From assembly GCF_900114605.1 (NCBI RefSeq), contig NZ_FOTP01000003.1, positions 62,001 to 126,000 on the forward strand: a stretch of DNA of 64,000 nt, in the 5' to 3' direction. This stretch comes from Bradyrhizobium sp. NFR13. GTDB taxonomy: Bacteria; Pseudomonadota; Alphaproteobacteria; Rhizobiales; Xanthobacteraceae. Positions 1-64,000 of this stretch are shown here, one piece after another; the first letter of the stretch is position 1; every line of letters starts with the position of its first letter. Both the position numbers and the translations under genes were made by a program. Below the pieces are notes generated by a model. The model did no database searches. It had not been told where the DNA came from and saw nothing but the letters and a program-made list of their open reading frames with translations.

Positions 1-622
1 CATCCACGCTATGGGTGATAAACACTACGGTCTTGCGCGTTTCTTCCCAGATCCGCAGCAATTCCTCGTGCAGCAGCGTCTTATTCTGCTCGTCGAGCGC
101 CGAGAACGGCTCGTCCATCAGCAGGATATCGGGATCATTGGCAAAGGCGCGCGCAATGGAGACGCGCTGGCGCATGCCGCCGGAGAGCTGATGCGGATAG
201 AGCGTCCGCGCACCATACATACCGGTCTTGTTCAGATAGTGCCCAACCACCTCGTCGATGCGCGCCTTCGGGACATTGCGCATCGTCAGGCCGTAGGCGG
301 CGTTGTCCCATACGGTCATCCAGGGAAACAACGAGTCCCCCTGGAACACCATGGAATTCTGCGGATGGCCGGCCTCGGGATTGGCGATGGCGATCTGGCC
401 TTCCGATGGCGCATCCAGCCCGGCGAGCATGCGCAGCAAGGTCGTCTTTCCGCAGCCGCTCGGGCCAACCACCACGAAGAAGGTGCTGGCCGGGATATCG
501 AGCGTAATCCGATCCAGCGCCAACTGCGTATCATGCCGCTTGGTGACGTCGCGCAGGCTGATCTTCGGCGCGGGCGCCTGTCCGCCATCCGGGAGTTCTG
601 CTGTGGTCGTCTGCCCTGCCAT
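1..622 (-). CDS. NitT/TauT-family ABC transporter ATP-binding protein (partial, C-terminus off the window)
   Basis: ATPase subunit of an importer of the nitrate/sulfonate/taurine class, energising uptake at the inner membrane. The 207 visible codons start at ATG 622 (MAGQTTTAEL) and contain Walker A GPSGCGKTT, the signature LSGGMRQRV, Walker B ILLMDEPFSALDE and the H-loop FITHS just before the window edge. Only the C-terminal tail is missing. It lies 22 bp downstream of the cognate periplasmic binding protein, so a permease gene is expected beyond the left edge. It is the last visible gene of a leftward operon that begins with the molybdenum hydroxylase at 6404. The substrate is unknown; SsuB/TauB similarity gives only the class. 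Confidence 0.9.
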   Translation of the reverse strand, partial: MAGQTTTAELPDGGQAPAPKISLRDVTKRHDTQLALDRITLDIPASTFFVVVGPSGCGKTTLLRMLAGLDAPSEGQIAIANPEAGHPQNSMVFQGDSLFPWMTVWDNAAYGLTMRNVPKARIDEVVGHYLNKTGMYGARTLYPHQLSGGMRQRVSIARAFANDPDILLMDEPFSALDEQNKTLLHEELLRIWEETRKTVVFITHSVD

Positions 623-644
623 CGCCACGCTTCTCTTTATCGCC

Positions 645-1673
645 TCACTTCGGTCGCGCAAACGGACCGAGCACCGGCTTCAGCGCATCGACATAGGACA
701 TGTCGACAACCTTGGCTGCCTCAATGTCGCTGGTGACCAGCCCGCGCGACTTGAAATAAGCGAGATCGGTCTCGACGCTGGGAAGATTGATCTGGCCGTC
801 GGGATCGATGAACACCGGCACGATCTGATGCAGCAGCGCCGTGTCCTTGATGCCCGTCATCTCGGCGATGTCCTTGATCATGTCCTCGGCGCCGGGCCCC
901 GCGATCTTGCCGTCCTTCAGCGTCGCCGCATAGGCGCGCACGCCGCGCAGATAGGCCTTGAGAAACGCCGTCACCGTCTTGCGGTCCTCGGCGAACTTGC
1001 CATTGATCAGCAGCATGGCGGTCTGCTGCACCGGATAGAAATCGTCGAGGCCGACGAAGCGCACGGCGGCATTGTTGCGGACCATCGCCGTCACACCCGG
1101 CTCCGCCGAAATCGCCGCATCGATCGCCTTGTTGGCGAAGGCGGTCAGATGCTGCGGGAACGGAAGGAAGACCTTTTCGATATCCTCGTCCTTTAGCCCG
1201 GCCTTTTTCAGAGCCTGATTGATAACGGATTCATCGGCGGCACCATTGGCAATGATAGCGACCTTCTTGCCCTTGAGATCGGCGAGCGACTTGAACGCGC
1301 CACTGTCGATCAGATCCTTGCGCACCATCAGCGCCTTGTAGCTGTAACCGGCGATATTGGTGCCCTTGTCGGCCACCATCTTCAGTTTGAGGCCACGATT
1401 GACAGCGTTATAGAGCCCGGCCGAGGCCGCGCCTGCCGATGCGTCGAGATCGCCAGCGCCGAGCGGGGCCACCATCTTGGCACCGGAATCAAACGGGATC
1501 AGTTCAACCTTGACGCCCTCGTCCTTGAAGTAACCGCGCTTCTCGGCGAGGAACAGGCCGATATCCGATGAGAGGTTGGTCGTGCCGACCTTGACCGTCT
1601 TCATGTCCTGGGCGTGCACACTGCCCACCATCGAGATCGCAACACCAGCGGCAACAAGCAGACGTTTCAACAT
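645..1673 (-). CDS. ABC transporter substrate-binding protein, NitT/TauT (SsuA-like) family
   Basis: Periplasmic solute receptor of 342 aa for the neighbouring ATPase. Residues 1-21 form a Sec signal peptide (MLKRLLVAAGVAISMVG, cleavage after VHA). The mature protein has the NMT1/SsuA-like fold signatures VKVGTTNLSSDIGLFLAEKR and GYFKDEGVKVELI. The start ATG 1673 has GAGGA about 7 bases upstream. Gaps of 22 bp to the ATPase and 53 bp to the amidohydrolase indicate one transcript. The association with a ring-hydroxylating molybdoenzyme suggests an aromatic or heterocyclic acid as ligand rather than a sulfonate; this is inference. Confidence 0.88.
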   Translation of the reverse strand: MLKRLLVAAGVAISMVGSVHAQDMKTVKVGTTNLSSDIGLFLAEKRGYFKDEGVKVELIPFDSGAKMVAPLGAGDLDASAGAASAGLYNAVNRGLKLKMVADKGTNIAGYSYKALMVRKDLIDSGAFKSLADLKGKKVAIIANGAADESVINQALKKAGLKDEDIEKVFLPFPQHLTAFANKAIDAAISAEPGVTAMVRNNAAVRFVGLDDFYPVQQTAMLLINGKFAEDRKTVTAFLKAYLRGVRAYAATLKDGKIAGPGAEDMIKDIAEMTGIKDTALLHQIVPVFIDPDGQINLPSVETDLAYFKSRGLVTSDIEAAKVVDMSYVDALKPVLGPFARPK

Positions 1674-1726
1674 GATCGGTCCTCTTTATCTCGCATTGAA
1701 AATGATGCGGCAGAACGCGCCGCAGC

Positions 1727-2731
1727 TCAGGGCAAACGTGGAAACAGGCGCCTCGGATTGGTTTCGGTAATCAGTTCAATATCGGCAGTGGAGAATCCCG
1801 CAGCCTTGACACCGGCGAGCGGATCGCGATCCGCCGGCGGGAAGGACTCGTCAGTACCGAGCGCCACACGTTCGATGCCCACGGTATCGGCGAGGAAACG
1901 CAACGCTTTCGGCGCATGCACGATGCTGTCATAGCCGATGCGTGACGCATAGACCGACGGATCACATTGCGCGACATCGCCCTGCCCCGCGCGGTCCATG
2001 CGCGCATGCATCACGTCGAAACGACCGAGCAGATAAGGAAACGTGCCGCCGCCATGGCTGAGGACGATCGACAGCGCGGGGAAACGATCGAGCACCCCCG
2101 AAAACAGAATGGAGCCGATGCCCAGCGTGGTATCGAAGGTGTATTGGGCGATCTGCGTCAGGGCGAATTTTGCGGCACGCGGCGCAGCGTCCACCAGCAC
2201 GGGATGCAGGATGACCGGCAATCCCAGAGCTTCCGCCTTGCTCCAGAACGGATCGAGCGGTTTCTCACCGATATTGACGCCTTCGATATTGGCCGGGACC
2301 ATCACCGCAACAGCGCCGAGGTCCACAGCACGATCGAGTTCGGTCGCGGCATCGGCGGCATCGACCAGCGGCACCGATGCGACAAAGGAAAAACGGTCGC
2401 TGTTGGTGTGGCACCACTCGCCGAGCGTATCGTTGAGCATGCGGTGCCAATGCGCGCAGGCATCTCTCGCCAGACCGTAGCCGTAGATATCAGGCCATGT
2501 GGCGACGAGCTGCCGGTCGAGACCCTGGCGGTCCAGGCTGGCACGCCGCTGCTCGACGGGCTCGACCAGTTGCGGGAAGAACGGCCGAACCCTGAAACCA
2601 TAATCGAAGCCGAGAGCCGGCGGCTTGCCATTCCCCGACGGCAGCAGCCTGACGCCGCAATAGGCACCGCGGCCCTCGATCGCAGACAAGAGCTGCGGCG
2701 GCACATAATGGGCGTGGATATCAATCGGCAC
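1727..2731 (-). CDS. ACMSD-type amidohydrolase (amidohydrolase-2 family, probable decarboxylase)
   Basis: Metal-dependent TIM-barrel protein of 334 aa resembling 2-amino-3-carboxymuconate-6-semialdehyde decarboxylase and the LigW/gamma-resorcylate decarboxylases. The N-terminal metal motif is IDIHAHYVPP (HxH). Later barrel motifs are PVILHPVL, SHGGGTFPYLLGR and LGTDESFP, supplying the further His and Asp ligands. The start is GTG 2731, preceded by AGGGA. It lies 9 bp downstream of the molybdenum hydroxylase large subunit, so it probably acts on the hydroxylated or ring-opened product. Decarboxylation is inferred from the family; hydrolysis cannot be excluded. Confidence 0.85.
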   Translation of the reverse strand: MPIDIHAHYVPPQLLSAIEGRGAYCGVRLLPSGNGKPPALGFDYGFRVRPFFPQLVEPVEQRRASLDRQGLDRQLVATWPDIYGYGLARDACAHWHRMLNDTLGEWCHTNSDRFSFVASVPLVDAADAATELDRAVDLGAVAVMVPANIEGVNIGEKPLDPFWSKAEALGLPVILHPVLVDAAPRAAKFALTQIAQYTFDTTLGIGSILFSGVLDRFPALSIVLSHGGGTFPYLLGRFDVMHARMDRAGQGDVAQCDPSVYASRIGYDSIVHAPKALRFLADTVGIERVALGTDESFPPADRDPLAGVKAAGFSTADIELITETNPRRLFPRLP

Positions 2732-2740
2732 GATCAGTCC

Positions 2741-5035
2741 CTATGCGGCATTGGTCGCGCGCTCGCGCGCATCCTTGATGAGACGCCACAGACGCGGCGG
2801 CGTCAGCGGCAGGTGACGAATCTCCACATTCAGCGGGGCCAGCGCTGCAGCCACCGCATTGGCCGTCGCTGCGGCCACCGCGACGATACCGCCCTCGCCC
2901 GCGCCCTTGGCACCCAGCGGATTGCTCGGCGATGGCCGAAGCTCCAGCGTCACCGCGCGCAGCACCGGAAAGTCGCTCGCGGTCGGAACCAGATAATCGG
3001 CCAGAGAGGCGTTCAAGAGCTGTCCCTGATCGTCATAGATCAGATGATCGAGGAAAACGCCACCCAGTCCCTGCACGATGGCACCGATAGCCTGTCCGTG
3101 CACGATGGCGGGATTGATGGCGCGACCGACATCTTCGACCGCGACGTAATCGAGAACTTTCACCGCGCCCGTGCGTGGATCGACGGTGACATGCGCCGCA
3201 TGGGTGCCGTAGCTGTAGGTGCGCACGTCGTTGGAGAATGTGCCGTCTGCCTGCAGTTCGCCGCCGGCGGCGAGCGTCGCGAACGACACGGATGCGCCGT
3301 TGTCAGCGACGACACTCGCGTTGACAATCCTCAATTCGCTGTTCGGTCTGCCCAAATGATTGGACGCCTGCTCCGAAATCCTCTCGCGCAGCCGGGTCGC
3401 CGCATCGAGCACAGCCGAACCGCCCATCACCACCGCACGCGAATGGTAGGTGCCGAAGCCTTCATCGAGCAGCGTGGTCGAGCCATGCAGCACGCGGATG
3501 CGATCGAGCGGGATCGACAGCGTATCCGACGCGATCTGGCCGAGCACCGTCTCCAGACCCTGCCCCAGCACCGATGAGCCAACGGCGACCGTCAGCGAGC
3601 CGTCCTTTTCGAGGGTAAGCGCGGCGTTTTCCTTCGGGCCGGCGCCGCCGCTTTCGACGAAACAGCCGAGCCCGATGCCATGACGCAGGCCATCGATCAG
3701 CTTGCCCTGCAGATGACGTTTCTCGTGCCAGCCGATCTCCTTCAAGGCACGCTCGAAGACCTCGACATAGTCGCCGGTGTCGTAGGAGGTCGGCCCCTCA
3801 TAGGGTACGAGCCCGTCGATCGGATAAGGCAATTCCTGTTCGGTGATCAGGTTCTTGCGACGGAATTCGGCGACGTCGATGCCGAGATCCATGGCGGCCA
3901 TGTCGATCAGCCGCTCGCGAAAGAAATTCGCCTCGAAGCGGCCCGGCCCGCGATAGGTGCCGACCGGCGTCTTGCTGGTCATAAAGGCTTCGACGGACAC
4001 GCTGACATTGGGGATGCGATAAGGGCCGGGCAGAAACTGCGCCGCCTTGGCCGGCACCACGCCGCCATTGGTGCGGATATAGGCGCCCATATCGGCGAAG
4101 ACCCGGCCGCGCAGACCCAGTATCATTCCGTCGCTGCGGCAGGCGAGCGACAATTCGCAGGCGACATCGCGCGAATGATTGATCGCCATCAGATGCTCGC
4201 GGCGATCCTCGATCCATTTGACCGGGCGTGCCAGCTTGCGGGCCGCAAAGGGGATCAGGAAATCCTCGGGATAGAATTCGCCGCGTACGCCGAAACCGCC
4301 GCCGACATCGATCTCGATCAGATCGATGTCATCCTGGCCAAGGTCCAACATCCGCGCCAGCGCGCGGCGGTTATAGAACGTGACCTTTGTCGCGCCTGTG
4401 ACGACGAGCCGACCTGCCAATGAATTCCATTCTGCGAGGAGGCCTCGCGTCTCCATGGGCAGCGCGGTGTGGCGCTGCACGCTGAAGCGCTCGGTGCGCA
4501 CATAATCCGCCGACGCAAAGGCCGCATCGGGATCGCCAAACCCGGCATCGTAGCGCAGTGCAACGTTGTCTTCGGCGAAGTCGAACAGCGGGGTTTCACT
4601 TGCGCCGCGTTCCGTGACTGCGGACAGCGATTCAAATTCGATGCCGATCGTCTCCAGCGCATCCTCGGCCAAGGCGCGGCTTTCGGCGACAACGACCGCG
4701 ATGGGCTCGCCGACATAGCGCACCTTGTCGCTCGCGATGACCGGCTGGCAGAATGGCTCGAATTCGGGCAGCGGCGCCAGGCGGAGCGGGATGATGGGGA
4801 TGGCATCGCCGATGTCGCGGGCTGTAATCACCGAACGAATGCCCGGCATGGCCAGTGCGGCCGATACGTCGATCGCCACGATCCGCGCATGGGCGATCGG
4901 GCTGCGCAGGATTGCCGCATGCAACATCCCCTCGACGGCAAGGTCATCTGCAAAATTGCCGGATCCTGACAGGAAGCGCGCATCCTCCATACGCTCAACC
5001 GCGCTGCCGACCAGGAGCTTGGCGGCATCACTCAT
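2741..5035 (-). CDS. Xanthine dehydrogenase-family molybdopterin-binding large subunit (CoxL-like, not CO dehydrogenase)
   Basis: Catalytic Mo-MCD subunit of a heterotrimeric hydroxylase that would insert water-derived oxygen into a C-H bond. Residues 10-120 form the a/b hammerhead domain (VERMEDARFLSGSGNFADD), followed by the Mo-binding domains with GGFGVRGEFYPED and GAKGAGEGGIVAV, the latter carrying the expected catalytic Glu. At the active-site loop it reads GTYRGPGR instead of the CO dehydrogenase motif AYxCSFR, so it belongs with the form-II-like proteins of other substrates. ATG 5035 overlaps the TGA of the small subunit (ATGA) and is preferred over an in-frame ATG 15 bases upstream. 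Confidence 0.9.
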   Translation of the reverse strand: MSDAAKLLVGSAVERMEDARFLSGSGNFADDLAVEGMLHAAILRSPIAHARIVAIDVSAALAMPGIRSVITARDIGDAIPIIPLRLAPLPEFEPFCQPVIASDKVRYVGEPIAVVVAESRALAEDALETIGIEFESLSAVTERGASETPLFDFAEDNVALRYDAGFGDPDAAFASADYVRTERFSVQRHTALPMETRGLLAEWNSLAGRLVVTGATKVTFYNRRALARMLDLGQDDIDLIEIDVGGGFGVRGEFYPEDFLIPFAARKLARPVKWIEDRREHLMAINHSRDVACELSLACRSDGMILGLRGRVFADMGAYIRTNGGVVPAKAAQFLPGPYRIPNVSVSVEAFMTSKTPVGTYRGPGRFEANFFRERLIDMAAMDLGIDVAEFRRKNLITEQELPYPIDGLVPYEGPTSYDTGDYVEVFERALKEIGWHEKRHLQGKLIDGLRHGIGLGCFVESGGAGPKENAALTLEKDGSLTVAVGSSVLGQGLETVLGQIASDTLSIPLDRIRVLHGSTTLLDEGFGTYHSRAVVMGGSAVLDAATRLRERISEQASNHLGRPNSELRIVNASVVADNGASVSFATLAAGGELQADGTFSNDVRTYSYGTHAAHVTVDPRTGAVKVLDYVAVEDVGRAINPAIVHGQAIGAIVQGLGGVFLDHLIYDDQGQLLNASLADYLVPTASDFPVLRAVTLELRPSPSNPLGAKGAGEGGIVAVAAATANAVAAALAPLNVEIRHLPLTPPRLWRLIKDARERATNAA

Positions 5036-5529
5036 TGCGCGGCCTCGCATTGCACATCGCTATAGGCAATACGAGCTTCCATGATCGCCGCGATGATCGG
5101 CAGGTAACCGGTGCAGCGACACAGATTTCCGGAAATCACCTCGCGGATGCGATCCTCGTCCGCATGCGGCTCGTCTGTCAGCAATGCATGGGCAGTGGTG
5201 AGAATGCCCGCCGTACAGAAGCCGCATTGCAAAGCGTGATGCTTGCGGAATGCAAGCTGCAACGCACTGAGATGCGCGGCGCTGCCGAGACCCTCGACAG
5301 TGGTTATCTCAGCCCCTTCGGCCTGCACTGCCAGCATCAGGCAAGCGCGTATAGCGGCGCCATCGACAATCACCGTGCAGGCACCGCAGACGCCATGCTC
5401 GCAACCCAGATGCGTGCCGGTCAGGCGCAACTCGTTGCGGAGTGCGTCCGCCAGCGTGGCGCGCGGCTCGACCGTGACGGTCGTTTGCGTGCCGTTGACG
5501 GTCAAACGGACGGGGCGCGCCGATATCAT
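5032..5529 (-). CDS. [2Fe-2S] small subunit of molybdenum hydroxylase (CoxS-like)
   Basis: Electron-transfer subunit of 165 aa with two iron-sulfur clusters. The plant-type ferredoxin domain has GCEHGVCGACTV plus a later Cys, and the helical C-terminal domain has LQCGFCTAGIL and GNLCRCTGY. Length and motif order match CoxS/QoxS/XdhA-type subunits. It overlaps the medium subunit upstream and the large subunit downstream by four bases each (ATGA), indicating coupled translation of the three subunits. It would pass electrons from the Mo site to the FAD subunit. Confidence 0.93.
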   Translation of the reverse strand: MISARPVRLTVNGTQTTVTVEPRATLADALRNELRLTGTHLGCEHGVCGACTVIVDGAAIRACLMLAVQAEGAEITTVEGLGSAAHLSALQLAFRKHHALQCGFCTAGILTTAHALLTDEPHADEDRIREVISGNLCRCTGYLPIIAAIMEARIAYSDVQCEAAQ

Positions 5530-6404
5530 GCTGCCTCCGGCAAAGTGATGTCGGCCGCACGCGCCAGCGCCCGCTCCAGCAATACGCCGAGAAGATCACG
5601 GCGATAGGCAGCCTCCGCGTGTATATCATCGGCAGGATCGACCGCGTCCCGCGCGGCAGCTGCGGCCTGTAAAATCACGTCAGCATCGATCCGGCGACCA
5701 TCGAGGACGGCCTCGACGCCGGGCAGCCGCATCGGACGATCGGCAACGCCGATCACCCCGATATGCGCATTATACGCCAAGCCTTGGGCGTCGATGTCGT
5801 AGAATGCCGCAACACCCGCCAGCGCGAAATCGCCGTGGCGAGGTGCGAATTCCTCGAAAGCCCAACGCCGCGCCTTCTTCCAGAGCGGCAGACGGATGCT
5901 GGTCAAGATCTCGTCGGCCTCCAGAACCGTACTGAGGCCGCCGGTGATGAACTCATCTGCGCGCAGGATGCGGGTCCCGTTCGGTCCGACGATCGTCAGC
6001 ATCGCGTCGCAGGTTACGGCAATGCCCGGCATTTCGGCCGCCGGATCGGCATGGGCCATGCTGCCGCCGACGGTGCCGCGGTTACGGATCTGGTAATGCG
6101 CGACATGGGCGATGGCCGCCGCCAGGAGCGGATGGACCTGTGCGAGCCGCGTATCACACTCGATATCGCGCCAGGTCACGAGGGCGCCAAAGTCGATGCC
6201 CTCAGCGGAAATACTAATACTTTTGAGATCTGGCAGCTGTCCGATATCGACCAGCACACTCGGTGCCGCCAGCCGGAATGCGAGCATCGGCACCAGACTC
6301 TGTCCACCCGCGATCACCTTGGCGTTGCCGCCATGAACCGCAAGCGCGGCGATCGCTTCGGTCAGTGTAGCAGGGCAAATGTAGTCCAGAGGCGGAAGCT
6401 TCAT
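5526..6404 (-). CDS. FAD-binding medium subunit of molybdenum hydroxylase (CoxM-like)
   Basis: Flavoprotein subunit of 292 aa of the FAD_binding_5/CO_deh_flav_C type. The FAD motifs are AGGQSLVPMLAFR near residue 32 and TVGGSMAHADPAAEMP near residue 112; the N-terminus PPLDYICPATLTEAI is typical. It is the first gene of the leftward operon. The 141-bp gap to the divergent IclR gene holds the presumed promoter and a palindrome at 6443-6460. Subunit order M-S-L matches coxMSL operons, but the substrate must differ (see the large subunit). Confidence 0.92.
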   Translation of the reverse strand: MKLPPLDYICPATLTEAIAALAVHGGNAKVIAGGQSLVPMLAFRLAAPSVLVDIGQLPDLKSISISAEGIDFGALVTWRDIECDTRLAQVHPLLAAAIAHVAHYQIRNRGTVGGSMAHADPAAEMPGIAVTCDAMLTIVGPNGTRILRADEFITGGLSTVLEADEILTSIRLPLWKKARRWAFEEFAPRHGDFALAGVAAFYDIDAQGLAYNAHIGVIGVADRPMRLPGVEAVLDGRRIDADVILQAAAAARDAVDPADDIHAEAAYRRDLLGVLLERALARAADITLPEAA

Positions 6405-6442
6405 GGGCCAGTTCGCTACTTCTCAATTGCTGAGAACACCAT

Positions 6443-6460
6443 CTTATCTTATAAGAATAG
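6443..6460. promoter_or_regulatory. Candidate operator between the molybdenum hydroxylase operon and its IclR regulator
   Basis: An 18-base imperfect palindrome CTTATCTTATAAGAATAG with a perfect 10-base core TCTTATAAGA at 6447-6456. It lies in an AT-rich patch midway between the divergent starts at 6404 and 6546. Position and symmetry suit a dimeric regulator such as the adjacent IclR protein. No binding data exist, and the AT-rich core could also be part of a -10 element. Confidence 0.45.
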
Positions 6461-6545
6461 CAGCGCATGACAATGTTTGTTCGTGCGCAAAGGATATCCA
6501 CATGCTGCCTTTTCCGTTGGCAAGCATTACCGAATGGAGGTTCCG

Positions 6546-7346
6546 TTGGCCATCAAGAGAGCAGCAACGAAACGCATCGACCAGACGGACCGTCCTGCTG
6601 CTGCGGACGGCAGTTCGCGAAAGATACTTCGCGCCTTGCTGGCCTTCTCCACCGATCGTCCGCGGCATTCCGCAGAAAGCCTGTCCGAACAGATCGGGGT
6701 GCCGCTGTCGTCGACCTATCGGTACATTGGCATCCTGCGCGAAGCCGATCTCATCGACGAAGACGGCCGCGGCTCGTTCGTGCTCGCACCACGCGTCATC
6801 GGCCTGGCTCAGGCGGCTCGCGCCGGCACCGACCTCGCCTCCATTGCGCGCCCTTTCATGAAGCGCGTCTCTCAGGAGGTCGGAGAAACCATCATCCTGC
6901 TGCGCCGCTCGGCCGATCGCGCCGTATGTATCGAGCGCGCAGAATCGTCGTCACGCATCCGCCTGACCTTCGAGGTCGGAACGGCATTGCCGCTGCACCG
7001 CGGCGCCGGCCCGAAGATGCTGCTCGCGCATATGCCCGAAGCGGAATGCGAGACAATCCTCGACGACGCCATTCGGCGCGATCCCGGCTTCGCGCCGCAT
7101 CGCAAGCTGCTGGTGCGTGAACTCGCCATGATCCGCGAGCTGGGATGGTCGGAGTCACGCGCGGAGATCACACCGCATGTTTATGCCGTCTCCGTTCCCG
7201 TCCGCGATTCCACTGGCGTGATCGCCGCGATCTCTTTCGTGACACCGGCATTCCGCACGCCGAAAGCCAGCCAGATCAAGCTGCGCGAACATCTGCAGCA
7301 CGCGGCCACGAATATCAGCAAGGCTTACGCGGCCGTCAGCCTCTGA
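6546..7346 (+). CDS. IclR-family transcriptional regulator
   Basis: DNA-binding regulator of about 266 aa. The N-terminal winged helix-turn-helix covers SSRKILRALLAFS to SAESLSEQIGVPLSSTYRY, followed by the IclR effector-binding (GAF-like) domain with RGAGPKMLLAHMP and ISVPVRD-like segments (VSVPVRDSTGVIAAI). The start chosen is TTG 6546, because GGAGG lies exactly five bases upstream (6536-6540); in-frame ATGs at 6477 and 6534 have no ribosome-binding site. It is divergent from the CoxM/S/L-like operon, which is its likely target, and convergent with the aldehyde dehydrogenase gene 22 bp away. Confidence 0.9.
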   Translation: MAIKRAATKRIDQTDRPAAADGSSRKILRALLAFSTDRPRHSAESLSEQIGVPLSSTYRYIGILREADLIDEDGRGSFVLAPRVIGLAQAARAGTDLASIARPFMKRVSQEVGETIILLRRSADRAVCIERAESSSRIRLTFEVGTALPLHRGAGPKMLLAHMPEAECETILDDAIRRDPGFAPHRKLLVRELAMIRELGWSESRAEITPHVYAVSVPVRDSTGVIAAISFVTPAFRTPKASQIKLREHLQHAATNISKAYAAVSL

Positions 7347-7368
7347 CGCCCGCGTGTAACGACCACAA

Positions 7369-8820
7369 TCAGATCGGATAATGCTGCGGACCCGTCTCAA
7401 TGGTGATCCAGCGCAGTTCGGTGAATTCGGCAATGCCGGCCTTGCCACCGAACCGACCGTAGCCCGACGCCTTCACCCCGCCGAACGGCATCTGCGCCTC
7501 GTCATGCACGGTCGCACCGTTGATATGGCAAATGCCGGACTCGATCCGCTTGGCCACATCCAGCGCGCGGGCGATATCGCGGCCGAACACAGCCGCCGAT
7601 AATCCGTATTCGGTATCGTTGGCAACGCGCAGCGCCTCATCCACCCCATCGACGCGCACGACGGTAACAATCGGGCCGAAGGATTCCTCGCCATAGATGC
7701 GCATCGCCGAGGTGACGTGATCGAGCACCGTCGCCGACATCAACGTGCCATCGACGCTGCCGCCCGCCACGACACGAGCCCCCTTGCCCACGGCGTCCTT
7801 GATCAGCGCCTGCATGCGATCCGCAGCATCCTTGCCGATCAGTGAGCCAAGCGGTGTATCGCCCTTACGCGGATCACCGGCCACAAGGCCACCCGCCTTG
7901 GCCGCGAGCTTGGCCACGAAGGCGTCGGCGATCTTCTGATCGACCACAAGGCGCTCAGTGGACATACAGATCTGCCCCTGATTCATGAAGGCGCCGAAGG
8001 CTGCGGCCGCAACCGCAGCATCGAGGTCCGCATCGTCGAGCACGACCAGAGGCGCCTTGCCGCCGAGCTCCAGCAGCACCGGCTTGAGATATTTGGCGGC
8101 GGTCTCTGCGATGATGCGGCCGACACGGGTCGAACCGGTAAAGTTGATCCGGCGCACGGCGGGATGCGAGATCAGCGCATCGATCAGCGCGGGCGCATCT
8201 TCCGGCGCATTGGTAATCACATTGAGTACGCCCGGCGGCAAACCGGCCTCGCGCAGGCACTCGCCGATCAGCCGATGCGTGCCAGGGCAGATTTCCGACG
8301 CCTTCAGGATGACCGTGTTGCCGCAAGCCAGCGGCAGCGCCACAGCCCGCACGCCAAGAATAACCGGCGCATTCCACGGCGCTATGCTGAGCACGACACC
8401 GGCAGGCTGGCGGATCGCCATCGAGATGCAGCCGGGCTTGTCGGACGGAATCACCTCGCCGGAGATCTGTGTCGTCATCGCCGCCGCCTCGCGCAGCATG
8501 TTGGAGGCGAGATGAACATTGAAGCCGGCCCAGCCCGCGGTCGCGCCCGTTTCAGATGCCATCAGCGCGATGAAGTCAGGCGCCTTGCTGGCAAGGATAT
8601 CGGCCGCCTTCAACAGAATGGCGCGCCGTGCACCCGGGCCCGTCGCCGACCACGCAGGGAAAGCGGCGGCGGCGGCATCGGCCGCGCGCTTGGCATCGGC
8701 GATCTGCGCGGCCGCAGCGCGCGACGCGATATCCCCGGTCATCGGATTGAGGCGATCGAAGGTGGCACCGTCGATGGCCTGCACATCCTGGTTCTCGAGC
8801 AACAGACTGATCTGGTTCAT
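7369..8820 (-). CDS. NAD(P)-dependent aldehyde dehydrogenase (vanillin/salicylaldehyde dehydrogenase-like)
   Basis: Cytosolic aldehyde dehydrogenase of 483 aa oxidising an aldehyde to its acid. Visible motifs are the cofactor/active-site segment IAPWNAPVILG, FTGSTRVGR, the general-base motif LELGGKAPLVVL and the nucleophile segment NQGQICMSTER with the catalytic Cys. ATG 8820 is preceded by GGAGG; a longer reading to 8910 would overlap the upstream ATPase gene. Overall resemblance is to aromatic aldehyde dehydrogenases. It is the last gene of the Liv-type transporter operon, so it probably processes the imported compound. Confidence 0.9.
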   Translation of the reverse strand: MNQISLLLENQDVQAIDGATFDRLNPMTGDIASRAAAAQIADAKRAADAAAAAFPAWSATGPGARRAILLKAADILASKAPDFIALMASETGATAGWAGFNVHLASNMLREAAAMTTQISGEVIPSDKPGCISMAIRQPAGVVLSIAPWNAPVILGVRAVALPLACGNTVILKASEICPGTHRLIGECLREAGLPPGVLNVITNAPEDAPALIDALISHPAVRRINFTGSTRVGRIIAETAAKYLKPVLLELGGKAPLVVLDDADLDAAVAAAAFGAFMNQGQICMSTERLVVDQKIADAFVAKLAAKAGGLVAGDPRKGDTPLGSLIGKDAADRMQALIKDAVGKGARVVAGGSVDGTLMSATVLDHVTSAMRIYGEESFGPIVTVVRVDGVDEALRVANDTEYGLSAAVFGRDIARALDVAKRIESGICHINGATVHDEAQMPFGGVKASGYGRFGGKAGIAEFTELRWITIETGPQHYPI

Positions 8821-8857
8821 GGTGACGTCCTCCGTTAGATGTTTTCCTGTTGAGTAA

Positions 8858-9580
8858 TCATGCAGCGCCGCTGGCGATTCCGCCGAGATAGGCGCGGCGC
8901 ACCGCGTCATCGGATTGCAGGGCCGCAGCGGTGCCGCTGCCAGTAATCCTGCCGTTCTCGATCAGATAGCCGCGATCTGCGATAGCGAGACTTTCGCGGG
9001 CATTCTGCTCGACCAGCAGCAGACCTACTCCTGTGTCGCGCACCTTGCGCAACGCCGCGAACAGTTCGCGCACCAGCAACGGCGACAGGCCGAGCGAGGG
9101 TTCGTCGAGCAGAAGGATGTCGGGATTGGACATCAGCGCACGGCCAATGGCCACCATCTGCTGCTCGCCACCGCTCATGGTACGCACCGTCTGCGCCAGG
9201 CGTTCACCAAGCCGCGGAAACAGCGTCATCACCTTGGCACGCTGCGCTGCCTCGACCGCCCGCGCACGCTTCGGATTGGCACCGAGCAACAGGTTTTCGG
9301 CCACGGTCAACTCGCCGAACACGCCGCGCCCTTCCGGTACCAGTGCAAGCCCCGCTTCCACGATCTCATGAGGCGGCAGACGGGACAGATCACGACCGGC
9401 GAGTTTGACGATCTTGGCTGGTGACGGCAGCAAACCGGCAATGGCCTTGAGCAACGATGACTTGCCGGCGCCATTGGCACCGAGAATGACGATGATCTCG
9501 CCGCGCTCGACATGCAATGCGGCGTCACTCAGCGCGTGATGCTGGCCATAGGTGACGCTGATATTGGAGACCTCAAGCAT
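8858..9580 (-). CDS. Branched-chain amino acid-type ABC transporter ATP-binding protein (LivF-like)
   Basis: Second ATPase of a HAAT-family importer, 240 aa. Motifs are Walker A GANGAGKSS, signature MSGGEQQM, Walker B ILLLDEPSLGLSP and H-loop LLLVEQNARES. All catalytic motifs are intact, unlike its LivG-like partner. It overlaps the livG-like gene by eight bases and lies 37 bp before the aldehyde dehydrogenase. The operon context suggests import of an aromatic or organic acid substrate rather than an amino acid. Confidence 0.92.
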   Translation of the reverse strand: MLEVSNISVTYGQHHALSDAALHVERGEIIVILGANGAGKSSLLKAIAGLLPSPAKIVKLAGRDLSRLPPHEIVEAGLALVPEGRGVFGELTVAENLLLGANPKRARAVEAAQRAKVMTLFPRLGERLAQTVRTMSGGEQQMVAIGRALMSNPDILLLDEPSLGLSPLLVRELFAALRKVRDTGVGLLLVEQNARESLAIADRGYLIENGRITGSGTAAALQSDDAVRRAYLGGIASGAA

Positions 9581-10316
9581 CCAGCGGCGCTCCCAGATAG
9601 GCTTCGATCACGGCTGGGTCGGACAAGACGGCGTCTACCGGACCTTCCGCGATCTTGCGGCCGCTGCTCATGACCACGCAGCGATCGCAGAGCGAGCGGA
9701 TCGCATCCATCACGTGCTCGACCAGCAGGATCGACAGCCCTTCCTCCTTGAGCGATCGGATCAGCTCGATCCCGACCAGCAATTCGGACGGGTTGAGACC
9801 GGCGAGCCATTCATCGAGCAGCAGCAGGCGCGGTTGCAGCGCCAGCGCGCGCGCCAATTCGAGCCGCTTGCGATCGATATAAGTGAGCTCCGATGCAGGA
9901 CGTTCAGCGAAACCAGCGAGACCGACCCGCACGAGCAGGCCTTCCGCAGCGAGCGCCATCGCGCCGCGTGCAAGCGGCGCATGATGAAAGGCCAGTCCGG
10001 CCTCGACATTCTCCCCGCAGGTCATGCCATCGAGCACACGCACAAGCTGGAAGGTGCGCGCGAGTCCAAGCCGCGCGATGCGATGCGTCGGCCAGCCCGC
10101 GATGTCGTGGCCGGCGAAGGCGATCACGCCTGCATTGGGCGACAGCACGCCGGAGATCAGGTTAAGCGCGGTCGTTTTGCCTGACCCATTGGGACCGAGC
10201 AATCCGACGATTTCGCCGGCATGGACCGTGAGGTCGATGCCGTTGACGGCGACAAGGCCGCCGAACGCACGGGTCAGGCCTTCAATGCGTAGCACGGGTG
10301 TTGTGCTGGGGGTCAT
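9573..10316 (-). CDS. LivG-like ABC transporter ATP-binding protein with a degenerate signature region
   Basis: First ATPase of the importer, 247 aa. Walker A is normal (GPNGSGKTT) and the characteristic LARTFQ segment is present. The signature region reads ELTYIDRKRLELARAL where most LivG proteins have LPYGxQRRLE, and Walker B continues as DEWLAGLNP instead of DEPAAGLNP. The aspartate and glutamate are kept, so ATP hydrolysis remains possible, perhaps at one site only. It overlaps livM-like by four bases and livF-like by eight. Confidence 0.88.
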   Translation of the reverse strand: MTPSTTPVLRIEGLTRAFGGLVAVNGIDLTVHAGEIVGLLGPNGSGKTTALNLISGVLSPNAGVIAFAGHDIAGWPTHRIARLGLARTFQLVRVLDGMTCGENVEAGLAFHHAPLARGAMALAAEGLLVRVGLAGFAERPASELTYIDRKRLELARALALQPRLLLLDEWLAGLNPSELLVGIELIRSLKEEGLSILLVEHVMDAIRSLCDRCVVMSSGRKIAEGPVDAVLSDPAVIEAYLGAPLDA

Positions 10317-11260
10317 GCCTGCGCTCCCCGCATCTTCGAGGCTGAGGGTCGCCAGGCTTTCAACTTCTCCCAGAGGCCGACCACACCTGATGGCAACGCA
10401 TAGACGATCAGGAGGAACACCACGCCCATGATCAGTGTCGATGTGCTAGGGAAGCGTGCGGACAAAAAGTCGAACAGCAGCGTGAGCGGAATCGCGCCAA
10501 GCGCCGGGCCCCACAGCCGATGGGCGCCGCCGAGCAGTGCCATGATCACCACTTCGAACGAGATCGTGGCGTTGAAGGCAATTGACGGCTCGATATAGGT
10601 GAAGCGCGGCGCCATGACCGCACCGACGAGCGTCATGAAGGTCGCCGAGATCGTGAACAGCGCGACCTTGGCGATGGTGACGTTGATGCCGCAATGCCGC
10701 GCTACGGTCTCGTCTTCGCCAATGATCTGCAATGCGAAGCCGAAGCGCGAGCGGGCAATCAGCCAGCCCGTACCGAATACGATGACGGCAAGCGCCAGCA
10801 GCTGCCAGTAAATGTCGTTCTGGGTGATATCGACAAAGACGTAACGGCCGAGCACGCGGGTCTTGTTGACCTCGTACCAGACCACGATCTGGCGCACGAG
10901 TTCAGCCAGACCGAAGGTGAAGATGACGAAATGCACGCCGCTCAGCCGTAGCGTCGACAGGCCGACGATGACGGCCATGATCGCACCGATCACGGCGGCG
11001 ATGAACAGCACCAGCGACCACGGCAATTGCTCGCCGAGAACGGCAACCGTGTATGCGCCGACGCCGAAGAAGGCTGTGGTCGCCAGCGACACATAGCGCG
11101 TCGGACCGGAGAACATGCCCCATGCGGTCGCCAGCACCGTGAATTGCAGGAGGCTGATCGCAAGCGCGAGGTGATAGGCATCGACAATCATCGGGACGAA
11201 GGCGAGCGCAACCACGGCTGCGAGACAGATCGCACCAGTCATTATTTGGGCACGGCTCAT
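10313..11260 (-). CDS. Branched-chain amino acid-type ABC transporter permease (LivM-like)
   Basis: Inner-membrane permease of 315 aa with about eight to nine hydrophobic segments starting at ICLAAVVALAFVPMIV. It carries typical LivM stretches such as TLRLSGVHFVIFTFGLAE and LGGAHRLWGPALGAI; the latter holds the cytoplasmic coupling region. It overlaps both neighbours by four bases (ATGA), a tightly coupled transport operon. A C-terminal basic tail (EKLKAWRPSASKMRG) follows the last helix. Confidence 0.92.
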   Translation of the reverse strand: MSRAQIMTGAICLAAVVALAFVPMIVDAYHLALAISLLQFTVLATAWGMFSGPTRYVSLATTAFFGVGAYTVAVLGEQLPWSLVLFIAAVIGAIMAVIVGLSTLRLSGVHFVIFTFGLAELVRQIVVWYEVNKTRVLGRYVFVDITQNDIYWQLLALAVIVFGTGWLIARSRFGFALQIIGEDETVARHCGINVTIAKVALFTISATFMTLVGAVMAPRFTYIEPSIAFNATISFEVVIMALLGGAHRLWGPALGAIPLTLLFDFLSARFPSTSTLIMGVVFLLIVYALPSGVVGLWEKLKAWRPSASKMRGAQA

Positions 11261-12126
11261 CGCTGCGCCCTCCCGAAAATGCCGGCCGGCTTGACCAGCA
11301 GCACGCCGAGGAACAGCGCGAAATTCACCGCCAAGGTCAGCCCGGGATCGATGAAGGTCGCCACCAGCGCTTCGCTCAATCCCAGCGCCAGCCCGGCGAC
11401 GAGACAGCCCAGCAAATTGCCGACGCCGCCCATCACGACAACGATCAGCGCCTTCATGGTGAACACCACGCCGGAGGTAGCGCTGAAGGTCAGGAACATG
11501 CTGATCAGCACGCCGGCAGACGCCACCAGCGCGCCGCCGAGCGCAAAGGCCAGCGCAGATGTCCTGGTGACATCGATGGCGACGAGCTGCGCCGCGATGG
11601 GATCGACGGCTACGGCACGGATCGAGGTGCCGATCCGCGTGCGGGTCAGCGTGAGATAGAGCGCCAGACCAACGACGACTGCGAGGCCAAAAGCAATCAG
11701 GCGGTTGAGCGCCAACACTTCGCCGACGATCTTCACAGGAATGGCCAGGAACGAATAGCTGAAGTACGCGCCACCGAACATGGTCAGCATGATGCCCTGC
11801 ACGATGAACATCATGCCGAAGGTCGCCAGAATGCTATCGACCTCAAGGGCGTCGCGGGTACGCGCGCGGCGCACCAGCGGCGTGAGCAACACGCGATACA
11901 GGAGATAGCTGATGCCGAAACTGACCGGAATGACAAACGCCAGTCCTGCGAGCGGATTGAGCGCCCAGCCGGTGAACAGCCAGTAGGACGCAAAGGCCGC
12001 GCCGATCAGGAACTCGCCATAGGACAGGTTCATGATCCGCGCCACGCCATATTGCAGGGTTAATCCCATGGCGATCAGCGCGTACATGCCACCCAGCACG
12101 AGGCCGGTGAGAACCGCGTTTGTCAT
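11257..12126 (-). CDS. Branched-chain amino acid-type ABC transporter permease (LivH-like)
   Basis: Inner-membrane permease of 289 aa. It begins with the family hallmark LTGLVLGGMYALIAMGLTL, followed by NLSYGEFLIGAAF; VVVMGGVGNLLGCLVAGLALG is the permease coupling segment. It pairs with the LivM-like protein. The gene starts 30 bp after the substrate-binding protein gene and ends in a four-base overlap with livM-like. Substrate not deducible. Confidence 0.92.
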   Translation of the reverse strand: MTNAVLTGLVLGGMYALIAMGLTLQYGVARIMNLSYGEFLIGAAFASYWLFTGWALNPLAGLAFVIPVSFGISYLLYRVLLTPLVRRARTRDALEVDSILATFGMMFIVQGIMLTMFGGAYFSYSFLAIPVKIVGEVLALNRLIAFGLAVVVGLALYLTLTRTRIGTSIRAVAVDPIAAQLVAIDVTRTSALAFALGGALVASAGVLISMFLTFSATSGVVFTMKALIVVVMGGVGNLLGCLVAGLALGLSEALVATFIDPGLTLAVNFALFLGVLLVKPAGIFGRAQR

Positions 12127-12156
12127 TCTGTCAGACCAGGTACAGGAGCGACGCGA

Positions 12157-13383
12157 TCACTGCGCCTTCCAGGCCGGCTTCGGCACGACCGGCGCACGCG
12201 CGCCCTCGTTACCCGACGGGCCGATGCCGTAGAACTCGCCGTCCTGCCACTGCCCGACCCACCAGTATTTGGTCGGCATGTTGTTCTCGAGCTTCACCTT
12301 GCCGATCACCGTATCGAAGGTGCCGGTCTGCAGGTCCTTGATGACCGCGGCGCGATCGACCTTGCCAACGCGCTCGATCGCCTGCTGCAACATCTGCAGA
12401 CCGGCATAGGTAACCGCACTGGCCCAGCGATCCGGCTCCGCGCCATTCGCCGCCGACGCCTTGTGCCGCGCCAGATAGTCCTTGATGACCGGGCTGTCGC
12501 CGCTCCACCCGCCGATGCCCATCACACCCTCGGCATTGGCGCCGAACTTCTGTTTGAACAGCGGGAAGGCCGTGCCGACGCCCGTGTAGAAGACCTTCGG
12601 ATTGAAACCGGAGATGCGCGACTGTTCAGTGATCGCGATCGTATCCGGCGGATAGCTGAAGGCGATGAACACGTCGGGGTTCAGCGCCTTCACCTCGTTG
12701 ATGATCGGGCTGAGATCCTGTGTGCCGACCGGATAAGTCTTGTCATAGGCGAGCTTGAACTTGGCGGCTGTGAGTGCCGGCCTGGCAGCACCGGAGAGAT
12801 CGATGCCGAAGCCGTCGGCGATGCTGGCCATCGCCACGGTATCGCCGATCTTGCCTTCGGTGCGCAGCTTCGTCAGCAGCTCAACCAGCGTCTTGGCGGC
12901 ATCAGCGCTGGTGCCGAGCAGCCAGAAACTGTTGGGCCAGCGCTTCGCCAGCTCTGGCGCACGGTCGGTCACGGCCGTCGAGGCGATATGCGGATAGCCG
13001 GCCTTGTTGAGGATCGGGCCAACCGCGAGATTGAGGCCGGTGCCCCAGGGCGGCAGGATGAAATCGACCTTGTCCTGGGTGATCAGCCGCTCCAGCGCCT
13101 TGGCCGCTTCCTCGGCGCTCGAGCGATCGTCGTATTGGACGACTTCGATCGGCACGCGTTTGTCCCCGAGCTTGAGGCCGCCGGCCGCGTTCACCTCTTT
13201 GACCCAAAGCTCATAGTTCGGAATCGTCGTCACCGCAGCGCCGCCGGCGGCGGGGCCGGTGCGTGAGATGGCATAACCGATCTTGACCGACGTCTGGGCC
13301 TCGGCTGCACCACCCCAGCCGACGGCCGCCGCACCGGCCACCGCGAGTAGTCCCGCCGCAAGGCGCTTGACTGCTGACACCAT
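12157..13383 (-). CDS. Branched-chain amino acid-type ABC transporter substrate-binding protein
   Basis: Periplasmic receptor (Peripla_BP_6 type), 408 aa. The signal peptide spans about residues 1-29 (LAAGLLAVAGAAAVGWGG, cleavage after AEA). The mature part starts TSVKIGYAISRTGPAAGG and has the typical EVVQYDDRSSAEEAAKALE segment. ATG 13383 has GGAGG upstream; a longer frame to 13551 has no support. It is the first gene of the leftward transport/aldehyde dehydrogenase operon, divergent from an AraC regulator 150 bp away. Similar receptors bind aromatic acids or amides as often as amino acids. Confidence 0.92.
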   Translation of the reverse strand: MVSAVKRLAAGLLAVAGAAAVGWGGAAEAQTSVKIGYAISRTGPAAGGAAVTTIPNYELWVKEVNAAGGLKLGDKRVPIEVVQYDDRSSAEEAAKALERLITQDKVDFILPPWGTGLNLAVGPILNKAGYPHIASTAVTDRAPELAKRWPNSFWLLGTSADAAKTLVELLTKLRTEGKIGDTVAMASIADGFGIDLSGAARPALTAAKFKLAYDKTYPVGTQDLSPIINEVKALNPDVFIAFSYPPDTIAITEQSRISGFNPKVFYTGVGTAFPLFKQKFGANAEGVMGIGGWSGDSPVIKDYLARHKASAANGAEPDRWASAVTYAGLQMLQQAIERVGKVDRAAVIKDLQTGTFDTVIGKVKLENNMPTKYWWVGQWQDGEFYGIGPSGNEGARAPVVPKPAWKAQ

Positions 13384-13533
13384 GTTATCCTCCCCGGATT
13401 CTTTTTCACCGACGCCTTGTGGCGTTCGATGGCCGGAGACTAGTCCAGCGATTGGGGCTGGGAATTGGACGCATCCGGGGAAAGATTGTATTGATCCGTG
13501 TAGGCGAGCTATTTCACGCGACGGATTGTCCCA

Positions 13534-14457
13534 GTGCTTGAGACCGCGCACATCGTTTCAGGTCCGGCCGGCTTCATGGAGAAGCTGCTTCCCGCTTTGC
13601 ATGCCGACAGATTCGTACCCGGACTGGCGCCGCGCAGCTGGACCATCCGGCAGTCGGTTCCCCGGCGCTCGCATCTGCTGGTGATCGAGACCCGGCGCGG
13701 CACCGCCGCGATGCGCGGCACCACGGTTACCATTCAGTCCCCCGGCCTGCTGTGGCTTCCCGGCGATCACGAAGGCACGTTGGAGGTCGAAGCCGGCGCG
13801 CAAGGCTATCTGATTTCTGTGTCGGACGATGTCCTCACCCGTACCGTCGCTGGCAGTGCCGAGGCGCTGCATCTGCGGCGAACCATCGACCGGCTTGTCC
13901 TGCGCGAAGGCGCGCAACTCGCGACGACTTTTGCGGCCATCACGGAATCCTGCAGCACGCTGGTGCGTGAGTTGAACACGCCGGGCCGCGGCAGCGCGAC
14001 GATGACATCGACGCATGTGCTGTTGCTGTGCCTCCACCTCTGGCGATCGGTGATTTCGGAGGAAGTCCCCGACGATGCAGCACAGCGCGGCGACGGCCCT
14101 CGCCTCGTCGGCAATTTCCTGCAGATGGTCGAATTACATTATCGCGATGGCTGGCCCATCGCACGCTATGCGGCCGCACTTGGCGTCACCGACGACAAGC
14201 TGCACGCACATTGCAAACGTGAGAAGGGCTGCAGTCCGCGCGCCATCGTGCATCAACGCCTGATCCACGAAGCCTGCATGCGGTTGCGGCAGCTTGATCT
14301 TCCAGTCGAGCAGATCGGCTATGGCCTCGGCTTCCGCGATCCCGGCTATTTCAATCGCTTCTTTCGCAAGTATCAAAACGCCTCGCCAGGCGCCTATCGG
14401 CGACGCGCGCGACTCGATCCAGGTCAGCTTGGCCCGTCCTATGCAGCCTGGCCGTAA
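13534..14457 (+). CDS. AraC-family transcriptional regulator
   Basis: Regulator of 307 aa. The N-terminal half (residues 1-190) is a cupin-like sensing region. The C-terminal AraC DNA-binding domain (about 205-300) has two helix-turn-helices, DDKLHAHCKREKGCSPRAIV and VEQIGYGLGFRDPGYFNRFF, and ends in the usual FRKYQNASPGAYRR. The first possible start is GTG 13534; ATG 13576 is an alternative, and neither has a clear ribosome-binding site. Its divergent position suggests it controls the transporter/aldehyde dehydrogenase operon. Confidence 0.88.
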   Translation: MLETAHIVSGPAGFMEKLLPALHADRFVPGLAPRSWTIRQSVPRRSHLLVIETRRGTAAMRGTTVTIQSPGLLWLPGDHEGTLEVEAGAQGYLISVSDDVLTRTVAGSAEALHLRRTIDRLVLREGAQLATTFAAITESCSTLVRELNTPGRGSATMTSTHVLLLCLHLWRSVISEEVPDDAAQRGDGPRLVGNFLQMVELHYRDGWPIARYAAALGVTDDKLHAHCKREKGCSPRAIVHQRLIHEACMRLRQLDLPVEQIGYGLGFRDPGYFNRFFRKYQNASPGAYRRRARLDPGQLGPSYAAWP

Positions 14458-14909
14458 CTGTCTCACCTTCGATCAGTGCTGTGTCTCTTTGAAACCTGCG
14501 TGATCAATTTGGAACAGCGCGCGTTAAGCATGATTCGATATTGAATCGGGGTCACAACGTCTGTTTCCGCGCTCTGTTTCAGACGTTGTTTCAAGACGCC
14601 GTTCACCATTCGGCTCAAAGCGCTGGCAAAAATCGTCCCACAAAGCACGATCGACGTAGGATCGCACCGATACGACGCATGCGATCGTGCCAATTACCGA
14701 CACGAGGTGGAGCAGAATACTACTTGGCGCTGCGAGGTTGCATTCGCCAGACTGTGTCCGAGTGTTTCTGTCGATATGCCTTATCGCGAAGGTCAAATCT
14801 TAGACGTTGTCTTGGCGACAAAAGCCTGCGAAAGCAGGACATTGATGAAATTGCGACTTATCAGCGCACTTACGGAATTGGCGTTCACCCCTTTTCATAG
14901 TGTCGGCCC
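14458..14909. other. 452-bp region without a recognisable gene
   Basis: Short open frames exist on both strands but none has a ribosome-binding site, known motif or convincing composition. An imperfect palindrome at 14532-14547 (GATTCGATATTGAATC) is the only clear structural element. The segment separates the catabolic region from the polysaccharide locus and is noticeably less GC-rich than the flanks. It may hold the promoter of the glycosyltransferase at 14910 or the remnant of a lost gene. Confidence 0.4.
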
Positions 14910-16088
14910 ATGACCATCGAGATCGTCCAGATCGTCCAGGAATTGAGTTCGGTCGGCGGCGTTGAAAGCGTAGCCAGCGAACTCGCATGCGCGTTCAGCC
15001 GCGCCAAAATCGCCAACACTGTTCTCGCCAGCACCGTTGGCGAAAAGGCAACGCCAGGCACGCGCATCGAGCGCGTCGGTGCGTGGCTTTCGCACATCAA
15101 GACGCGCGGCATCCTGCGCTATCTCGGTCGCGCTTTTGTCGTTCCCGCCTTCACATTGCTGGCGACGCGCGCTGCCTATCATCATCCCAAAGCCGTCATC
15201 ATCAGCCATGGCGACAGCCTGACCGGCGACGTGCTGGTCGTGCACGCGGTCAACGCGCAGAGTCTCGCCGAGAAGCGCAGCGCCGGTTCCTGGTTATGGA
15301 TGCTGAATCCCATGCATCTGTGGGTCGCCCTGCGCGATCGCTGGATGATCGGCGGTCTGCGCTATCGCATGTATGTCGCAGTCTCACCGCGCGTCGCAAC
15401 CGAGCTGCAGCAGATTTACAAAGTGCCGGCGTCACGCATCCGCGTGATCCCCAACGGCATCGACCTCAATCGCTTCGCCCGCGACACCGCAGCCGGTCTT
15501 CGGATCCGTCAGGAATTCGGCATCCCGGCGAACGCCAGACTGTTGCTATTCGCCGGCCATGAATTTCGCCGCAAGGGTCTGGCGCATGCCATCGGCGCGC
15601 TCGAACGCCTCGGCCCCGATGTCTGGATGCTTGTGGTGGGTTCGGATAATCCCGCGCCCTATCGCAAACTGGCGACAACCTCCGCCAATCGGCTGGTCTT
15701 CGCGGGATCGCGTACCGATATGCCGGCCTTCTACGCCGCGGCCGATGCCTTCGTGCTGCCGACCGCCTACGAGACTTTCTCGCTGGTCTGCATGGAAGCC
15801 ATGGCCTGCTCGACGCCGGTTTTTGCAACGCCGGTCGGTGGGATCGAGGATTACCTTGTCGATGGCGTGAACGGTTATCAGATCAAGATGGACGGCGCAG
15901 ACATCGCCGAGAAGATCGCGATGGCTTTCTCCGATCCGGCGACACTGGCCCGGCTGTGCGAAGGAGCGCATGCCACGGCGCTGAATTACGGCTGGGACTA
16001 TGTGGGTTCTCGCTACATCGAGCTGCTGGAGCAGGTGCAGGCGTCGAAGAACGAATTCGCGCCGGGTGCCATGGCGGTCGGCGCCTGA
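14910..16088 (+). CDS. Glycosyltransferase family 4 protein
   Basis: Retaining GT-B glycosyltransferase of 392 aa, cytoplasmic or membrane-associated. The N-terminal acceptor domain includes QELSSVGGVESVASELA. The C-terminal Glycos_transf_1 domain (about 195-365) shows RIRVIPNGIDLNRF, LLFAGHEFRRKGLAHAI and the EX7E motif in YETFSLVCMEAMACSTPVF. ATG 14910 has no evident ribosome-binding site. It is the only rightward gene of the polysaccharide locus, convergent with the next glycosyltransferase at a 15-bp gap. Donor and acceptor sugars are not predictable. Confidence 0.88.
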   Translation: MTIEIVQIVQELSSVGGVESVASELACAFSRAKIANTVLASTVGEKATPGTRIERVGAWLSHIKTRGILRYLGRAFVVPAFTLLATRAAYHHPKAVIISHGDSLTGDVLVVHAVNAQSLAEKRSAGSWLWMLNPMHLWVALRDRWMIGGLRYRMYVAVSPRVATELQQIYKVPASRIRVIPNGIDLNRFARDTAAGLRIRQEFGIPANARLLLFAGHEFRRKGLAHAIGALERLGPDVWMLVVGSDNPAPYRKLATTSANRLVFAGSRTDMPAFYAAADAFVLPTAYETFSLVCMEAMACSTPVFATPVGGIEDYLVDGVNGYQIKMDGADIAEKIAMAFSDPATLARLCEGAHATALNYGWDYVGSRYIELLEQVQASKNEFAPGAMAVGA

Positions 16089-16103
16089 TCGCAAACGCCT
16101 GCT

Positions 16104-17270
16104 TCAAGGGCGGCGCCGGTCAGCTCCCTGTTTTGCATCGGCAGCCTGCTGGCAGGCCGACACCAGCGCATTCGCCACCACCTCGTAAGTGAAACGCGTC
16201 AGCACGTTGTCGCGTGCCGCCGCGCCGCGATCCAGCAACTGCTGCGGCTCGGCAGCAAGCCGATCCAGCAGTATCGCCAGCGCATCCGGATCGCGCTCGG
16301 GAATGGTCCAGCCGCCCTTGCCAACAACATCGGGAATAGCGCCGCCTGTCGAACCGATCACCGGCACGCCGCAAGCCTGCGACTCGACGATCACCCGGCC
16401 GAACTGCTCACGCACCGCGCTGGTGGTGCGTGTCAGCAAGATCATTGCATCGAGGCTCTGCAAAAACGTCGCGACATCCGCCGGTTTGCCCCAACCCTGA
16501 AACGTCACACGATCGGTCAGGCCGAGTTCAGCAACGCGCTGCTTCAGCGCCCCCTCATGCGGCCCCTCGCCCATGATGGCCAATGCCACCTCCGCTGTGA
16601 CGCGCTTCATGGCATCGAGCGCGTCGTCGAGCCCCTTCTCCTCGACGAGACGCCCGACATAGCCGATGCGTAGTCCCTGCCCCGGCGCAATCGGCGCCTG
16701 GCGCGCGCCGATCTGATTGAAGGTCGCGAGATCGACGCCATAGCCAATTGGCGATACTGGCCCCGCATAACCGCGCGCACGGACGACTGCTGTCGCCTCC
16801 GGACTGCGCGAGAGAATATGGTCGGTATTCCGCAGCACGTCCTTGCGGATGAACTCGAATGGTGGCGGCAAGCGCTTCAGGATGTTCTGATCGACTTCCA
16901 GGACCATCGCGGCGCGGCCCTTGAGGATCCGCGCCTGCATCGCGACGACGCCCCACGGCTCTTCCCAGAGATGGATCACATCCGGATCGACCTCGCGGAT
17001 AATGCGGCGCAGGCCCGGATAGAAATGCAAATACCAGCTCATCGGGCCCGCACGCGGCAGGCGGATCGGCATCACATGCACCGTCATGCCGGGATCGTCG
17101 GACGGGTCTGCGATAATCGTACGACCAAACTGATACCAGGTCGCCGGGACGACGAGATGCATATCGACGTCGTCGCGCCCGACGAGTGGATAGTATCGCA
17201 GACGCCCCGCATCGCGGCTGACGGCAGAATGTGCGATCGAGAGAACCTTGAGACGACGACTGCTAGACAC
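16104..17270 (-). CDS. Glycosyltransferase family 4 protein
   Basis: GT4-type sugar transferase of 388 aa. Motifs are VSPIGYGVDLATF, IGYVGRLVEEKGLDDAL and the EX7E motif in REQFGRVIVESQACGVPVIG, with the nucleotide-sugar binding fold covering residues 190-360. The start is GTG 17270, overlapping the end of the deacetylase gene by eight bases, so translation is probably coupled. It is the last gene of the leftward exopolysaccharide operon. Confidence 0.88.
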   Translation of the reverse strand: MSSSRRLKVLSIAHSAVSRDAGRLRYYPLVGRDDVDMHLVVPATWYQFGRTIIADPSDDPGMTVHVMPIRLPRAGPMSWYLHFYPGLRRIIREVDPDVIHLWEEPWGVVAMQARILKGRAAMVLEVDQNILKRLPPPFEFIRKDVLRNTDHILSRSPEATAVVRARGYAGPVSPIGYGVDLATFNQIGARQAPIAPGQGLRIGYVGRLVEEKGLDDALDAMKRVTAEVALAIMGEGPHEGALKQRVAELGLTDRVTFQGWGKPADVATFLQSLDAMILLTRTTSAVREQFGRVIVESQACGVPVIGSTGGAIPDVVGKGGWTIPERDPDALAILLDRLAAEPQQLLDRGAAARDNVLTRFTYEVVANALVSACQQAADAKQGADRRRP

Positions 17271-18285
17271 GCCCCGTCATCCTCGCGGCCACGCCCGTGA
17301 GGCCAGACAGATGCAATTCCATGGTTGCGAGACTGCGATCCGCACCGTTGATCGTGCAGCGCGGCAGGTTGTAGGCATCCTGGCCATTGCGGACGAGACC
17401 CTTGCGCGTCGTCGCTGCACTCGCATAACCGGCATCGCGCGCGATCGCGAAATCGCGCGGACCGCAATCGCCTGAACGTCCATAGGGAAATGCGAAATGC
17501 CTGGCGGGGATACCAAGGCGTTCGACCAGCCGGTCGCGGCTGCCCTTGAGCTCGAAGCGTGCGCCATCGGGCGACAGCGACGAAATCCGCGCATGCGTCA
17601 CGGTGTGGCCGCCGATTTCCACCAGCGGATCGTCGCGCAACTCTTCAAGCATCTCCCAGGTGATCGCGTGCTTCCAGTGCATCGCGTCGATGTCGACACC
17701 ATTGAGCTCGCAGAATTTCTTGTAAGAGGCTGACGCCCGCGGACCATCCCAGCGATCAGCAATCCGATGGAACGCCGCGCGCTTCGCCTCAGACGTCGGC
17801 ACGTCGATCGCACCGTCCTCGAGAATGACGCGATCGTTGTTGAGCAATGTATCTTCCAGACCTGCGGCCCACAGTGGAAGCGTACCGTCAGGAATGCCCG
17901 TCGTGACGAACAGCGTCACCGGCACGTTGTGGCGGCGAAACAGCGGCACGATTTCCTCATACGTATCGCGATAGCAATCATCGACGGAGAAATTGACGAA
18001 GCGATCGTTCGGCTTTCCAGCCTTCGAGCGTTGGATCGCCTCCTCCATCGTCACGACGTCCCAGCCGCGCTCCTTCAGATGCGACAGGAACTGATCGAGA
18101 AAATTCGTATCGAGATAGAAGTCGCGGTTCGGCAGCTTTTCCCAGGCCTGAGCGGAGGCACCGCGGTGAAAGGTCATCAGGCAGCCACGGGTGCCCATGA
18201 ACATATCGGCAGCCATGCTGATCGGACGGACCAGCGCTTCGGACGACGCCATGCGTCGGGCGGCGATGGATAACAGCTGCTTCAT
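17263..18285 (-). CDS. Polysaccharide deacetylase (NodB-type carbohydrate esterase 4)
   Basis: Predicted carbohydrate deacetylase of 340 aa. The NodB motifs are in order: FSVDDCYRDTY (motif 1, equivalent to TFDDG), GGHTVTHARISS (motif 2, metal-binding HxxxH) and FAFPYGRSGDC (motif 3). A roughly 60-residue insertion between motifs 1 and 2 is typical of the exopolysaccharide-linked subgroup. ATG 18285 has GAGGG upstream. No signal peptide is evident, so it may act on a lipid-linked intermediate in the cytoplasm. It lies between a flippase and a glycosyltransferase gene. Confidence 0.88.
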   Translation of the reverse strand: MKQLLSIAARRMASSEALVRPISMAADMFMGTRGCLMTFHRGASAQAWEKLPNRDFYLDTNFLDQFLSHLKERGWDVVTMEEAIQRSKAGKPNDRFVNFSVDDCYRDTYEEIVPLFRRHNVPVTLFVTTGIPDGTLPLWAAGLEDTLLNNDRVILEDGAIDVPTSEAKRAAFHRIADRWDGPRASASYKKFCELNGVDIDAMHWKHAITWEMLEELRDDPLVEIGGHTVTHARISSLSPDGARFELKGSRDRLVERLGIPARHFAFPYGRSGDCGPRDFAIARDAGYASAATTRKGLVRNGQDAYNLPRCTINGADRSLATMELHLSGLTGVAARMTGRV

Positions 18286-18339
18286 CAAAAAGCCCTCAAA
18301 CGATCAAGGCACTCTCTAATACAAAAACGCATATAAAAG

Positions 18340-19839
18340 TCACAAGCGACCCCGGACGCGCGCAAATGCCGCAATGTAAACGCCCGGCATCAGCATCCCG
18401 ACAGACAGTGCAAGGCAGACCAGATAGGCAAAGCCACCGGCAAAAAGCCGCTGCCACGGGCCCGTCAAAACCTCATGAATTTGCCAGCTGAGGAGTGCCA
18501 TCAGCGCCGCCGGAAAACACGCCAGAAGCATCAAGTAAAGCAGCTTGCGCCGGGACCCCAGGACGATCATGACGCCAGCCAGAAGAACGATACCACGGGC
18601 GGCTTCACCCAGTCCAAGCAACAGCGTGCCCCATTCGTGCGCAGCCGGCAGATATGACGTCAGAAGGTTAACTACGGTATTAACCAGATAGGCACTGATG
18701 ATGATGATAGCGGCGGCAAAATTCCGCCCGGCGCCGTTCAGGATACGGATCAGGATCCAGCCGAGGGTCGCGGCCCAGAGGCCAAGTGCAATCCCGCGCA
18801 GGGCCTGACTGGTCAGAAACAGCGCGTGCTCGTTAAAGGCGCCACGCAAAAACACCAGCCGCACGATCTCTGGCGCGAACATCGCGAGAAAGACCGACGC
18901 CGGCACCGCCAGTGCGAGAATAGGCCGTGCAATCCCTTCGATCTGTGCACCGACATCTTTCGATGGATGGCTGGACAACACCGCGAGGCCGACCGGCTGG
19001 CTGATCAGCAGCAATGCGCTCTCGGTCAAGGTCCGCGCATAATCCAGCGAGGCCACCGCACCGGTCCCGATGCGCGATGCCAGCAACCGTTCGATCCAGA
19101 CATTGGCCTGTTCGGCGAGCGGCAGCGCGAGCAGCGGCCGCAGTCGATGGAAGAAGTCGCGACCCGAGGCCAGCACCGATGACAGCGACAAGCCCTTGAA
19201 GCTGAGCACGCCCTCGCGCCACATCGTGTAGAGGCCCCAGGCGCCGAGCACGTTGAAGGCAGCCGAGAACGACCAGGCCAGCGTATGGAAGTTGCCGGAC
19301 ACAGCAACCAGGGCAATGCCCATGAGCACGGCGATGTTCAGGATGCTGGCGCGGATATTGGTCAGGCGCGTCCGACCGAGCGCGATTTCCCCCGCGGCGA
19401 GCACATTGATCATCGCCGAGGCCGGCATGCCCAGCGCCATGATGCGAATGAAGTCGAGAGTGAGACTGCGCCCTTCGGCGGAAAAGCCACCAACCAGCGC
19501 GTCCACGGCCCGCTCGCCGAGCGCCTGTAGTCCAACCATCAGGATCATGGCGATGCCGGTGATTGCCACTGTCATCGCGCCGAGGCGCTGAGGTCCGTTG
19601 CCGTCCTTTAGCGCATCCCGGTGCATCGGGATCATCACAGCGGGGACGGTCTCGTTCTGCAGGAAGGCCAGCGGCAGCATCACCGCCGTGATCGCACCAC
19701 GAAAGCCATCGGCGACCAGCGAGGCGCCGAGCACTTGCGCCATCAGGATCTCACGGCCGAAGCCCAGCAGCTTGCTGGCCAGCGCACCGCTGATGAGAAT
19801 GGCTGTAAACTTGCGTGTCGAATGCCGGGCACCGCTCAT
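18340..19839 (-). CDS. MurJ/MviN-family lipid-linked oligosaccharide flippase
   Basis: Polytopic membrane protein of 499 aa with about 13-14 hydrophobic segments. The N-terminus ISGALASKLLGFGREILMAQVLG and the segment LPLAFLQNETVPAVMIPM are characteristic of the MviN/MOP flippase superfamily. Its place in an exopolysaccharide operon indicates flipping of a lipid-linked repeat unit (a Wzx role) rather than lipid II. A second, housekeeping MurJ would be expected elsewhere in the genome. Confidence 0.85.
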   Translation of the reverse strand: MSGARHSTRKFTAILISGALASKLLGFGREILMAQVLGASLVADGFRGAITAVMLPLAFLQNETVPAVMIPMHRDALKDGNGPQRLGAMTVAITGIAMILMVGLQALGERAVDALVGGFSAEGRSLTLDFIRIMALGMPASAMINVLAAGEIALGRTRLTNIRASILNIAVLMGIALVAVSGNFHTLAWSFSAAFNVLGAWGLYTMWREGVLSFKGLSLSSVLASGRDFFHRLRPLLALPLAEQANVWIERLLASRIGTGAVASLDYARTLTESALLLISQPVGLAVLSSHPSKDVGAQIEGIARPILALAVPASVFLAMFAPEIVRLVFLRGAFNEHALFLTSQALRGIALGLWAATLGWILIRILNGAGRNFAAAIIIISAYLVNTVVNLLTSYLPAAHEWGTLLLGLGEAARGIVLLAGVMIVLGSRRKLLYLMLLACFPAALMALLSWQIHEVLTGPWQRLFAGGFAYLVCLALSVGMLMPGVYIAAFARVRGRL

Positions 19840-19909
19840 GGGTGCGCCGCTACGGTCCGGTCAGGGACCGTCCGGGAATTCAAATTGCAAACTGAGCGGC
19901 GATGCGCAA

Positions 19910-21064
19910 TCACACGGGCGCTCCCGCGGCCGCTCGCCCGATAAGGTTTGAAACCGTCTGCAGCATCTGATCGACGCTGTAATGCGAGCGCGCCCGCGCT
20001 TCGGCATATTGCAACTGGCCCGCCAATTCAGGCGGGCGCGACATGACCTTGGTAATAGCGGCGGCCAACGCATCGGCATCCCCGGGCGGCACCAGCGTCC
20101 CCGCTTTGCCGGCTTCGAGAATATCGGACGCCGCACCGGCATCCGTCGCAATCACAGGCACATCCGCGAGCATGGCTTCGACCAGCGTGCGACCGAAGGG
20201 TTCGGGATCAATCGACGGATGGATCATCGCATCGACGGCGCGCATCAACCGCGGCACATCGCTGCGCTGGCCAAGGAAATGCACGCGACCGCCAAGACCG
20301 AGATCCGCCACCATCCGGCTCAGCTTCTCGGCATAAGGTTCTTCGCCAAACAAGGCAGATCCCGCAATGATGCAGCTGACGCCCGGCGTCTTTGCCAGGG
20401 CCTGCAACACGATATGTTGCCCTTTCCATGCCGCAAGGCGGCTGAAGACTCCGACGAGCGGTCCTTCGGGCAATTTCAACTCGCGCCTGATCTCGAGCGG
20501 CGTGCTGGCGTCCGGCGGCACATCAAGACCGTTAGGCACGATCGCGACCAGCTCCTTCCAACCGCCTTGGGCAATGAAGGCATCTGCAGCAGCTTGCGAG
20601 GGGACGATCACCTTTGCCGTGCAATAGTTCGCCAGCGCGACCTGCACGCGGCGCTGCATGGCGCCGAAATGCTCACTACTGATGATATCGTGGAGGTGCC
20701 AGATCAGCGGACGTCGCGCCAGCCTGGCAGCGATGGCCGATAACACAAAAGCCTTCTGCGAGTTCGCGTAGATGACGTCATAACGGCGTGCTTCACGCGT
20801 CAATTCGGCGATGATCGCCCCGAGCCGACCAATCAGCGGAAAGACCTTCAGGATCGAGCTATCGCGCCTGACATCCGAGAGTCCTTCGCCCCAGCGCGAC
20901 ACGCGCACCTTCAGGCCCCTGGCTGCGAGCGCCTGATGCAGCGGCCCATCCTCGAACAGGAAGGCCGCCTCGCCCGCCCATGGCTGAACGAGATCGATCA
21001 GAACGAGCTCTGCGCCAGAGATCGAGCCCGTATGGCAGACGAACAGAACGCGCGGAGCGGACAT
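19910..21064 (-). CDS. Glycosyltransferase family 4 protein
   Basis: GT4-type transferase of 384 aa starting MSAPRVLFVCHTGSISGAE, which matches the glycine-rich acceptor loop. The C-terminal domain contains VAIVPNGLDVPPD, VGVFSRLAAWKGQHIVLQA and EX7E in DPEPFGRTLVEAMLADVPVI. ATG 21064 overlaps the stop of the Wzc-like gene by one base (TGATG), and a longer frame reaching 21331 lies inside that gene. It probably adds one sugar to the lipid-linked repeat. Confidence 0.88.
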   Translation of the reverse strand: MSAPRVLFVCHTGSISGAELVLIDLVQPWAGEAAFLFEDGPLHQALAARGLKVRVSRWGEGLSDVRRDSSILKVFPLIGRLGAIIAELTREARRYDVIYANSQKAFVLSAIAARLARRPLIWHLHDIISSEHFGAMQRRVQVALANYCTAKVIVPSQAAADAFIAQGGWKELVAIVPNGLDVPPDASTPLEIRRELKLPEGPLVGVFSRLAAWKGQHIVLQALAKTPGVSCIIAGSALFGEEPYAEKLSRMVADLGLGGRVHFLGQRSDVPRLMRAVDAMIHPSIDPEPFGRTLVEAMLADVPVIATDAGAASDILEAGKAGTLVPPGDADALAAAITKVMSRPPELAGQLQYAEARARSHYSVDQMLQTVSNLIGRAAAGAPV

Positions 21065-23367
21065 CACGTCGCCCCAGCATAGGCATTGTTCGAAACCCCG
21101 CCTGTGCTGCGCGGCGTATTGGCATCGGGCATCATGGTGACGGCAATGCCGAAGACGTTGCCACCGGCGACACGGATCGCGCTGGATGTCGCCACCGCCT
21201 GCCCGATCGACGAGCGGCCGGAACGCATGCAGAGCAGCACGCCGTCGACCTGCCTGGCCAGCACACCCAGATCGGTCTGGATGCCCGGCGATGGTGCGTC
21301 GATCAGGACAACGTCGTAGATCTGGCTCCACAGCAGGAGATCACCGAGCGGCTTGCGCATCAGGAGTTCAGACGATGCCGAGAACGGTCCTGCTGAAATG
21401 GCGTCGAGATTGGGCGTCGCGGTGCGGACCACCGCTTCACGCGGCGTAACGTCACCGCGCAAGATCCCCTGCAGGCCGAGGTTACTGCGCAATCCGAGCG
21501 CGGTCTCGAACTTCGGCGCGCCGAGATCGCATTCGATCACCAGAACGCTGCGGCCCGCCATTGCGAGATGCTGCGCCAGAGTGAGGGTCAGAAATGTTTT
21601 GCCCTCGGCGGTCGTCGGCGACGCAACCAGAATCTTGCGGCGGGTCCTGGCGTCGCTCGACGCCAGCAGGCCCGTCGCCAGATCACGAAGCGCATCCTGA
21701 TAGTGCGGGTCCTGCAACGCCATTGGCAGCGCACGCGCCAGCGAGGCACCGGACTGCGCCGTGAGGATCGCACCGATCGGCGATTCCGATGGGTCGCGCT
21801 TGACGGTCGGCAACCGTGCCAGAATGGGCGCGCCGGTGACGACGGCTAATTCCGATGACAATGCCGTCGGCGGAGGTCCGGGACGCGGCGCCACCGGGAT
21901 GGGTGCTGCTGCCGGGACAGGGGCCGGAGCGGTCGGAGCAACGGCGGCGACCGGTGCGGGCTCGGGCTCGGGCGCTGATGCGCGCGCCGGGCGAGGAGTT
22001 GCAGTCCGCAGCCGGGACAGACCCGCAAGATTGACGCGATCGCCGAAAAAGGCTGCGACGAATGCGAGCAGCAGGCCGAGGGTACCGCCGGCGGCCAGGA
22101 ACGGAATTTTCTTCGGGAAAAACGGCTTGGTCGGCAGTTCGGCAAGGCTTACCAGTCGTGTATTGCCGATCAGCACGCGACGCTCGGTTTCGAGTTCGCT
22201 GGCGCGCTTGTAGAGATCGGCATATTGCTGGCGCTTGATCTCGGTGCTGCGCACCATGCTCTCGATCGAGGCTTCGTCCGAAGTCGCCGAGCCGACTTCC
22301 GCCTTCACGGCATCCATCTGCTTCTTGAGCGAATTCACGAGAGCATCATTGGCGTCAAACGCCTTCTGCGCGCTGGCCGCGATGCTCGCCACTTCCGTGG
22401 CCATGCGCTCCTTGATCGCGGATTGCTCCTGCTCCAGCGCACGCAGCGACGGGTGCCGCGGCCCGAGTACATTGGCCTGGCTGGCGAGCTGCGCAGTGAC
22501 GACCGTGAGCTGCTGCTTGAGATCGGCGATCGAGCGGTTCGACAGAACTGAAGGGGAATCGACAGCGCGCGCCTGATTGGTCTTGATCTCCTGCAAGCGG
22601 GCGAGCGCATCGGCGCGCGCGGTTTCCGCGGTGGACAGTTGCTGGCTGATGCTGGTCAGGCGTTCCGAACTGATCGGGGCAAGCGATCCGCGCATCAGGC
22701 CCTTGTTGCGGCGAAACGCCTGGATCTTGGCGTCAGCGTCGCGCAGTTCTGCATCGAGCTGCTTGGCTTCCTTCCAGAGATAGGACGCGGCGACCTCACG
22801 GCTGTTCGCACCCGATGTCCGCTGCTCGTCGAGAAACGCATTGGTCAACGCATTCGCCATCTTCTGCGCGACTTCGGGGATCGACGAGGTGTAGGAGATA
22901 TTGATGACGCGGGAACGCCCGACAGCACCGATCGTGAAATTTCCCGATACGTAGTCGATCAGCGCCGTCATATCGGTCCGCATCTTTTCGCAGGTCGAGC
23001 TGCTGCTCCTGCTCTGACACTCTTCAATGGCGGCTTCCGTGACGCCCGGCTGCTGCAGGGCGAGCCGCATCACCCGCGGCGAGCGCGCGATCAGAAGCTG
23101 GCTCTCGACGTCAGCGGGATCGCCGATTTTCTGCGCCCAGGCGGCCGAGGCGTTGCTGTTGCTCGGCTCCTGCTCGGCGACGATCACCGAACCTGTGGCG
23201 AGATAGCGCACCGGCAGCACGACCAGCGCAATGACTGTCAGGATCATCACGCCGAGAAACACAGCGCCGAACAGGCTACGATTGCGCCAAACCCTGAGCA
23301 GCGGGCTCTCGCCCGCCGTGCCATCGGCGGCTTCCGTATTCGTAACGATGGCGCGTCTGGTGAACAT
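21064..23367 (-). CDS. Exopolysaccharide chain-length/BY-kinase protein (Wzc/ExoP-like)
   Basis: Inner-membrane protein of 767 aa. TM1 is near residues 31-53 (FGAVFLGVMILTVIALVVL), then a periplasmic Wzz/GNVR coiled-coil region, TM2 near 420-445 (PFLAAGGTLGLLLAFVAAFF), a Pro/Ala-rich linker (about 455-505) and a cytoplasmic CpsD/CapB-type kinase domain. The latter has Walker A SPTTAEGKTFLT, Walker A' VLVIECDLGAPK and Walker B VVLIDAPSPG. The usual C-terminal tyrosine cluster is missing: the tail NNAYAGAT has a single Tyr. It is the first gene of the leftward operon and would control polymer length or export. Confidence 0.9.
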   Translation of the reverse strand: MFTRRAIVTNTEAADGTAGESPLLRVWRNRSLFGAVFLGVMILTVIALVVLPVRYLATGSVIVAEQEPSNSNASAAWAQKIGDPADVESQLLIARSPRVMRLALQQPGVTEAAIEECQSRSSSSTCEKMRTDMTALIDYVSGNFTIGAVGRSRVINISYTSSIPEVAQKMANALTNAFLDEQRTSGANSREVAASYLWKEAKQLDAELRDADAKIQAFRRNKGLMRGSLAPISSERLTSISQQLSTAETARADALARLQEIKTNQARAVDSPSVLSNRSIADLKQQLTVVTAQLASQANVLGPRHPSLRALEQEQSAIKERMATEVASIAASAQKAFDANDALVNSLKKQMDAVKAEVGSATSDEASIESMVRSTEIKRQQYADLYKRASELETERRVLIGNTRLVSLAELPTKPFFPKKIPFLAAGGTLGLLLAFVAAFFGDRVNLAGLSRLRTATPRPARASAPEPEPAPVAAVAPTAPAPVPAAAPIPVAPRPGPPPTALSSELAVVTGAPILARLPTVKRDPSESPIGAILTAQSGASLARALPMALQDPHYQDALRDLATGLLASSDARTRRKILVASPTTAEGKTFLTLTLAQHLAMAGRSVLVIECDLGAPKFETALGLRSNLGLQGILRGDVTPREAVVRTATPNLDAISAGPFSASSELLMRKPLGDLLLWSQIYDVVLIDAPSPGIQTDLGVLARQVDGVLLCMRSGRSSIGQAVATSSAIRVAGGNVFGIAVTMMPDANTPRSTGGVSNNAYAGAT

Positions 23368-23719
23368 GCGTGTCAGACTTTACTATGGGGCGCTGGCACC
23401 GCACATCCCTGCGCGGCAACGGTGCTCACCCAGCGCAACCACCCATGAACGACCACGACACGCATACTGAACCCTTTGTCCCCCGAACCACAAATCCACT
23501 GCGGGAGCAGGCCTACTATCCATCCATTAGGGATGTTTTGGTTAAGGGCGGGTTTAAAATGCTAATTAATACCTTTGCCCTGCCTAATTAGTAGGCTGCT
23601 ACGCGCGTCCCCCGGGCCGGTGCTGCATTAGAGAGCTAGGTACATTGGCAACATAGTTGCAAGCCGGAACCAAATGTCACAGCGGCGCGTTCCGGAATTG
23701 CTGCAACCGGAGTTCCCCG
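23368..23719. promoter_or_regulatory. 352-bp intergenic region with an AT-rich island
   Basis: This divergent region separates the Wzc-like gene and a small membrane protein gene. It contains an AT-rich patch (about 23545-23595) in otherwise GC-rich DNA, including a perfect 7-base inverted repeat CTAATTA (23562-23568) / TAATTAG (23585-23591), centres 23 bp apart. It probably contains the exopolysaccharide operon promoter and a regulator site. No gene is supported here. Confidence 0.45.
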
Positions 23720-23893
23720 ATGAGCCTTCTGAAATGGGCGCTGATCTTCTTTCTGATTTCCGTCGCCGCCGGCCTGTTCGGCTTCACCGGCATCTCCGCC
23801 GCGACGGCCGATGTCGCGCGCGTGCTTTTCTATATTTTCCTCGTGATCTGTATCGTGCTGCTGGTCTTGGGGATCACGATCTTTCGGGCCTGA
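23720..23893 (+). CDS. DUF1328 (UPF0391, YtjA-like) small membrane protein
   Basis: A 57-aa protein with two transmembrane segments: [20 protein letters not shown] and an [19 protein letters not shown] stretch. The start MSLLKWAL and the central [16 protein letters not shown] are family hallmarks. ATG 23720 is chosen since GGAG lies eight bases upstream; a longer reading from 23657 adds an improbable Cys-rich stretch. Members are common in proteobacteria and often linked to envelope or general stress; their molecular function is unknown. Confidence 0.88.
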
Positions 23894-23927
23894 CGCGCCC
23901 GCCGGCGGCCGGCGCGCCAATCGGGAT

Positions 23928-24647
23928 CTAGTGAATGCCGACGCCGACCAGCCGATCGACCAGCGCGCGGTTGGCGGTCAGCACGTCCGGCGCGCCGCTC
24001 CAGCTGGTACGGCCACGCTCCATCACCATGACACTGCTGGCAAAATCCAGCGCGCGTTCAATCTGCTGCTCGACCAGAATGATGGTGACTTCATTGGTGG
24101 CAGCCAGCTTCGCCAGCAATGCCATCAACTCGTCGCAAATCACGGGCGCCAAACCTTCCAGAGGCTCATCGAGCAACAGGATCGAGGGCTTGCCCAGCAG
24201 CGTCCGGGCCATAGACAGCATCTGCTGCTCGCCGCCTGACAGCTGCTTGCCGTAATTGCCGCGGCGCTCGCGCAGGCGCGGAAACATCGCATAGGCCTCA
24301 TCGAGCGCCGAGACCGGCCGCCCCTTCAGCCCGGTGCGCAGATTCTCCTCCACCGTCAGCGAGGCGAAAATGTCGCGGGTCTGCGGCACATAGCCGATAC
24401 CGAGGTCAGCGCGCGCAGAGGTGCGCTTGGTCGTGACGTCCTGGTCACCGATCCGGATCTCACCGCCATGGCGCGTTGTCAGGCCCATTAGCGTCGCCAG
24501 CAACGTGGTCTTTCCCATGCCGTTGCGGCCGAGCACAGCCAAACGATCGCCGGCCTTCACCGAGAACGAAACGCCCTCGATGATCCGCGTCGGGCCGTAG
24601 CCGGCGCTCAGGTTCTGGATATCAAGTGGGGCGGCGGGCATCGGCAT
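23928..24647 (-). CDS. Branched-chain amino acid-type ABC transporter ATP-binding protein (LivF-like)
   Basis: ATPase subunit of 239 aa in the second Liv-type importer. Motifs are Walker A GRNGMGKTT, signature LSGGEQQML, Walker B ILLLDEPLEGLAP and H-loop ILVEQQIERAL. ATG 24647 (or 24641, MPAAP) overlaps the end of the livG-like gene. It is the last gene of the leftward catabolic operon. The upstream enzymes point to an aromatic or amide substrate. Confidence 0.92.
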   Translation of the reverse strand: MPMPAAPLDIQNLSAGYGPTRIIEGVSFSVKAGDRLAVLGRNGMGKTTLLATLMGLTTRHGGEIRIGDQDVTTKRTSARADLGIGYVPQTRDIFASLTVEENLRTGLKGRPVSALDEAYAMFPRLRERRGNYGKQLSGGEQQMLSMARTLLGKPSILLLDEPLEGLAPVICDELMALLAKLAATNEVTIILVEQQIERALDFASSVMVMERGRTSWSGAPDVLTANRALVDRLVGVGIH

Positions 24648-25386
24648 AGCTCCCCAAATACGCGCGACGCACTTCGTGATCGGCGGTGACCTGATCAGGC
24701 GATCCCTCGAAGATCAGCCGTCCGGCCGCCAGCACCAGCACGCGCTTGGCAAACTTGAACACCAGATCCATGTCGTGCTCGATCATCAGCACGGCGATAT
24801 CAGATGGCAAACGATTGATCGCCTCAAGGATTCGTGGCGCTTCGTCATGTGGCACGCCGGCGGCGGGCTCGTCGAGCAGCAGCACCTTCGGATGTAGCGC
24901 GAGACCGATGGCGAGCTCGATCAGGCGTTGCTGACCATAGGCGAGCTCGACCACCTTGCGATAGGCCAACCTGTCGAGACCGAGATGGCTCAGGATCTCG
25001 CTCCACTCGGCACGCACCTCCGGCAGCTCAGTCGATGACGAGAAAAACCGGCGCGTGATCCGCTTGCGCTGCATGATCGCCAGCGCGATATTGTCGGCAA
25101 CAGTGAGATTGGCGAAAAGCCGCGTCGTCTGGAACGTGCGCACCAGGCCGCGACGCACGCGATCGGGAATGCTGAGACCGGTGATCTCGTCACCACCCAT
25201 GAAGAACTGACCTTCGCTCGGCGCAATGTCGCCGGTGATCAGATTGACCAGCGTGGTCTTGCCAGCGCCATTGGGGCCGATCAGCGCGACGCGGTCGCCT
25301 GTCGTCAATTTGAAATTGACGTCGCGCGTCACATGCAGACCGCCGAACGAGCGCGAAACGCTGCGGGCTTCGAGGAGATCGCTCAT
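24622..25386 (-). CDS. Branched-chain amino acid-type ABC transporter ATP-binding protein (LivG-like)
   Basis: ATPase subunit of 254 aa with Walker A GPNGAGKTT, the LVRTFQTTRLF segment, signature ELAYGQQRLIELA and Walker B VLLLDEPAAGVP. These motifs are canonical, in contrast to the LivG-like protein at 9573-10316. ATG 25386 (MSDLLEARS) overlaps the permease stop by four bases; the longer frame to 25572 is internal to that permease gene. Confidence 0.92.
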   Translation of the reverse strand: MSDLLEARSVSRSFGGLHVTRDVNFKLTTGDRVALIGPNGAGKTTLVNLITGDIAPSEGQFFMGGDEITGLSIPDRVRRGLVRTFQTTRLFANLTVADNIALAIMQRKRITRRFFSSSTELPEVRAEWSEILSHLGLDRLAYRKVVELAYGQQRLIELAIGLALHPKVLLLDEPAAGVPHDEAPRILEAINRLPSDIAVLMIEHDMDLVFKFAKRVLVLAAGRLIFEGSPDQVTADHEVRRAYLGSYADARRPT

Positions 25387-26384
25387 ACCGCGCTCCCCTT
25401 GCGCTTGAACTTCGCCCAGAGCAACACAACCGGCTCGATCAAACCGCGCGGTGCGAACACTACGATGAGAATGAGCAGCAGGCCCACTAGGGTCATCCAG
25501 TGGAATGGATTGGCTGCCGCCACGATATGCTCGAAGATCATGAAGATCACTGTGCCGGCCAGCGCGCCCCACAGATGCCCTGCACCGCCGAGCACCAGCA
25601 TCACCAGAACTTCGGCTGATCGTTCGAAGCTGACGCTATCGAGACCGACGACGCCGGTCGAGATCGCCGTCAGCGCTCCACCGATCCCTGCAACGGCACC
25701 AGCGACACCATACATCACGACGAGGCGCGGATAGATCGAAACGCCGATCATCTTGGCGCGCAGATCGTCATCCTTGATGCCCCGGCACATGAGGCCGAAT
25801 GGCGAACGGACGAAACGCTGCAGCACCACGAAGGTGATTACCAGCACGCCGAGCGAGAACACGAAAGCCGTGCGGCTATACATGTCGAACCCAAACACGC
25901 CGAACACCTTGCCGGGCTCGATGCCTGACAGGCCGTCGCTGCCGCCTGTAAGCCAGGACAGCTTGTTGGCGAGGCCGGCAATGAGCTGACCGACCGCGAT
26001 CGACAGTACAAGCTGCGGCAGTCCACGAAAGCGGGTGATCAACGCGCCGGAGATGAGGCCCATCACCGTGCCGGCGCATAGGCCGACGGCGAGCAATGCA
26101 ACGGGATCGCTAACGCCACGGATACAGGCGATGCCGGCGGCATAGGCGCCCACTCCGAACTGCGCTGCATGACCGAGCGTGGCGACGCCGCAATAGCCGG
26201 TGACGAGATCGAGCGACAGCACCAGGAAGGCGATGCCGATCAGCCGCGTCAGGAAGGCGAGATCGTCTGGATAGAGGAACCAGCCGATGGCACCGAGCGC
26301 CAGGATGACCAGCGCACCCGCGGCCTCCTGCGCAAACGGGATGTTGCGCTTGTGCGGAACGTGGGTCACGGCGATGTCGCTCAT
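25383..26384 (-). CDS. Branched-chain amino acid-type ABC transporter permease (LivM-like)
   Basis: Polytopic inner-membrane permease of 333 aa. Landmarks are SLDLVTGYCGVATLGHAAQF (typical of LivM near the second helix) and VLVMLVLGGAGHLWGALAG (coupling helix). ATG 26384 forms an ATGA overlap with the LivH-like gene upstream, and the gene ends in a four-base overlap with livG-like. It forms the channel together with the 26381-27250 product. Confidence 0.92.
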   Translation of the reverse strand: MSDIAVTHVPHKRNIPFAQEAAGALVILALGAIGWFLYPDDLAFLTRLIGIAFLVLSLDLVTGYCGVATLGHAAQFGVGAYAAGIACIRGVSDPVALLAVGLCAGTVMGLISGALITRFRGLPQLVLSIAVGQLIAGLANKLSWLTGGSDGLSGIEPGKVFGVFGFDMYSRTAFVFSLGVLVITFVVLQRFVRSPFGLMCRGIKDDDLRAKMIGVSIYPRLVVMYGVAGAVAGIGGALTAISTGVVGLDSVSFERSAEVLVMLVLGGAGHLWGALAGTVIFMIFEHIVAAANPFHWMTLVGLLLILIVVFAPRGLIEPVVLLWAKFKRKGSAV

Positions 26385-27250
26385 GCGTGTGCCTTGCCGA
26401 ACAGGCCGTGCGGAAACAGAAACACGATGACGATCACCGACAGATAGAAGAAGAAGTCGCCGAATTCCGGCGCGAGATATTTTCCGGTCGTATCGGCAAG
26501 GCCGAGCAACAGCGATGCCGACAACGCACCAAGGATAGAGCCGGCGCCTCCCACGGAGACCACGACGAGGAACGTCACCATGTAGCGCAGCGCGTAGAAC
26601 GGCTCGATTGGCAGGATCTCTGCACCGACCACACCGCCAAAAGCGCCAAGCCCAATGGCCAATGCGAAGGTCGCTGCATAGATGATCTCGGTGCGGATGC
26701 CGAGCGCATCGGCCATGTCGCTGTGATCGACGGAAGCGCGCAGCTTGATGCCGAATTCGGTTTTCTCGATCAGAAGCCAGAGCGCCAGCGCCACGACAAT
26801 ACCGCATGCGATGACAAAGACGCGATGCGTCGGCAGCATGCGAAAGCCGATATCGAGCGGGCCGCTCAAGGTCTGTGGCAGCGGGATCGGCTTCAGCGAC
26901 GGGCCGAAAATGAAATTGACGATGCCGATGATGAAGAAGGTGATGCCGATGGTCATCAGCACCTGGATCAGCGGATCGGACTTACGATAGATGCGGCGAT
27001 AGAGCAGCAACTCGAACGGGATCGAGGCCAGAATCGTCCCGACCACAGCGATCAGGATGGCGACGCCGTAATGCACGCCGAGATCGCGCAGGGCATAGGA
27101 GGCGAGATAGCCGCCAATCATCGCAAAGGCGCCGTGGGCGAGGTTCACCACCCGCATGAGGCCCATCATGATCGACAGGCCGATGGAGATGATGAACAGC
27201 ACCATCCCGTAGGCGACGGCGTCGATCATGATGCTGAAAATGGTGCGCAT
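26381..27250 (-). CDS. Branched-chain amino acid-type ABC transporter permease (LivH-like)
   Basis: Polytopic permease of 289 aa. The N-terminus AVAYGMVLFIISIGLSIMMG, the segment RVVNLAHGAFAMIGGYLA and VVVSVGGAGSILGALSASLL are family hallmarks. ATG 27250 is preferred (AGGA about six bases upstream); the frame extends to 27286, inside the amidohydrolase gene. It follows the amidohydrolase by eight bases, so enzyme and transporter are co-transcribed. Confidence 0.92.
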   Translation of the reverse strand: MRTIFSIMIDAVAYGMVLFIISIGLSIMMGLMRVVNLAHGAFAMIGGYLASYALRDLGVHYGVAILIAVVGTILASIPFELLLYRRIYRKSDPLIQVLMTIGITFFIIGIVNFIFGPSLKPIPLPQTLSGPLDIGFRMLPTHRVFVIACGIVVALALWLLIEKTEFGIKLRASVDHSDMADALGIRTEIIYAATFALAIGLGAFGGVVGAEILPIEPFYALRYMVTFLVVVSVGGAGSILGALSASLLLGLADTTGKYLAPEFGDFFFYLSVIVIVFLFPHGLFGKAHA

Positions 27251-27258
27251 GAGTGATC

Positions 27259-28923
27259 CTATGCCGAATGCGCAGCCGAGCGCCATTCGTCCTGGTGCGG
27301 CATGGCGTCTTGCTTCAAGGCGTCATGGACGACGGCGCCACGTACCATTGTGAGCAGAACCTGTGTCGATTTCAGCAAAGCGGCATCCGTGGTGAAGGGG
27401 TCGCGATCGAGCACGACCAGATCGGCCGCCATGCCGTTCTCCAATGTGCCACGCCAGCTCTCCTGCTTCATCGCAATGGCGCCGCCAACGGTATAGCTGT
27501 GGATGGCTTCACGGACTGTAACCGTCTCGTCAGCCCCGATCGGCGCGCCGCTGTCGGAGGCACGGCCCACGGCATCGCCGATGCCGTCCCATGGCGACCA
27601 TGATCCAGTCGGCGCATCGGAGCTAGCGATATAGGTGACACCGGCATCGATAACGGTACGGCCGGGATAGCAGATATCGGCGCGCGGCCCGAAGGCTCCC
27701 GTGATCGAGCGTCGCATCCGCGTCAGGAAACTCGGCTGCGTGACGACGAGCGCGCCAAGCGCCTTCATTCGTGCGAGGCCGCCTGCGGGCGGCACGAAGT
27801 AGTGTTCGACCCTATGACGGGCATCAGCACGCGGATGCGTGGCTTGTGCCTTCTCATAAGCCTCGATGATGCAGTCGATGGCGCGATCACCCGTGCAATG
27901 CACGGCAACCTGCCAGCCATCGGCATGGGCCTCGCCAATCACGCGCTGCAATTCGGCCTCGTCGCGCATGAACATGCCGCGCGACGGCGTATCCACAAAA
28001 TCCTCGCTGACCGCAGAGGTCCGCCCTCCGACAATGCCATCGGCAAAGTATTTCAGGGTCATGGACTGCCAGTCGGCATCCAGCGCTGGTTTCAGCCGAC
28101 GCTCAGCAGCTTCCGAGGGATCGAGCTGGTTCATGAAGCCGAGCCGCATCGGCTGCGTGGCACCCTGCGCGCGAATTGAATTCCAGACGGCGAATTCTTC
28201 GTCAAAACCGACGGTGAAGCCGACGGCCGCTTCCACGGCGGCGACGAGGCCGAGTTTCGTGCTGTCGATGATCGTGCTACGCAGTGCGTCGATCAGTTCA
28301 AGCGTATCCAGCGGCGGCACCGAACGGAACATCAGTTCAGCTGCGCTCTCCACGGCGCTGCCATCGAGACGTCCGTTCGAATCGCGGCCGAAATGGCCGC
28401 CTTCCGGATCGGCGGTGCCATCATCAATATTCAGCAACTCAAGCGCCGCGCTGTTAACGACGCCGATATGGCCGCAGAAGCGGCGGATCATCACGGGATG
28501 ATCGGGAATGACCGCATCGATCTCCGCGCGTGTCGGCAGGCGATGCTCGGCAAGACCGTTCTCGTCGAGGCCGGCAGCATAGACCCACCTGCCTGCGGCA
28601 ATCTCTTTTGCGCGCGCTGCGAGCAGATCGAGCACACCAGTGATCGATGCCGCGTCGCGTGGCGTCACCGGCACCTGCAATCGAGCATGCGCGATAGCGA
28701 ACAGATGGATATGCGCGTCAGTCAGGCCGGGGATGACCGTTGCACCATTGAGATCGATGGTCTCGCCAGTAGCTGGCGCGGCATCGGCGGCGCCGGTCCA
28801 GATCACCTTGCCATCGTTGACGACGATGCTGTCCGCGGGAACTTCGTCCCAGGCGGAACGATAGACACGGCCGTTGGTCAGCAGGATGGAAGGCGCGGCA
28901 TGGATCATCGGAGACTTGAACAT
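27259..28923 (-). CDS. YtcJ-type amidohydrolase (amidohydrolase-3 family), cytoplasmic
   Basis: Metal-dependent hydrolase of 554 aa with an N-terminal beta-sandwich (LLTNGRVYRSAWDEVPADS) and a TIM barrel. Motifs are GLTDAHIHLFA (HxH metal site), MIRRFCGHIGVVNS, VAVHCTGDRAID, RVEHYFVPP and IASSDAPTGSW. There is no signal peptide, so it is cytoplasmic, unlike its paralogue at 33137. ATG 28923 is chosen because a further in-frame ATG at 28959 lies inside a strong hairpin. Family members cleave amides, carbamates or N-acyl groups; the true substrate is unknown. Confidence 0.87.
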   Translation of the reverse strand: MFKSPMIHAAPSILLTNGRVYRSAWDEVPADSIVVNDGKVIWTGAADAAPATGETIDLNGATVIPGLTDAHIHLFAIAHARLQVPVTPRDAASITGVLDLLAARAKEIAAGRWVYAAGLDENGLAEHRLPTRAEIDAVIPDHPVMIRRFCGHIGVVNSAALELLNIDDGTADPEGGHFGRDSNGRLDGSAVESAAELMFRSVPPLDTLELIDALRSTIIDSTKLGLVAAVEAAVGFTVGFDEEFAVWNSIRAQGATQPMRLGFMNQLDPSEAAERRLKPALDADWQSMTLKYFADGIVGGRTSAVSEDFVDTPSRGMFMRDEAELQRVIGEAHADGWQVAVHCTGDRAIDCIIEAYEKAQATHPRADARHRVEHYFVPPAGGLARMKALGALVVTQPSFLTRMRRSITGAFGPRADICYPGRTVIDAGVTYIASSDAPTGSWSPWDGIGDAVGRASDSGAPIGADETVTVREAIHSYTVGGAIAMKQESWRGTLENGMAADLVVLDRDPFTTDAALLKSTQVLLTMVRGAVVHDALKQDAMPHQDEWRSAAHSA

Positions 28924-28931
28924 CTGGAGAT

Positions 28932-28969
28932 TCCGAGGCGCATGCAACTGGTGCTGCATGCGCCTCGGA
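28932..28969 (-). terminator. Intercistronic hairpin between binding-protein and amidohydrolase genes
   Basis: A perfect 15-bp inverted repeat, TCCGAGGCGCATGCA at 28932-28946 and its complement at 28955-28969, with an 8-base loop. It starts 11 bp after the stop of the substrate-binding protein gene. No T-run follows on the minus strand, so it is more likely an mRNA-stabilising or partial-termination element, raising binding-protein levels over the downstream genes, than a full terminator. Confidence 0.7.
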
Positions 28970-28980
28970 TTGGCTAGCTC

Positions 28981-30156
28981 TTACTGCTTGCTGAGCGCCC
29001 AATCGGGCTGATCGGCAAAGGTCTGCTCTTCCTTGTTGATCAGCTTGCCGTCCACCTTCGCCACGCTGCGCACATAGACGTTCTGGCGAATGTGGCGGGT
29101 GGCGGGATCGATCGATACCGGACCGCGCGGCGAGACCCACTTCATGTCCTTTACCGCATCCACCGCCTTGGCCGGATCGCGCTTGCCGTCGGTGGCCTCG
29201 ATCATCTTGTAGATCACGCGTGCACCATCATAAGCCGCCACGGAAGTCATGGTGACCTCGTCCAGGCTGGCGCCGCCCTTCTTGAGTTCCGCGAGGAACG
29301 CGGCGTTTTCCTTCGAGTCATGCGACACCGAATAGTGATAGGTCGACAGGATGCCGATGCCTGGATCGCCGATATTCGGCAGATCCGGCTCGGTCACCAC
29401 GTCGCCCGTCGACATCAGCTTGACGCCGCCGGCCTTGAGACCATTGTCGAGATAGGCTTTTACGAAGCCAAGGGTCGGCGGACCCGACGGCAGGAAGGTG
29501 AAAATCGTGTCGGCGCCGGAGTCCTTGATACGCTGCATGATCGGGCTGAAGTCGGTGGTAGCGAGCGGAATGCGGACTGCCTCAACGACAGCGCCGCCCT
29601 CGCCTTCAAAGGTCTTCTTGAACGCCGCTTCAGCATCGATGCCCGGACCGTAATCGCTGACCGCGATGGCGACTTTCTTGGCGCCGTTCTTGAACGCGAC
29701 CCTTGCCGCCGGCACCGTGTTCTGCCACATGGTGAAGGAGGTGCGGACGATATAGGGGCTCTTCTCAACGATGGCCGAGGTCGCCGCATTCATCACGATC
29801 AGCGGCGTCTTGGATTCTTCGAGCAGCGGCGCAACGGCCAGCGCGTTCGGCGTAAAGTAGATGCCGGCGAGATACTGCACCTTATCCTTGACCAGCAACT
29901 CCTGCGCCAGCGCCTTCGACTTGGCGGGGTTCGGGGCTTCCTCGTCCTTGTAAACGAACTCGACCGTGTGATTGCCTACTTTGTTGCCATTCTGCGCAAC
30001 CCAGGCGTCGATGCCCATCTTGAAGTTCTTGCCGAACAGCGCATACGGGCCCGAAAACGTGCCGATGACACCGACCTTGATGACGTCGGCGGATGCAGTA
30101 CCGGTCATCAGGCCGAGAATGGCCAGAGCCAGGATCGATTGAGCGCCTTTATTCAT
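28981..30156 (-). CDS. Branched-chain amino acid-type ABC transporter substrate-binding protein
   Basis: Periplasmic receptor of 391 aa. The signal peptide (residues 1-24, MNKGAQSILALAILGLMTG) is followed by VIKVGVIGTFSGPYALFGK. The ligand-binding Peripla_BP_6 fold includes VEFVYKDEEAPNPAKSKALA and AVSDYGPGIDAEAAFKKTF. ATG 30156 has GGGGA upstream. It belongs with the LivHMGF genes downstream. A motif shared with the FAD reductase promoter lies 50 bp upstream, so it may be transcribed separately from the enzymes at 30265-34837. Confidence 0.92.
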   Translation of the reverse strand: MNKGAQSILALAILGLMTGTASADVIKVGVIGTFSGPYALFGKNFKMGIDAWVAQNGNKVGNHTVEFVYKDEEAPNPAKSKALAQELLVKDKVQYLAGIYFTPNALAVAPLLEESKTPLIVMNAATSAIVEKSPYIVRTSFTMWQNTVPAARVAFKNGAKKVAIAVSDYGPGIDAEAAFKKTFEGEGGAVVEAVRIPLATTDFSPIMQRIKDSGADTIFTFLPSGPPTLGFVKAYLDNGLKAGGVKLMSTGDVVTEPDLPNIGDPGIGILSTYHYSVSHDSKENAAFLAELKKGGASLDEVTMTSVAAYDGARVIYKMIEATDGKRDPAKAVDAVKDMKWVSPRGPVSIDPATRHIRQNVYVRSVAKVDGKLINKEEQTFADQPDWALSKQ

Positions 30157-30204
30157 TGCAGTAGTCCCCGTTACAAAAGTTGGAAAGCTATTCGGCAAAC
30201 CTGT

Positions 30205-30219
30205 ATTCAATAAACGTGC
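30205..30219. promoter_or_regulatory. Candidate IclR-type operator (copy 3) upstream of the binding-protein gene
   Basis: ATTCAATAAACGTGC, sharing the frame TTCAATAnACGnnC with the two sites at 34857 and 34997. It lies in the 108-bp gap between the GS-like gene and the binding-protein start at 30156. Likely bound by the IclR regulator encoded at 36317; this is inference from motif identity and placement. Confidence 0.5.
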
Positions 30220-30264
30220 CTAACTGGCGCGTTTCAATTCGACAAGACGCGGCAGATTGCAGCG

Positions 30265-31701
30265 TCAGAACATCTCGAAATATTCCCGCTGCTCCCAGTC
30301 GGAGACTTCCGCCTGGAAGCGATCGATCTCAGCATTCTTGATGTGCGTATAATAGTCGACCATCGTCGCACCCATTTTCTCGCGGAAGAACGGATCTTCC
30401 TTGAGCGCAAAGGTCGCCTCGCGGAGCGATTTCGGCAGCAGGTCGGCATTGGTCTCGTAAGGCGTATCGGCTGATGGGCCGGGATCGAGCTTGCGATCGA
30501 CGCCGTCAAGACCCGACAGGATCTGCGACGACATATAGAGATAGGGGTTGGCCGCAGGCTCGCCGACGCGGTTTTCGATGCGTGTCGCGCTGTCGCCGGC
30601 ACCGCCGAGCACGCGCAGCATCGCGCCGCGGTTATCGCGGCCCCAGATCGCACGATCCGGCGCCAGAGAATAGGAGCGATAGCGCTTGTAGCCGTTGATG
30701 GTCGGCGTCGTGAACACGGTCGCCGCGCGCGCATGCGCCAAAAGACCGGCGAGATAGCCACGCCCAAGCGGCGACAGCGGCTGCGTTTCATCTGATGACA
30801 TGAACGCATTGGCACCGGTGTCGCGCGACACGATGGACTGATGCAGATGCCAGCCTGACGACACGACGTTCGGAATTTTCGGCCGACACATGAAGGTGGC
30901 GTGATAGCCGTGACGATGCGCGATCTGCTTCACGGCGCTGCGAAAAAGCACCATGCTATCGGCGGGCGTGAGACCCACTGTCGGCGCAAACGTGAATTCG
31001 CACTGGCTCGGGCCATATTCGACCTCCACCGACCGCAACGGAAGACCGAGCGCCAACACGTCGCGCCGGATGATCTCCAGCACAGGCTCCATCTGGTCAT
31101 AACGCTGTTCGGTGAGGTAGTTGTAGCCGTGCGAAAGAAGGCTAACCTCCGGCGGATTGCCAGGCTGGCCGGCATCCTCCGGCTTCATGCGGTTGTTCTC
31201 AACGTTGAAGATATGAAATTCAACTTCGAGACCGGCGACGAAATCATAGCCACGTACGCCGAGATCGCCGAGCACCTTCTTGTAGAGATTGCGCGTCGCG
31301 AACGGCACCGGGCGACCATCGGCGAAATGCACGTCGCACAGCACCCATCCGGTTTCAGGCGCCCAGGGCAGCACGCGAAACGTAGAGGGATCGGGGATCA
31401 TCAACACGTCGGCCGCGCCCTGCATTTCAGGAATGCCGAAACCGCCACCGGCGGTGAACACCGGAAATACCGTCTTGTGCGATGTGTCCTTGGCGAACAT
31501 GGTCGTGGTGATCGAGCAGCCGCTTTCGAGACAGCGCAATGCCTCGCTGGCGATCAGCGTCTTGCCTCGCAGGATGCCGTGCTGATCCGGAAACGACAGC
31601 CGGATCACTTCGAGCTTGTGCTCTTCGACCATGCTGCGCAGCCGGACAGCTGCTTCTTTTTGCTCCGCGGACCACAAACCGTGACGTTCAACGAAACTCA
31701 A
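30265..31701 (-). CDS. Glutamine synthetase-like amide ligase (GS family, PuuA/GlnA-like paralogue)
   Basis: ATP-dependent ligase fold of about 478 aa. GS landmarks are GLEVEFHIF (metal-binding ExE), SSGWHLHQS (equivalent of the GxxHxHxS loop), YKRYRSYSLAPDRAIWGRDN and ATRIENRVGEPAANPYLY (active-site Arg and Glu). The adenylylation-loop Tyr of housekeeping GlnA is not recognisable, and the sequence fits gamma-glutamyl-amine or anilide synthetases better. TTG 31701 is proposed as start because GGGAG lies just upstream and the frame beyond runs into the Rieske gene; ATG 31761 is an alternative. It sits between a Rieske oxygenase and a transporter, so it probably ligates an amine or acid substrate. 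Confidence 0.82.
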   Translation of the reverse strand: MSFVERHGLWSAEQKEAAVRLRSMVEEHKLEVIRLSFPDQHGILRGKTLIASEALRCLESGCSITTTMFAKDTSHKTVFPVFTAGGGFGIPEMQGAADVLMIPDPSTFRVLPWAPETGWVLCDVHFADGRPVPFATRNLYKKVLGDLGVRGYDFVAGLEVEFHIFNVENNRMKPEDAGQPGNPPEVSLLSHGYNYLTEQRYDQMEPVLEIIRRDVLALGLPLRSVEVEYGPSQCEFTFAPTVGLTPADSMVLFRSAVKQIAHRHGYHATFMCRPKIPNVVSSGWHLHQSIVSRDTGANAFMSSDETQPLSPLGRGYLAGLLAHARAATVFTTPTINGYKRYRSYSLAPDRAIWGRDNRGAMLRVLGGAGDSATRIENRVGEPAANPYLYMSSQILSGLDGVDRKLDPGPSADTPYETNADLLPKSLREATFALKEDPFFREKMGATMVDYYTHIKNAEIDRFQAEVSDWEQREYFEMF

Positions 31702-31732
31702 CGCACTCTCCCGCGGCTGTTCTGATCGATCT

Positions 31733-33100
31733 TCACTCTGCCGCCGGCAGGTGGATGACATTGGACCCCGGCTCGGTCTGATCGGCCGGAGCAGCTGCCA
31801 TCCATGGCGCACCACGGCGACGGGCGACGTCGACTTCCATCCAATAGGTTTCCCAGCCTTTGGTCGGCCCGATGCCGTCCATGGTGCCCGGACCCTGAAT
31901 GCTGCGTGCGGTGTCCGCGTCGAGGGACATCATCGGCTTCTGGCCGCCGGCAACCTTCTCGATCTCCGCACGCAACAGCTTGCGATAGGCGATGATCGCC
32001 TTGTCGCTGGAGCCGAGATGCTCGCGGGTACGATCCTGGATCTTGCCCATCGACTCCACCGCCCACTGGTCGTGGACGTTGATGTCTGCGCCCATGCCCG
32101 TATAGGTCTCGTGCTTCTGCTCGTGCGGATTGAAGCCGTAGTCGTTGGTCTTGTTCTTGCGCGAGGTGTAGTTCGGCAGCTCGTAAAGTTCGAGCCGCTG
32201 GTCGGTCATCTTCTTCTTGTCGACCGGCGTCGTGTAGCTGGTGAAGATCGCATACCAGTAGCAGTTCTCGTCATCGACCGGCACGTGCCACTGGGTGATC
32301 GTCATCTCCGTGCTCATGGGGATGACGAAGCCATGCGGGAATAGCTGGTTGGTGACGCGCACATGGGTACGCTCTTCGTCGAGCTCGCGCAGCGCAATCA
32401 GGCGCAGGCCGTATTCGGTCGATTCCACATTGATGATCGGGCGATCATATTCGCGCAGGATCTTGGTCATCGGCAGTTCGGTGCCCGCGGAGGCGCCGCG
32501 GAACTGCTTGCCATAAGATGCCTTGACGTCCTCGTCCTCGAAGAAGCGGTGCAGGAACGACGCGTGGGCGGGATCGATGCCGACTTCCAGCGCTTGCAGC
32601 CAGTTGCATTCGAACAGGCCCTTGAAGGCGAAGGTGTATTGGCCGGGTGCGGCGAAACAGTCGAGCTCGGGGAATGCCGGCGGCTCGCCCTCGCCCAGAT
32701 AGGCCCAGAGGATGCCGCCCTTCTCGACCACGGGATAAGCCCGCTGCTTGATGCCGGCGCAGAGCTTGGAGGTCTTCGGCTCGGCCGGCGTCTCCAGGCA
32801 CTTGCCCTCAACGTCGAACAGCCAGCCGTGAAACGCGCAGCGCACGCCGCCGCCTTCGAGACGACCGAAGGCAAGGTCAGCGCCGCGATGCGGACAATCG
32901 CGGTCGAGCAGGCCATAGCGCCCCTGCTCATCGCGGAACAGGACGAAGTCCTCGCCGAGCAATTTGACCGGACGGATCGGACGATCCCCTTCGAGCTCAT
33001 CGACCAGCGCCGCCGGCTGCCAATACATGCGCATCAGCTTGCCGGCGGGCGCCTTGGGCCCAATGCGGGTGATCAGGTCGTTCTGCTCTTGGCTCATCAT
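31733..33100 (-). CDS. Rieske non-heme iron oxygenase (phthalate 4,5-dioxygenase-like alpha subunit)
   Basis: Oxygenase component of 455 aa. The Rieske [2Fe-2S] domain (about 28-135) has CPHRGADL and CAFHGWLFD. The catalytic domain has the mononuclear iron ligands in DPAHASFLHRFFEDED (Hx4H). Length and the N-terminus RMYWQPAALVDELEGDRP place it with single-type phthalate/3-chlorobenzoate-like oxygenases or O/N-demethylases, which need a separate reductase. None is adjacent except the FAD reductase at 35080, and no ferredoxin gene is visible. AAGGA precedes ATG 33100. Ring hydroxylation versus dealkylation cannot be decided. Confidence 0.9.
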   Translation of the reverse strand: MMSQEQNDLITRIGPKAPAGKLMRMYWQPAALVDELEGDRPIRPVKLLGEDFVLFRDEQGRYGLLDRDCPHRGADLAFGRLEGGGVRCAFHGWLFDVEGKCLETPAEPKTSKLCAGIKQRAYPVVEKGGILWAYLGEGEPPAFPELDCFAAPGQYTFAFKGLFECNWLQALEVGIDPAHASFLHRFFEDEDVKASYGKQFRGASAGTELPMTKILREYDRPIINVESTEYGLRLIALRELDEERTHVRVTNQLFPHGFVIPMSTEMTITQWHVPVDDENCYWYAIFTSYTTPVDKKKMTDQRLELYELPNYTSRKNKTNDYGFNPHEQKHETYTGMGADINVHDQWAVESMGKIQDRTREHLGSSDKAIIAYRKLLRAEIEKVAGGQKPMMSLDADTARSIQGPGTMDGIGPTKGWETYWMEVDVARRRGAPWMAAAPADQTEPGSNVIHLPAAE

Positions 33101-33136
33101 GGCAAGATTTCCTTTTTAACTCTGGCGATGCGCCGC

Positions 33137-34837
33137 TTAACGCTGAAATACGATCTTGCCGCCGACCATCGTCATATCGGCAGTGATATCCTTGATCTGG
33201 TCGTCCGGCACCGTCATGAAGTCGGCGGAGAGCACCACGAGATCGGCCAGCTTGCCGGCCTCCAGCGTCCCCTTCCGCGTTTCCTCAAACATGTAGCGCG
33301 ATGCCGCACTGGTATAGAGGCGAAGCGCCTCCTCGCGCCCGATCGCTTCGGACGCGCCGTAGACCTGGCCGGCAGGGTCCTTCCGCGTCACCATGATATA
33401 CATCGTGAGGAACGGATTCAGCGGATTGACCGGGAAATCGGTGCCGGCGCCGAGATTGTCCAGTCCCATTTTCTCGATCAGGGTGCGCGTCGGGACCGCA
33501 CGATCCGCTGTCGGCCTGCCGAGGAAACGCGCGACCGTCGCCGCCTTGTCCCACATGAAGGCGTTCTGGAAATCGATCCGCGCCCCGACGCGGCGCGCCC
33601 GCTCCATCTGTTCGGGGCGGATCAGGCTGGCATGGATCAAAACGAAGCGGCGATCCTTGATCGACTTTTCCTTGTCGGCGGCCTCGAACGCATCCAGCAC
33701 CTGATCGACACCGAGGTCGCCGACGACATGAACGCCGACCCGCCAACCGCGATTGTTGGCGATCGACACCAGCTGCTTCAGCCGTTCGGGCGTGACCTGC
33801 GCGATCCCATGATAATCGTCATGCGAGTCCGGATAGGCCTCGCGCATCATGGCCGTCTTCAGGGTCATGCCGCCGTCATAGAAAATCTTGATGCCGCCGA
33901 GCTTCAGCCAATCGTCGCCGAAGCCCGACGTGGCGCCGTTGCCGCTCATGATGGCGTCCCAACCGGCCGAGTCCGCGGGCGGCTCCGGTCGAAACATCGT
34001 TCCGACCCGCACTGTCGCATCGCCTGCCAGAGCGAGCTTTTGCAGGATCTGCGTGTCGCGCGCGCTTGTCGCGCCCTCGACGACGCTGGTGATACCGAGG
34101 CGGTTGAGCGCGGCCTCGGCGAGACGATATTGCCGCAACTCCTCGTCTTCGGTGTAGGGGGGCACGATGTTCTCGACCAGCGGGATCGCCGTCTCGACCA
34201 GCACGCCATTGATGTCACCGCTTGCGTCGCGCTCGAAAGAGCCGCCGGCTGGATCGGGCGTGCTCTTGCCGATGCCCGCCTTCTGCAACGCCAGCGAATT
34301 GGCCATCGCAAAGTGACCGACGGTCCGCAGATAGACCGGATTGTTCGGGGAAACGCTGTCGAGCTCCTGGCGGGTCAGGTAGCGCTTTTCCGCGAGCTGC
34401 GACGGCGGATGCCAGCCGCCGGTCGTAATCCATGCGCCGGGCTGCTTCTTCGCAACGAACGCCTTGATGAGCTCGAGCGCGCCGGCCACGTCTTTGGCGC
34501 CGCCGAGATTGACCACATAGTCGCCGAGCCCGGCCGCTCTGAAATGGGCGTGGGTGTCGATCAGGCCGGGGACCACCGACTTGCCGGCGAGGTCGATGAC
34601 CCGGGTCTGCGGACCCGCGAGCGGCTTGATGGCAGCGTCGCTGCCGACCGCGAGGATCTTGCCGTCGCGGACGGCCAGCGCTTGCGCGATCGTCGACTGA
34701 CCGTCGAGGGTGAGGATTTTGCCGCCCGTCAGGACGACCTGAGGGGCGTTCTGGTCAGATTGCTGCGCCACAGCCGGCAAGACCGGGGCGCCAACAGCGA
34801 TTGCCCCCGCAATGATGGATTTCGCAACTAGGTGCAT
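33137..34837 (-). CDS. Exported YtcJ-type amidohydrolase
   Basis: Amidohydrolase-3 family enzyme of 566 aa with a Sec signal peptide (MHLVAKSIIAGAIAVGA, cleavage after AVA). The barrel motifs are GLIDTHAHFRA (HxH), VGVHVVGDLGVDQVL, FVLIHASLI and GAGTDFPVNP. It is a paralogue of the cytoplasmic enzyme at 27259. Its periplasmic location suggests initial attack on the substrate before uptake by the Liv-type transporter. It is the first gene of the leftward operon, with GGAG seven bases before ATG 34837 and a candidate operator 20 bp upstream. Confidence 0.87.
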   Translation of the reverse strand: MHLVAKSIIAGAIAVGAPVLPAVAQQSDQNAPQVVLTGGKILTLDGQSTIAQALAVRDGKILAVGSDAAIKPLAGPQTRVIDLAGKSVVPGLIDTHAHFRAAGLGDYVVNLGGAKDVAGALELIKAFVAKKQPGAWITTGGWHPPSQLAEKRYLTRQELDSVSPNNPVYLRTVGHFAMANSLALQKAGIGKSTPDPAGGSFERDASGDINGVLVETAIPLVENIVPPYTEDEELRQYRLAEAALNRLGITSVVEGATSARDTQILQKLALAGDATVRVGTMFRPEPPADSAGWDAIMSGNGATSGFGDDWLKLGGIKIFYDGGMTLKTAMMREAYPDSHDDYHGIAQVTPERLKQLVSIANNRGWRVGVHVVGDLGVDQVLDAFEAADKEKSIKDRRFVLIHASLIRPEQMERARRVGARIDFQNAFMWDKAATVARFLGRPTADRAVPTRTLIEKMGLDNLGAGTDFPVNPLNPFLTMYIMVTRKDPAGQVYGASEAIGREEALRLYTSAASRYMFEETRKGTLEAGKLADLVVLSADFMTVPDDQIKDITADMTMVGGKIVFQR

Positions 34838-34856
34838 CTCGTCGCTCCACCAAAAT

Positions 34857-34871
34857 GTTCAATAGACGAAC
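34857..34871. promoter_or_regulatory. Candidate IclR-type operator (copy 1)
   Basis: GTTCAATAGACGAAC, with outer GTTC/GAAC symmetry as in operators of PcaR/PobR-like IclR regulators. It lies 20 bp upstream of the exported amidohydrolase. It matches copy 2 (34997-35011) at 13 of 15 positions. Both are in the divergent region between the amidohydrolase and the FAD reductase operons. Confidence 0.55.
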
Positions 34872-34996
34872 TAACGTGCGAATATTAGCGTTGGACTAAT
34901 TCTAAGCAAGCGAAATTTTGCAGCATAAATTGATGAGGTAGTGAGCAAATGCAGCAATCCACGCTCAAAGCATCACCTTGCGTAGAGCGAACACTT

Positions 34997-35011
34997 GTTC
35001 AATATACGGAC
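34997..35011. promoter_or_regulatory. Candidate IclR-type operator (copy 2)
   Basis: GTTCAATATACGGAC, same orientation as copy 1, 16 bp upstream of the short leader frame and 69 bp upstream of the FAD reductase start. Its position suits autoregulation of the reductase-IclR-tautomerase operon. Confidence 0.55.
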
Positions 35012-35026
35012 GCAATTCAGGAGCTG

Positions 35027-35083
35027 ATGATGTCGAAGACTTTGAATTCGCGTGCAGATCGGACCCAGGGAGCGCGCTTGTGA
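35027..35083 (+). CDS. Possible 18-codon leader peptide
   Basis: Short frame encoding MMSKTLNSRADRTQGARL, preceded by CAGGAG (35018-35023). Its stop TGA (35081-35083) overlaps the GTG start of the FAD reductase at 35080, an arrangement suited to translational coupling. No similarity is recognised, and a chance frame is possible. Confidence 0.35.
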   Translation: MMSKTLNSRADRTQGARL

Positions 35084-36300
35084 GCGGCCTCGTGATCATC
35101 GGCGCGTCTTACGCGGGCGTCCAGGCCGGCATCAGCGCGCGCGAGAAGGGCTATCAGGCGCCGATCCGCATCGTTGCCGACGAAATCCATCTGCCCTATC
35201 AGCGACCGCCGCTGTCCAAGGCATTTCTGTCTGGCGACGTCGCGCACAACAGCCTTTTCCTCCGCGGCGAGGACTATTTCAAGACCCAGGGTATCGAACT
35301 GGTGCTGGGCCATCGGGCCATCGGGCTCGATCGTGCAGCCGGCCGGATCTCGCTGGAAGGCGGCGACAGCCTGCCCTTCGATCAGCTCGTCATCGCCACC
35401 GGCTCGCGCGCGCGGCGCCTCAGCGTGCCCGGCCATGAGCGCGACGGCATCGTCTATCTGCGCACACTCGACGATGCCCTGCATCTCAAGCCCCGGCTCG
35501 AAGCGGCAAGTGATGTCGTCATCGTCGGCGGCGGCTTCATCGGCCTCGAAGTGGCATCGACCGCTGCCAAGGCCGGCAAGAAGGTGACGCTGATCGAGGC
35601 GCAGTCGCGCCTGCTGGAGCGCGCGGTATCGCCGCTGATCTCGCAATTCCTTCTGGATAGCCATCGCTCCCATGGTCTCGACATCCGCTTCAACGAATCC
35701 GTTGTTGCCATCGAAGGCAACGGCGCCGTGCATGAGGTCGTCTGCTCCAGTGGCGTGCGGGTGCGCGCCGACCTGATCGTCGCCGGCATCGGCGGCATCG
35801 CCAATGACGAGCTGGCCGCACAGGCCGATATCACCTGCACCAATGGCATCGATGTCGACGAACACGGCCTGACCAGCGCGCCGAACATCTATGCCGCCGG
35901 CGACGTCAGCAATCACCACAACGGCTTTGCCGGCCGCCGCGTGCGGCTGGAAGCCGTGCAGAACGCCACCGATCAGGGCAAGGCTGTGGGCGCGATGATC
36001 GCCGGCAAGCCGGAAGCCTATGACGCGGTGCCGCGTTTCTGGTCGGATCAATATGACGCCAAGCTGCAAATCGTCGGCCTCTCTGCACCGACCGACAGCG
36101 CGGTGATCCGCGGTTCGATGGATGATGGCAAGTTTTCGGTGTTTTATTATCGCGACGGAAAGCTCACTGCTGTCGACAGTATCAACCGGCCGGGCGACCA
36201 GATGATCGCACGCCGCCTGATCACTGCATCGCTCTCGCCGACGCCGGAGCAGGCCGCCGATCTGTCATTCGATCTGAAAAAGTTCGAAGCAGGCAAATAG
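35080..36300 (+). CDS. FAD-dependent ferredoxin/rubredoxin reductase-like oxidoreductase
   Basis: Flavoprotein of 406 aa of the BphA4/putidaredoxin reductase class, passing electrons from NAD(P)H to a ferredoxin or directly to an oxygenase. Motifs are the N-terminal FAD site VIIGASYAGVQAG, YQRPPLSKAFL, the NAD site VVIVGGGFIGLEVA and the second FAD motif NIYAAGDVSNHHN. GTG 35080 is chosen because GGGAG lies upstream and the family begins right at the dinucleotide motif; upstream codons look non-coding. It is the probable partner of the Rieske oxygenase across the divergent promoter. Confidence 0.9.
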   Translation: MSGLVIIGASYAGVQAGISAREKGYQAPIRIVADEIHLPYQRPPLSKAFLSGDVAHNSLFLRGEDYFKTQGIELVLGHRAIGLDRAAGRISLEGGDSLPFDQLVIATGSRARRLSVPGHERDGIVYLRTLDDALHLKPRLEAASDVVIVGGGFIGLEVASTAAKAGKKVTLIEAQSRLLERAVSPLISQFLLDSHRSHGLDIRFNESVVAIEGNGAVHEVVCSSGVRVRADLIVAGIGGIANDELAAQADITCTNGIDVDEHGLTSAPNIYAAGDVSNHHNGFAGRRVRLEAVQNATDQGKAVGAMIAGKPEAYDAVPRFWSDQYDAKLQIVGLSAPTDSAVIRGSMDDGKFSVFYYRDGKLTAVDSINRPGDQMIARRLITASLSPTPEQAADLSFDLKKFEAGK

Positions 36301-36316
36301 GTCGGACCCGCGGCTC

Positions 36317-37102
36317 ATGCCCAAGATCAAGCGCCCCGACGACGAACGCGGCAATACCGACTTCATCGAGAGCCTCGATCGCGGCTTGCGAGTGCTCGAA
36401 CTGTTCGGCGCGCATTCGCGCCCGATGACGCTGAGCGATGTCGCCAAGGCCGCCGATCTGCCGCGTGCCACGGCGCGCCGCATCCTGTTTACGCTGGAAC
36501 GCAAAGGCTATGTGACCAGCGACGGCAAGCTGTTTGCGCTCTCGCCCCGCGTCCTGGCGCTGGCCGGCTCCTACATGACCTCCAATCAGGTCGTCACCAT
36601 CCTGCAGCCGGTGCTCGACAGCATCTCCAGCGATGCGCAGGAAATTTCGTCGCTCGCGGTGCTCGATGGCCATGAGGTGATCTTCGTCGCCCGCGCCAGC
36701 CCGGCGCGGGTGTTTTCCGCCGGCATCGATCTCGGCTACCGGCTGCCCGCGTTCTGCTCGTCGGTGGGTCGCGCCATGCTCGGCAAGTATTCCAACGACG
36801 ACCTCACCGCAACGCTGGATGCCATGGACCTCGTGGCGATGACGCCCTTCACGGTGACCGACAAGGAACTGCTGAAGGCCACCATCATCACCGACCGCGA
36901 GAAAGGCTACTCCCTGGTCGACCGCGAGGCCGAACCTGGTTTCCGCTCGATCTCGGTGCCCGTACGGCGCTACGATGGCGCCATCATCGCCGCCATCAAT
37001 ATGGGCGCCCATGTGGACCGCGTCTCCACCGGGGAAATGATCGACCGCTTCCTTCCGCTGCTGCGCAATGCCGCCGCCTCGGTGAAGCCACTGCTTCTTT
37101 GA
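36317..37102 (+). CDS. IclR-family regulator (PcaR/PobR-like)
   Basis: Regulator of 261 aa. The N-terminal wHTH runs from IESLDRGLRVLELFG to TLSDVAKAADLPRATARRIL, followed by the effector domain with LPAFCSSVGRAMLGKY and ISVPVRRYDGAIIAAINMG, both typical of the PcaR/CatR/PobR branch that senses aromatic acids. It lies 16 bp downstream of the FAD reductase and upstream of a CHMI-like gene. The GTTCAATA-type boxes near 34857, 34997 and 30205 resemble known operators of this branch and are probably its targets. Confidence 0.92.
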   Translation: MPKIKRPDDERGNTDFIESLDRGLRVLELFGAHSRPMTLSDVAKAADLPRATARRILFTLERKGYVTSDGKLFALSPRVLALAGSYMTSNQVVTILQPVLDSISSDAQEISSLAVLDGHEVIFVARASPARVFSAGIDLGYRLPAFCSSVGRAMLGKYSNDDLTATLDAMDLVAMTPFTVTDKELLKATIITDREKGYSLVDREAEPGFRSISVPVRRYDGAIIAAINMGAHVDRVSTGEMIDRFLPLLRNAAASVKPLLL

Positions 37103-37118
37103 TCCGACTGGACAGCCC

Positions 37119-37466
37119 ATGCCCCATCTCGTCATCGAACACTCCACCGACGGCCATGGCGGCCTGTTCGACGCCACCAGCCTGATGCAGGCTCTGCATG
37201 ATGCAGCCGCCGCTACCGGCGTGATGCAGGCGGGGGATATCAAGATCCGCGCGATGGCCTATGCGAATTACCTCGTGGCGCGGCAGCACGACGGCTTCTG
37301 CCACGTTACCGTGTCGATGCTCGAAGGCCGCACGCCCGAGCAGAAGGTTGCCGTCAGCGAAGCGCTGCGGGCTGCGATGGCCGAAATGCTGCCACAGACC
37401 AAGAGCCTCAGCGTCGATATCCGGGACATGGACCCCGTCGCTTACAAGAAGCGGCTGAACGACTAG
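37119..37466 (+). CDS. 5-carboxymethyl-2-hydroxymuconate delta-isomerase-like tautomerase
   Basis: Small enzyme of 115 aa of the tautomerase superfamily. The N-terminus MPHLVIEHS has the catalytic Pro right after Met, and the family length matches HpaF/CHMI. That reaction isomerises a ring-cleavage product of homoprotocatechuate. No meta-cleavage dioxygenase or other hpa gene is near, so the true substrate here is uncertain. It lies 16 bp after the IclR gene, last in the rightward operon, facing hupB across a terminator. Confidence 0.85.
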   Translation: MPHLVIEHSTDGHGGLFDATSLMQALHDAAAATGVMQAGDIKIRAMAYANYLVARQHDGFCHVTVSMLEGRTPEQKVAVSEALRAAMAEMLPQTKSLSVDIRDMDPVAYKKRLND

Positions 37467-37484
37467 ACCCTGCCCCCAAACGAA

Positions 37485-37520
37485 AACGGCGCGACCTTCC
37501 CTCGGGAGTGCCGCGCCGTT
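37485..37520. terminator. Terminator between the tautomerase gene and hupB
   Basis: Inverted repeat AACGGCGCG (37485-37493) / CGCGCCGTT (37512-37520) with an 18-base loop that can fold further. On the minus strand the stem is followed by TTTTCGTTT, so it is a proper intrinsic terminator for hupB; on the plus strand the T-run is weak. It probably works in both directions for the convergent genes. Confidence 0.8.
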
Positions 37521-37572
37521 CTCAATTCAGGTCGGCTGCGATCACCTTATGGCGACCGCGCCGTAGGTCCGC

Positions 37573-37872
37573 TTAGACCGCGTCCTTCGCAGCCTTGACC
37601 GGGCGGGCGCGCACGATCTTGCGGGCCGGCTTGGCCTTGAAGGTCATGGCTTCGCCGGTGAAGGGGTTGGTGCCCTTGCGTGCCTTGGTGGCGGGCTTCT
37701 TGATGACGACGAACTTGGCGAAGCCCGGAACGAGGAACACGCCGCTCTTCTTCAGCTCTTTATAGCCGAGGGTCGCCATGGTCTCGATAACGCCCTTGAC
37801 GTCCTTCTTCGAGAGCTCAGTGGTCTCAGCGATTTTCTCGATGAGCTGCGACTTCGTCATTTGGTCTGCCAT
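37573..37872 (-). CDS. hupB: HU-type DNA-binding protein
   Basis: Nucleoid protein of 99 aa (bacterial HU/IHF family), bending and compacting DNA as a dimer. Residues 6-90 carry the fold: TKSQLIEKIAE, FLVPGFAKFVV and the arm region TKARKGTNPFTGE with the conserved NPxTG-type Pro. A short basic C-terminal extension RARPVKAAKDAV follows. An AAGGTG sequence precedes ATG 37872. The single-gene unit ends in the hairpin at 37485-37520. Confidence 0.95.
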   Translation of the reverse strand: MADQMTKSQLIEKIAETTELSKKDVKGVIETMATLGYKELKKSGVFLVPGFAKFVVIKKPATKARKGTNPFTGEAMTFKAKPARKIVRARPVKAAKDAV

Positions 37873-38127
37873 TTTGCACCTTTTGGTTTGCCGTGATTCG
37901 GTGAGACAGACACTATGAGGAATTACGGGAAAAAACCCGTGCTCAATGAAATTTTCACAGATTTTGCCGGGAAAAATGATGTTTTTTGACCATCACCCCC
38001 CGATTCGACTTGTACGGCAGGGTTTCAGGCCCCTCGCAAGCGCAAAATACTTGAAACAAGGGGCCTACGGAGTCGCGGCAGGCGACAGAAACGCACTGCA
38101 AAAATCACCCCTAGATTCGCCCCCCCC

Positions 38128-38748
38128 TCACCACATGGTCTGGCGCGCCCTTTCCGGCCATTGCCGATCGTATTCCGGACCGCCGACCCGGCGCTCGCTC
38201 ATCTCCGCCAGGATCTCGCCGGGCGTCGGCAGGGTCTTCGGATCGACGCGTTTATCAGGGTTCCAGAGATCGGACCGCACGATGGCGCGGGCGCATTGGA
38301 AATAGATCTCTCCGACCGTCATCACGATGACCGTGCGGGGCGCCTTCTCCTCCACGGCGAATGACGCCAGCAGGTCCGTATCCGTTGAGAGATGCGCTGT
38401 CCCGTTGATGCGGAGCGTGGTGCCGGCACCGGGGATCAGGAACAGCAGCGCGATGTTGGGATCGCGCACGATGTTGCGCAGAGAGTCCACGCGATTGTTG
38501 CCGCGGCGGTCCGGCATCATCAAAGTGCGCTCGTCATGGATCCGGACGAAGCCCGGTTTGTCGCCGCGCGGTGAGCAATCCAGCCCCTCCGGCCCGGTGG
38601 TCGCCAGAGCGGCGAAGGGCGAGACCTCGATCAGCCGCCGGTACTGCGCCGTTACGCAGTCCGCGACCTTGGCGGTGGATGCTTCGCCGATGTCATCGAA
38701 ACGGCCGTAGATCTCTTCGAGCTGCTCGATGGTTTCGATCACCGACAT
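38128..38748 (-). CDS. PPOX-class (pyridoxamine 5'-phosphate oxidase fold) FMN-binding protein, MSMEG_1061-like
   Basis: Flavin-binding split-barrel protein of 206 aa. The core has FAALATTGPEGLDCSPRGDKPGFV and the strands NNRVDSLRNIV and NIALLFLIPGAGTTLRING. It resembles the MSMEG_1061 subgroup of uncharacterised PPOX proteins. It begins 23 bp after phnN, so it is probably transcribed with the C-P lyase operon. Its connection to phosphonate metabolism is unknown; it could simply be the next gene. Confidence 0.85.
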   Translation of the reverse strand: MSVIETIEQLEEIYGRFDDIGEASTAKVADCVTAQYRRLIEVSPFAALATTGPEGLDCSPRGDKPGFVRIHDERTLMMPDRRGNNRVDSLRNIVRDPNIALLFLIPGAGTTLRINGTAHLSTDTDLLASFAVEEKAPRTVIVMTVGEIYFQCARAIVRSDLWNPDKRVDPKTLPTPGEILAEMSERRVGGPEYDRQWPERARQTMW

Positions 38749-38771
38749 GTCCGCACTGCCCTCCGCCGTAT

Positions 38772-39350
38772 CTATTGACCCCTGATGACCCGTATCAGGT
38801 CATCCGCATGATCTTCCGCGACACCAATATTGTTGATCGTGACGTCGGCACCTGATGTCTCGACGCTGCGCTTGAGCCGATCGCCGATCGGCCCATCGGT
38901 TGAGCGTCCCCGCGCCGCAAGTCGCGCCGCAAGCACTTCCGGCGGCGCCGTGATCGACACGACGACGACATCCTCATAAGCGGCACGTAGCGCAGGGATA
39001 ACTGTCCGTGAGATATTGGCAACGACATTGCGGCCGGCACGAAGCGCATCATCGATCGAGCGCGGAAGCGCATAACAAAGACCATGCGCTTCCCAGTGGA
39101 CGGCAAAGGCACCGCTGGCCTGTGCCTGACGGAACGCCTCCAGCGTGACCTGCGCATTATTCTCGAATTCCGACGCCTCGCGCGTCACCACGCGACGCGT
39201 GAACACCACATTGTCGTCATCCGCGCAAGCAGCCCGCGCCAGACCGATCAGCGTATCCTTGCCGGCCCCCGACGGGCCGACCACCAGCACCAACCGGCCG
39301 GGACCGATCCGACCTGATTGCGGTTCGGATATCGCCGCAGTGTCGGTCAT
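38772..39350 (-). CDS. phnN: Ribose 1,5-bisphosphokinase PhnN
   Basis: Kinase of 192 aa that converts ribose 1,5-bisphosphate to PRPP, completing phosphonate breakdown. The guanylate-kinase-like fold has Walker A VVGPSGAGKDTLIG near residue 24, then VTREASEFEN and the lid segment VLAARLAARGRSTDG. ATG 39350 overlaps the phnM stop by four bases. Confidence 0.93.
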   Translation of the reverse strand: MTDTAAISEPQSGRIGPGRLVLVVGPSGAGKDTLIGLARAACADDDNVVFTRRVVTREASEFENNAQVTLEAFRQAQASGAFAVHWEAHGLCYALPRSIDDALRAGRNVVANISRTVIPALRAAYEDVVVVSITAPPEVLAARLAARGRSTDGPIGDRLKRSVETSGADVTINNIGVAEDHADDLIRVIRGQ

Positions 39351-40501
39351 GCCACGCGATGTCCTTCGCGCCAGACGCTGCGCACCACCGGCACGTCATG
39401 GGCGACATGGACGCGGATCACGTCGGCACGCTTTCCGACTGCGATCTCGCCGCGGTCCATGAGGCCGACGGCTTCCGCGGGTCGCTTGGTCACAGTGCGG
39501 ATCGCCTTGGCCAGATCGATCGAAGGTACTTTGCCCGAGAGCTGCAACGCTCCCATCAGCAGGCTCGACGGCACATAGTCCGACGACAGGATGTCAAGCA
39601 TGCCTTCACGCGCAAGATCGATCGCCGCGATATTGCCGGAATGCGAGCCATTGCGAACGACATTCGGCGCCCCCATCAGGATGCCGATGCCGGCCTTGTG
39701 AAGACCATGTGCCGCTTCCATGGTCGTCGGGAATTCCGCCACCGACACCTTGTCGGCGACCGCCTCACTCACATTACCGTCCGTGGTGTCGTCATGGCTC
39801 GCCAGCGGAATGTTGCGTCCATGCGCGAGCGCCACAATCGCGCGTGTATTGCCGGCAGCATATTGCTGCTGGCATGCAAGCCGATTGGCGAACAGGAGAT
39901 CGAGCTCGGCGTCGGTCTTGCCGCTTTTGCCGCGGTAATAGGTGCGCAGCTTTTCCTCGTCACGGAACTGGCGCTGGCCCGGCGTGTGATCCATCAGCGA
40001 CATCAGCCGCACTTCCGTCTTCCCGAGCAGCGCCTTGGCTTCCTCGACCACCGAGGGCATCGGAATCTCGCAGCGCAGATGCAGGAAGTGATCGACCCGC
40101 AGCAACCCGGAATCGCTTGCAGAGGCAATGGAATCCACCAGCACGCCGGCATAGCTGTCGATGCCCTGGCTTGAGTCCTCGCACCCGACCCGCACTGAGT
40201 CGAGCACGGTGGTGATCCCTGAGGTGGCGAGCTGGCCGTCATAGGAGACGACCGCCGCGACGGGATCCCAGAACACCTTCGGCCGCGGCATGAAATGCGC
40301 TTCGAGATGATCGGTGTGCAATTCGACGAGGCCTGGCATGATCAGGTCGCCCCTCGCATCGTCGCTGCCCCGCGGCGCATCGCCCTCGCCGAATTCGGCG
40401 ATATGTCCATTGGCGAAGGCGACCCAGCCCTTGTCGATCACGCGGTCGGCGAGAACGATCCTGGCGTTGCCGATAACAGTTTCGGTCGGTGATGCGGTCA
40501 T
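39347..40501 (-). CDS. phnM: Ribose 1-methylphosphonate 5-triphosphate diphosphatase PhnM
   Basis: Metal-dependent amidohydrolase-fold enzyme of 384 aa that removes pyrophosphate from alpha-D-ribose 1-methylphosphonate 5-triphosphate before C-P cleavage. Key features are the metal site GLVELHTDHLEAHFMPRP, LASHDDTTDGNVSEA and LSSDYVPSSLLMG, all conserved in PhnM. It lies 11 bp downstream of phnL and overlaps phnN. Confidence 0.95.
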   Translation of the reverse strand: MTASPTETVIGNARIVLADRVIDKGWVAFANGHIAEFGEGDAPRGSDDARGDLIMPGLVELHTDHLEAHFMPRPKVFWDPVAAVVSYDGQLATSGITTVLDSVRVGCEDSSQGIDSYAGVLVDSIASASDSGLLRVDHFLHLRCEIPMPSVVEEAKALLGKTEVRLMSLMDHTPGQRQFRDEEKLRTYYRGKSGKTDAELDLLFANRLACQQQYAAGNTRAIVALAHGRNIPLASHDDTTDGNVSEAVADKVSVAEFPTTMEAAHGLHKAGIGILMGAPNVVRNGSHSGNIAAIDLAREGMLDILSSDYVPSSLLMGALQLSGKVPSIDLAKAIRTVTKRPAEAVGLMDRGEIAVGKRADVIRVHVAHDVPVVRSVWREGHRVA

Positions 40502-40512
40502 GGTTCTCTTTC

Positions 40513-41214
40513 TCAGGCAGCAGCAGCGGCGAATGACGTGACATCCACCAGCCGGTCGGCGATCAAGTGCCGCACTTCGTCGTCATGCACAATGGCGACC
40601 ATGGCAACACCCGCACGTTTTTTCTCGGCAACCAGTTCGACAACCATGGCGCGGTTGGCGGCATCGAGCGACGCGGTCGGTTCATCCAGCAACAGGATCG
40701 GCAGATCGGAGATAAAGCCGCGCGCGATATTGACGCGCTGCTGCTCGCCGCCGGAGAAGGTCGAGGGCGGCAGCTTCCACAAGCGCTCAGGAATGTTGAG
40801 ACGACGCAGCAATACACCAGCACGGGCCTGCGCTTCCTCTCGTACGACACCGGCAGCCAGCAGCGGCTCAGCCACGACATCGATCGCAGCCACACGCGGC
40901 ACAGCGCGGAGGAACTGGCTGACATAACCGATAGTGTCCCGGCGCACATTCAGCACCTGCCGCGGCTCGGCGGTCGCGATATCGACGACGTCACCCTTGT
41001 GACGCACGCCGATCACGCCGCCGTCACAACGATAATTGCCGAAGATCATCTTCAGGATCGACGACTTGCCAGCGCCAGAGGGACCGGACAGCACCACGCA
41101 TTCACCGGGTGCAACATGAAACGACACATTGCGCACGACCGGCAGACTAATGCCGCCCTGCAGATGCATCACGAAGGTCTTTTCGGCGTTACGGATATCG
41201 ATCATCTGAATCAT
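40513..41214 (-). CDS. phnL: C-P lyase complex ATP-binding protein PhnL
   Basis: ABC-type ATPase of 233 aa associated with the C-P lyase core and needed for the first ribosyl transfer steps. Motifs are Walker A LSGPSGAGKSSILK, signature FSGGEQQRVNIARGF and Walker B ILLLDEPTASLD. ATG 41214 has GAGG upstream, and a longer frame to 41247 would overlap phnK. No permease is associated; it is soluble. Confidence 0.95.
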   Translation of the reverse strand: MIQMIDIRNAEKTFVMHLQGGISLPVVRNVSFHVAPGECVVLSGPSGAGKSSILKMIFGNYRCDGGVIGVRHKGDVVDIATAEPRQVLNVRRDTIGYVSQFLRAVPRVAAIDVVAEPLLAAGVVREEAQARAGVLLRRLNIPERLWKLPPSTFSGGEQQRVNIARGFISDLPILLLDEPTASLDAANRAMVVELVAEKKRAGVAMVAIVHDDEVRHLIADRLVDVTSFAAAAA

Positions 41215-41221
41215 GTTGACC

Positions 41222-42046
41222 TCACGCCGGCAGGATCGAAGAGACAAGCAATTGCGTATAGGGCTCGCGCGGATCGTCGAGCACCTGATCCGTCAGACCG
41301 GTCTCGATCACGCGGCCGCCCTGCATCACCATCACGCGATGCGACAGCAGCCGCGCCACCGCAAGATCGTGGGTGACGACGATGGCCGAGAGACCCAACT
41401 CCGAGACGAGCGTGCGCATCATGTCCAGCAAGCGCGCCTGCACCGAGACGTCGAGACCGCCGGTCGGCTCGTCCATGAAGACGAGACGCGGTTCGGTCAC
41501 GAGATTGCGCGCGATCTGCAACCGCTGTCGCATGCCGCCCGAATAGGTCCGCGGCGCATCATCGATGCGATCAGCCGAAATTTCCACGCGTTCGAGCCAC
41601 GAGGTCGCGGTGTCGCGAATCTTGCCATAATGGTTCTGACCTACGGCCATCAGTCGCTCGCCGACATTGGCTCCCGCGGAAACTGCCATGCGCAGACCCA
41701 TCGCGGGATCCTGATGCACGAAGCCCCAATCGGTGCGGAACAGGAAGCGCCGCTCAGCCTCGCCCATCTCCGCGAGATTGCGCGTCACGCCATCGCGCAT
41801 GCGATAGGAGACGCTCCCGGTGCCTGGCGTCAATTGGCCAGAGAGCATTTGCAGCAGCGTCGACTTTCCGGAGCCAGACTCGCCGACAATGGCCAGCACC
41901 TCACCCGAATAGAGTTCGAACGACACATCGCGGCATGCCGCAAGACGGCCATAGGATTTTCCCAGGTTTTCCGCAACAAGCAACGGCTCGTCGTTAGCAG
42001 GTGCGCGCACGGTCGGTGCAGTTGAACTCACTGTCACATCAAGCAT
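41222..42046 (-). CDS. phnK: C-P lyase complex ATP-binding protein PhnK
   Basis: ABC-type ATPase of 274 aa that docks on the PhnGHIJ core. Motifs are Walker A VGESGSGKSTLLQ, signature YSGGMRQRLQIARNL and Walker B LVFMDEPTGGLDVS. ATG 42046 has GGAGAG upstream and overlaps the phnJ stop by eight bases. An N-terminal extension of about 20 residues (LDVTVSSTAPTVRAPANDE) precedes the core. Confidence 0.95.
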   Translation of the reverse strand: MLDVTVSSTAPTVRAPANDEPLLVAENLGKSYGRLAACRDVSFELYSGEVLAIVGESGSGKSTLLQMLSGQLTPGTGSVSYRMRDGVTRNLAEMGEAERRFLFRTDWGFVHQDPAMGLRMAVSAGANVGERLMAVGQNHYGKIRDTATSWLERVEISADRIDDAPRTYSGGMRQRLQIARNLVTEPRLVFMDEPTGGLDVSVQARLLDMMRTLVSELGLSAIVVTHDLAVARLLSHRVMVMQGGRVIETGLTDQVLDDPREPYTQLLVSSILPA

Positions 42047-42923
42047 TTGCGCTCTCCGCATAAGGCGCTGCATTCTCACTGCCGCGATGTCCCTGTGATT
42101 GTCGCGTTTCGCAATAGTCAGTGTCGGAGCAGACGAACATCCGGCTGCCCTTGTTGTCGGTGACGATCTCGTCGAGATAGCTGTCCTCGGCATTGCACAG
42201 GGCGCAGCAGGCCTTGTGCTTGTAGGGCTCAAACGGGTGATCCTCGAAATCCAGCGACACCACCGATGTGTAAGGTGGAATCGCATAGATGCGCTTTTCG
42301 CGGCCCGCGCCGAACAATTGCAGCGCTGCACTGTTGTTCATCTTCGGATTGTCGAACTTTGGCGTCGGCGACGGGTCCATCACATAGCGCGCATTGACCT
42401 TCACCGGATAGGCATAGGCCGTCGCGATATGGCCGAAGCGCGCGATGTCCTCATACAGCTTCACATGGATCAGGCCGTATTCACCGAGCGCGTGCATACG
42501 GCGGGTCTCGGTCTCGCGCGGTTCGAGAAAGCGCAGCGGCTCGGGGATCGGCACCTGATAGACCAGCACCTGATGCGCCTGCAGCGTCGCTTCGGGAATG
42601 CGGTGCCGGGTCTGGATCACCGTCGCGTCGTTCGTGTTCGTCGTCACCGCCACGCCCGCAGTCTTCTCGAAGAACTTGCGAATCGAGATCGCGTTCGTCG
42701 TATCATCGGAGCCCTGATCGATGACCTTCAGCTTATCGACGGGCCCGAGGATCGCCGCCGTCACCTGCACGCCGCCGGTACCCCAACCGTAAGGCATCGG
42801 CATTTCGCGGCTGGCGAACGGCACCTGATAGCCGGGGATCGCGATGGCCTTGAGAATGGCACGGCGGATCATCCGCTTGGTCTGCTCGTCCAGATAAGCG
42901 AAGTTATATGTCGGCGCGTTCAT
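42039..42923 (-). CDS. phnJ: Alpha-D-ribose 1-methylphosphonate 5-phosphate C-P-lyase PhnJ
   Basis: Radical-SAM catalytic subunit of C-P lyase, 294 aa, cleaving the carbon-phosphorus bond. The unusual [4Fe-4S] Cys pattern CX2CX21CX5C is intact (CALCNAEDS...FVCSDTDYC). The Gly expected to carry the radical is in AIPGYQVPFASREMPMPYGW near residue 31. ATG 42923 overlaps the phnI stop (ATGA). All features suggest an active enzyme. Confidence 0.97.
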   Translation of the reverse strand: MNAPTYNFAYLDEQTKRMIRRAILKAIAIPGYQVPFASREMPMPYGWGTGGVQVTAAILGPVDKLKVIDQGSDDTTNAISIRKFFEKTAGVAVTTNTNDATVIQTRHRIPEATLQAHQVLVYQVPIPEPLRFLEPRETETRRMHALGEYGLIHVKLYEDIARFGHIATAYAYPVKVNARYVMDPSPTPKFDNPKMNNSAALQLFGAGREKRIYAIPPYTSVVSLDFEDHPFEPYKHKACCALCNAEDSYLDEIVTDNKGSRMFVCSDTDYCETRQSQGHRGSENAAPYAESANA

Positions 42924-44026
42924 TCCGCGGCCTCCTGAAGAGCAACTGCCGTCTCGTTGGCATCGGCGAATTCCTTGCGCAGCTTGCGGAGCAGGCCGAG
43001 TTCGGACTGGAAGTCGACATAATGCGGCAGCTTCAGATGCTCGACGAAGCCGGTCGCCTGCACGTTGTCGGAATGCGACATGACGAATTCCTCGTCCTGC
43101 GCCGGCGCCTTGATGTCCTCGCCAAGCTCGCGCGCACGCAGCGCACGATCCACCAGCGCCATGGACATCACCTTGCGCTCGCTCTGGCCGAAGGCGAGAC
43201 CGTAGCCGCGGGTAAAGCAAGGCGCTTCGGTGTCCGAGCCCTTGAATTGGTTGACCATCTGACACTCGGTCAGCGTGATCGACCCAAGCGGCACCGCGAA
43301 ACCGACATCCTCGGCCACGAATTCCACGTCGACTTCGCCTAGGCGAATTTCGCCGGCGAACGGATGGCTGCGGCCATAGCCACGCTGGGTGGAATAGCCG
43401 AGCGCGAGAAGATAGCCCTCATCGCCGCGCGCCAGATTCTGCAGGCGCAGGTCGCGATCGGCCGGGAAGCTCAACGCGTCGCGGGTGAGATCGCCGACCG
43501 GCTTCTCCGGATCTTCCGCGGGCGAGGCCTCGATCAAACCGTCACGACCGAGAATATCGGTCACGCGCGGCATCAGGCCCGGCTCTGCATCGGTCATGAC
43601 TGGCTGTTCGGGCGAGGATTCGCCGGTCAGTTCGGGATCTAGCAGGCGATGCGTGTAGTCGAAGGTCGGGCCGAGAACCTGGCCGCCCGGCATGTCCTTG
43701 AAGGTCGAGGACACGCGGCGGCGCACCTGCATCTGCGAGGTATCGACGGGCTCGCTCGATCCGAAACGTGGCAGCGTCGCGCGGAAGGCGCGCAGGAGGA
43801 AGATCGCCTCGATCATGTCGCCGCGCGCCTGCTTGATGGCCAGCGCCGCGAGCTCGCGGTCATAGAGCGAGCCTTCGGTCATCACGCGATCGACGGCGAG
43901 ACCGAGCTGATTGGAAATCTGCGCCAGCGACACTTCCGGCACAGCACGATCGCCCCGGCGCTCATGGGCCAGCAGGCGATGCGCATTCTCGATGGCGCGT
44001 TCGCCACCCTTGACGGCAACATACAT
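42920..44026 (-). CDS. phnI: C-P lyase core subunit PhnI
   Basis: Subunit of 368 aa of the PhnGHIJ complex, with nucleosidase activity supplying ribose 1-phosphonate formation. Family landmarks are the N-terminus MYVAVKGGERAIENAHRLL, GYGRSHPFAGEIR, and DNVQATGFVEHLKLPHYVDF. It lies 2 bp after phnH and overlaps phnJ by four bases. Confidence 0.97.
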   Translation of the reverse strand: MYVAVKGGERAIENAHRLLAHERRGDRAVPEVSLAQISNQLGLAVDRVMTEGSLYDRELAALAIKQARGDMIEAIFLLRAFRATLPRFGSSEPVDTSQMQVRRRVSSTFKDMPGGQVLGPTFDYTHRLLDPELTGESSPEQPVMTDAEPGLMPRVTDILGRDGLIEASPAEDPEKPVGDLTRDALSFPADRDLRLQNLARGDEGYLLALGYSTQRGYGRSHPFAGEIRLGEVDVEFVAEDVGFAVPLGSITLTECQMVNQFKGSDTEAPCFTRGYGLAFGQSERKVMSMALVDRALRARELGEDIKAPAQDEEFVMSHSDNVQATGFVEHLKLPHYVDFQSELGLLRKLRKEFADANETAVALQEAAE

Positions 44027-44028
44027 AC

Positions 44029-44637
44029 TCAGCCCTCCTTAGCGACGAGACGCGTGGTGCGCGGCAACGCGACGACGGATTCGCCGGACACCAGCACGAG
44101 ATCGATGCCGCGCGGAAACAGTGAAGCATTCAGCGCAAGGCGATCCAGCAAGTCCGGCACGCCGATCGCAGCACGCAGGATTGTGGCACCGTCGATGCCG
44201 GGACCGCGCAATTCATAGGCCGGGCCTTCAGTCAGGCTCGCCACCTGCAGGATGATCGTGGTGGAGCGATCCGGATATTCGCCGGAGCCGAATGCAAACT
44301 GCTCGAAGGATGGCAGCGCGGCGGCATCGGCCACCACGGCAAAGGCGCATATCGCGGGATCGGCAATCACCGGCGCGCTGGTGTGAAACTTGATCCATTT
44401 GGCGACATCCATCGTCGCCGCCAACCTGCTATCGAGCCAGACTGGCGTATCCTGATCGAACAGCGTCAGCGCGATGGCGGCCGCACCGCGCATCATCGGC
44501 GCGGGTACGCCCGAAACGGCCTGAATGCGCTGCACGGTACCCGGACGCGCCATCGCATCCATCACCGAACGGAAGGTCGATTGCGCCGCGAGGACCTTGT
44601 CCGCGAAACCGGCCGGCATTTCCGCAACTGTCGTCAT
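44029..44637 (-). CDS. phnH: C-P lyase core subunit PhnH
   Basis: Structural subunit of 202 aa of the C-P lyase core, PLP-transferase-like fold without catalytic lysine. Features are FRSVMDAMARPGTVQRI, ALTLFDQDTPVWLD, and AFGSGEYPDRSTT. Gaps of 2 bp separate it from phnG and phnI. Confidence 0.96.
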   Translation of the reverse strand: MTTVAEMPAGFADKVLAAQSTFRSVMDAMARPGTVQRIQAVSGVPAPMMRGAAAIALTLFDQDTPVWLDSRLAATMDVAKWIKFHTSAPVIADPAICAFAVVADAAALPSFEQFAFGSGEYPDRSTTIILQVASLTEGPAYELRGPGIDGATILRAAIGVPDLLDRLALNASLFPRGIDLVLVSGESVVALPRTTRLVAKEG

Positions 44638-44639
44638 GA

Positions 44640-45101
44640 TCAGCCCTCCCCGCGCACGAGCGTGTAGAAATCGACTTTGGTCGCCGCCGTCTCTGCGGCC
44701 TTCCGCTTGACATCGGCAACGACACGCGCGCGCAGCGGCGCGAGCACGTTGGTCTCGACAGCATCTGAAAATTCAGCGGTTTGAATGAGCGCATCGCAGA
44801 GCGCGATCAGATGCGCTTTCGTGCCATCACGGCCGAGCGTGTAACCGAAGCCAACCTCACCGCTCGCCAACCGTACAGCAGCACGCGACACCGTCGCCTC
44901 ACCGAGATTGAACGGCGCGCCGTCGCCGCCGATCCGGCCGCGCAGCATCACCAGGCCGTTTTCCGGCCGACGTAATTCTTCATGGGCGGGAATGGCGACC
45001 GCATCGAGATATCCGGCGATATCCGCCGTGGCGCAGTGCCCAAGGACCCCCATCGCCTCACGGCGCCGGGTCTGCTGGTCGTTCAGGGAGGATGAAGTCA
45101 T
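44640..45101 (-). CDS. phnG: C-P lyase core subunit PhnG
   Basis: Core subunit of 153 aa and first gene of the phnGHIJKLMN operon. Characteristic segments are RREAMGVLGHCATADI, RPENGLVMLRGRIGGDGAPFN-type (GLVMLRGRIGGDGAPFNLGE) and GYTLGRDGTKAHLIAL. ATG 45101 lies about 34 bases after the predicted transcription start; the frame upstream runs through promoter DNA and is not coding. Confidence 0.95.
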   Translation of the reverse strand: MTSSSLNDQQTRRREAMGVLGHCATADIAGYLDAVAIPAHEELRRPENGLVMLRGRIGGDGAPFNLGEATVSRAAVRLASGEVGFGYTLGRDGTKAHLIALCDALIQTAEFSDAVETNVLAPLRARVVADVKRKAAETAATKVDFYTLVRGEG

Positions 45102-45117
45102 GTCACCGTCGCTCAAC

Positions 45118-45143
45118 AAGTTGTATGATTTACTAGACAACTT
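45118..45143. promoter_or_regulatory. Candidate PhnF operator in the phnG-phnF intergenic region
   Basis: Perfect 7-base inverted repeat AAGTTGT (45118-45124) / ACAACTT (45137-45143) with a 12-base spacer containing CTAGACAA, a half-site reminiscent of HutC-subfamily GntR operators. It overlaps the -10 box and probable start point of the phn operon, an arrangement expected for repression by PhnF. Confidence 0.55.
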
Positions 45144-45175
45144 TATAGGCAGAGGCAATGACCGTTTCGTGACAG
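45142..45175 (-). promoter_or_regulatory. PhoB-dependent promoter of the phnG operon
   Basis: On the minus strand an 18-bp Pho box, CTGTCAC-GAAA-CGGTCAT (45175 to 45158), matches the two CTGTCAT direct repeats with 4-base spacer. Ten bases later comes a -10 box TATAAA (45147-45142). This is the canonical layout in which PhoB replaces the -35 element. phnG starts about 41 bases downstream of the -10. Confidence 0.8.
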
Positions 45176-45226
45176 CGGCGCGATTTTTCGCTAATGCGTG
45201 GTCGACATCATTCCGGGACCGATTTT

Positions 45227-45961
45227 GTGACCATTCAGGACAAGCCAACAGGCGTTGCATTGTGGCGGCACGTCGCCGACGGCATTGAGCGCGGCATCGC
45301 CGATGGCCGCTATGGCGCCGGCGAAAAGCTGCCCGGCGAGACCGAACTAGCTGACATCTACCGCGTCAATCGCCACACTGTGCGCCGCGCCCTCGCGACC
45401 TTGGCCGAACGCGGCATGGTACGCGCCGAGCGCGGCAGTGGCACCTATGTGGAATCGCCAAAGCTTGCATATCCCCTGCGGTCACGCACGCGCTTCTCGG
45501 AAATTGCCGGTGCCGGCGGCCGCGAGCCACAAGCGCAATTGATCGGAGCCTGGGACGATGTGGCAACACGCGATCTCGCCAGGCAGCTTAGCCTCAAAGC
45601 CGGTGCTCCACTGATCCGCATCGAGGCACTGCGCCTCGCTGACAAGACTCCCATCTGCGTCGGCACTAACTGGCTGTCGGCCGAACGGCTTCCCGATTTC
45701 GGCAAGGTCTACGAGCGCGTGCGCTCAATGACCAAGGCGCTGGCGCATTACGGTATCAAGGACTATCGCCGCGCCTCGACAAGGGTCACCGCGGGGATCA
45801 TCGACGCAACCGATGCGACACGGCTTGGTGTCGCACTCGGGCGTCCGATCTTGATTGTCGATTCCATCGATGTGGATGCCGACGGCACGCCGCTGAGCGC
45901 CACGCATTCGCGCTTCGTCGCCGAGCGCGTCGAATTCGTGGTCGATAGCGGCTCGCTCTAG
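45227..45961 (+). CDS. phnF: GntR-family phosphonate operon regulator PhnF
   Basis: HutC-subfamily regulator of about 244 aa. The N-terminal wHTH contains LPGETELADIYRVNRHTVRR and the GSGTYVES wing; the C-terminal UTRA ligand domain follows (LAYPLRSRTRFSEI onwards). GTG 45227 (MTIQDKPTGVALW) is proposed, as the family starts close to the GVALW segment and GGGA lies eight bases upstream; ATG 45194 is an in-frame alternative without a binding site. It is divergent from phnG and likely represses it. Its stop codon directly abuts that of the next, convergent gene. Confidence 0.9.
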   Translation: MTIQDKPTGVALWRHVADGIERGIADGRYGAGEKLPGETELADIYRVNRHTVRRALATLAERGMVRAERGSGTYVESPKLAYPLRSRTRFSEIAGAGGREPQAQLIGAWDDVATRDLARQLSLKAGAPLIRIEALRLADKTPICVGTNWLSAERLPDFGKVYERVRSMTKALAHYGIKDYRRASTRVTAGIIDATDATRLGVALGRPILIVDSIDVDADGTPLSATHSRFVAERVEFVVDSGSL

Positions 45962-46429
45962 TTAGAACGGATCGGTGCCGAGACCCGGCACATCCGCCGG
46001 ACGCGGCCCCGGCGCCGGCCACAGGAAGCGGCGATCCTTCTCGGCAATGGCCACATCGTTGATGCTCGCCTCGCGGCGGCGCATCAGACCAGCCTCATCA
46101 AATTCCCACTGCTCGTTGCCGTAGGAGCGATACCAGTTGCCGGCGTCGTCGTGCCATTCATATTGAAAGCGCACGGCAATGTGATTGCCGTCGAACGCCC
46201 ACAAATCCTTGATCAGCCGGTATTCGTGCTCTTTCGCCCATTTACGGGTGAGGAATTCGACAATCGCCGGGCGCCCCTGAAAGAACTCGCCGCGATTGCG
46301 CCAGGTCGAGTCCTCAGTATAGGCGAGCGACACTTTCACCGGATCGCGTGAATTCCAGGCGTCTTCGGCCATACGGGCCTTCTGGGCGGCGGTCTCTCGG
46401 GTGAAGGGCGGAAACGGTGGACGCGACAT
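45962..46429 (-). CDS. DUF1348 (SnoaL/NTF2-like) protein
   Basis: Protein of 155 aa with the compact cone-shaped NTF2-like fold predicted from [40 protein letters not shown] and [19 protein letters not shown], which are highly conserved in DUF1348. Function is unknown. Its stop is immediately next to the phnF stop (convergent), and it lies 81 bp after ybgC, in the place where tolQ usually follows. Confidence 0.88.
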
Positions 46430-46510
46430 GGGACCCTCGGCTTTGCGATGTGCCGGGATTGTAGCCTTGCCGCACGCGGAGTCGATGCCGTTCCGCCTAT
46501 CGCACGATTG

Positions 46511-46969
46511 TTAAATCTGATCGGCCTTCATGGCGATCCGGAGCGCTTTCGGGATCGGCTTGGCGCGGCCGCCGGACACAAAGGCCACCTTGACCTTGGC
46601 CTCGAGCAACAACTCATCGCCGCGGCGCACTTCCTGCCCCAGCGTGATCGAGGCACCCTTCACGTCGAGCGGCCGTGTCACGATCTCCAGCAGATCGTCC
46701 ATCCGCGACGGCTTGAGAAATTCGAGCTGCATCGATCGTACGACGAACGCAAAACCCGGCGCTTCGCTTTCGGCTTCCGCAAACAGCGCGCGCTGGTCGG
46801 CGCCGAGCAGCCGCAGATAGTTCGTGCGCCCGCGCTCCATGAAGCGCAGGTAGTTGGCGTGATAGACGATGCCGGAAAAATCCGTGTCTTCGTAGTAGAC
46901 GCGCACCTGCATGCGATGCAGGCCGTCGGCGATGGCGCCGTCAAGATGGGAGGTCGTCGAGACTGTCAT
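46511..46969 (-). CDS. ybgC: Tol-Pal-associated acyl-CoA thioesterase YbgC
   Basis: Hotdog-fold thioesterase of 152 aa. The catalytic segment VRVYYEDTDFSGIVYHANYL includes the conserved Asp; FMERGRTNYLR follows. In most proteobacteria it heads the tolQRAB-pal cluster and acts on acyl-CoA or acyl-ACP near the membrane. Here it is followed by DUF1348 and the phn locus. Its start overlaps the NUDIX gene stop by four bases. Confidence 0.92.
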   Translation of the reverse strand: MTVSTTSHLDGAIADGLHRMQVRVYYEDTDFSGIVYHANYLRFMERGRTNYLRLLGADQRALFAEAESEAPGFAFVVRSMQLEFLKPSRMDDLLEIVTRPLDVKGASITLGQEVRRGDELLLEAKVKVAFVSGGRAKPIPKALRIAMKADQI

Positions 46970-47376
46970 TGCGAAAAACCGTGAGATGCGAGCGGCAACA
47001 CGTGATCGCGCGTCAAAGGTGCCAAAACGATGACCTCCGGTGCGGCGGGATCAATCCAGAGCGCTTCGGCAATCTCGGCCTGCGGCAAGATCGCGCCATC
47101 GACCTTCACCGCATAGACGCTGGCCTGCACCTGCCATCCCGGCTCATTGGCTGCAATACTGTTGAACTGCCCAAGCGCTTGCGCGGAGCCCGGCACCATC
47201 CGGCAACCGAGCTCCTCGCTGATCTCGCGCTCCAGCGCGGCCAGATCGTCTTCGCGGGCATCGCGCTTGCCGCCCGGCTGCATGAAGGCCTCGGTGCCGC
47301 GTTTACGCACCACCAGCATGCGCCCGCTATCGTCGCGGATCAGCGCGGCTACCACGCCGATAATCTTGTCGGTCAT
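46966..47376 (-). CDS. NUDIX hydrolase
   Basis: Pyrophosphohydrolase of 136 aa. The Nudix box is complete (GKRDAREDDLAALEREISEE with following LG), preceded by MLVVRKRGTEAFMQPG. ATG 47376 has GAGGAG upstream; a frame to 47457 would overlap ruvB. It is inserted between ruvB and ybgC in coupled arrangement. Substrate is not predictable; nucleotide clean-up is likely. Confidence 0.9.
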   Translation of the reverse strand: MTDKIIGVVAALIRDDSGRMLVVRKRGTEAFMQPGGKRDAREDDLAALEREISEELGCRMVPGSAQALGQFNSIAANEPGWQVQASVYAVKVDGAILPQAEIAEALWIDPAAPEVIVLAPLTRDHVLPLASHGFSQ

Positions 47377-47380
47377 CGCG

Positions 47381-48424
47381 CTACTCCTCTTCGCCAAACA
47401 ATCCGATCTGACTCGCATCGCGTTTCGGTTCTTGCAGTCCCAGATGCTTGAACGCATGCGAGGTCAGCAACCGGCCGCGCGGAGTGCGCTGCAGATAGCC
47501 GCACTGGATCAGATAGGGCTCGATGATGTCTTCGATGGCATCGCGCGGCTCGGATAGTGCAGCCGCCATGGTTTCGACACCGACGGGACCACCGGCATAG
47601 TTCATGGCGATGGTGGTGAGATAACGGCGATCCATCGCGTCAAGACCCGCACTATCGACTTCCAATGCGGAGAGCGCATGGTCGGCGATCCTGCGATCGA
47701 TAGCCGCAGCATCAGCCGCCGAGGCGAAGTCGCGTACGCGGCGCAACAGACGCCCGGCGATGCGCGGCGTACCGCGGGCGCGGCGCGCGATCTCGTTGGC
47801 GCCCTCGGGCGTCATGCCGATCTCCAGCACGCGGGCGCCGCGGGTGACGATCTTTTCGAGTTCGTCGATGGTGTAGAAATTGAGCCGCAGCGGGATGCCG
47901 AAACGATCGCGCAGCGGATTGGTGAGCAGGCCGGCGCGCGTGGTGGCACCGACCAGCGTGAATTTCGACAATTCGATCTTCACCGAACGCGCGGCAGGGC
48001 CTTCACCGATGATGAGGTCGAGCTGAAAGTCCTCCATCGCCGGATAGAGCACTTCTTCCACGGCGGGGCTGAGACGATGGATCTCGTCGATGAACAGAAC
48101 GTCGCGCTCTTCGAGATTGGTGAGCAGCGCCGCGAGATCGCCGGCTTTGGCGATCACCGGTCCCGATGTTGCCCGAAAACCGACACCAAGTTCGCGCGCA
48201 ACGATCTGCGCCAGCGTGGTCTTGCCGAGGCCCGGCGGGCCGACGAACAGCGTGTGATCCAGCGCTTCACCGCGCTTGCGGGCTGCATCGATGAAGATCT
48301 GCAAATTCGCGCGCGCCTGCGCCTGGCCGACGAAATCTGAGAGAGACTGTGGGCGCAGCGCGGTGTCGCCGACATCGTCGGAGCGGCGCTCAGGTGTAAT
48401 CATGCGATCGGGTGGCGTATTCAT
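47381..48424 (-). CDS. ruvB: Holliday junction branch-migration ATPase RuvB
   Basis: AAA+ motor of 347 aa. Walker A is [14 protein letters not shown], Walker [14 protein letters not shown], sensor 1 [11 protein letters not shown], and the C-terminal wHTH ends with the [14 protein letters not shown] segment. It acts with RuvA and RuvC on recombination intermediates. The start overlaps a small membrane protein gene by four bases. Confidence 0.97.
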
Positions 48425-48921
48425 GATGCGACGTTACCACGGTGCAACGGCCGCGCGAACCACCAGCACAGGCTGGCTGGAATCACGGCAATACAAGCGA
48501 GCAATACCGAGAGCGACAGCGCTTGCGTGAACGATCGTACGCCGGGCAGAATCACCGCCGACGATTCCGAGGGTTGAACGAACATTCCTAAACCGATGAA
48601 ACCGGCAATGCCGACGGCCGCAGCGAACCACGCCATCCAGATCGCGTTTTGCCCGGCATAGACGGCCGACAGCGCGAAGACGACGCCGGCACCGAGCGAC
48701 GGCAGCAGCGCCGCCAATGCAGCAACGAATGCCAGCAACCAAAGTGCAATCGAGAGAAGAGACCTGAAACCATCGAGATCGGCGACAGAGAAGATCAATT
48801 GCAGGATCGACGCCCCCAGACCGACGACGAGCAACGACACGAGCGCAGCCACAGATAACGAACCGACAATACTGAAGATCATGACAATGCCGATCACGCG
48901 GGCGATCCTGGCAAGGCTCAC
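48421..48921 (-). CDS. Hypothetical membrane protein between ruvA and ruvB
   Basis: Unrecognised protein of 166 aa with about four transmembrane segments (around residues 9-43, 55-85, 92-112 and 130-155), for example [20 protein letters not shown]. It overlaps both ruvA and ruvB by four bases (ATGA at each end), so it is translated with the resolvasome genes. No catalytic motif is visible. A role in DNA repair should not be assumed from position only. Confidence 0.75.
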
Positions 48922-49535
48922 TTCGCCAATTCCTTCAGCCCGAGCTTAATGAGTTGCGCCGTTTCCGCCCCCTCGCCTGCGCTGCGCGACGCTGATGCGA
49001 CGGCAGCCGCAGCCTGTGGCTGGCCATAGCCGAGATTGACCAGCGCCGAGATCGCATCGGTGACCGGACGTGGCGCATTCCTGTCGTCGAACGAACCGGC
49101 GAGTTGCGCGACCACCGGATCGACCGACGCAAAGGCCGGCGCCTTATCCTTCAATTCGCTGACGATGCGCTCGGCAACTTTCGGACCGACGCCAGGCGTG
49201 CGCGCGACCGCTGCCTTGTCGCGCAGCGCGATGGCGTTGGCGAGGTCGGCCGGTGGCAGCGTGCTGAGCACAGCGAGCGCGACCTTGGCACCAACGCCCT
49301 GCACGGTCTGCAGCAGACGGAACCATTCACGCTCCAGGTCGCTGCGGAATCCGAACAGCTTGATCTGGTCTTCGCGGACATAGGTTTCGATGGAGAGCAC
49401 CGCAGCCTCACCCGCCTGCGGCAATGCCTGCAACGTACGCGCGGAACAATGCACCTGATAGCCGACGCCCTGCACGTCGAGGATCACATAGTCCTCGCCG
49501 TAGGAATCGATCAGGCCTTTGAGCTTGCCAATCAC
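48918..49535 (-). CDS. ruvA: Holliday junction branch-migration protein RuvA
   Basis: DNA-binding partner of RuvB, 205 aa. Domain I starts [19 protein letters not shown]; domain II has helix-hairpin-helix motifs [17 protein letters not shown] and [17 protein letters not shown]; the C-terminal domain III ([16 protein letters not shown]) contacts RuvB. It is downstream of ruvC, separated by a palindromic repeat element. Confidence 0.97.
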
Positions 49536-49580
49536 GCGAATACTCCAACCGGCATACGCGTCCGACGCCGCTGTTCATGG

Positions 49581-49696
49581 TCCCCTCCCCCCTTGCGGGG
49601 GAGGGTGGCGCACAGCGCCGGGAGAGGGGTTAGCCACAAGCGAAGTTGCCCGTGGCTCCCCCCCTCCCCGGCCCTCCCCCGCAAGGGGGGAGGGAG
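49581..49696. repeat. Palindromic intergenic repeat between ruvC and ruvA
   Basis: A roughly 116-bp element bounded by long inverted arms: CCCTCCCCCCTTGCGGGGGA on the left (49584-49603, within 49581-49605) and CCCTCCCCCGCAAGGGGGGA on the right (49672-49691, within 49672-49696). The interior has a smaller inverted pair AGCCAC/GTGGCT (49632 and 49651 areas). It looks like a mobile REP/RPE-type palindromic element, as found in multiple copies in related rhizobial genomes. It would form a strong hairpin in the ruvC-ruvA transcript. Confidence 0.8.
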
Positions 49697-49716
49697 CTGA
49701 CAGCGTCTGTTGATAG

Positions 49717-50244
49717 TCACGCGCCGACGACCTTGAGACGCAGCATCGTGCTCTGGCGGTGATGCGCATGCGTGATGGCGATGGCGAGCGCATCTGCGGC
49801 GTCGGCGGATTTCGGCTCGGCCTTCGGCAGCAGGATCTTCAGCATCACCTGGATCTGGTTCTTGTCGGCGTGCCCTGCGCCGACGACGGTCTTCTTGACC
49901 TGATTGGGGGCGTATTCGGCGACCGCGATGCCGAACATCGCCGGCGTCATCATGGCGATGCCGCGCGCCTGGCCGAGCTTCAGTGTCGCAACACCATCCT
50001 TGTTGACGAAAGTCTGCTCCACCGCAGCTTCGGCAGGCTGGAAATCGCCGAGTATCTTGGCGAGGCCTTCATGGATACCGAGCAGACGGCTCGCCAACGG
50101 CAGACTGTCCGGCGGCTCCACCGATCCGCAGCCGATATAGGTCAGCCGGTTGCCGTCGATATCGATCACGCCCCAGCCGGTACGGCGCAGGCCCGGATCG
50201 ATGCCGATAATACGGACAGGAGGGCGAATCGCAGGGTGTGTCAT
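49717..50244 (-). CDS. ruvC: Holliday junction endodeoxyribonuclease RuvC
   Basis: Resolvase of 175 aa with the RNase H-like fold. Catalytic acidic residues lie in [26 protein letters not shown] and the C-terminal [17 protein letters not shown] 50244 (MTHPAIRPP) is preferred; the frame upstream to 50301 is not family-like. It is upstream of ruvA and downstream of yebC. Confidence 0.95.
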
Positions 50245-50330
50245 CCCACAGGAATAACGCCGCTCGGAGCGGAACGAAATAGAAACGCGCACCCGTCCCA
50301 AGAGAATAGAGGGAGAAGCTGAGCTCCCGT

Positions 50331-51077
50331 TCAGCCGCCCATCTTGGCCATTAGCGCATCGGACACTTCGAAATTGGCATAGACGTTCTGAACGTCGTCA
50401 TGCTCATTCAGGAGATCCATCAGCTTGATCAGCTTCTCCCCGGTCTCGTCATCGACCGAAAGCGTGTTCTGCGGCTTCCAGATCACCGCAGCCTTGCGGG
50501 CTTCGCCGAACTTGGCTTCGAGCGCCTTGGCCACCTCGCGAAAGGTTTCCTGCGACGCGTAGACTTCATGGCCGCCTTCGCCGGACACCACGTCATCGGC
50601 GCCGGCCTCGATGGCGGCTTCCAGCATCTCGTCGGCGGAGGCCTTTTCGGTGTCATACTCGATAAAGCCGACATGATCGAACATGAAGGACACCGAGCCG
50701 GTTTCCCCCATATTGCCGCCGGATTTGGTGAAGTAGGAGCGGATGTCAGACGCGGCGCGATTGCGGTTGTCGGTCAGCGCCTCAACGATGACGGCAACGC
50801 CGCCGGGGCCATAGCCCTCATAGCGGATTTCATCATAGTTCTCGCCTTCGGTGCCGATCGCCTTCTTGATAGCGCGCTCGATATTGTCGCGCGGCATATT
50901 CTCCTGGCGCGCGGCGATCACGGCAGCGCGCAGCCGGGCGTTCATCGCCGGGTCCGGCGTTCCCATTTTGGCAGCGACGGTGATTTCGCGCGCCAGCTTT
51001 GAGAACAGCTTGGACTTCTGGGCATCCTGCCGGCCCTTGCGGTGCATGATGTTCTTGAATTGGGAATGTCCGGCCAT
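50331..51077 (-). CDS. yebC: YebC/PmpR-family DNA-binding protein
   Basis: Protein of 248 aa beginning [20 protein letters not shown], the family hallmark. Also present are [19 protein letters not shown] and [19 protein letters not shown]. YebC proteins act as translation factors easing ribosome stalling or as transcription regulators. Its position directly upstream of ruvC is widely conserved. Confidence 0.95.
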
Positions 51078-51266
51078 GCGGTCTCTCTTGAATCGTCTGG
51101 TGTCTTTAGGGGCTGCGGCGCGGGGTTATAGGCCGCAGAGCCTGCAAAATCAAAAGTGTGCGTCGAAATCTCGCAGGCCAAAACCGGCGCTGCTGCAATC
51201 CTTAACACTCACTTCACCTTCGGGTGCAAGGATACCCGCATAGATTGTACCCCGCGAGATTTGATT

Positions 51267-53018
51267 ATGGCATTTGGACTGTTCCGCAAGCGGCAGCCCG
51301 ATCAGGCTGCGCAGGTACCACCGCCCGAAAAGATCATAGCATCAGAGGTTTCGACGACCTCGGAAGCAGATTCTGCAAGCGACATCCTGGAGTTGCTGGA
51401 ACTCGAGCTGGGCGCGCTGATCCGCCAACTCGAGCGTGCCGCGACATCCGTCGCCGGCGGCGCCGAATCGACGGCCTCAACCCTTTCCGCCATCCGCGCC
51501 CGCACCGATGTGCTGGCCGACCGCAGCAGCGCCGCGCAATCCACCGCCACCACCTTTGCGCAAGCTGCCGACAAGTTCACCCATTCGGCCGAGGGCATCG
51601 GCGCCCAGGTGCGCGATGCCTCTAGGCTCGCGGATGAGGCCGGTGCCGCCGCCCATGAAGCCAGCGCCAACGTGGACCGGCTGCGCGACTCCTCCGCCGC
51701 GATCAGCAACGTCCTCGACCTGATCGCGCAGATCGCCCGGCAGACGACAATGCTGGCGCTGAACGCGACTATCGAGGCGGCACGTGCCGGCGCCGCGGGC
51801 CGCGGCTTCTCGGTGGTCGCTACTGAGGTCAAGGCGCTCGCAGTGCAGACACAAAACGCCACCGAAGAGATCAAGAAGAAGATCGACACCTTGCAACGCG
51901 ACGCGGCGAGTTCGGTCGATGCGGTGCATCGCATCTCCACCGCCATCGACGCGATCCGCCCGGTCTTTGCCAATGTCAACGGCGCGGTCGCCGAGCAGAA
52001 CGCAACCACCAGCGAGATGTCGCATAACGCTGCCACCGCCTCGCAATTCATCGTCTCGGTCGGCGACAGCGCGGCCGAAATCGACAGCGCGGCGAAAGAA
52101 GCCGCCGCCCATGGCGAGCATGTCGCGCAGGCCGGCCAGGCCGTGACGATGTTTGCCTCGCGGCTGAAGTCGCGTTGTGCGGTGCTGCTCAAACAAAGCG
52201 AGCGCGAAGACGAACGACGACGCGAAAAGCTGCCATGTCACCTCAATGTCGATCTTCAGGCGCGCGGCGGCCCGATCAACGCGCCGGTTTATGAAATCTC
52301 GATGGACGGCATCCTGATCGGCGGGCCGGACGCGAACCGGCTTCCGTTGCACGACATCGTTGCCGCCGACCTCAGCGAGGTCGGCCCGTGCCGCCTGCGC
52401 ATTGCCGAACATTCCCCCGCCGGCGCGCAGGCATTGTTTGTTGCGCCCGACGGCCACCTCATTAGCCGGATCGAAGACCGGCTCTGGGCGATCCATGACG
52501 AGAACACCGAATTCGTCACCCGCGCCATCGATGCCGGCGCCGTGCTCAACAAGATCTTTGCCGACGGTATTGCATCCGGCGCTATCAGCATCGACGACAT
52601 GTTCGACGACAACTACGTCGAGATCCCAGGCTCCAATCCCGTGCAGTACCGGACAAAGATTCTCGGCTGGGCCGACCGCGCACTGCCCGAATTCCAGGAT
52701 GCCTTTCTGGCAAAGGACTCCCGTATGGCGTTCTGCGCCATGATCGACCGCAACGGCTATCTGCCGGTGCATAACAGCATCTATTCCAAGCCGCAGCGCC
52801 CGGGTGATGTCGCCTGGAACACGGCCAACTGCCGCAACCGCCGCATCTTCAACGATCCGGCTGGATTGGCCGCCGGTCGCAATACACGTTCCTACCTGAT
52901 CCAGAGTTATGCCCGCGACATGGGCAACGGTCAGACCGTGATGATGCGCGAGATCGACGTGCCTGTGCGCATACAGGGACGCCATTGGGGCGGCTTCCGC
53001 ACGGCGTACAAATTATGA
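51267..53018 (+). CDS. Soluble methyl-accepting chemotaxis-type protein with C-terminal sensor region
   Basis: Protein of 583 aa. An N-terminal coiled coil and MCP signalling domain (about 40-310) include the hairpin tip IAQIARQTTMLALNATIEAA and GRGFSVVATEVKALA at 152-192. Then comes a PilZ-like segment (about 318-400: RREKLPCHLNVDL, YEISMDGILIGG), and a C-terminal Cache/PAS-like region ending GRHWGGFRTAYKL, common to alphaproteobacterial receptors. There is no transmembrane segment, so it is a cytoplasmic receptor. ATG 51267 (MAFGLFRKR) is chosen; codons upstream are not family-like. No che genes are nearby. Confidence 0.85.
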   Translation: MAFGLFRKRQPDQAAQVPPPEKIIASEVSTTSEADSASDILELLELELGALIRQLERAATSVAGGAESTASTLSAIRARTDVLADRSSAAQSTATTFAQAADKFTHSAEGIGAQVRDASRLADEAGAAAHEASANVDRLRDSSAAISNVLDLIAQIARQTTMLALNATIEAARAGAAGRGFSVVATEVKALAVQTQNATEEIKKKIDTLQRDAASSVDAVHRISTAIDAIRPVFANVNGAVAEQNATTSEMSHNAATASQFIVSVGDSAAEIDSAAKEAAAHGEHVAQAGQAVTMFASRLKSRCAVLLKQSEREDERRREKLPCHLNVDLQARGGPINAPVYEISMDGILIGGPDANRLPLHDIVAADLSEVGPCRLRIAEHSPAGAQALFVAPDGHLISRIEDRLWAIHDENTEFVTRAIDAGAVLNKIFADGIASGAISIDDMFDDNYVEIPGSNPVQYRTKILGWADRALPEFQDAFLAKDSRMAFCAMIDRNGYLPVHNSIYSKPQRPGDVAWNTANCRNRRIFNDPAGLAAGRNTRSYLIQSYARDMGNGQTVMMREIDVPVRIQGRHWGGFRTAYKL

Positions 53019-53033
53019 TTTGGGTTTGCACAC

Positions 53034-53069
53034 GGCGCTGCGCTGCCACCTGAGACCTGGCGCAGCGCC
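53034..53069. terminator. Hairpin between convergent chemoreceptor and small secreted protein genes
   Basis: Perfect 10-bp inverted repeat GGCGCTGCGC (53034-53043) / GCGCAGCGCC (53060-53069), loop 16, placed 15 bp after the chemoreceptor stop. No T-run on either side, so factor-independent termination is uncertain. Confidence 0.5.
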
Positions 53070-53117
53070 GCCTATTCCGTCTGCGAGTGGGCTAGCAGCC
53101 GAAACTGCCAAGGCGTC

Positions 53118-53384
53118 CTAGCCGCCGCTCGTTCGGCCTTCCGCATTGTCATCTCCGCCGTATGAACCGCCGCCATATCCATATGGCGCACTGTATCCAT
53201 ATGAACCGGGGCCGGCACCAAATCCGCGATAGACCGTTACGGGGGCGCTTCCCTCATACCGCGCGTGAGAGGACATGATCCGTCGATGCTTGCTGGCAGC
53301 GCTATGCCCGTCTTTGGCCTGCGCGGTCCAGCTCGCAGTGCCGGCGATCAGTAAAGCGGCGCCCAACAGAATGAATTTATTCAT
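53118..53384 (-). CDS. Small secreted Gly/Tyr-rich protein of unknown function
   Basis: An 88-aa precursor with a Sec signal peptide (MNKFILLGAALLIAGTASW, cleavage after AQA). The mature part is basic at first (KDGHSAASKHRRIMSSHARY) and then Gly/Tyr/Ser-rich (GPGSYGYSAPYGYGGGSYGG). ATG 53384 has AGGA eight bases upstream. No homology is recognised; such tails occur in envelope or surface-associated proteins. Confidence 0.65.
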   Translation of the reverse strand: MNKFILLGAALLIAGTASWTAQAKDGHSAASKHRRIMSSHARYEGSAPVTVYRGFGAGPGSYGYSAPYGYGGGSYGGDDNAEGRTSGG

Positions 53385-53557
53385 CACATTTTTCCTTGGT
53401 CAATCAGCCCCGCGACCTCAGATGCGCACGCTTGGCTCTCAAGGTAGCGCCAATCACGCGTAGTTGAATTTCGGCTTGCGGTACCCCGTCCTGCATGGAC
53501 AGCGGCGGCGAGACCCATCGGGGCCATTTCCCCATTCGCCCCGGGGCCTGGGAGGCA

Positions 53558-53592
53558 GTGTCACACCGCTGACATTTGCATCGGTCCATAAC
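53558..53592 (+). promoter_or_regulatory. Candidate Pho box and -10 upstream of ppk2
   Basis: GTGTCAC-ACCG-CTGACAT (53558-53575) agrees with the Pho box consensus at 11 of 14 repeat positions with the correct 4-base spacer. Eleven bases later is CATAAC (53587-53592), a plausible -10. The start codon of ppk2 is 32 bases further. It would place polyphosphate metabolism under PhoB. Confidence 0.5.
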
Positions 53593-53623
53593 CGTGGACC
53601 CATTCGATACAAGCGGAGCTGCC

Positions 53624-54550
53624 ATGACCGAACATTCCCTCGACGACGCGCAAGCAATCCACGACCGCATTCGTGCAGAGATGCTGGACGGCTTCGACGA
53701 AGAACTTGAGCTCGAGATCGATGACGATCGTCTCGACGCCCTGACCAACGAAATGTCCGACCACAGCCCGGCGGAGACCATCGAGCGACGCCTCTATTTC
53801 AAGGAACTGTTCCGCCTGCAGGGCGAATTGGTGAAGTTGCAGAGCTGGGTGCAGCAGAACAAGCTCAAGGTCGTAGTGATCTTCGAAGGCCGCGATTCCG
53901 CTGGCAAGGGCGGCGTCATCAAGCGGATCACCCAGCGGCTCAATCCACGCGTCTGCCGCGTCGCCGCACTCCCCGCGCCGAATGAGCGCGAACGCACCCA
54001 ATGGTACTTCCAGCGTTACGTCTCGCATCTCCCCGCCGGCGGCGAGATCGTACTGTTCGATCGTAGTTGGTACAACCGCGCCGGCGTCGAGCGCGTGATG
54101 GGTTTCTGCACAGAGGATGACGTGGAGGAATTCTTCCGCTCGGTGCCGGAATTCGAACGCATGCTGGTGCGCTCGGGCATCATCCTGGTCAAATACTGGT
54201 TCTCGATCACCGACGAAGCGCAGCACCTGCGCTTCTCGATGCGTATCGCCGACCCGCTCAAACAGTGGAAGCTCAGCCCGATGGATGTCGAGGCGCGCAC
54301 CCGCTGGGAGCAATACACCAAAGCCAAGGAAGCGATGCTCGAGCATACGCATATTCCGGAAGCCCCGTGGCATGTGGTGCAGGCCGTCGACAAGAAGAAG
54401 GCGCGCCTGAACTGCATCGCGCATCTGCTCGAACAGCTTCCCTATCAGGAGGTCGAGCATCCGCCTGTGGTCCTGCCTGCACGCGTGCGCAATCCCGACT
54501 ATCACCGCACGCCGGTGCCAGCCGAAATGTATGTGCCGGAGCGGTACTAG
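53624..54550 (+). CDS. ppk2: Polyphosphate kinase 2 (PPK2 family)
   Basis: Enzyme of 308 aa that transfers phosphate between polyphosphate and nucleotides. Walker A is VIFEGRDSAGKGG near residue 87 and Walker B LFDRSWYNRAG near 148, followed by lid-region sequence GFCTEDDVEEFFRSVPEFE. A single PPK2 domain with an acidic N-terminal extension (DEELELEIDDDR) suggests a class I enzyme. ATG 53624 has CGGAG upstream. A candidate Pho box precedes it. Confidence 0.93.
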   Translation: MTEHSLDDAQAIHDRIRAEMLDGFDEELELEIDDDRLDALTNEMSDHSPAETIERRLYFKELFRLQGELVKLQSWVQQNKLKVVVIFEGRDSAGKGGVIKRITQRLNPRVCRVAALPAPNERERTQWYFQRYVSHLPAGGEIVLFDRSWYNRAGVERVMGFCTEDDVEEFFRSVPEFERMLVRSGIILVKYWFSITDEAQHLRFSMRIADPLKQWKLSPMDVEARTRWEQYTKAKEAMLEHTHIPEAPWHVVQAVDKKKARLNCIAHLLEQLPYQEVEHPPVVLPARVRNPDYHRTPVPAEMYVPERY

Positions 54551-54627
54551 CCCCACAGTCGGCAGCTCACGTACCGTTTTTCGGGCAGGCCGGGCCTAAC
54601 GCAACCGCAATATTCTTTTGAATAAAA

Positions 54628-54662
54628 GTCATCCGACGCCCACGAGGAGGGCGTCGGATGAC
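54628..54662. terminator. Strong hairpin downstream of ppk2
   Basis: Perfect 14-bp inverted repeat GTCATCCGACGCCC (54628-54641) / GGGCGTCGGATGAC (54649-54662), loop 7. It lies 78 bp after the ppk2 stop. The T-run (GACTTTTATT) follows on the minus strand only, although no leftward gene ends here; on the plus strand it is preceded by an A-run. The rest of 54551-54846 holds the presumed promoter of the following operon and no gene. Confidence 0.65.
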
Positions 54663-54846
54663 GTCGCGCAGATTTTACCGCGATTTATCCGACAGACACG
54701 CTCGCGCGACATACAAACCAATGTATAGTCCTGCGGCATCTTATTGCTGCTTTTGAAATGATGACCGTACGCCTATAGTACCGTCGTTGGTCGATGACGA
54801 ACCATTCGCCATTGCATCATCGAGTCGAGCAAACGGGGGTCTCACT

Positions 54847-55308
54847 GTGGCAAATCTCAATATCAACGGCGAGCAGAAGTCCTTCGACGCACCAGACGAC
54901 ATGCCTCTGCTCTGGGTGCTGCGCGATATTCTCGGCATGACCGGCACAAAATTCGGCTGCGGCGTTGCGCTATGCGGAGCATGCACTGTGCATATCGACG
55001 GCAAGGCCGTGCGCTCCTGTCTGCTGCCGGTCAGTGCGGTGAGCGGACGCGCCATCACCACAATCGAAGGCGTCGGCACCACACCGGTCGGCGCCAAGGT
55101 GCAGAAAGCCTGGCTCGACCTCGAAGTCATTCAATGCGGTTACTGCCAGTCCGGGCAGATCATGTCAGCGGCGGCGCTCCTCGCTTCTACGCCAACCCCT
55201 GACGATTCTGACATCGATGCCGCCATGGCCGGAAATATCTGTCGCTGCGGCACCTATGTCCGGGTGCGTGAAGCGATCAAGCATGCTGCCTCCGAACGGC
55301 AAACCTAG
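54847..55308 (+). CDS. [2Fe-2S] subunit of isoquinoline 1-oxidoreductase-type hydroxylase (IorA-like)
   Basis: Iron-sulfur subunit of 153 aa. Cluster motifs are [23 protein letters not shown] and [14 protein letters not shown] 54847 (MANLNING) has GGGGG about seven bases upstream; the frame further up is not family-like. It delivers electrons from the following molybdenum subunit. It has no signal peptide and would be exported folded with its Tat-targeted partner. Confidence 0.92.
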
Positions 55309-55317
55309 GAGTCGGCC

Positions 55318-57522
55318 ATGAAACTTGCAGACAACATGCTTGTTGCGGCCAGTCCTGCAAACAAGCCTTCTGGCCTGTCACGGCGCAGTCTGCTCGCTGG
55401 CGCCTTTGCCGGCGGCTTTATGTTCGCCTTCCAGCTTCCGGTCCGCGCGGCCAATGAGCCGACGCAGCCCCCCGATACAACGGAGGGCAAATTCGCCCCC
55501 AACGCGTTCATCCGCATCGACACTACCGGCAAGACGACACTGGTGATGCCGCAAGTCGAGATGGGGCAAGGCATCTATACGGCCATCGCCATGATCCTCG
55601 CCGAAGAGCTCGACGCGGACTATGCGCAGATCACCCTGGAACATGCGCCGCCCAGCGACAAGCTCTACGGCAATCCAATTTTCATCATCCAGGCGACCGG
55701 CGGATCGACTTCGGTGCGCGCATTCTGGAAACCTCTACGCAATGCCGGTGCAACCGCGCGTGCGATGCTGGTGCAAGCCGCAGCCGAACAGTGGCAGGTC
55801 GAACCTGCGAGCTGCACGGCGTCGAATGGGCAAGTGATGCATACGGCCAGCGGGCGCAAACTGTCCTATGGCGAGTTGTGCGACGCCGCCGGCAAACTCA
55901 CACCGCCGAAGGAGGTCGCGCTCAAGGACCCAAAAGACTTCTCGGTGATCGGCAAGCCGCTGAAGCGCTTCGACACACCGGACAAGGTCAACGGCAAGAC
56001 GATCTACGGTATCGACGCGATGGTGCCGGGCATGGCATTCGCAACGCTGGCACAATGCCCGGTGTTCGGCGGCAAACTCGCCAAGGTCGATGACCGCGCC
56101 GCCAAAAAGATTCCGGGCGTGCGGCAGATCGTGGTGCTCGACGACCTCGTGGCCGTGGTCGGCGACCACATGTGGGCCGCCAAGTCTGGGCTCGAAGCAC
56201 TCGACATCACCTGGGACGAAGGGCCCAACGCGAAGATCAGTTCGAAGGACATCTGGGCGCATTTGCGCACGGCCAGCGAGACGGACGGCGTAATCGCCAA
56301 ATCCGTCGGCGACATCGCCAAGGGTCTCGCGACCGGCGAACGGATCGACGCGTCCTACGAGATGCCGTTCCTTGCGCACGCGACCATGGAGCCCTTGAAT
56401 TGCACGGTGCACTTCAAGGGTGATTCCTGCGAGGTCTGGACGGGCACGCAGATCATGTCGCGGGTGCAATCCGAAGCCGCCAAGGCCGCGGGCCTGCCGA
56501 TCGACAAGGTCACAGTAAATCAGCACATGATTGGCGGCGGCTTCGGCCGCAGGCTTGAGCCCGACATGGTCGTGGCGGCGGTGCGCATCGCCAAACAGGT
56601 CAATGGACCGGTCAAGGTGGTGTGGACCCGCGAAGAGGACATCCAGCACGACATTTATCGCCCCGTCTATCGCGACAACATTTCGGCGACACTGTCCAAC
56701 GGCAAAGTGGTCGGCTTCAAGTACAAGATCGCAGGCTCGGCCGTGATCGCGCGTTGGCTGCCGCCTGCGTTCCAGAAGGGCATTGACATCGACGCCATCG
56801 ATAGTGCCGCGGACCAGCCCTACGACTTCCCGCATTTCCAGTGTGAATATGTCCGTGTCGAACCACCGGCGGTGCCGACCGGCTTCTGGCGCGGCGTCGG
56901 CCCGAACAATAACGTGTTCGCGATCGAGAGCTTCATGGATGAGCTCGCTCGCAAGGCCGGCAAGGATCCCGTCGTGTTCCGGCGTGAATTGCTCGGCAAG
57001 GCACCACGGATGCTGGCGGCCCTCAATCTCGCGGCGGAGAAGGCCAACTGGGGTCAGCCGCTGCCAGCGCGCGTCGGACGCGGCGTGAGCATCCAGCCCA
57101 CCTTCGATACTTCGATCGCGACTGTGGTCGAAGCGGAGGTGGATTCTCAGGGCGAGATCCGTCTGCGTCAGGTCAACGTGGCGGTCGACACCGGCATCGC
57201 TGTCAATCCCGACACCATCGTGGCGCAGATCGAAGGCGGCATCGTGTTCGGCCTCACCGCCGCGCTATATGGCGACATCACCATCGAGAAGGGGCGCGTG
57301 CAGCAGTCCAATTTCCATGACTACCGCATGCTTCGGATCGACCAGATGCCGAAAATCAATGTCCACCTCATCAAGAGCGGCGAAGCGCCCGGCGGCATAG
57401 GCGAGTGCGGCGTGATCGGCGGACCGCCGGCACTGCGCAATGCAATTTATGCTGCGACTGGCGTTGCGCTGCGGAGGATGCCGATCGACCGCGATGCGAT
57501 CGCCGAAAGGAAGAAGTCATGA
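55318..57522 (+). CDS. Molybdopterin-binding subunit of isoquinoline 1-oxidoreductase-type hydroxylase (IorB-like)
   Basis: Catalytic subunit of 734 aa with a twin-arginine signal (LSRRSLLAGAFAGGFMFAF, about residues 19-43), so the enzyme works in the periplasm. The Mo-cofactor motifs include PQVEMGQGIYTA, GGGFGRRLEPD, TGFWRGVGPNNNVFAIE and GGIGECGVIG with the catalytic Glu. Related enzymes oxidise N-heterocycles, nicotinate or aldehydes. AGGAG precedes ATG 55318, and the stop overlaps the cytochrome start (ATGA). The absence of an FAD subunit fits a cytochrome-linked electron path. Confidence 0.92.
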   Translation: MKLADNMLVAASPANKPSGLSRRSLLAGAFAGGFMFAFQLPVRAANEPTQPPDTTEGKFAPNAFIRIDTTGKTTLVMPQVEMGQGIYTAIAMILAEELDADYAQITLEHAPPSDKLYGNPIFIIQATGGSTSVRAFWKPLRNAGATARAMLVQAAAEQWQVEPASCTASNGQVMHTASGRKLSYGELCDAAGKLTPPKEVALKDPKDFSVIGKPLKRFDTPDKVNGKTIYGIDAMVPGMAFATLAQCPVFGGKLAKVDDRAAKKIPGVRQIVVLDDLVAVVGDHMWAAKSGLEALDITWDEGPNAKISSKDIWAHLRTASETDGVIAKSVGDIAKGLATGERIDASYEMPFLAHATMEPLNCTVHFKGDSCEVWTGTQIMSRVQSEAAKAAGLPIDKVTVNQHMIGGGFGRRLEPDMVVAAVRIAKQVNGPVKVVWTREEDIQHDIYRPVYRDNISATLSNGKVVGFKYKIAGSAVIARWLPPAFQKGIDIDAIDSAADQPYDFPHFQCEYVRVEPPAVPTGFWRGVGPNNNVFAIESFMDELARKAGKDPVVFRRELLGKAPRMLAALNLAAEKANWGQPLPARVGRGVSIQPTFDTSIATVVEAEVDSQGEIRLRQVNVAVDTGIAVNPDTIVAQIEGGIVFGLTAALYGDITIEKGRVQQSNFHDYRMLRIDQMPKINVHLIKSGEAPGGIGECGVIGGPPALRNAIYAATGVALRRMPIDRDAIAERKKS

Positions 57523-58865
57523 CGCCCGCCGCACGTCGCATTCTCGGCAGCGTCATTGTGATCGGTGTCGTGGCTGCAGCCGGCGCCGCGCTCTATGTTC
57601 GCGGTCCCGGACCGATGGCCTTCTCGGGCGGCCCGAAGGTGGCGCTGGCCGATTACAAGGGTCCCAATCCCACGGGCGTTCCCGCCAACATGGCCAACGC
57701 CAGCCTGATCGAGCGCGGCGAATATCTTGCGCGTGCGGCGGATTGCATGGTCTGCCACACTGCGCCCGGGGGCAAGGAATATGCCGGCGGCTTCGCATTC
57801 AAGCTGCCGTTCGGCACGCTTTACTCGACCAACATCACACCGGACAAAGAGACAGGCATCGGCAACTACACCGATCAGCAGTTTCTCGACGCCGTTCGAA
57901 GCGGCAAGCGCCACGACGGCGCCCGGCTCTATCCCGCGATGCCCTATACGTCCTACACTTACATGACCGATGCGGACACGCTCGCGGTCAAGGCCTATCT
58001 GTTCAGCCTCGCACCGGTGCGCGCAGCACCGCCTGAGAATACGCTTGCCTTTCCGTTCAATCAGCGCTGGGCAATGACGTTCTGGTCGGCATTGTTCAAT
58101 CCCGATACGCGCTTCGAACCCGATAGGTCGCAAAGCCCGGAATGGAACAGGGGCGCCTATCTCGTCGAGGCGCTGGCGCATTGCGGCGAATGCCATACCC
58201 CGCGCAATCTCGGCTTCGCGCTCGACAACCGCAAGAAATTTGCTGGCGCCCTGACCGCCGGATGGCGGGCCTTCAATATCACCTCGGACAAGACGACAGG
58301 CCTTGGCAGCTGGAGCGACGACGATGTCGTTTCCTATCTGTCGATCGGGCATGCCAAGGGTCACGGCACCGCGTCGGGGCCGATGGGCGAAGCGGTGGAC
58401 CACAGTTTCAGCAAGATGGCGCCGACGGATATCAAGGCGATGGTCGCATTCCTGCGCACGGTGCCGGCGGTGCCCTCACCTGATCTGCCCGCGAAACTCG
58501 CGCCACCCGCACCGCCCTCGCACAGGGACGGCATGACGGCGAACGCGCTTGGCAAGACGGTCTTCCAGGGCGCCTGCGTGAGCTGCCATGGCTGGACAGG
58601 CGAGAGCGCACTCTCGCCCATGGCCACGCTGACTGGCGCGTGGGCCGTTAACGATCCCGGCGCGACGAACGTGGCGCAGATCGTGATCTCCGGCACCAAG
58701 CGGCATACGCCGCAAGGCGCGCTGTCGATGCCAGCTTTCGGCAAGAGCCATTCAGACATGGAGATCGCGGCTGTCGCGAATTACGTGACCGCGCGCTTCG
58801 GCAGCAAGGGATCGCAGATCACGGCAAGCGATGTCGCGGATTTGCGCAAGCAGACGGAGCAGTAG
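57519..58865 (+). CDS. Membrane-anchored triheme cytochrome c subunit
   Basis: Protein of 448 aa with an N-terminal membrane anchor (ILGSVIVIGVVAAAGAALYV) and three heme c motifs: CMVCH, CGECH and CVSCH. This resembles the cytochrome subunits of periplasmic alcohol and aldehyde dehydrogenases. It passes electrons from the IorAB-like hydroxylase to the respiratory chain. ATG 57519 overlaps the IorB-like stop by four bases. Confidence 0.92.
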   Translation: MTPAARRILGSVIVIGVVAAAGAALYVRGPGPMAFSGGPKVALADYKGPNPTGVPANMANASLIERGEYLARAADCMVCHTAPGGKEYAGGFAFKLPFGTLYSTNITPDKETGIGNYTDQQFLDAVRSGKRHDGARLYPAMPYTSYTYMTDADTLAVKAYLFSLAPVRAAPPENTLAFPFNQRWAMTFWSALFNPDTRFEPDRSQSPEWNRGAYLVEALAHCGECHTPRNLGFALDNRKKFAGALTAGWRAFNITSDKTTGLGSWSDDDVVSYLSIGHAKGHGTASGPMGEAVDHSFSKMAPTDIKAMVAFLRTVPAVPSPDLPAKLAPPAPPSHRDGMTANALGKTVFQGACVSCHGWTGESALSPMATLTGAWAVNDPGATNVAQIVISGTKRHTPQGALSMPAFGKSHSDMEIAAVANYVTARFGSKGSQITASDVADLRKQTEQ

Positions 58866-58871
58866 GCTGAA

Positions 58872-59696
58872 CTAGTTCAGCCAGAACTCGGGCACGGCCT
58901 GCGACAGCCGGCCACCGAGCCGCACCGGCGCAATGCGTGATGCGAGGCCGGTCTTGTCATCGGTTTCGACCGCAACGCCCGACAAGGTCGCCGGGCCGAA
59001 GGCGGGCTCGAAACGGCCGGAGGGAATGCCGGTCGTGAAGCGCCTGACAGGCTCCTCCTTCTGCATGCCGATTACGGAATCATAGTCGCCGGTCATGCCG
59101 GCATCGGTCATGTAGGCGGTGCCGCCTGCGAGGATCTGATGATCAGCGGTCGGCACATGCGTATGCGTGCCGACGACAAGGCTCACGCGGCCATCACAGA
59201 AGTAACCCATGCCCTGCTTTTCGCTCGAGGCTTCGCCGTGGAAATCCACCACGATGGCGTCCGCGGCTTCCACCAGCGGACAGGCATCGATCTCTTTGCC
59301 GACAGCGCTGAACGGATCGTTGAGTGGCTCCATGAAGACACGCCCCATGGCGTTGATTACAAGCGCACGCGCACCGTTCTTGGCGTCGATCAGCGCAGCG
59401 CCGCGGCCCGGCGTGTGGCGCGGGAAATTCAACGGACGGATCAGACGCGGCGCGCGTTCGATGAAGACCAGCGCCTCTTTCTGATTCCAGGCGTGATTGC
59501 CGAGCGTCACCGCATCCGCGCCGGCGTCGACAAGATCATTATAGATCGTCTCGGTGATACCGAAGCCGCCGGCGGCGTTCTCGCCATTGATGATGACAAG
59601 ATCGAGCTTCCAGTCGCGGATCAGACCCGGCAGTTTTTCGAGGATCACCACGCGGCCGGTTTTGCCGACCACGTCGCCGATGAAGAGAATACGCAA
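58872..59696 (-). CDS. ymdB: YmdB-family metallophosphoesterase (TIGR00282)
   Basis: Phosphodiesterase of 274 aa. Metal-site motifs are MRILFIGDVVGKTGR, INGENAAGGFG, LGNHAWNQ and GTHTHVPTADHQI. Family members hydrolyse 2',3'-cyclic nucleotides and affect biofilm or sporulation regulation in other bacteria. It follows the 5-FCL gene with a single-base gap, a conserved pair in this group. Confidence 0.9.
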   Translation of the reverse strand: MRILFIGDVVGKTGRVVILEKLPGLIRDWKLDLVIINGENAAGGFGITETIYNDLVDAGADAVTLGNHAWNQKEALVFIERAPRLIRPLNFPRHTPGRGAALIDAKNGARALVINAMGRVFMEPLNDPFSAVGKEIDACPLVEAADAIVVDFHGEASSEKQGMGYFCDGRVSLVVGTHTHVPTADHQILAGGTAYMTDAGMTGDYDSVIGMQKEEPVRRFTTGIPSGRFEPAFGPATLSGVAVETDDKTGLASRIAPVRLGGRLSQAVPEFWLN

Positions 59697-59697
59697 G

Positions 59698-60285
59698 TCA
59701 GATGCTCCGAAAATCGATCGTCCGGGTTTCGGTTAGCACATAATCCAGCGCCACGTCGTGTGGTTGCATGGGAATGGCCTCGATTTCCTGGGTGTCGAAG
59801 GCCACGCCCACGGCGATAAATGGCTTGATGGCGTGCAGTTGCGCGAAGGTGCGATCGTAATGCCCCGCGCCATAGCCAATGCGGTGGCCGGCGCGGTCGA
59901 ATGCCGCGAGTGGTACCAGCAGGATATCGGGGATCAGTGGCGGCGCGTCCGGTGCTGGTTCCGGAATGCCCAGTGAACCGCGCACCAACGCATCGTTCGG
60001 GCTCCAGATCCGGAACATCAGGGGCTCATCACGGGCGATGATCACCGGGAGCGCCAGTCGCGCCCCCTGGGCGGCGAGATGCTGCATCAGCGGAATTGGA
60101 TCGATCTCGCTGCGGATGGGAGAATAGCCGGCGACGATGTCGCCGGCCCTGACCGGAAAAGGCAGCCCACGCGCTGCGATGGCTTGTGCGGCTGCCGACC
60201 GTTCGGCCTCGCTCAGCGCCGTGCGGCGTGCCAGCGCGGCGATGCGGAGCTCAATCTTTGTTGGAGTGGGCGGCGTGTCGGACAT
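59698..60285 (-). CDS. 5-formyltetrahydrofolate cyclo-ligase
   Basis: Enzyme of 195 aa making 5,10-methenyl-THF from 5-formyl-THF with ATP. Motifs are IELRIAALARRTALSEAER at the N-terminus and LVPLAAFDRAGHRIGYGAGH with the nucleotide-binding GYGxGxYD pattern (GYGAGHYDRTF). ATG 60285 (MSDTPPTPTK) is preferred; the longer frame to 60456 runs through the 6S RNA region. Its place downstream of 6S RNA is conserved in many proteobacteria. Confidence 0.9.
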   Translation of the reverse strand: MSDTPPTPTKIELRIAALARRTALSEAERSAAAQAIAARGLPFPVRAGDIVAGYSPIRSEIDPIPLMQHLAAQGARLALPVIIARDEPLMFRIWSPNDALVRGSLGIPEPAPDAPPLIPDILLVPLAAFDRAGHRIGYGAGHYDRTFAQLHAIKPFIAVGVAFDTQEIEAIPMQPHDVALDYVLTETRTIDFRSI

Positions 60286-60400
60286 GCCATACGATATGCT
60301 GTCCGCAGGGCCTGCGGAAGCGCAGCACCGGTCTTCGCGATCATATTTGGCGATCGAGGCTAAGATTGCACGGCAAACGCCACGCAAGGCCACAGCCATC

Positions 60401-60582
60401 AAAAAAGTAAAAGTGCGAAGCCACGATGGCCGTTGAAGCACTCGATCCCGGAGCACCTACGAAAGTAGGTGGGCACCATGTGACCAGGTCCACGGACCTG
60501 GTCAGGGACAGTTCCCTGAAGGATCGATAAGGCCCCGGGGATATATGGCTCCTGACGCGCGACGCAGCCTCGCCTGAGCAAT
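60401..60582 (-). ncRNA. ssrS: 6S RNA candidate (ssrS)
   Basis: This stretch lies between zapA and the 5-FCL gene, the usual 6S RNA locus. On the minus strand the ends pair through an 11-bp stem, GCGAGGCTGCG (60573-60563) with CGTGGCTTCGC (60425-60415), including G-U pairs. Inside, TCGATCC/GGATCGA forms a second stem, and three small hairpins are possible, including a GACCAGGTCC self-pairing stem. The 3' end is followed by ACTTTTACTTTTTT. About 180 nt fits 6S RNA. The exact ends are uncertain. Confidence 0.7.
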
Positions 60583-60634
60583 GTAGGGGTTATGAGACGG
60601 ATGCGCCAGTGCCCGCTTGGCATCAAAGCCTGCG

Positions 60635-61018
60635 TTATCCAATAGCAACGCCGCCGCCGATGGTGCGGTTGAGCACCTGGGTGGTCTTCTCGATCCGCTC
60701 TGCCGCAGCATTCAGGGCCGCGGCAACCGCCGTCTGCGTCGCCCGTGCGCGATCTGCGGCGACAACGCGCACATCGCGCAATGCGGCGAGTTCTTCCTGC
60801 AGGGCACGGATCTGCTGATTGGCATCGACCAGTTCGTCGGCAATGGTCAGCGCCGCCATCACCGTCAACCGCGCATCACCGATCTCACCGAATTTGCCGC
60901 GCAGGTTTTCGACGCGGGATTCAAGACTTTCCGCCAGCCGCAGCAGGCGGGTCTCCTGCCCCTCCTCGCAGGCCATGCGATATTGCCGGCCATTGATCGT
61001 AACGTTGACGTGGCTCAT
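60635..61018 (-). CDS. zapA: Cell division protein ZapA
   Basis: FtsZ-ring stabiliser of 127 aa. The N-terminal domain has VNVTINGRQYRMACEEGQE and LLRLAESLESRV, and ARLTVMAALTIADEL leads into a C-terminal coiled coil. It is downstream of a DUF4164 gene (6 bp) and upstream of the 6S RNA candidate, the order found in related genomes. Confidence 0.93.
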   Translation of the reverse strand: MSHVNVTINGRQYRMACEEGQETRLLRLAESLESRVENLRGKFGEIGDARLTVMAALTIADELVDANQQIRALQEELAALRDVRVVAADRARATQTAVAAALNAAAERIEKTTQVLNRTIGGGVAIG

Positions 61019-61024
61019 CTCGCT

Positions 61025-61354
61025 TTACTCATGCGCGTTGTCAGTCGCCAGTACCGCGCGGATGGTGCCGATGGCGGTGTCGAGCTTGTCGGCGATGTCG
61101 CGGTTGGCACGCTCCAGCCGGCGCGATTTCACCAGCGTGCCATCAAGCTCATCCGCCAGCCGGGACCGGTCGGCGCCAAGCGCCTGAATGCGGGTGGCCA
61201 GCTCATCCTCGTCGCGATCCGCCTCACGGCGGCGCTCGACCGCACTTTCCAGAGCATCCAGCGCTGCCATCAACCGCCGCGTGGCAGAGTCGATCTCGGC
61301 CGCACCGCCATTAGCGGGATCGGAGGCTGTGAGATGGGCGGGTCGTTCGATCAT
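61025..61354 (-). CDS. DUF4164 coiled-coil protein
   Basis: A 109-aa protein that is almost entirely helical and coiled-coil, for example IDSATRRLMAALDALESAVE and DRSRLADELDGTLVKSRRLE. It matches the DUF4164 family found next to zapA in alphaproteobacteria. A role in division or structural scaffolding is likely from context but unproven. Confidence 0.88.
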   Translation of the reverse strand: MIERPAHLTASDPANGGAAEIDSATRRLMAALDALESAVERRREADRDEDELATRIQALGADRSRLADELDGTLVKSRRLERANRDIADKLDTAIGTIRAVLATDNAHE

Positions 61355-61663
61355 ACTGGGTTACGCGGGACCTTGGGTGTGATGCGACGGGAGCTCAAAA
61401 ACCACGGCTCCGCAAGCCTTTAGGCCCTGAAACTTAGGTTGCAAGCGAGCCGGACGCAACAAAGCTTAAAAGCTATGCACCGCAAAGCCGACAAAAACCG
61501 CCGGTAGATATCCACAGACCAGAACTGTCCGGGAGACCTTGGACTCCCAGGAACCCAGATGCTATCCACCAGTTTCTCCTAAGCGATCCCAACATCTCGC
61601 TGCAGACCGCCCCTCTTGCGGACGCAGAATATTCCATTCCCTTCAATTTAGACGGAAACCGAC
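61355..61663. promoter_or_regulatory. 309-bp divergent intergenic region upstream of tkt
   Basis: No gene is visible. The region must carry promoters for the leftward DUF4164-zapA unit and the rightward tkt gene. An AT-rich patch near 61460-61475 is the likeliest promoter area; I could not identify confident -35/-10 boxes. Confidence 0.4.
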
Positions 61664-63649
61664 ATGGCGCAGGTTGATCACTCGAAAATGGCCAACGCGA
61701 TTCGTGCCCTCGCCATGGACGGCGTGGAAAAGGCCAAATCCGGTCACCCTGGGCTGCCGATGGGCGCCGCCGACGTCGCCACCGTGCTGTTCACACAGTT
61801 CCTCAAATTTGACGCCGCCGATCCGAAGTGGCCGGATCGCGATCGCTTCATCCTCTCGGCCGGTCACGGCTCGATGCTGCTCTATGCCCTGCTCTATCTG
61901 ACGGGCAACAAGGAGATGACGCTCGACCAGCTGAAGAACTTCCGCCAGCTGCATTCCAAAACTCCGGGTCATCCCGAGAATTTCCACACCTCAGGCGTCG
62001 AGACCACCACGGGTCCGCTCGGTCAGGGCATCGCCACCTCCGTTGGCTTCGCGCTCGCCGAGCGCATGCTGGCCGCCGAATATGGCGATATCGTCGATCA
62101 CTACACTTACGTGCTGTGCTCCGACGGTGACCTGATGGAAGGTGTCAGCCACGAAGCTCTGGCCATGGCCGGTCATCTCAAGCTGTCGAAGCTGATCTTC
62201 CTCTATGACGACAACGGCATTTCCATCGACGGTCCGCTGTCGCTTGCCGACAGCGTCGATCAGGTCGCACGCTTCAAAGCCCATGGCTGGAATGCCGTGC
62301 ATGTCGATGGCCACGACCAGGTCGCCATCGCCGCTGCGATCAAGCAAGCGCAGGCGTCCGACCGCCCATCGATGATCGCCTGCAAGACCAAGATTGGCTT
62401 TGGCGCACCAACCCGCGCCGGTACCTCGAAGGCCCACGGCGAACCGCTCGGCGCGGAAGAACTCGCAGGCGCCAAGAAGGCACTGGACTGGAATTACGGC
62501 CCGTTCGAGGTGCCCGATGATATCCTGCAGGCCTGGCGCAATGTCGGCAAGCAGGGCGCATCGGCGCACGCGGACTGGCAGAAGCGTTTTGATGCCCTTC
62601 CGGACGACAAGCGCAGCGAATTCACCCGCCGCAACGATCACGTTCGACCGACAGCCATGGCGGACGCGATCCTCACGCTGAAGAAGAAGCTGATCGCCGA
62701 GCCGCAGACCGTCGCGACTCGCAAGGCGAGCGAACTCGCGCTCGAAGCGCTGGTACAGGTCGTGCCGGAAATGGTGATCGGTTCGGCCGATCTCACGCCA
62801 TCGAACAACACCCGCACCAAGGGCGCCATCGAAGTGAAGCCCGGCGAATTCAAGGGTCGCTACATTCACTACGGCATTCGCGAAATGGGCATGGCCGCAG
62901 CCATGAACGGCATCGCGCTGCATGGCGGCTTCATCCCGGCCGGCGCGACCTTCATGTGCTTCACCGACTATGCGCGACCGGCGATGCGCATCTCGGCGCT
63001 GGCGCAGATCCCGGTCATCTACATCATGACCCATGACTCGATCGGTCTCGGCGAAGACGGCCCGACCCACCAGCCGGTGGAGCATCTGGCCGCGATGCGC
63101 GCGATGCCGAACATGCGCGTGTTCCGCCCCGCGGACACCGTCGAGACCGCCGAATGCTGGCAGCTCGCCATGGAGAAGACCAACGGCCCAACCATGCTGG
63201 CCCTGTCGCGCCAGAACCTGACGCCGGTGCGCACCACCCATCACGACGACAATCTCTGCGCCGCCGGCGGCTATGAGTTGATCGCGGCCAAGGGCAAAGC
63301 CGCCGTGTCGATCTTCGCCTCGGGTTCGGAAGTCGAGATCGCAGTCGCTGCGCAGAAGCAACTGGCCGACAAGGGCATCGCGACGCGGGTCGTATCGGTC
63401 CCCTCGCTCGAACTACTGCTGGAGCAGCCTGAAGAGCGCCAGAAGGCGATCATTGGCGACGCGCCGATCAAGATCGCCGTCGAAGCCGCGGTCCGGTTCG
63501 GCTGGGATGCCGTGATCGGACACGATGGCACCTTCATCGGCATGAAGGGCTTCGGCTCGAGCGCGCCGGCCAAGGAGCTTTACAAGCTGTTCGGCATCAC
63601 GGCCGAGGCCGTGGTCGAGGCTGCAACCAGCAAGCACAACGCGGCTTAA
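61664..63649 (+). CDS. tkt: Transketolase
   Basis: Thiamine-diphosphate enzyme of 661 aa moving two-carbon units in the pentose phosphate or Calvin cycle. Features are LPMGAADVATVLF, the TPP site GDGDLMEGVSHEALAMAGHL, the central pyrimidine domain with GIREMGMAAAMNGIALHGGF and HDSIGLGEDGPTHQPVEHLA. The length and motifs are standard. It is followed by gap, a frequent pairing in this group. Confidence 0.97.
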   Translation: MAQVDHSKMANAIRALAMDGVEKAKSGHPGLPMGAADVATVLFTQFLKFDAADPKWPDRDRFILSAGHGSMLLYALLYLTGNKEMTLDQLKNFRQLHSKTPGHPENFHTSGVETTTGPLGQGIATSVGFALAERMLAAEYGDIVDHYTYVLCSDGDLMEGVSHEALAMAGHLKLSKLIFLYDDNGISIDGPLSLADSVDQVARFKAHGWNAVHVDGHDQVAIAAAIKQAQASDRPSMIACKTKIGFGAPTRAGTSKAHGEPLGAEELAGAKKALDWNYGPFEVPDDILQAWRNVGKQGASAHADWQKRFDALPDDKRSEFTRRNDHVRPTAMADAILTLKKKLIAEPQTVATRKASELALEALVQVVPEMVIGSADLTPSNNTRTKGAIEVKPGEFKGRYIHYGIREMGMAAAMNGIALHGGFIPAGATFMCFTDYARPAMRISALAQIPVIYIMTHDSIGLGEDGPTHQPVEHLAAMRAMPNMRVFRPADTVETAECWQLAMEKTNGPTMLALSRQNLTPVRTTHHDDNLCAAGGYELIAAKGKAAVSIFASGSEVEIAVAAQKQLADKGIATRVVSVPSLELLLEQPEERQKAIIGDAPIKIAVEAAVRFGWDAVIGHDGTFIGMKGFGSSAPAKELYKLFGITAEAVVEAATSKHNAA

Positions 63650-63656
63650 CTCTATC

Positions 63657-63694
63657 GGAACGCTGGTAAATTTGACACATTGCACCAGCGTTCC
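63657..63694. terminator. Hairpin between tkt and gap
   Basis: Perfect 11-bp inverted repeat GGAACGCTGGT (63657-63667) / ACCAGCGTTCC (63684-63694), beginning eight bases after the tkt stop. No T-run follows, so it may be a stabilising or Rho-assisted element. The loop contains TTGACA, a possible -35 for gap. Confidence 0.5.
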
Positions 63695-63777
63695 ATTCAG
63701 GGCATGAAACGCCCGTCACACGTCACTATATGAAGGCCCTCACGCGAGGTTTGAGCCTAATAAAAGGGAGAAGTTGA

Positions 63778-64000
63778 ATGGCAGTCCGGGTTTCGATCAA
63801 CGGTTTTGGCCGCATCGGCCGCAACGTCCTGCGGGCGATCTACGAGTCCAAGCGCACCGACATCGAAGTCGTCGCCATCAACGATCTGGGGCCGGTTGAA
63901 ACCAACGCCCACCTGCTGCGCTTCGACAGCGTGCATGGCCGCTTCCCCGGCGACGTCACCGTCGACGGCGACAGCATCCAGCTCGGCAACGGCAACAAGA
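63778..64000 (+). CDS. gap: Type I glyceraldehyde-3-phosphate dehydrogenase (partial, C-terminus off the window)
   Basis: NAD-dependent glycolytic or Calvin-cycle enzyme; 74 codons are visible. The Rossmann start [17 protein letters not shown] and [20 protein letters not shown] are diagnostic. ATG 63778 has GGGAG seven bases upstream. The catalytic Cys region lies beyond the window. Confidence 0.95.

Follow-up and report, generated by a model that had tools for sequence, protein, structure and literature searches.

A sad-type gene cluster of Bradyrhizobium sp. NFR13 with 4-aminobenzoate as its most likely substrate

The window analysed here (the whole stretch of 64,000 nucleotides from Bradyrhizobium sp. 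NFR13) holds a glutamine synthetase (GS)-like gene directly next to a gene for a Rieske oxygenase, together with genes for an importer, two amidohydrolases, a reductase, a regulator and a tautomerase. Which compound would be degraded by this set of genes, and is the combination a new one? Our results show that the cluster is a variant of the sad type and not a new union of functions. It probably serves to break down an aromatic amine with an acidic group under aerobic conditions, and 4-aminobenzoate (PABA) is the most likely such compound.

All 12 genes at 23928-37466 were confirmed as real by an ORF check and family profile searches (Table 1), and every gene listed in an earlier sequence-only reading was found where that reading had placed it. 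A run of minus-strand genes from livF to YtcJ2 is followed by the reductase, IclR and CHMI-like genes on the plus strand. The start of the GS-like gene is uncertain and overlaps with the Rieske stop. Within the fetched stretches the phn-side flank is shared by 5 of 17 congeners and the exopolysaccharide-side flank by 8 of 17. A recently acquired mobile island is not favoured, as the GC content is even across the region.

Table 1. Genes of the cluster, with their positions in the window and the supporting matches
Feature	Position	Strand	Evidence
livF, ATPase of HAAT/Liv-type importer	23928..24647	-	Pfam ABC_tran 4.1e-31
livG, importer ATPase (approximate start)	24622..25389	-	ABC_tran + BCA_ABC_TP_C
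livM permease	25383..26384	-	BPD_transp_2 5.2e-30
livH permease (approximate start)	26381..27253	-	BPD_transp_2 1.4e-33
YtcJ1, Amidohydro_3, accessory (approximate start)	27259..28926	-	PF07969 9.4e-85
livK, RPA0985-type solute-binding protein (approximate start)	28981..30153	-	4evs E 9.5e-206
GS-like ligase, predicted gamma-glutamyl-arylamine synthetase, sad type	30265..31755	-	Gln-synt_C 4.5e-81
Rieske oxygenase, sad/LigXa-like	31733..33100	-	Rieske 2.2e-18 + LigXa_C 1.8e-25
YtcJ2, Amidohydro_3, accessory	33137..34837	-	PF07969 5.3e-109
FAD-dependent ferredoxin reductase, AndAa/HcaD-like (approximate start)	35068..36300	+	Pyr_redox_2 8e-69, Reductase_C 1e-31
IclR-family regulator, PcaR/PcaU/PobR subfamily	36317..37102	+	TIGR02431 306.7 bits
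CHMI-like tautomerase	37119..37466	+	PF02962 9e-14

The GS-like protein scores 220.9 bits against the type I glutamine synthetase profile, far under the cut-off of 429.15. Its closest solved relative is the 1-naphthylamine ligase NpaA1 (8wwu, E 2.2e-140), to which it is closer than to housekeeping GS, and an alignment shows that the amine-binding residues Glu232 and Glu234 of NpaA1 are conserved. The type I cut-off, together with the co-occurrence with the Rieske gene, rules out a housekeeping GS. From sequence comparison we predict an organic-amine ligase of the GoaS type (glutamyl organic amine synthetase).

The ligase and the Rieske oxygenase are inherited together. Each is present in 27 of 61 related genomes, and these are the same 27, with the two genes adjacent in 26; all 18 searched genomes of the genus (the own genome included) hold both. 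The two genes also sit side by side, sharing a strand, in each of 80 genome loci, although these are the best 80 of 584, so that the sample is skewed to close relatives, and some of the loci stop at contig ends. A ligase homologue occurs in 274 of 391 genomes of the family. Both refutations foreseen in the sequence-only reading therefore fail: the GS-like protein is not a housekeeping enzyme, and the two genes are not scattered independently among relatives.

Around the pair, presence was scored in 17 congener loci at 60% identity over 30% of the query. The permease genes livM and livH are found in all 17, and livF adjoins the pair in 15, the remaining two being contig ends. Where livF (G006, G007), livG (G006) and the reductase (G003, G004) are absent, the contig stops or the gene would lie outside the stretch, and this also applies to the IclR and CHMI-like genes (G003, G004, G015); in G006 the latter two turn up further along the contig, in the adjoining stretch.

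The sequence-only reading knew of no pathway that joins its seven functions. That the joining of a GS-like ligase with this type of Rieske oxygenase is new is not supported, since the sad operon of Hydrogenophaga PBC (4-aminobenzenesulfonate dioxygenase, acting on a dye chemical) already comprises Rieske, GS and ferredoxin genes; in the text available to us SadA is termed a dioxygenase and SadD appears with no stated function (PMC5632844). Judged by gene content as described, the NFR13 cluster likewise combines an arylamine oxygenase gene, a GS-like gene and electron-transfer genes: the Rieske gene lies beside the GS-like gene and an FAD reductase is included, whereas no counterpart of the ferredoxin SadC was found in the NFR13 cluster. 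Here we take SadA to be the Rieske protein and SadD the reductase. Unlike the sad operon, the NFR13 cluster also has a HAAT importer, a PcaR/PobR-type regulator, a CHMI gene and two amidohydrolases.

The order Rieske-GS-ferredoxin was found in 5 of 13 distant loci. The pair is present, too, on a plasmid of Novosphingobium SA1, a degrader of sulfanilate (78.5% identity for Rieske, 70.0% for GS), arranged as Rieske-GS-CHMI near a maleylacetate reductase. We counted 10 plasmid loci as sad type (L004-L007, L093-L097, L099); outside these are plasmid records of Caballeronia NK8, Palleronia and Pseudooceanicola, with a Rieske match of at least 52%.

A second group of known systems (AtdA, Dca/Tdn and NpaA1-A5) is comparable in that a GoaS protein gamma-glutamylates the amine at the expense of ATP, after which a Rieske enzyme dioxygenates it, according to the portion of the source available to us (PMC11335346). 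The aniline, chloroaniline and 1-naphthylamine ligases are 44-50% identical to the NFR13 ligase. Aniline-type loci consist of GS, glutamine amidotransferase and alpha plus beta oxygenase subunits, whereas the NFR13 cluster has neither a beta subunit nor a glutamine amidotransferase gene and falls outside the AtdA/NpaA type.

The Rieske and iron-ligand motifs of the oxygenase are intact (CPH..CAFH and DPAHASFLH), and no beta subunit gene adjoins it. Structures of the LigXa/phthalate-dioxygenase type (7fjl, 7fhr, 9ina) match at 213-230 bits; the NFR13 protein shares family and motifs with them but is partnered by a GS-like ligase. For the reductase the best NCBIfam model is AndAa (326.9 bits, under the cut-off of 650), and a homologue occurs in 9 of the best 80 of 584 genome loci. 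Using phmmer, no ferredoxin was found in the ORFs of 20000-42000, nor was one found in the 17 congener loci. One match to the cysteine motif, lying antisense to YtcJ1, was judged to be chance. Elsewhere in the genome there are ferredoxin homologues on C11 (51%), C7 (50%) and, weakly, C8 (31%); the C11 match was confirmed as Fer2 by Pfam and the C7 match comes from the search, and we assign none of the three to the pathway. With no ferredoxin found among its genes, the cluster is not the self-contained island that had been proposed.

One residue of the ligase may tell more about the substrate. Phe75' is described as a tunnel-bottleneck residue in NpaA1 (PMC11335346, available in part). The NFR13 ligase has Lys at this position, against Phe, His or Val in the aniline and naphthylamine systems. 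All 109 distinct GS sequences whose fetched stretch also holds a sad-type Rieske have Lys here, a count that includes NFR13's own, from which only identical duplicates were removed and which leaves out GS sequences below 330 bits (the own-genome paralogues L002 and L003 among them). The residue is also Lys in each of 13 held-out loci, the most distant of which has 41% identity; these are all those, among 25 matches, that lie outside the family of NFR13. Of 11 GS sequences whose stretch holds no Rieske of this type, ten have F, H, V or L; the other has Lys, and in its genome the Rieske gene sits on a different contig. In the tree Lys marks one clade whose branch has weak support (59), and the many Lys sequences are therefore not independent events. 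In a separate, midpoint-rooted tree the non-Lys sequences form one clade (0.991) and the Lys sequences do not.

The transport and regulatory genes point to a benzoate. Foldseek ranks 4evs first for livK (RPA0985 solved with 4-hydroxybenzoate; 82% identity over 367 columns). A predicted structure of livK from 26 rows has a pLDDT of 84.8; the single-sequence model (41.2) was not used. In the part of the source available to us RPA0985 is stabilised by 4-hydroxybenzoate by 29.5 C; it was tested with this and other aromatics, and the main text has no word beginning with 'aminobenz' (PMC3223731). Homologues of livK with 61 and 65% identity are present in two genomes lacking the ligase, and the cargo of the importer could be 4-hydroxybenzoate itself. 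The IclR protein exceeds the curated PcaR/PcaU/PobR cut-off of TIGR02431 (284.75 bits), and among the best 80 of 584 genome loci 72 have a homologue, divergent from Rieske in 72 of 72. The regulator varies, with GntR-type genes adjoining the pair in betaproteobacterial plasmid loci. Neighbours in the same 80 loci include clusters of benzoate-CoA ligase (59), BoxC (51) and BoxB (36), each named from one representative. In 5 of the 10 plasmid loci we found PnbB (4-hydroxylaminobenzoate lyase in Pfam) with a nitroreductase-family match; the other 5 lack PnbB.

We infer every catalytic step, as well as the substrate, as follows. The HAAT importer would take up a para-substituted benzoate, and the GS-like ligase would couple L-glutamate to the ring amine, spending ATP. 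Oxidation at the 3,4 positions of the ring would then fall to the Rieske oxygenase, which the FAD reductase would supply via a ferredoxin encoded elsewhere. The product would be unstable and may shed its glutamyl-amine group to give protocatechuate, which could enter the chromosomal beta-ketoadipate pathway under the PcaR/PobR-type regulator. The genome does encode protocatechuate 3,4-dioxygenase and 4-hydroxybenzoate hydroxylase, both over cut-off. The YtcJ amidohydrolases would be optional and may free the amine from N-acyl forms; neither they nor the CHMI-like protein has a fixed place in the scheme, which counts against it. From the earlier scheme this retains gamma-glutamylation followed by Rieske oxygenation of an aromatic amine, in line with the NpaA1 kinship, the type I cut-off and the co-inheritance of the pair; deacylation becomes optional, and novelty is not supported. 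For isomerisation the evidence consists of CHMI family membership: the protein passes the Pfam CHMI cut-off (52.4 against 26.5 bits) and fails the NCBIfam equivalog (25.9 against 215 bits). It has Pro immediately after the start Met, and a homologue lies beside the GS-Rieske pair in Novosphingobium SA1.

Periplasmic deacylation as a first step leads to a different reading of the locus, in which an anilide or other N-acyl-arylamine is deacylated outside the cell by exported YtcJ2 before the amine is processed. Both Amidohydro_3 genes indeed lie within the minus-strand run, YtcJ2 has an N-terminal signal-like stretch (YtcJ1 has no evident signal peptide; both by eye), and a Cupriavidus plasmid and L017 have amidohydrolases 50% identical to YtcJ2 in the vicinity of the pair. 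However, YtcJ2 is present in 6 of 17 congeners (in G003 and G004 contig ends prevent a judgement). YtcJ1 is present in 14 of 17 and is less identical between relatives than neighbouring genes. Among the best 80 of 584 genome loci, 11 have a member of the YtcJ1 cluster and 3 of the YtcJ2 cluster. The amidohydrolases are accessory; given their distribution in the congeners, deacylation in the periplasm could at most feed the pathway as an optional side route, and we consider an anilide pathway improbable. Variation of the amidohydrolases and flanking genes between relatives might also be expected if unrelated catabolic genes and a GS for housekeeping or nitrogen assimilation had come together loosely in the region. 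This is contradicted by the fact that GS and Rieske occur together and side by side, by the low type I score and by the arylamine ligase as closest solved relative, and it can almost be dismissed.

A more serious competitor, though still unlikely, has the same chemistry acting on a different natural acidic arylamine, and 4-aminobenzoate would be a side substrate; examples are an aminobenzenesulfonate, 3-aminobenzoate, an aminophenyl-carboxylate and an arylamine from a natural product. The published sad operon works on 4-aminobenzenesulfonate, as far as the source is available to us (PMC5632844), and SA1 has the pair. A Lys pocket would accept any anion, and the cationic pocket would equally suit other acidic arylamines. 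On the other hand, the 4-hydroxybenzoate-type livK, the PcaR/PobR regulator and the box and PnbB neighbours all argue for a benzoate. Gan et al. thought a naturally occurring analogue of the sulfonate likely to be the original sad substrate and noted conservation of the operon among bacteria that presumably meet few xenobiotics (PMC5632844). In the open-access literature (subscription papers mostly lay outside it) we found no report joining 4-aminobenzoate catabolism to a GS-like ligase; an article on Ralstonia metabolic networks mentions a 4-aminobenzoate degradation pathway and, in the part available, names no genes (PMC10470067).

Overall, 4-aminobenzoate remains the substrate that we favour as probable, and the comparative evidence offers it as a candidate for the natural one, together with one residue (Lys). 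We give even chances to the wider view that a widespread 4-aminobenzoate pathway, which Bradyrhizobium and its relatives carry as a regular trait, has the 4-aminobenzenesulfonate dioxygenase system as a secondary use. In that pathway 4-aminobenzoate would be glutamylated and oxygenated to protocatechuate by way of a ligase tuned to acidic arylamines by one tunnel Lys. 4-Aminobenzoate is a precursor of the vitamin folate. If this view is true, Bradyrhizobium and its relatives would gain a route to use this compound, and the lysine would provide a sequence marker that distinguishes acidic-arylamine ligases from aniline ligases.

All twelve genes that the sequence-only reading had named in the cluster are present, and their families are as it gave them. 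Base composition shows no unevenness across the window, and the genome comprises 6.2 Mb in 17 contigs. The first three genes of the downstream flank keep the same order in 5 of 17 congeners, and the flank as a whole looks like a phosphonate (phn) cluster.

Coordinates and content of the cluster and of other features mentioned in the text
Feature	Coordinates	Strand	Content
Cluster	window 23928-37466		twelve genes
Minus-strand run, transcription order		-	YtcJ2, Rieske, GS-like, livK, YtcJ1, livH, livM, livG, livF
Plus-strand run		+	reductase, IclR, CHMI-like
Downstream flank	window 38128-42331		PNPOx-like protein, AAA-type kinase-like protein, amidohydrolase, ABC-type ATPases
Candidate ferredoxin genes	L147:9723-11798; L148:9996-10313		
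LuxI/LuxR example	L071:15432-16911		
livK match in G005	G005:C1:1944707-1945489		residues 130-390 only

The core of the cluster is a co-inherited pair: the genes for a sad/LigXa-like Rieske oxygenase and for a GS-like protein, a predicted gamma-glutamyl-arylamine ligase. The GS-like protein (E <= 1e-100) is found in 27 of 61 related genomes and the Rieske protein in the same 27; all 18 genus genomes searched, the window's own counted, have both. The two genes adjoin in 26 of the 27, the exception being G025, where they lie on different contigs (L138, L139). Among genome loci (the best 80 of 584) the Rieske gene adjoins the GS gene on the same strand in 80/80; 72 of these loci have an IclR gene, which is always divergent. 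Wider draws gave the ligase in 274 of 391 genomes of the family (E <= 1e-120) and the Rieske protein in 25 of 397 genomes of the phylum, from seven families (E <= 1e-130). The two outcomes named at the outset as refuting, a housekeeping glutamine synthetase and independent scattering of the genes, were not seen. On Nitratireductor plasmid pOM-1 (L093) the Rieske gene is 82% identical to that of the window and the ligase only 50%, and some 2 kb separate the two genes, which are on opposite strands; this points to partner exchange within the sad type.

Outside the pair the cluster is modular. All 17 congeners have livK, livH and livM, and 15 have the reductase (the remaining two stretches stop at contig ends). 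IclR and CHMI-like genes occur in 13 of the 17, and one more congener, G006, has both on the following stretch of its contig. Of the two Amidohydro_3 proteins, YtcJ1 is present in 14/17, at 75-80% identity to the window's copy against 87-97% for livH, and YtcJ2 in 6/17, with two undecidable. Because their presence is patchy, the amidohydrolases appear dispensable for the core; speculatively, they might feed N-acylated amines. In the best 80 of 584 genome loci, mostly Bradyrhizobium, a reductase homologue occurs in nine and a different Liv importer on the opposite strand is common. A LuxI-type autoinducer synthase lies near the pair in 19 and LuxR in 20 of the same best 80 of 584, as in L071 (about 4 kb from the pair, just past the Liv genes), L088 and L062.

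The ligase provides a clue to the amine. Its nearest solved relative is the 1-naphthylamine ligase NpaA1 (E 2.2e-140), whose amine tunnel is described as having the bottleneck residues Phe75', Phe86' and Trp235 (PMC11335346). With the NpaA1 gene itself as anchor of the alignment, Lys occupies position 75 in 109/109 distinct ligases with a sad-type Rieske gene in the same fetched stretch, spanning 100% to 47% identity to the window. Eleven ligases with no such gene in the stretch have 5 Phe, 2 Val, 2 Leu, 1 His and 1 Lys, the last being that of G025. After this hypothesis was formed, 13 further loci were fetched as a held-out set, picked by the Rieske gene alone (from the 25 phylum-wide matches, every one that lies outside the window's family). 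A ligase was near the Rieske gene in 13/13, with Lys at position 75 in 13/13, at identities down to 41%, below the 44-50% of aniline-type ligases. All 13, and nearly all ligases of the first set, carry Lys or Arg at position 80. When two GS paralogues serve as outgroup, the tree places the Lys ligases in a single clade (support 59); the Lys at position 75 therefore counts as one event, not many. A cation at the tunnel bottleneck would suit an amine bearing a carboxylate or sulfonate. A second GS-like ligase, distant from the first, occurs in three relatives (L151, L152, L153); it has Val or Leu at position 75, and the fetched stretches showed no Rieske gene of the sad type.

Uptake points in a similar direction. 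By fold and sequence, the closest match of the solute-binding protein livK is 4evs (82% identity), which is Rhodopseudomonas palustris RPA0985 with bound 4-hydroxybenzoate. In shape, 4-aminobenzoate is nearly the same as 4-hydroxybenzoate. The latter is reported to stabilise RPA0985 by 29.5 C (PMC3223731); no word beginning 'aminobenz' was found in the main text of that study. Two genomes without the ligase have livK homologues (61 and 65% identity), which argues against an exclusive tie of livK to the pathway. The binding-protein gene of G005 may be incomplete.

Read from sequence, the cluster had seemed a new assembly of seven functions; instead, it is a variant of a described kind. The Rieske-GS-ferredoxin layout occurs in 5 of 13 distant loci and on Polaromonas, Cupriavidus and Caballeronia plasmids, there with an FAD-type oxidoreductase next. 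Novosphingobium resinovorum SA1, described as degrading 4-aminobenzenesulfonate (PMC5632844), has Rieske-GS-CHMI on plasmid pSA3; some 2 kb upstream of these lies a gene for maleylacetate reductase. By its layout the cluster is therefore a variant of the sad type (the 4-aminobenzenesulfonate dioxygenase operon of Hydrogenophaga PBC, which has Rieske, GS and ferredoxin genes), from which it differs in that no ferredoxin gene was found in it. In the aniline and naphthylamine loci fetched, GS is accompanied by an amidotransferase and by an oxygenase with alpha and beta subunits.

The neighbours vary with the lineage. PnbB (4-hydroxylaminobenzoate lyase by Pfam; 204.4 bits in L096, other copies 55-78% identical to it) is found, together with a nitroreductase-family match, no more than 12 kb from the pair in five of the ten fetched plasmid loci (L004, L006, L095, L096, L099), and in none of the best 80 of 584 genome loci. 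Of these same 80, 59 have a benzoate-CoA-ligase-family cluster near the pair, 51 BoxC, 36 BoxB and 58 a BoxR-like regulator, each cluster named from one scanned representative. Different lineages thus set the pair beside benzoate chemistry. The window's IclR protein scores over the PcaR/PcaU/PobR cut-off, whereas the betaproteobacterial plasmid loci have GntR-type regulators in its place. Elsewhere, the genome encodes a 4-hydroxybenzoate hydroxylase and a protocatechuate 3,4-dioxygenase beta subunit, each scoring over its cut-off; a homologue immediately follows the beta-subunit gene.

As the most likely substrate of the pathway we infer 4-aminobenzoate. The importer would bring the amine into the cell, the ligase would glutamylate the ring amine and the Rieske protein would 3,4-dioxygenate the ring, with electrons passing from the reductase to a ferredoxin encoded elsewhere; the product would collapse to protocatechuate and enter the beta-ketoadipate pathway. 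What the first two enzymes do chemically would follow from NpaA1/AtdA1 and the sad operon. Ferredoxin homologues are found elsewhere in the genome, two at 50-51% and a third that is weak. Of the two candidate genes (L147, L148), one is followed by a pyridine-nucleotide-disulphide oxidoreductase-like ORF, and the other lies directly after a cytochrome P450-like ORF. The CHMI-like protein keeps a Pro directly after the start Met and scores far below the CHMI equivalog cut-off.

Summarizing, the cluster is real, conserved and functionally coherent. Its interest is that a testable natural substrate can be proposed for a system that is known through a dye intermediate.
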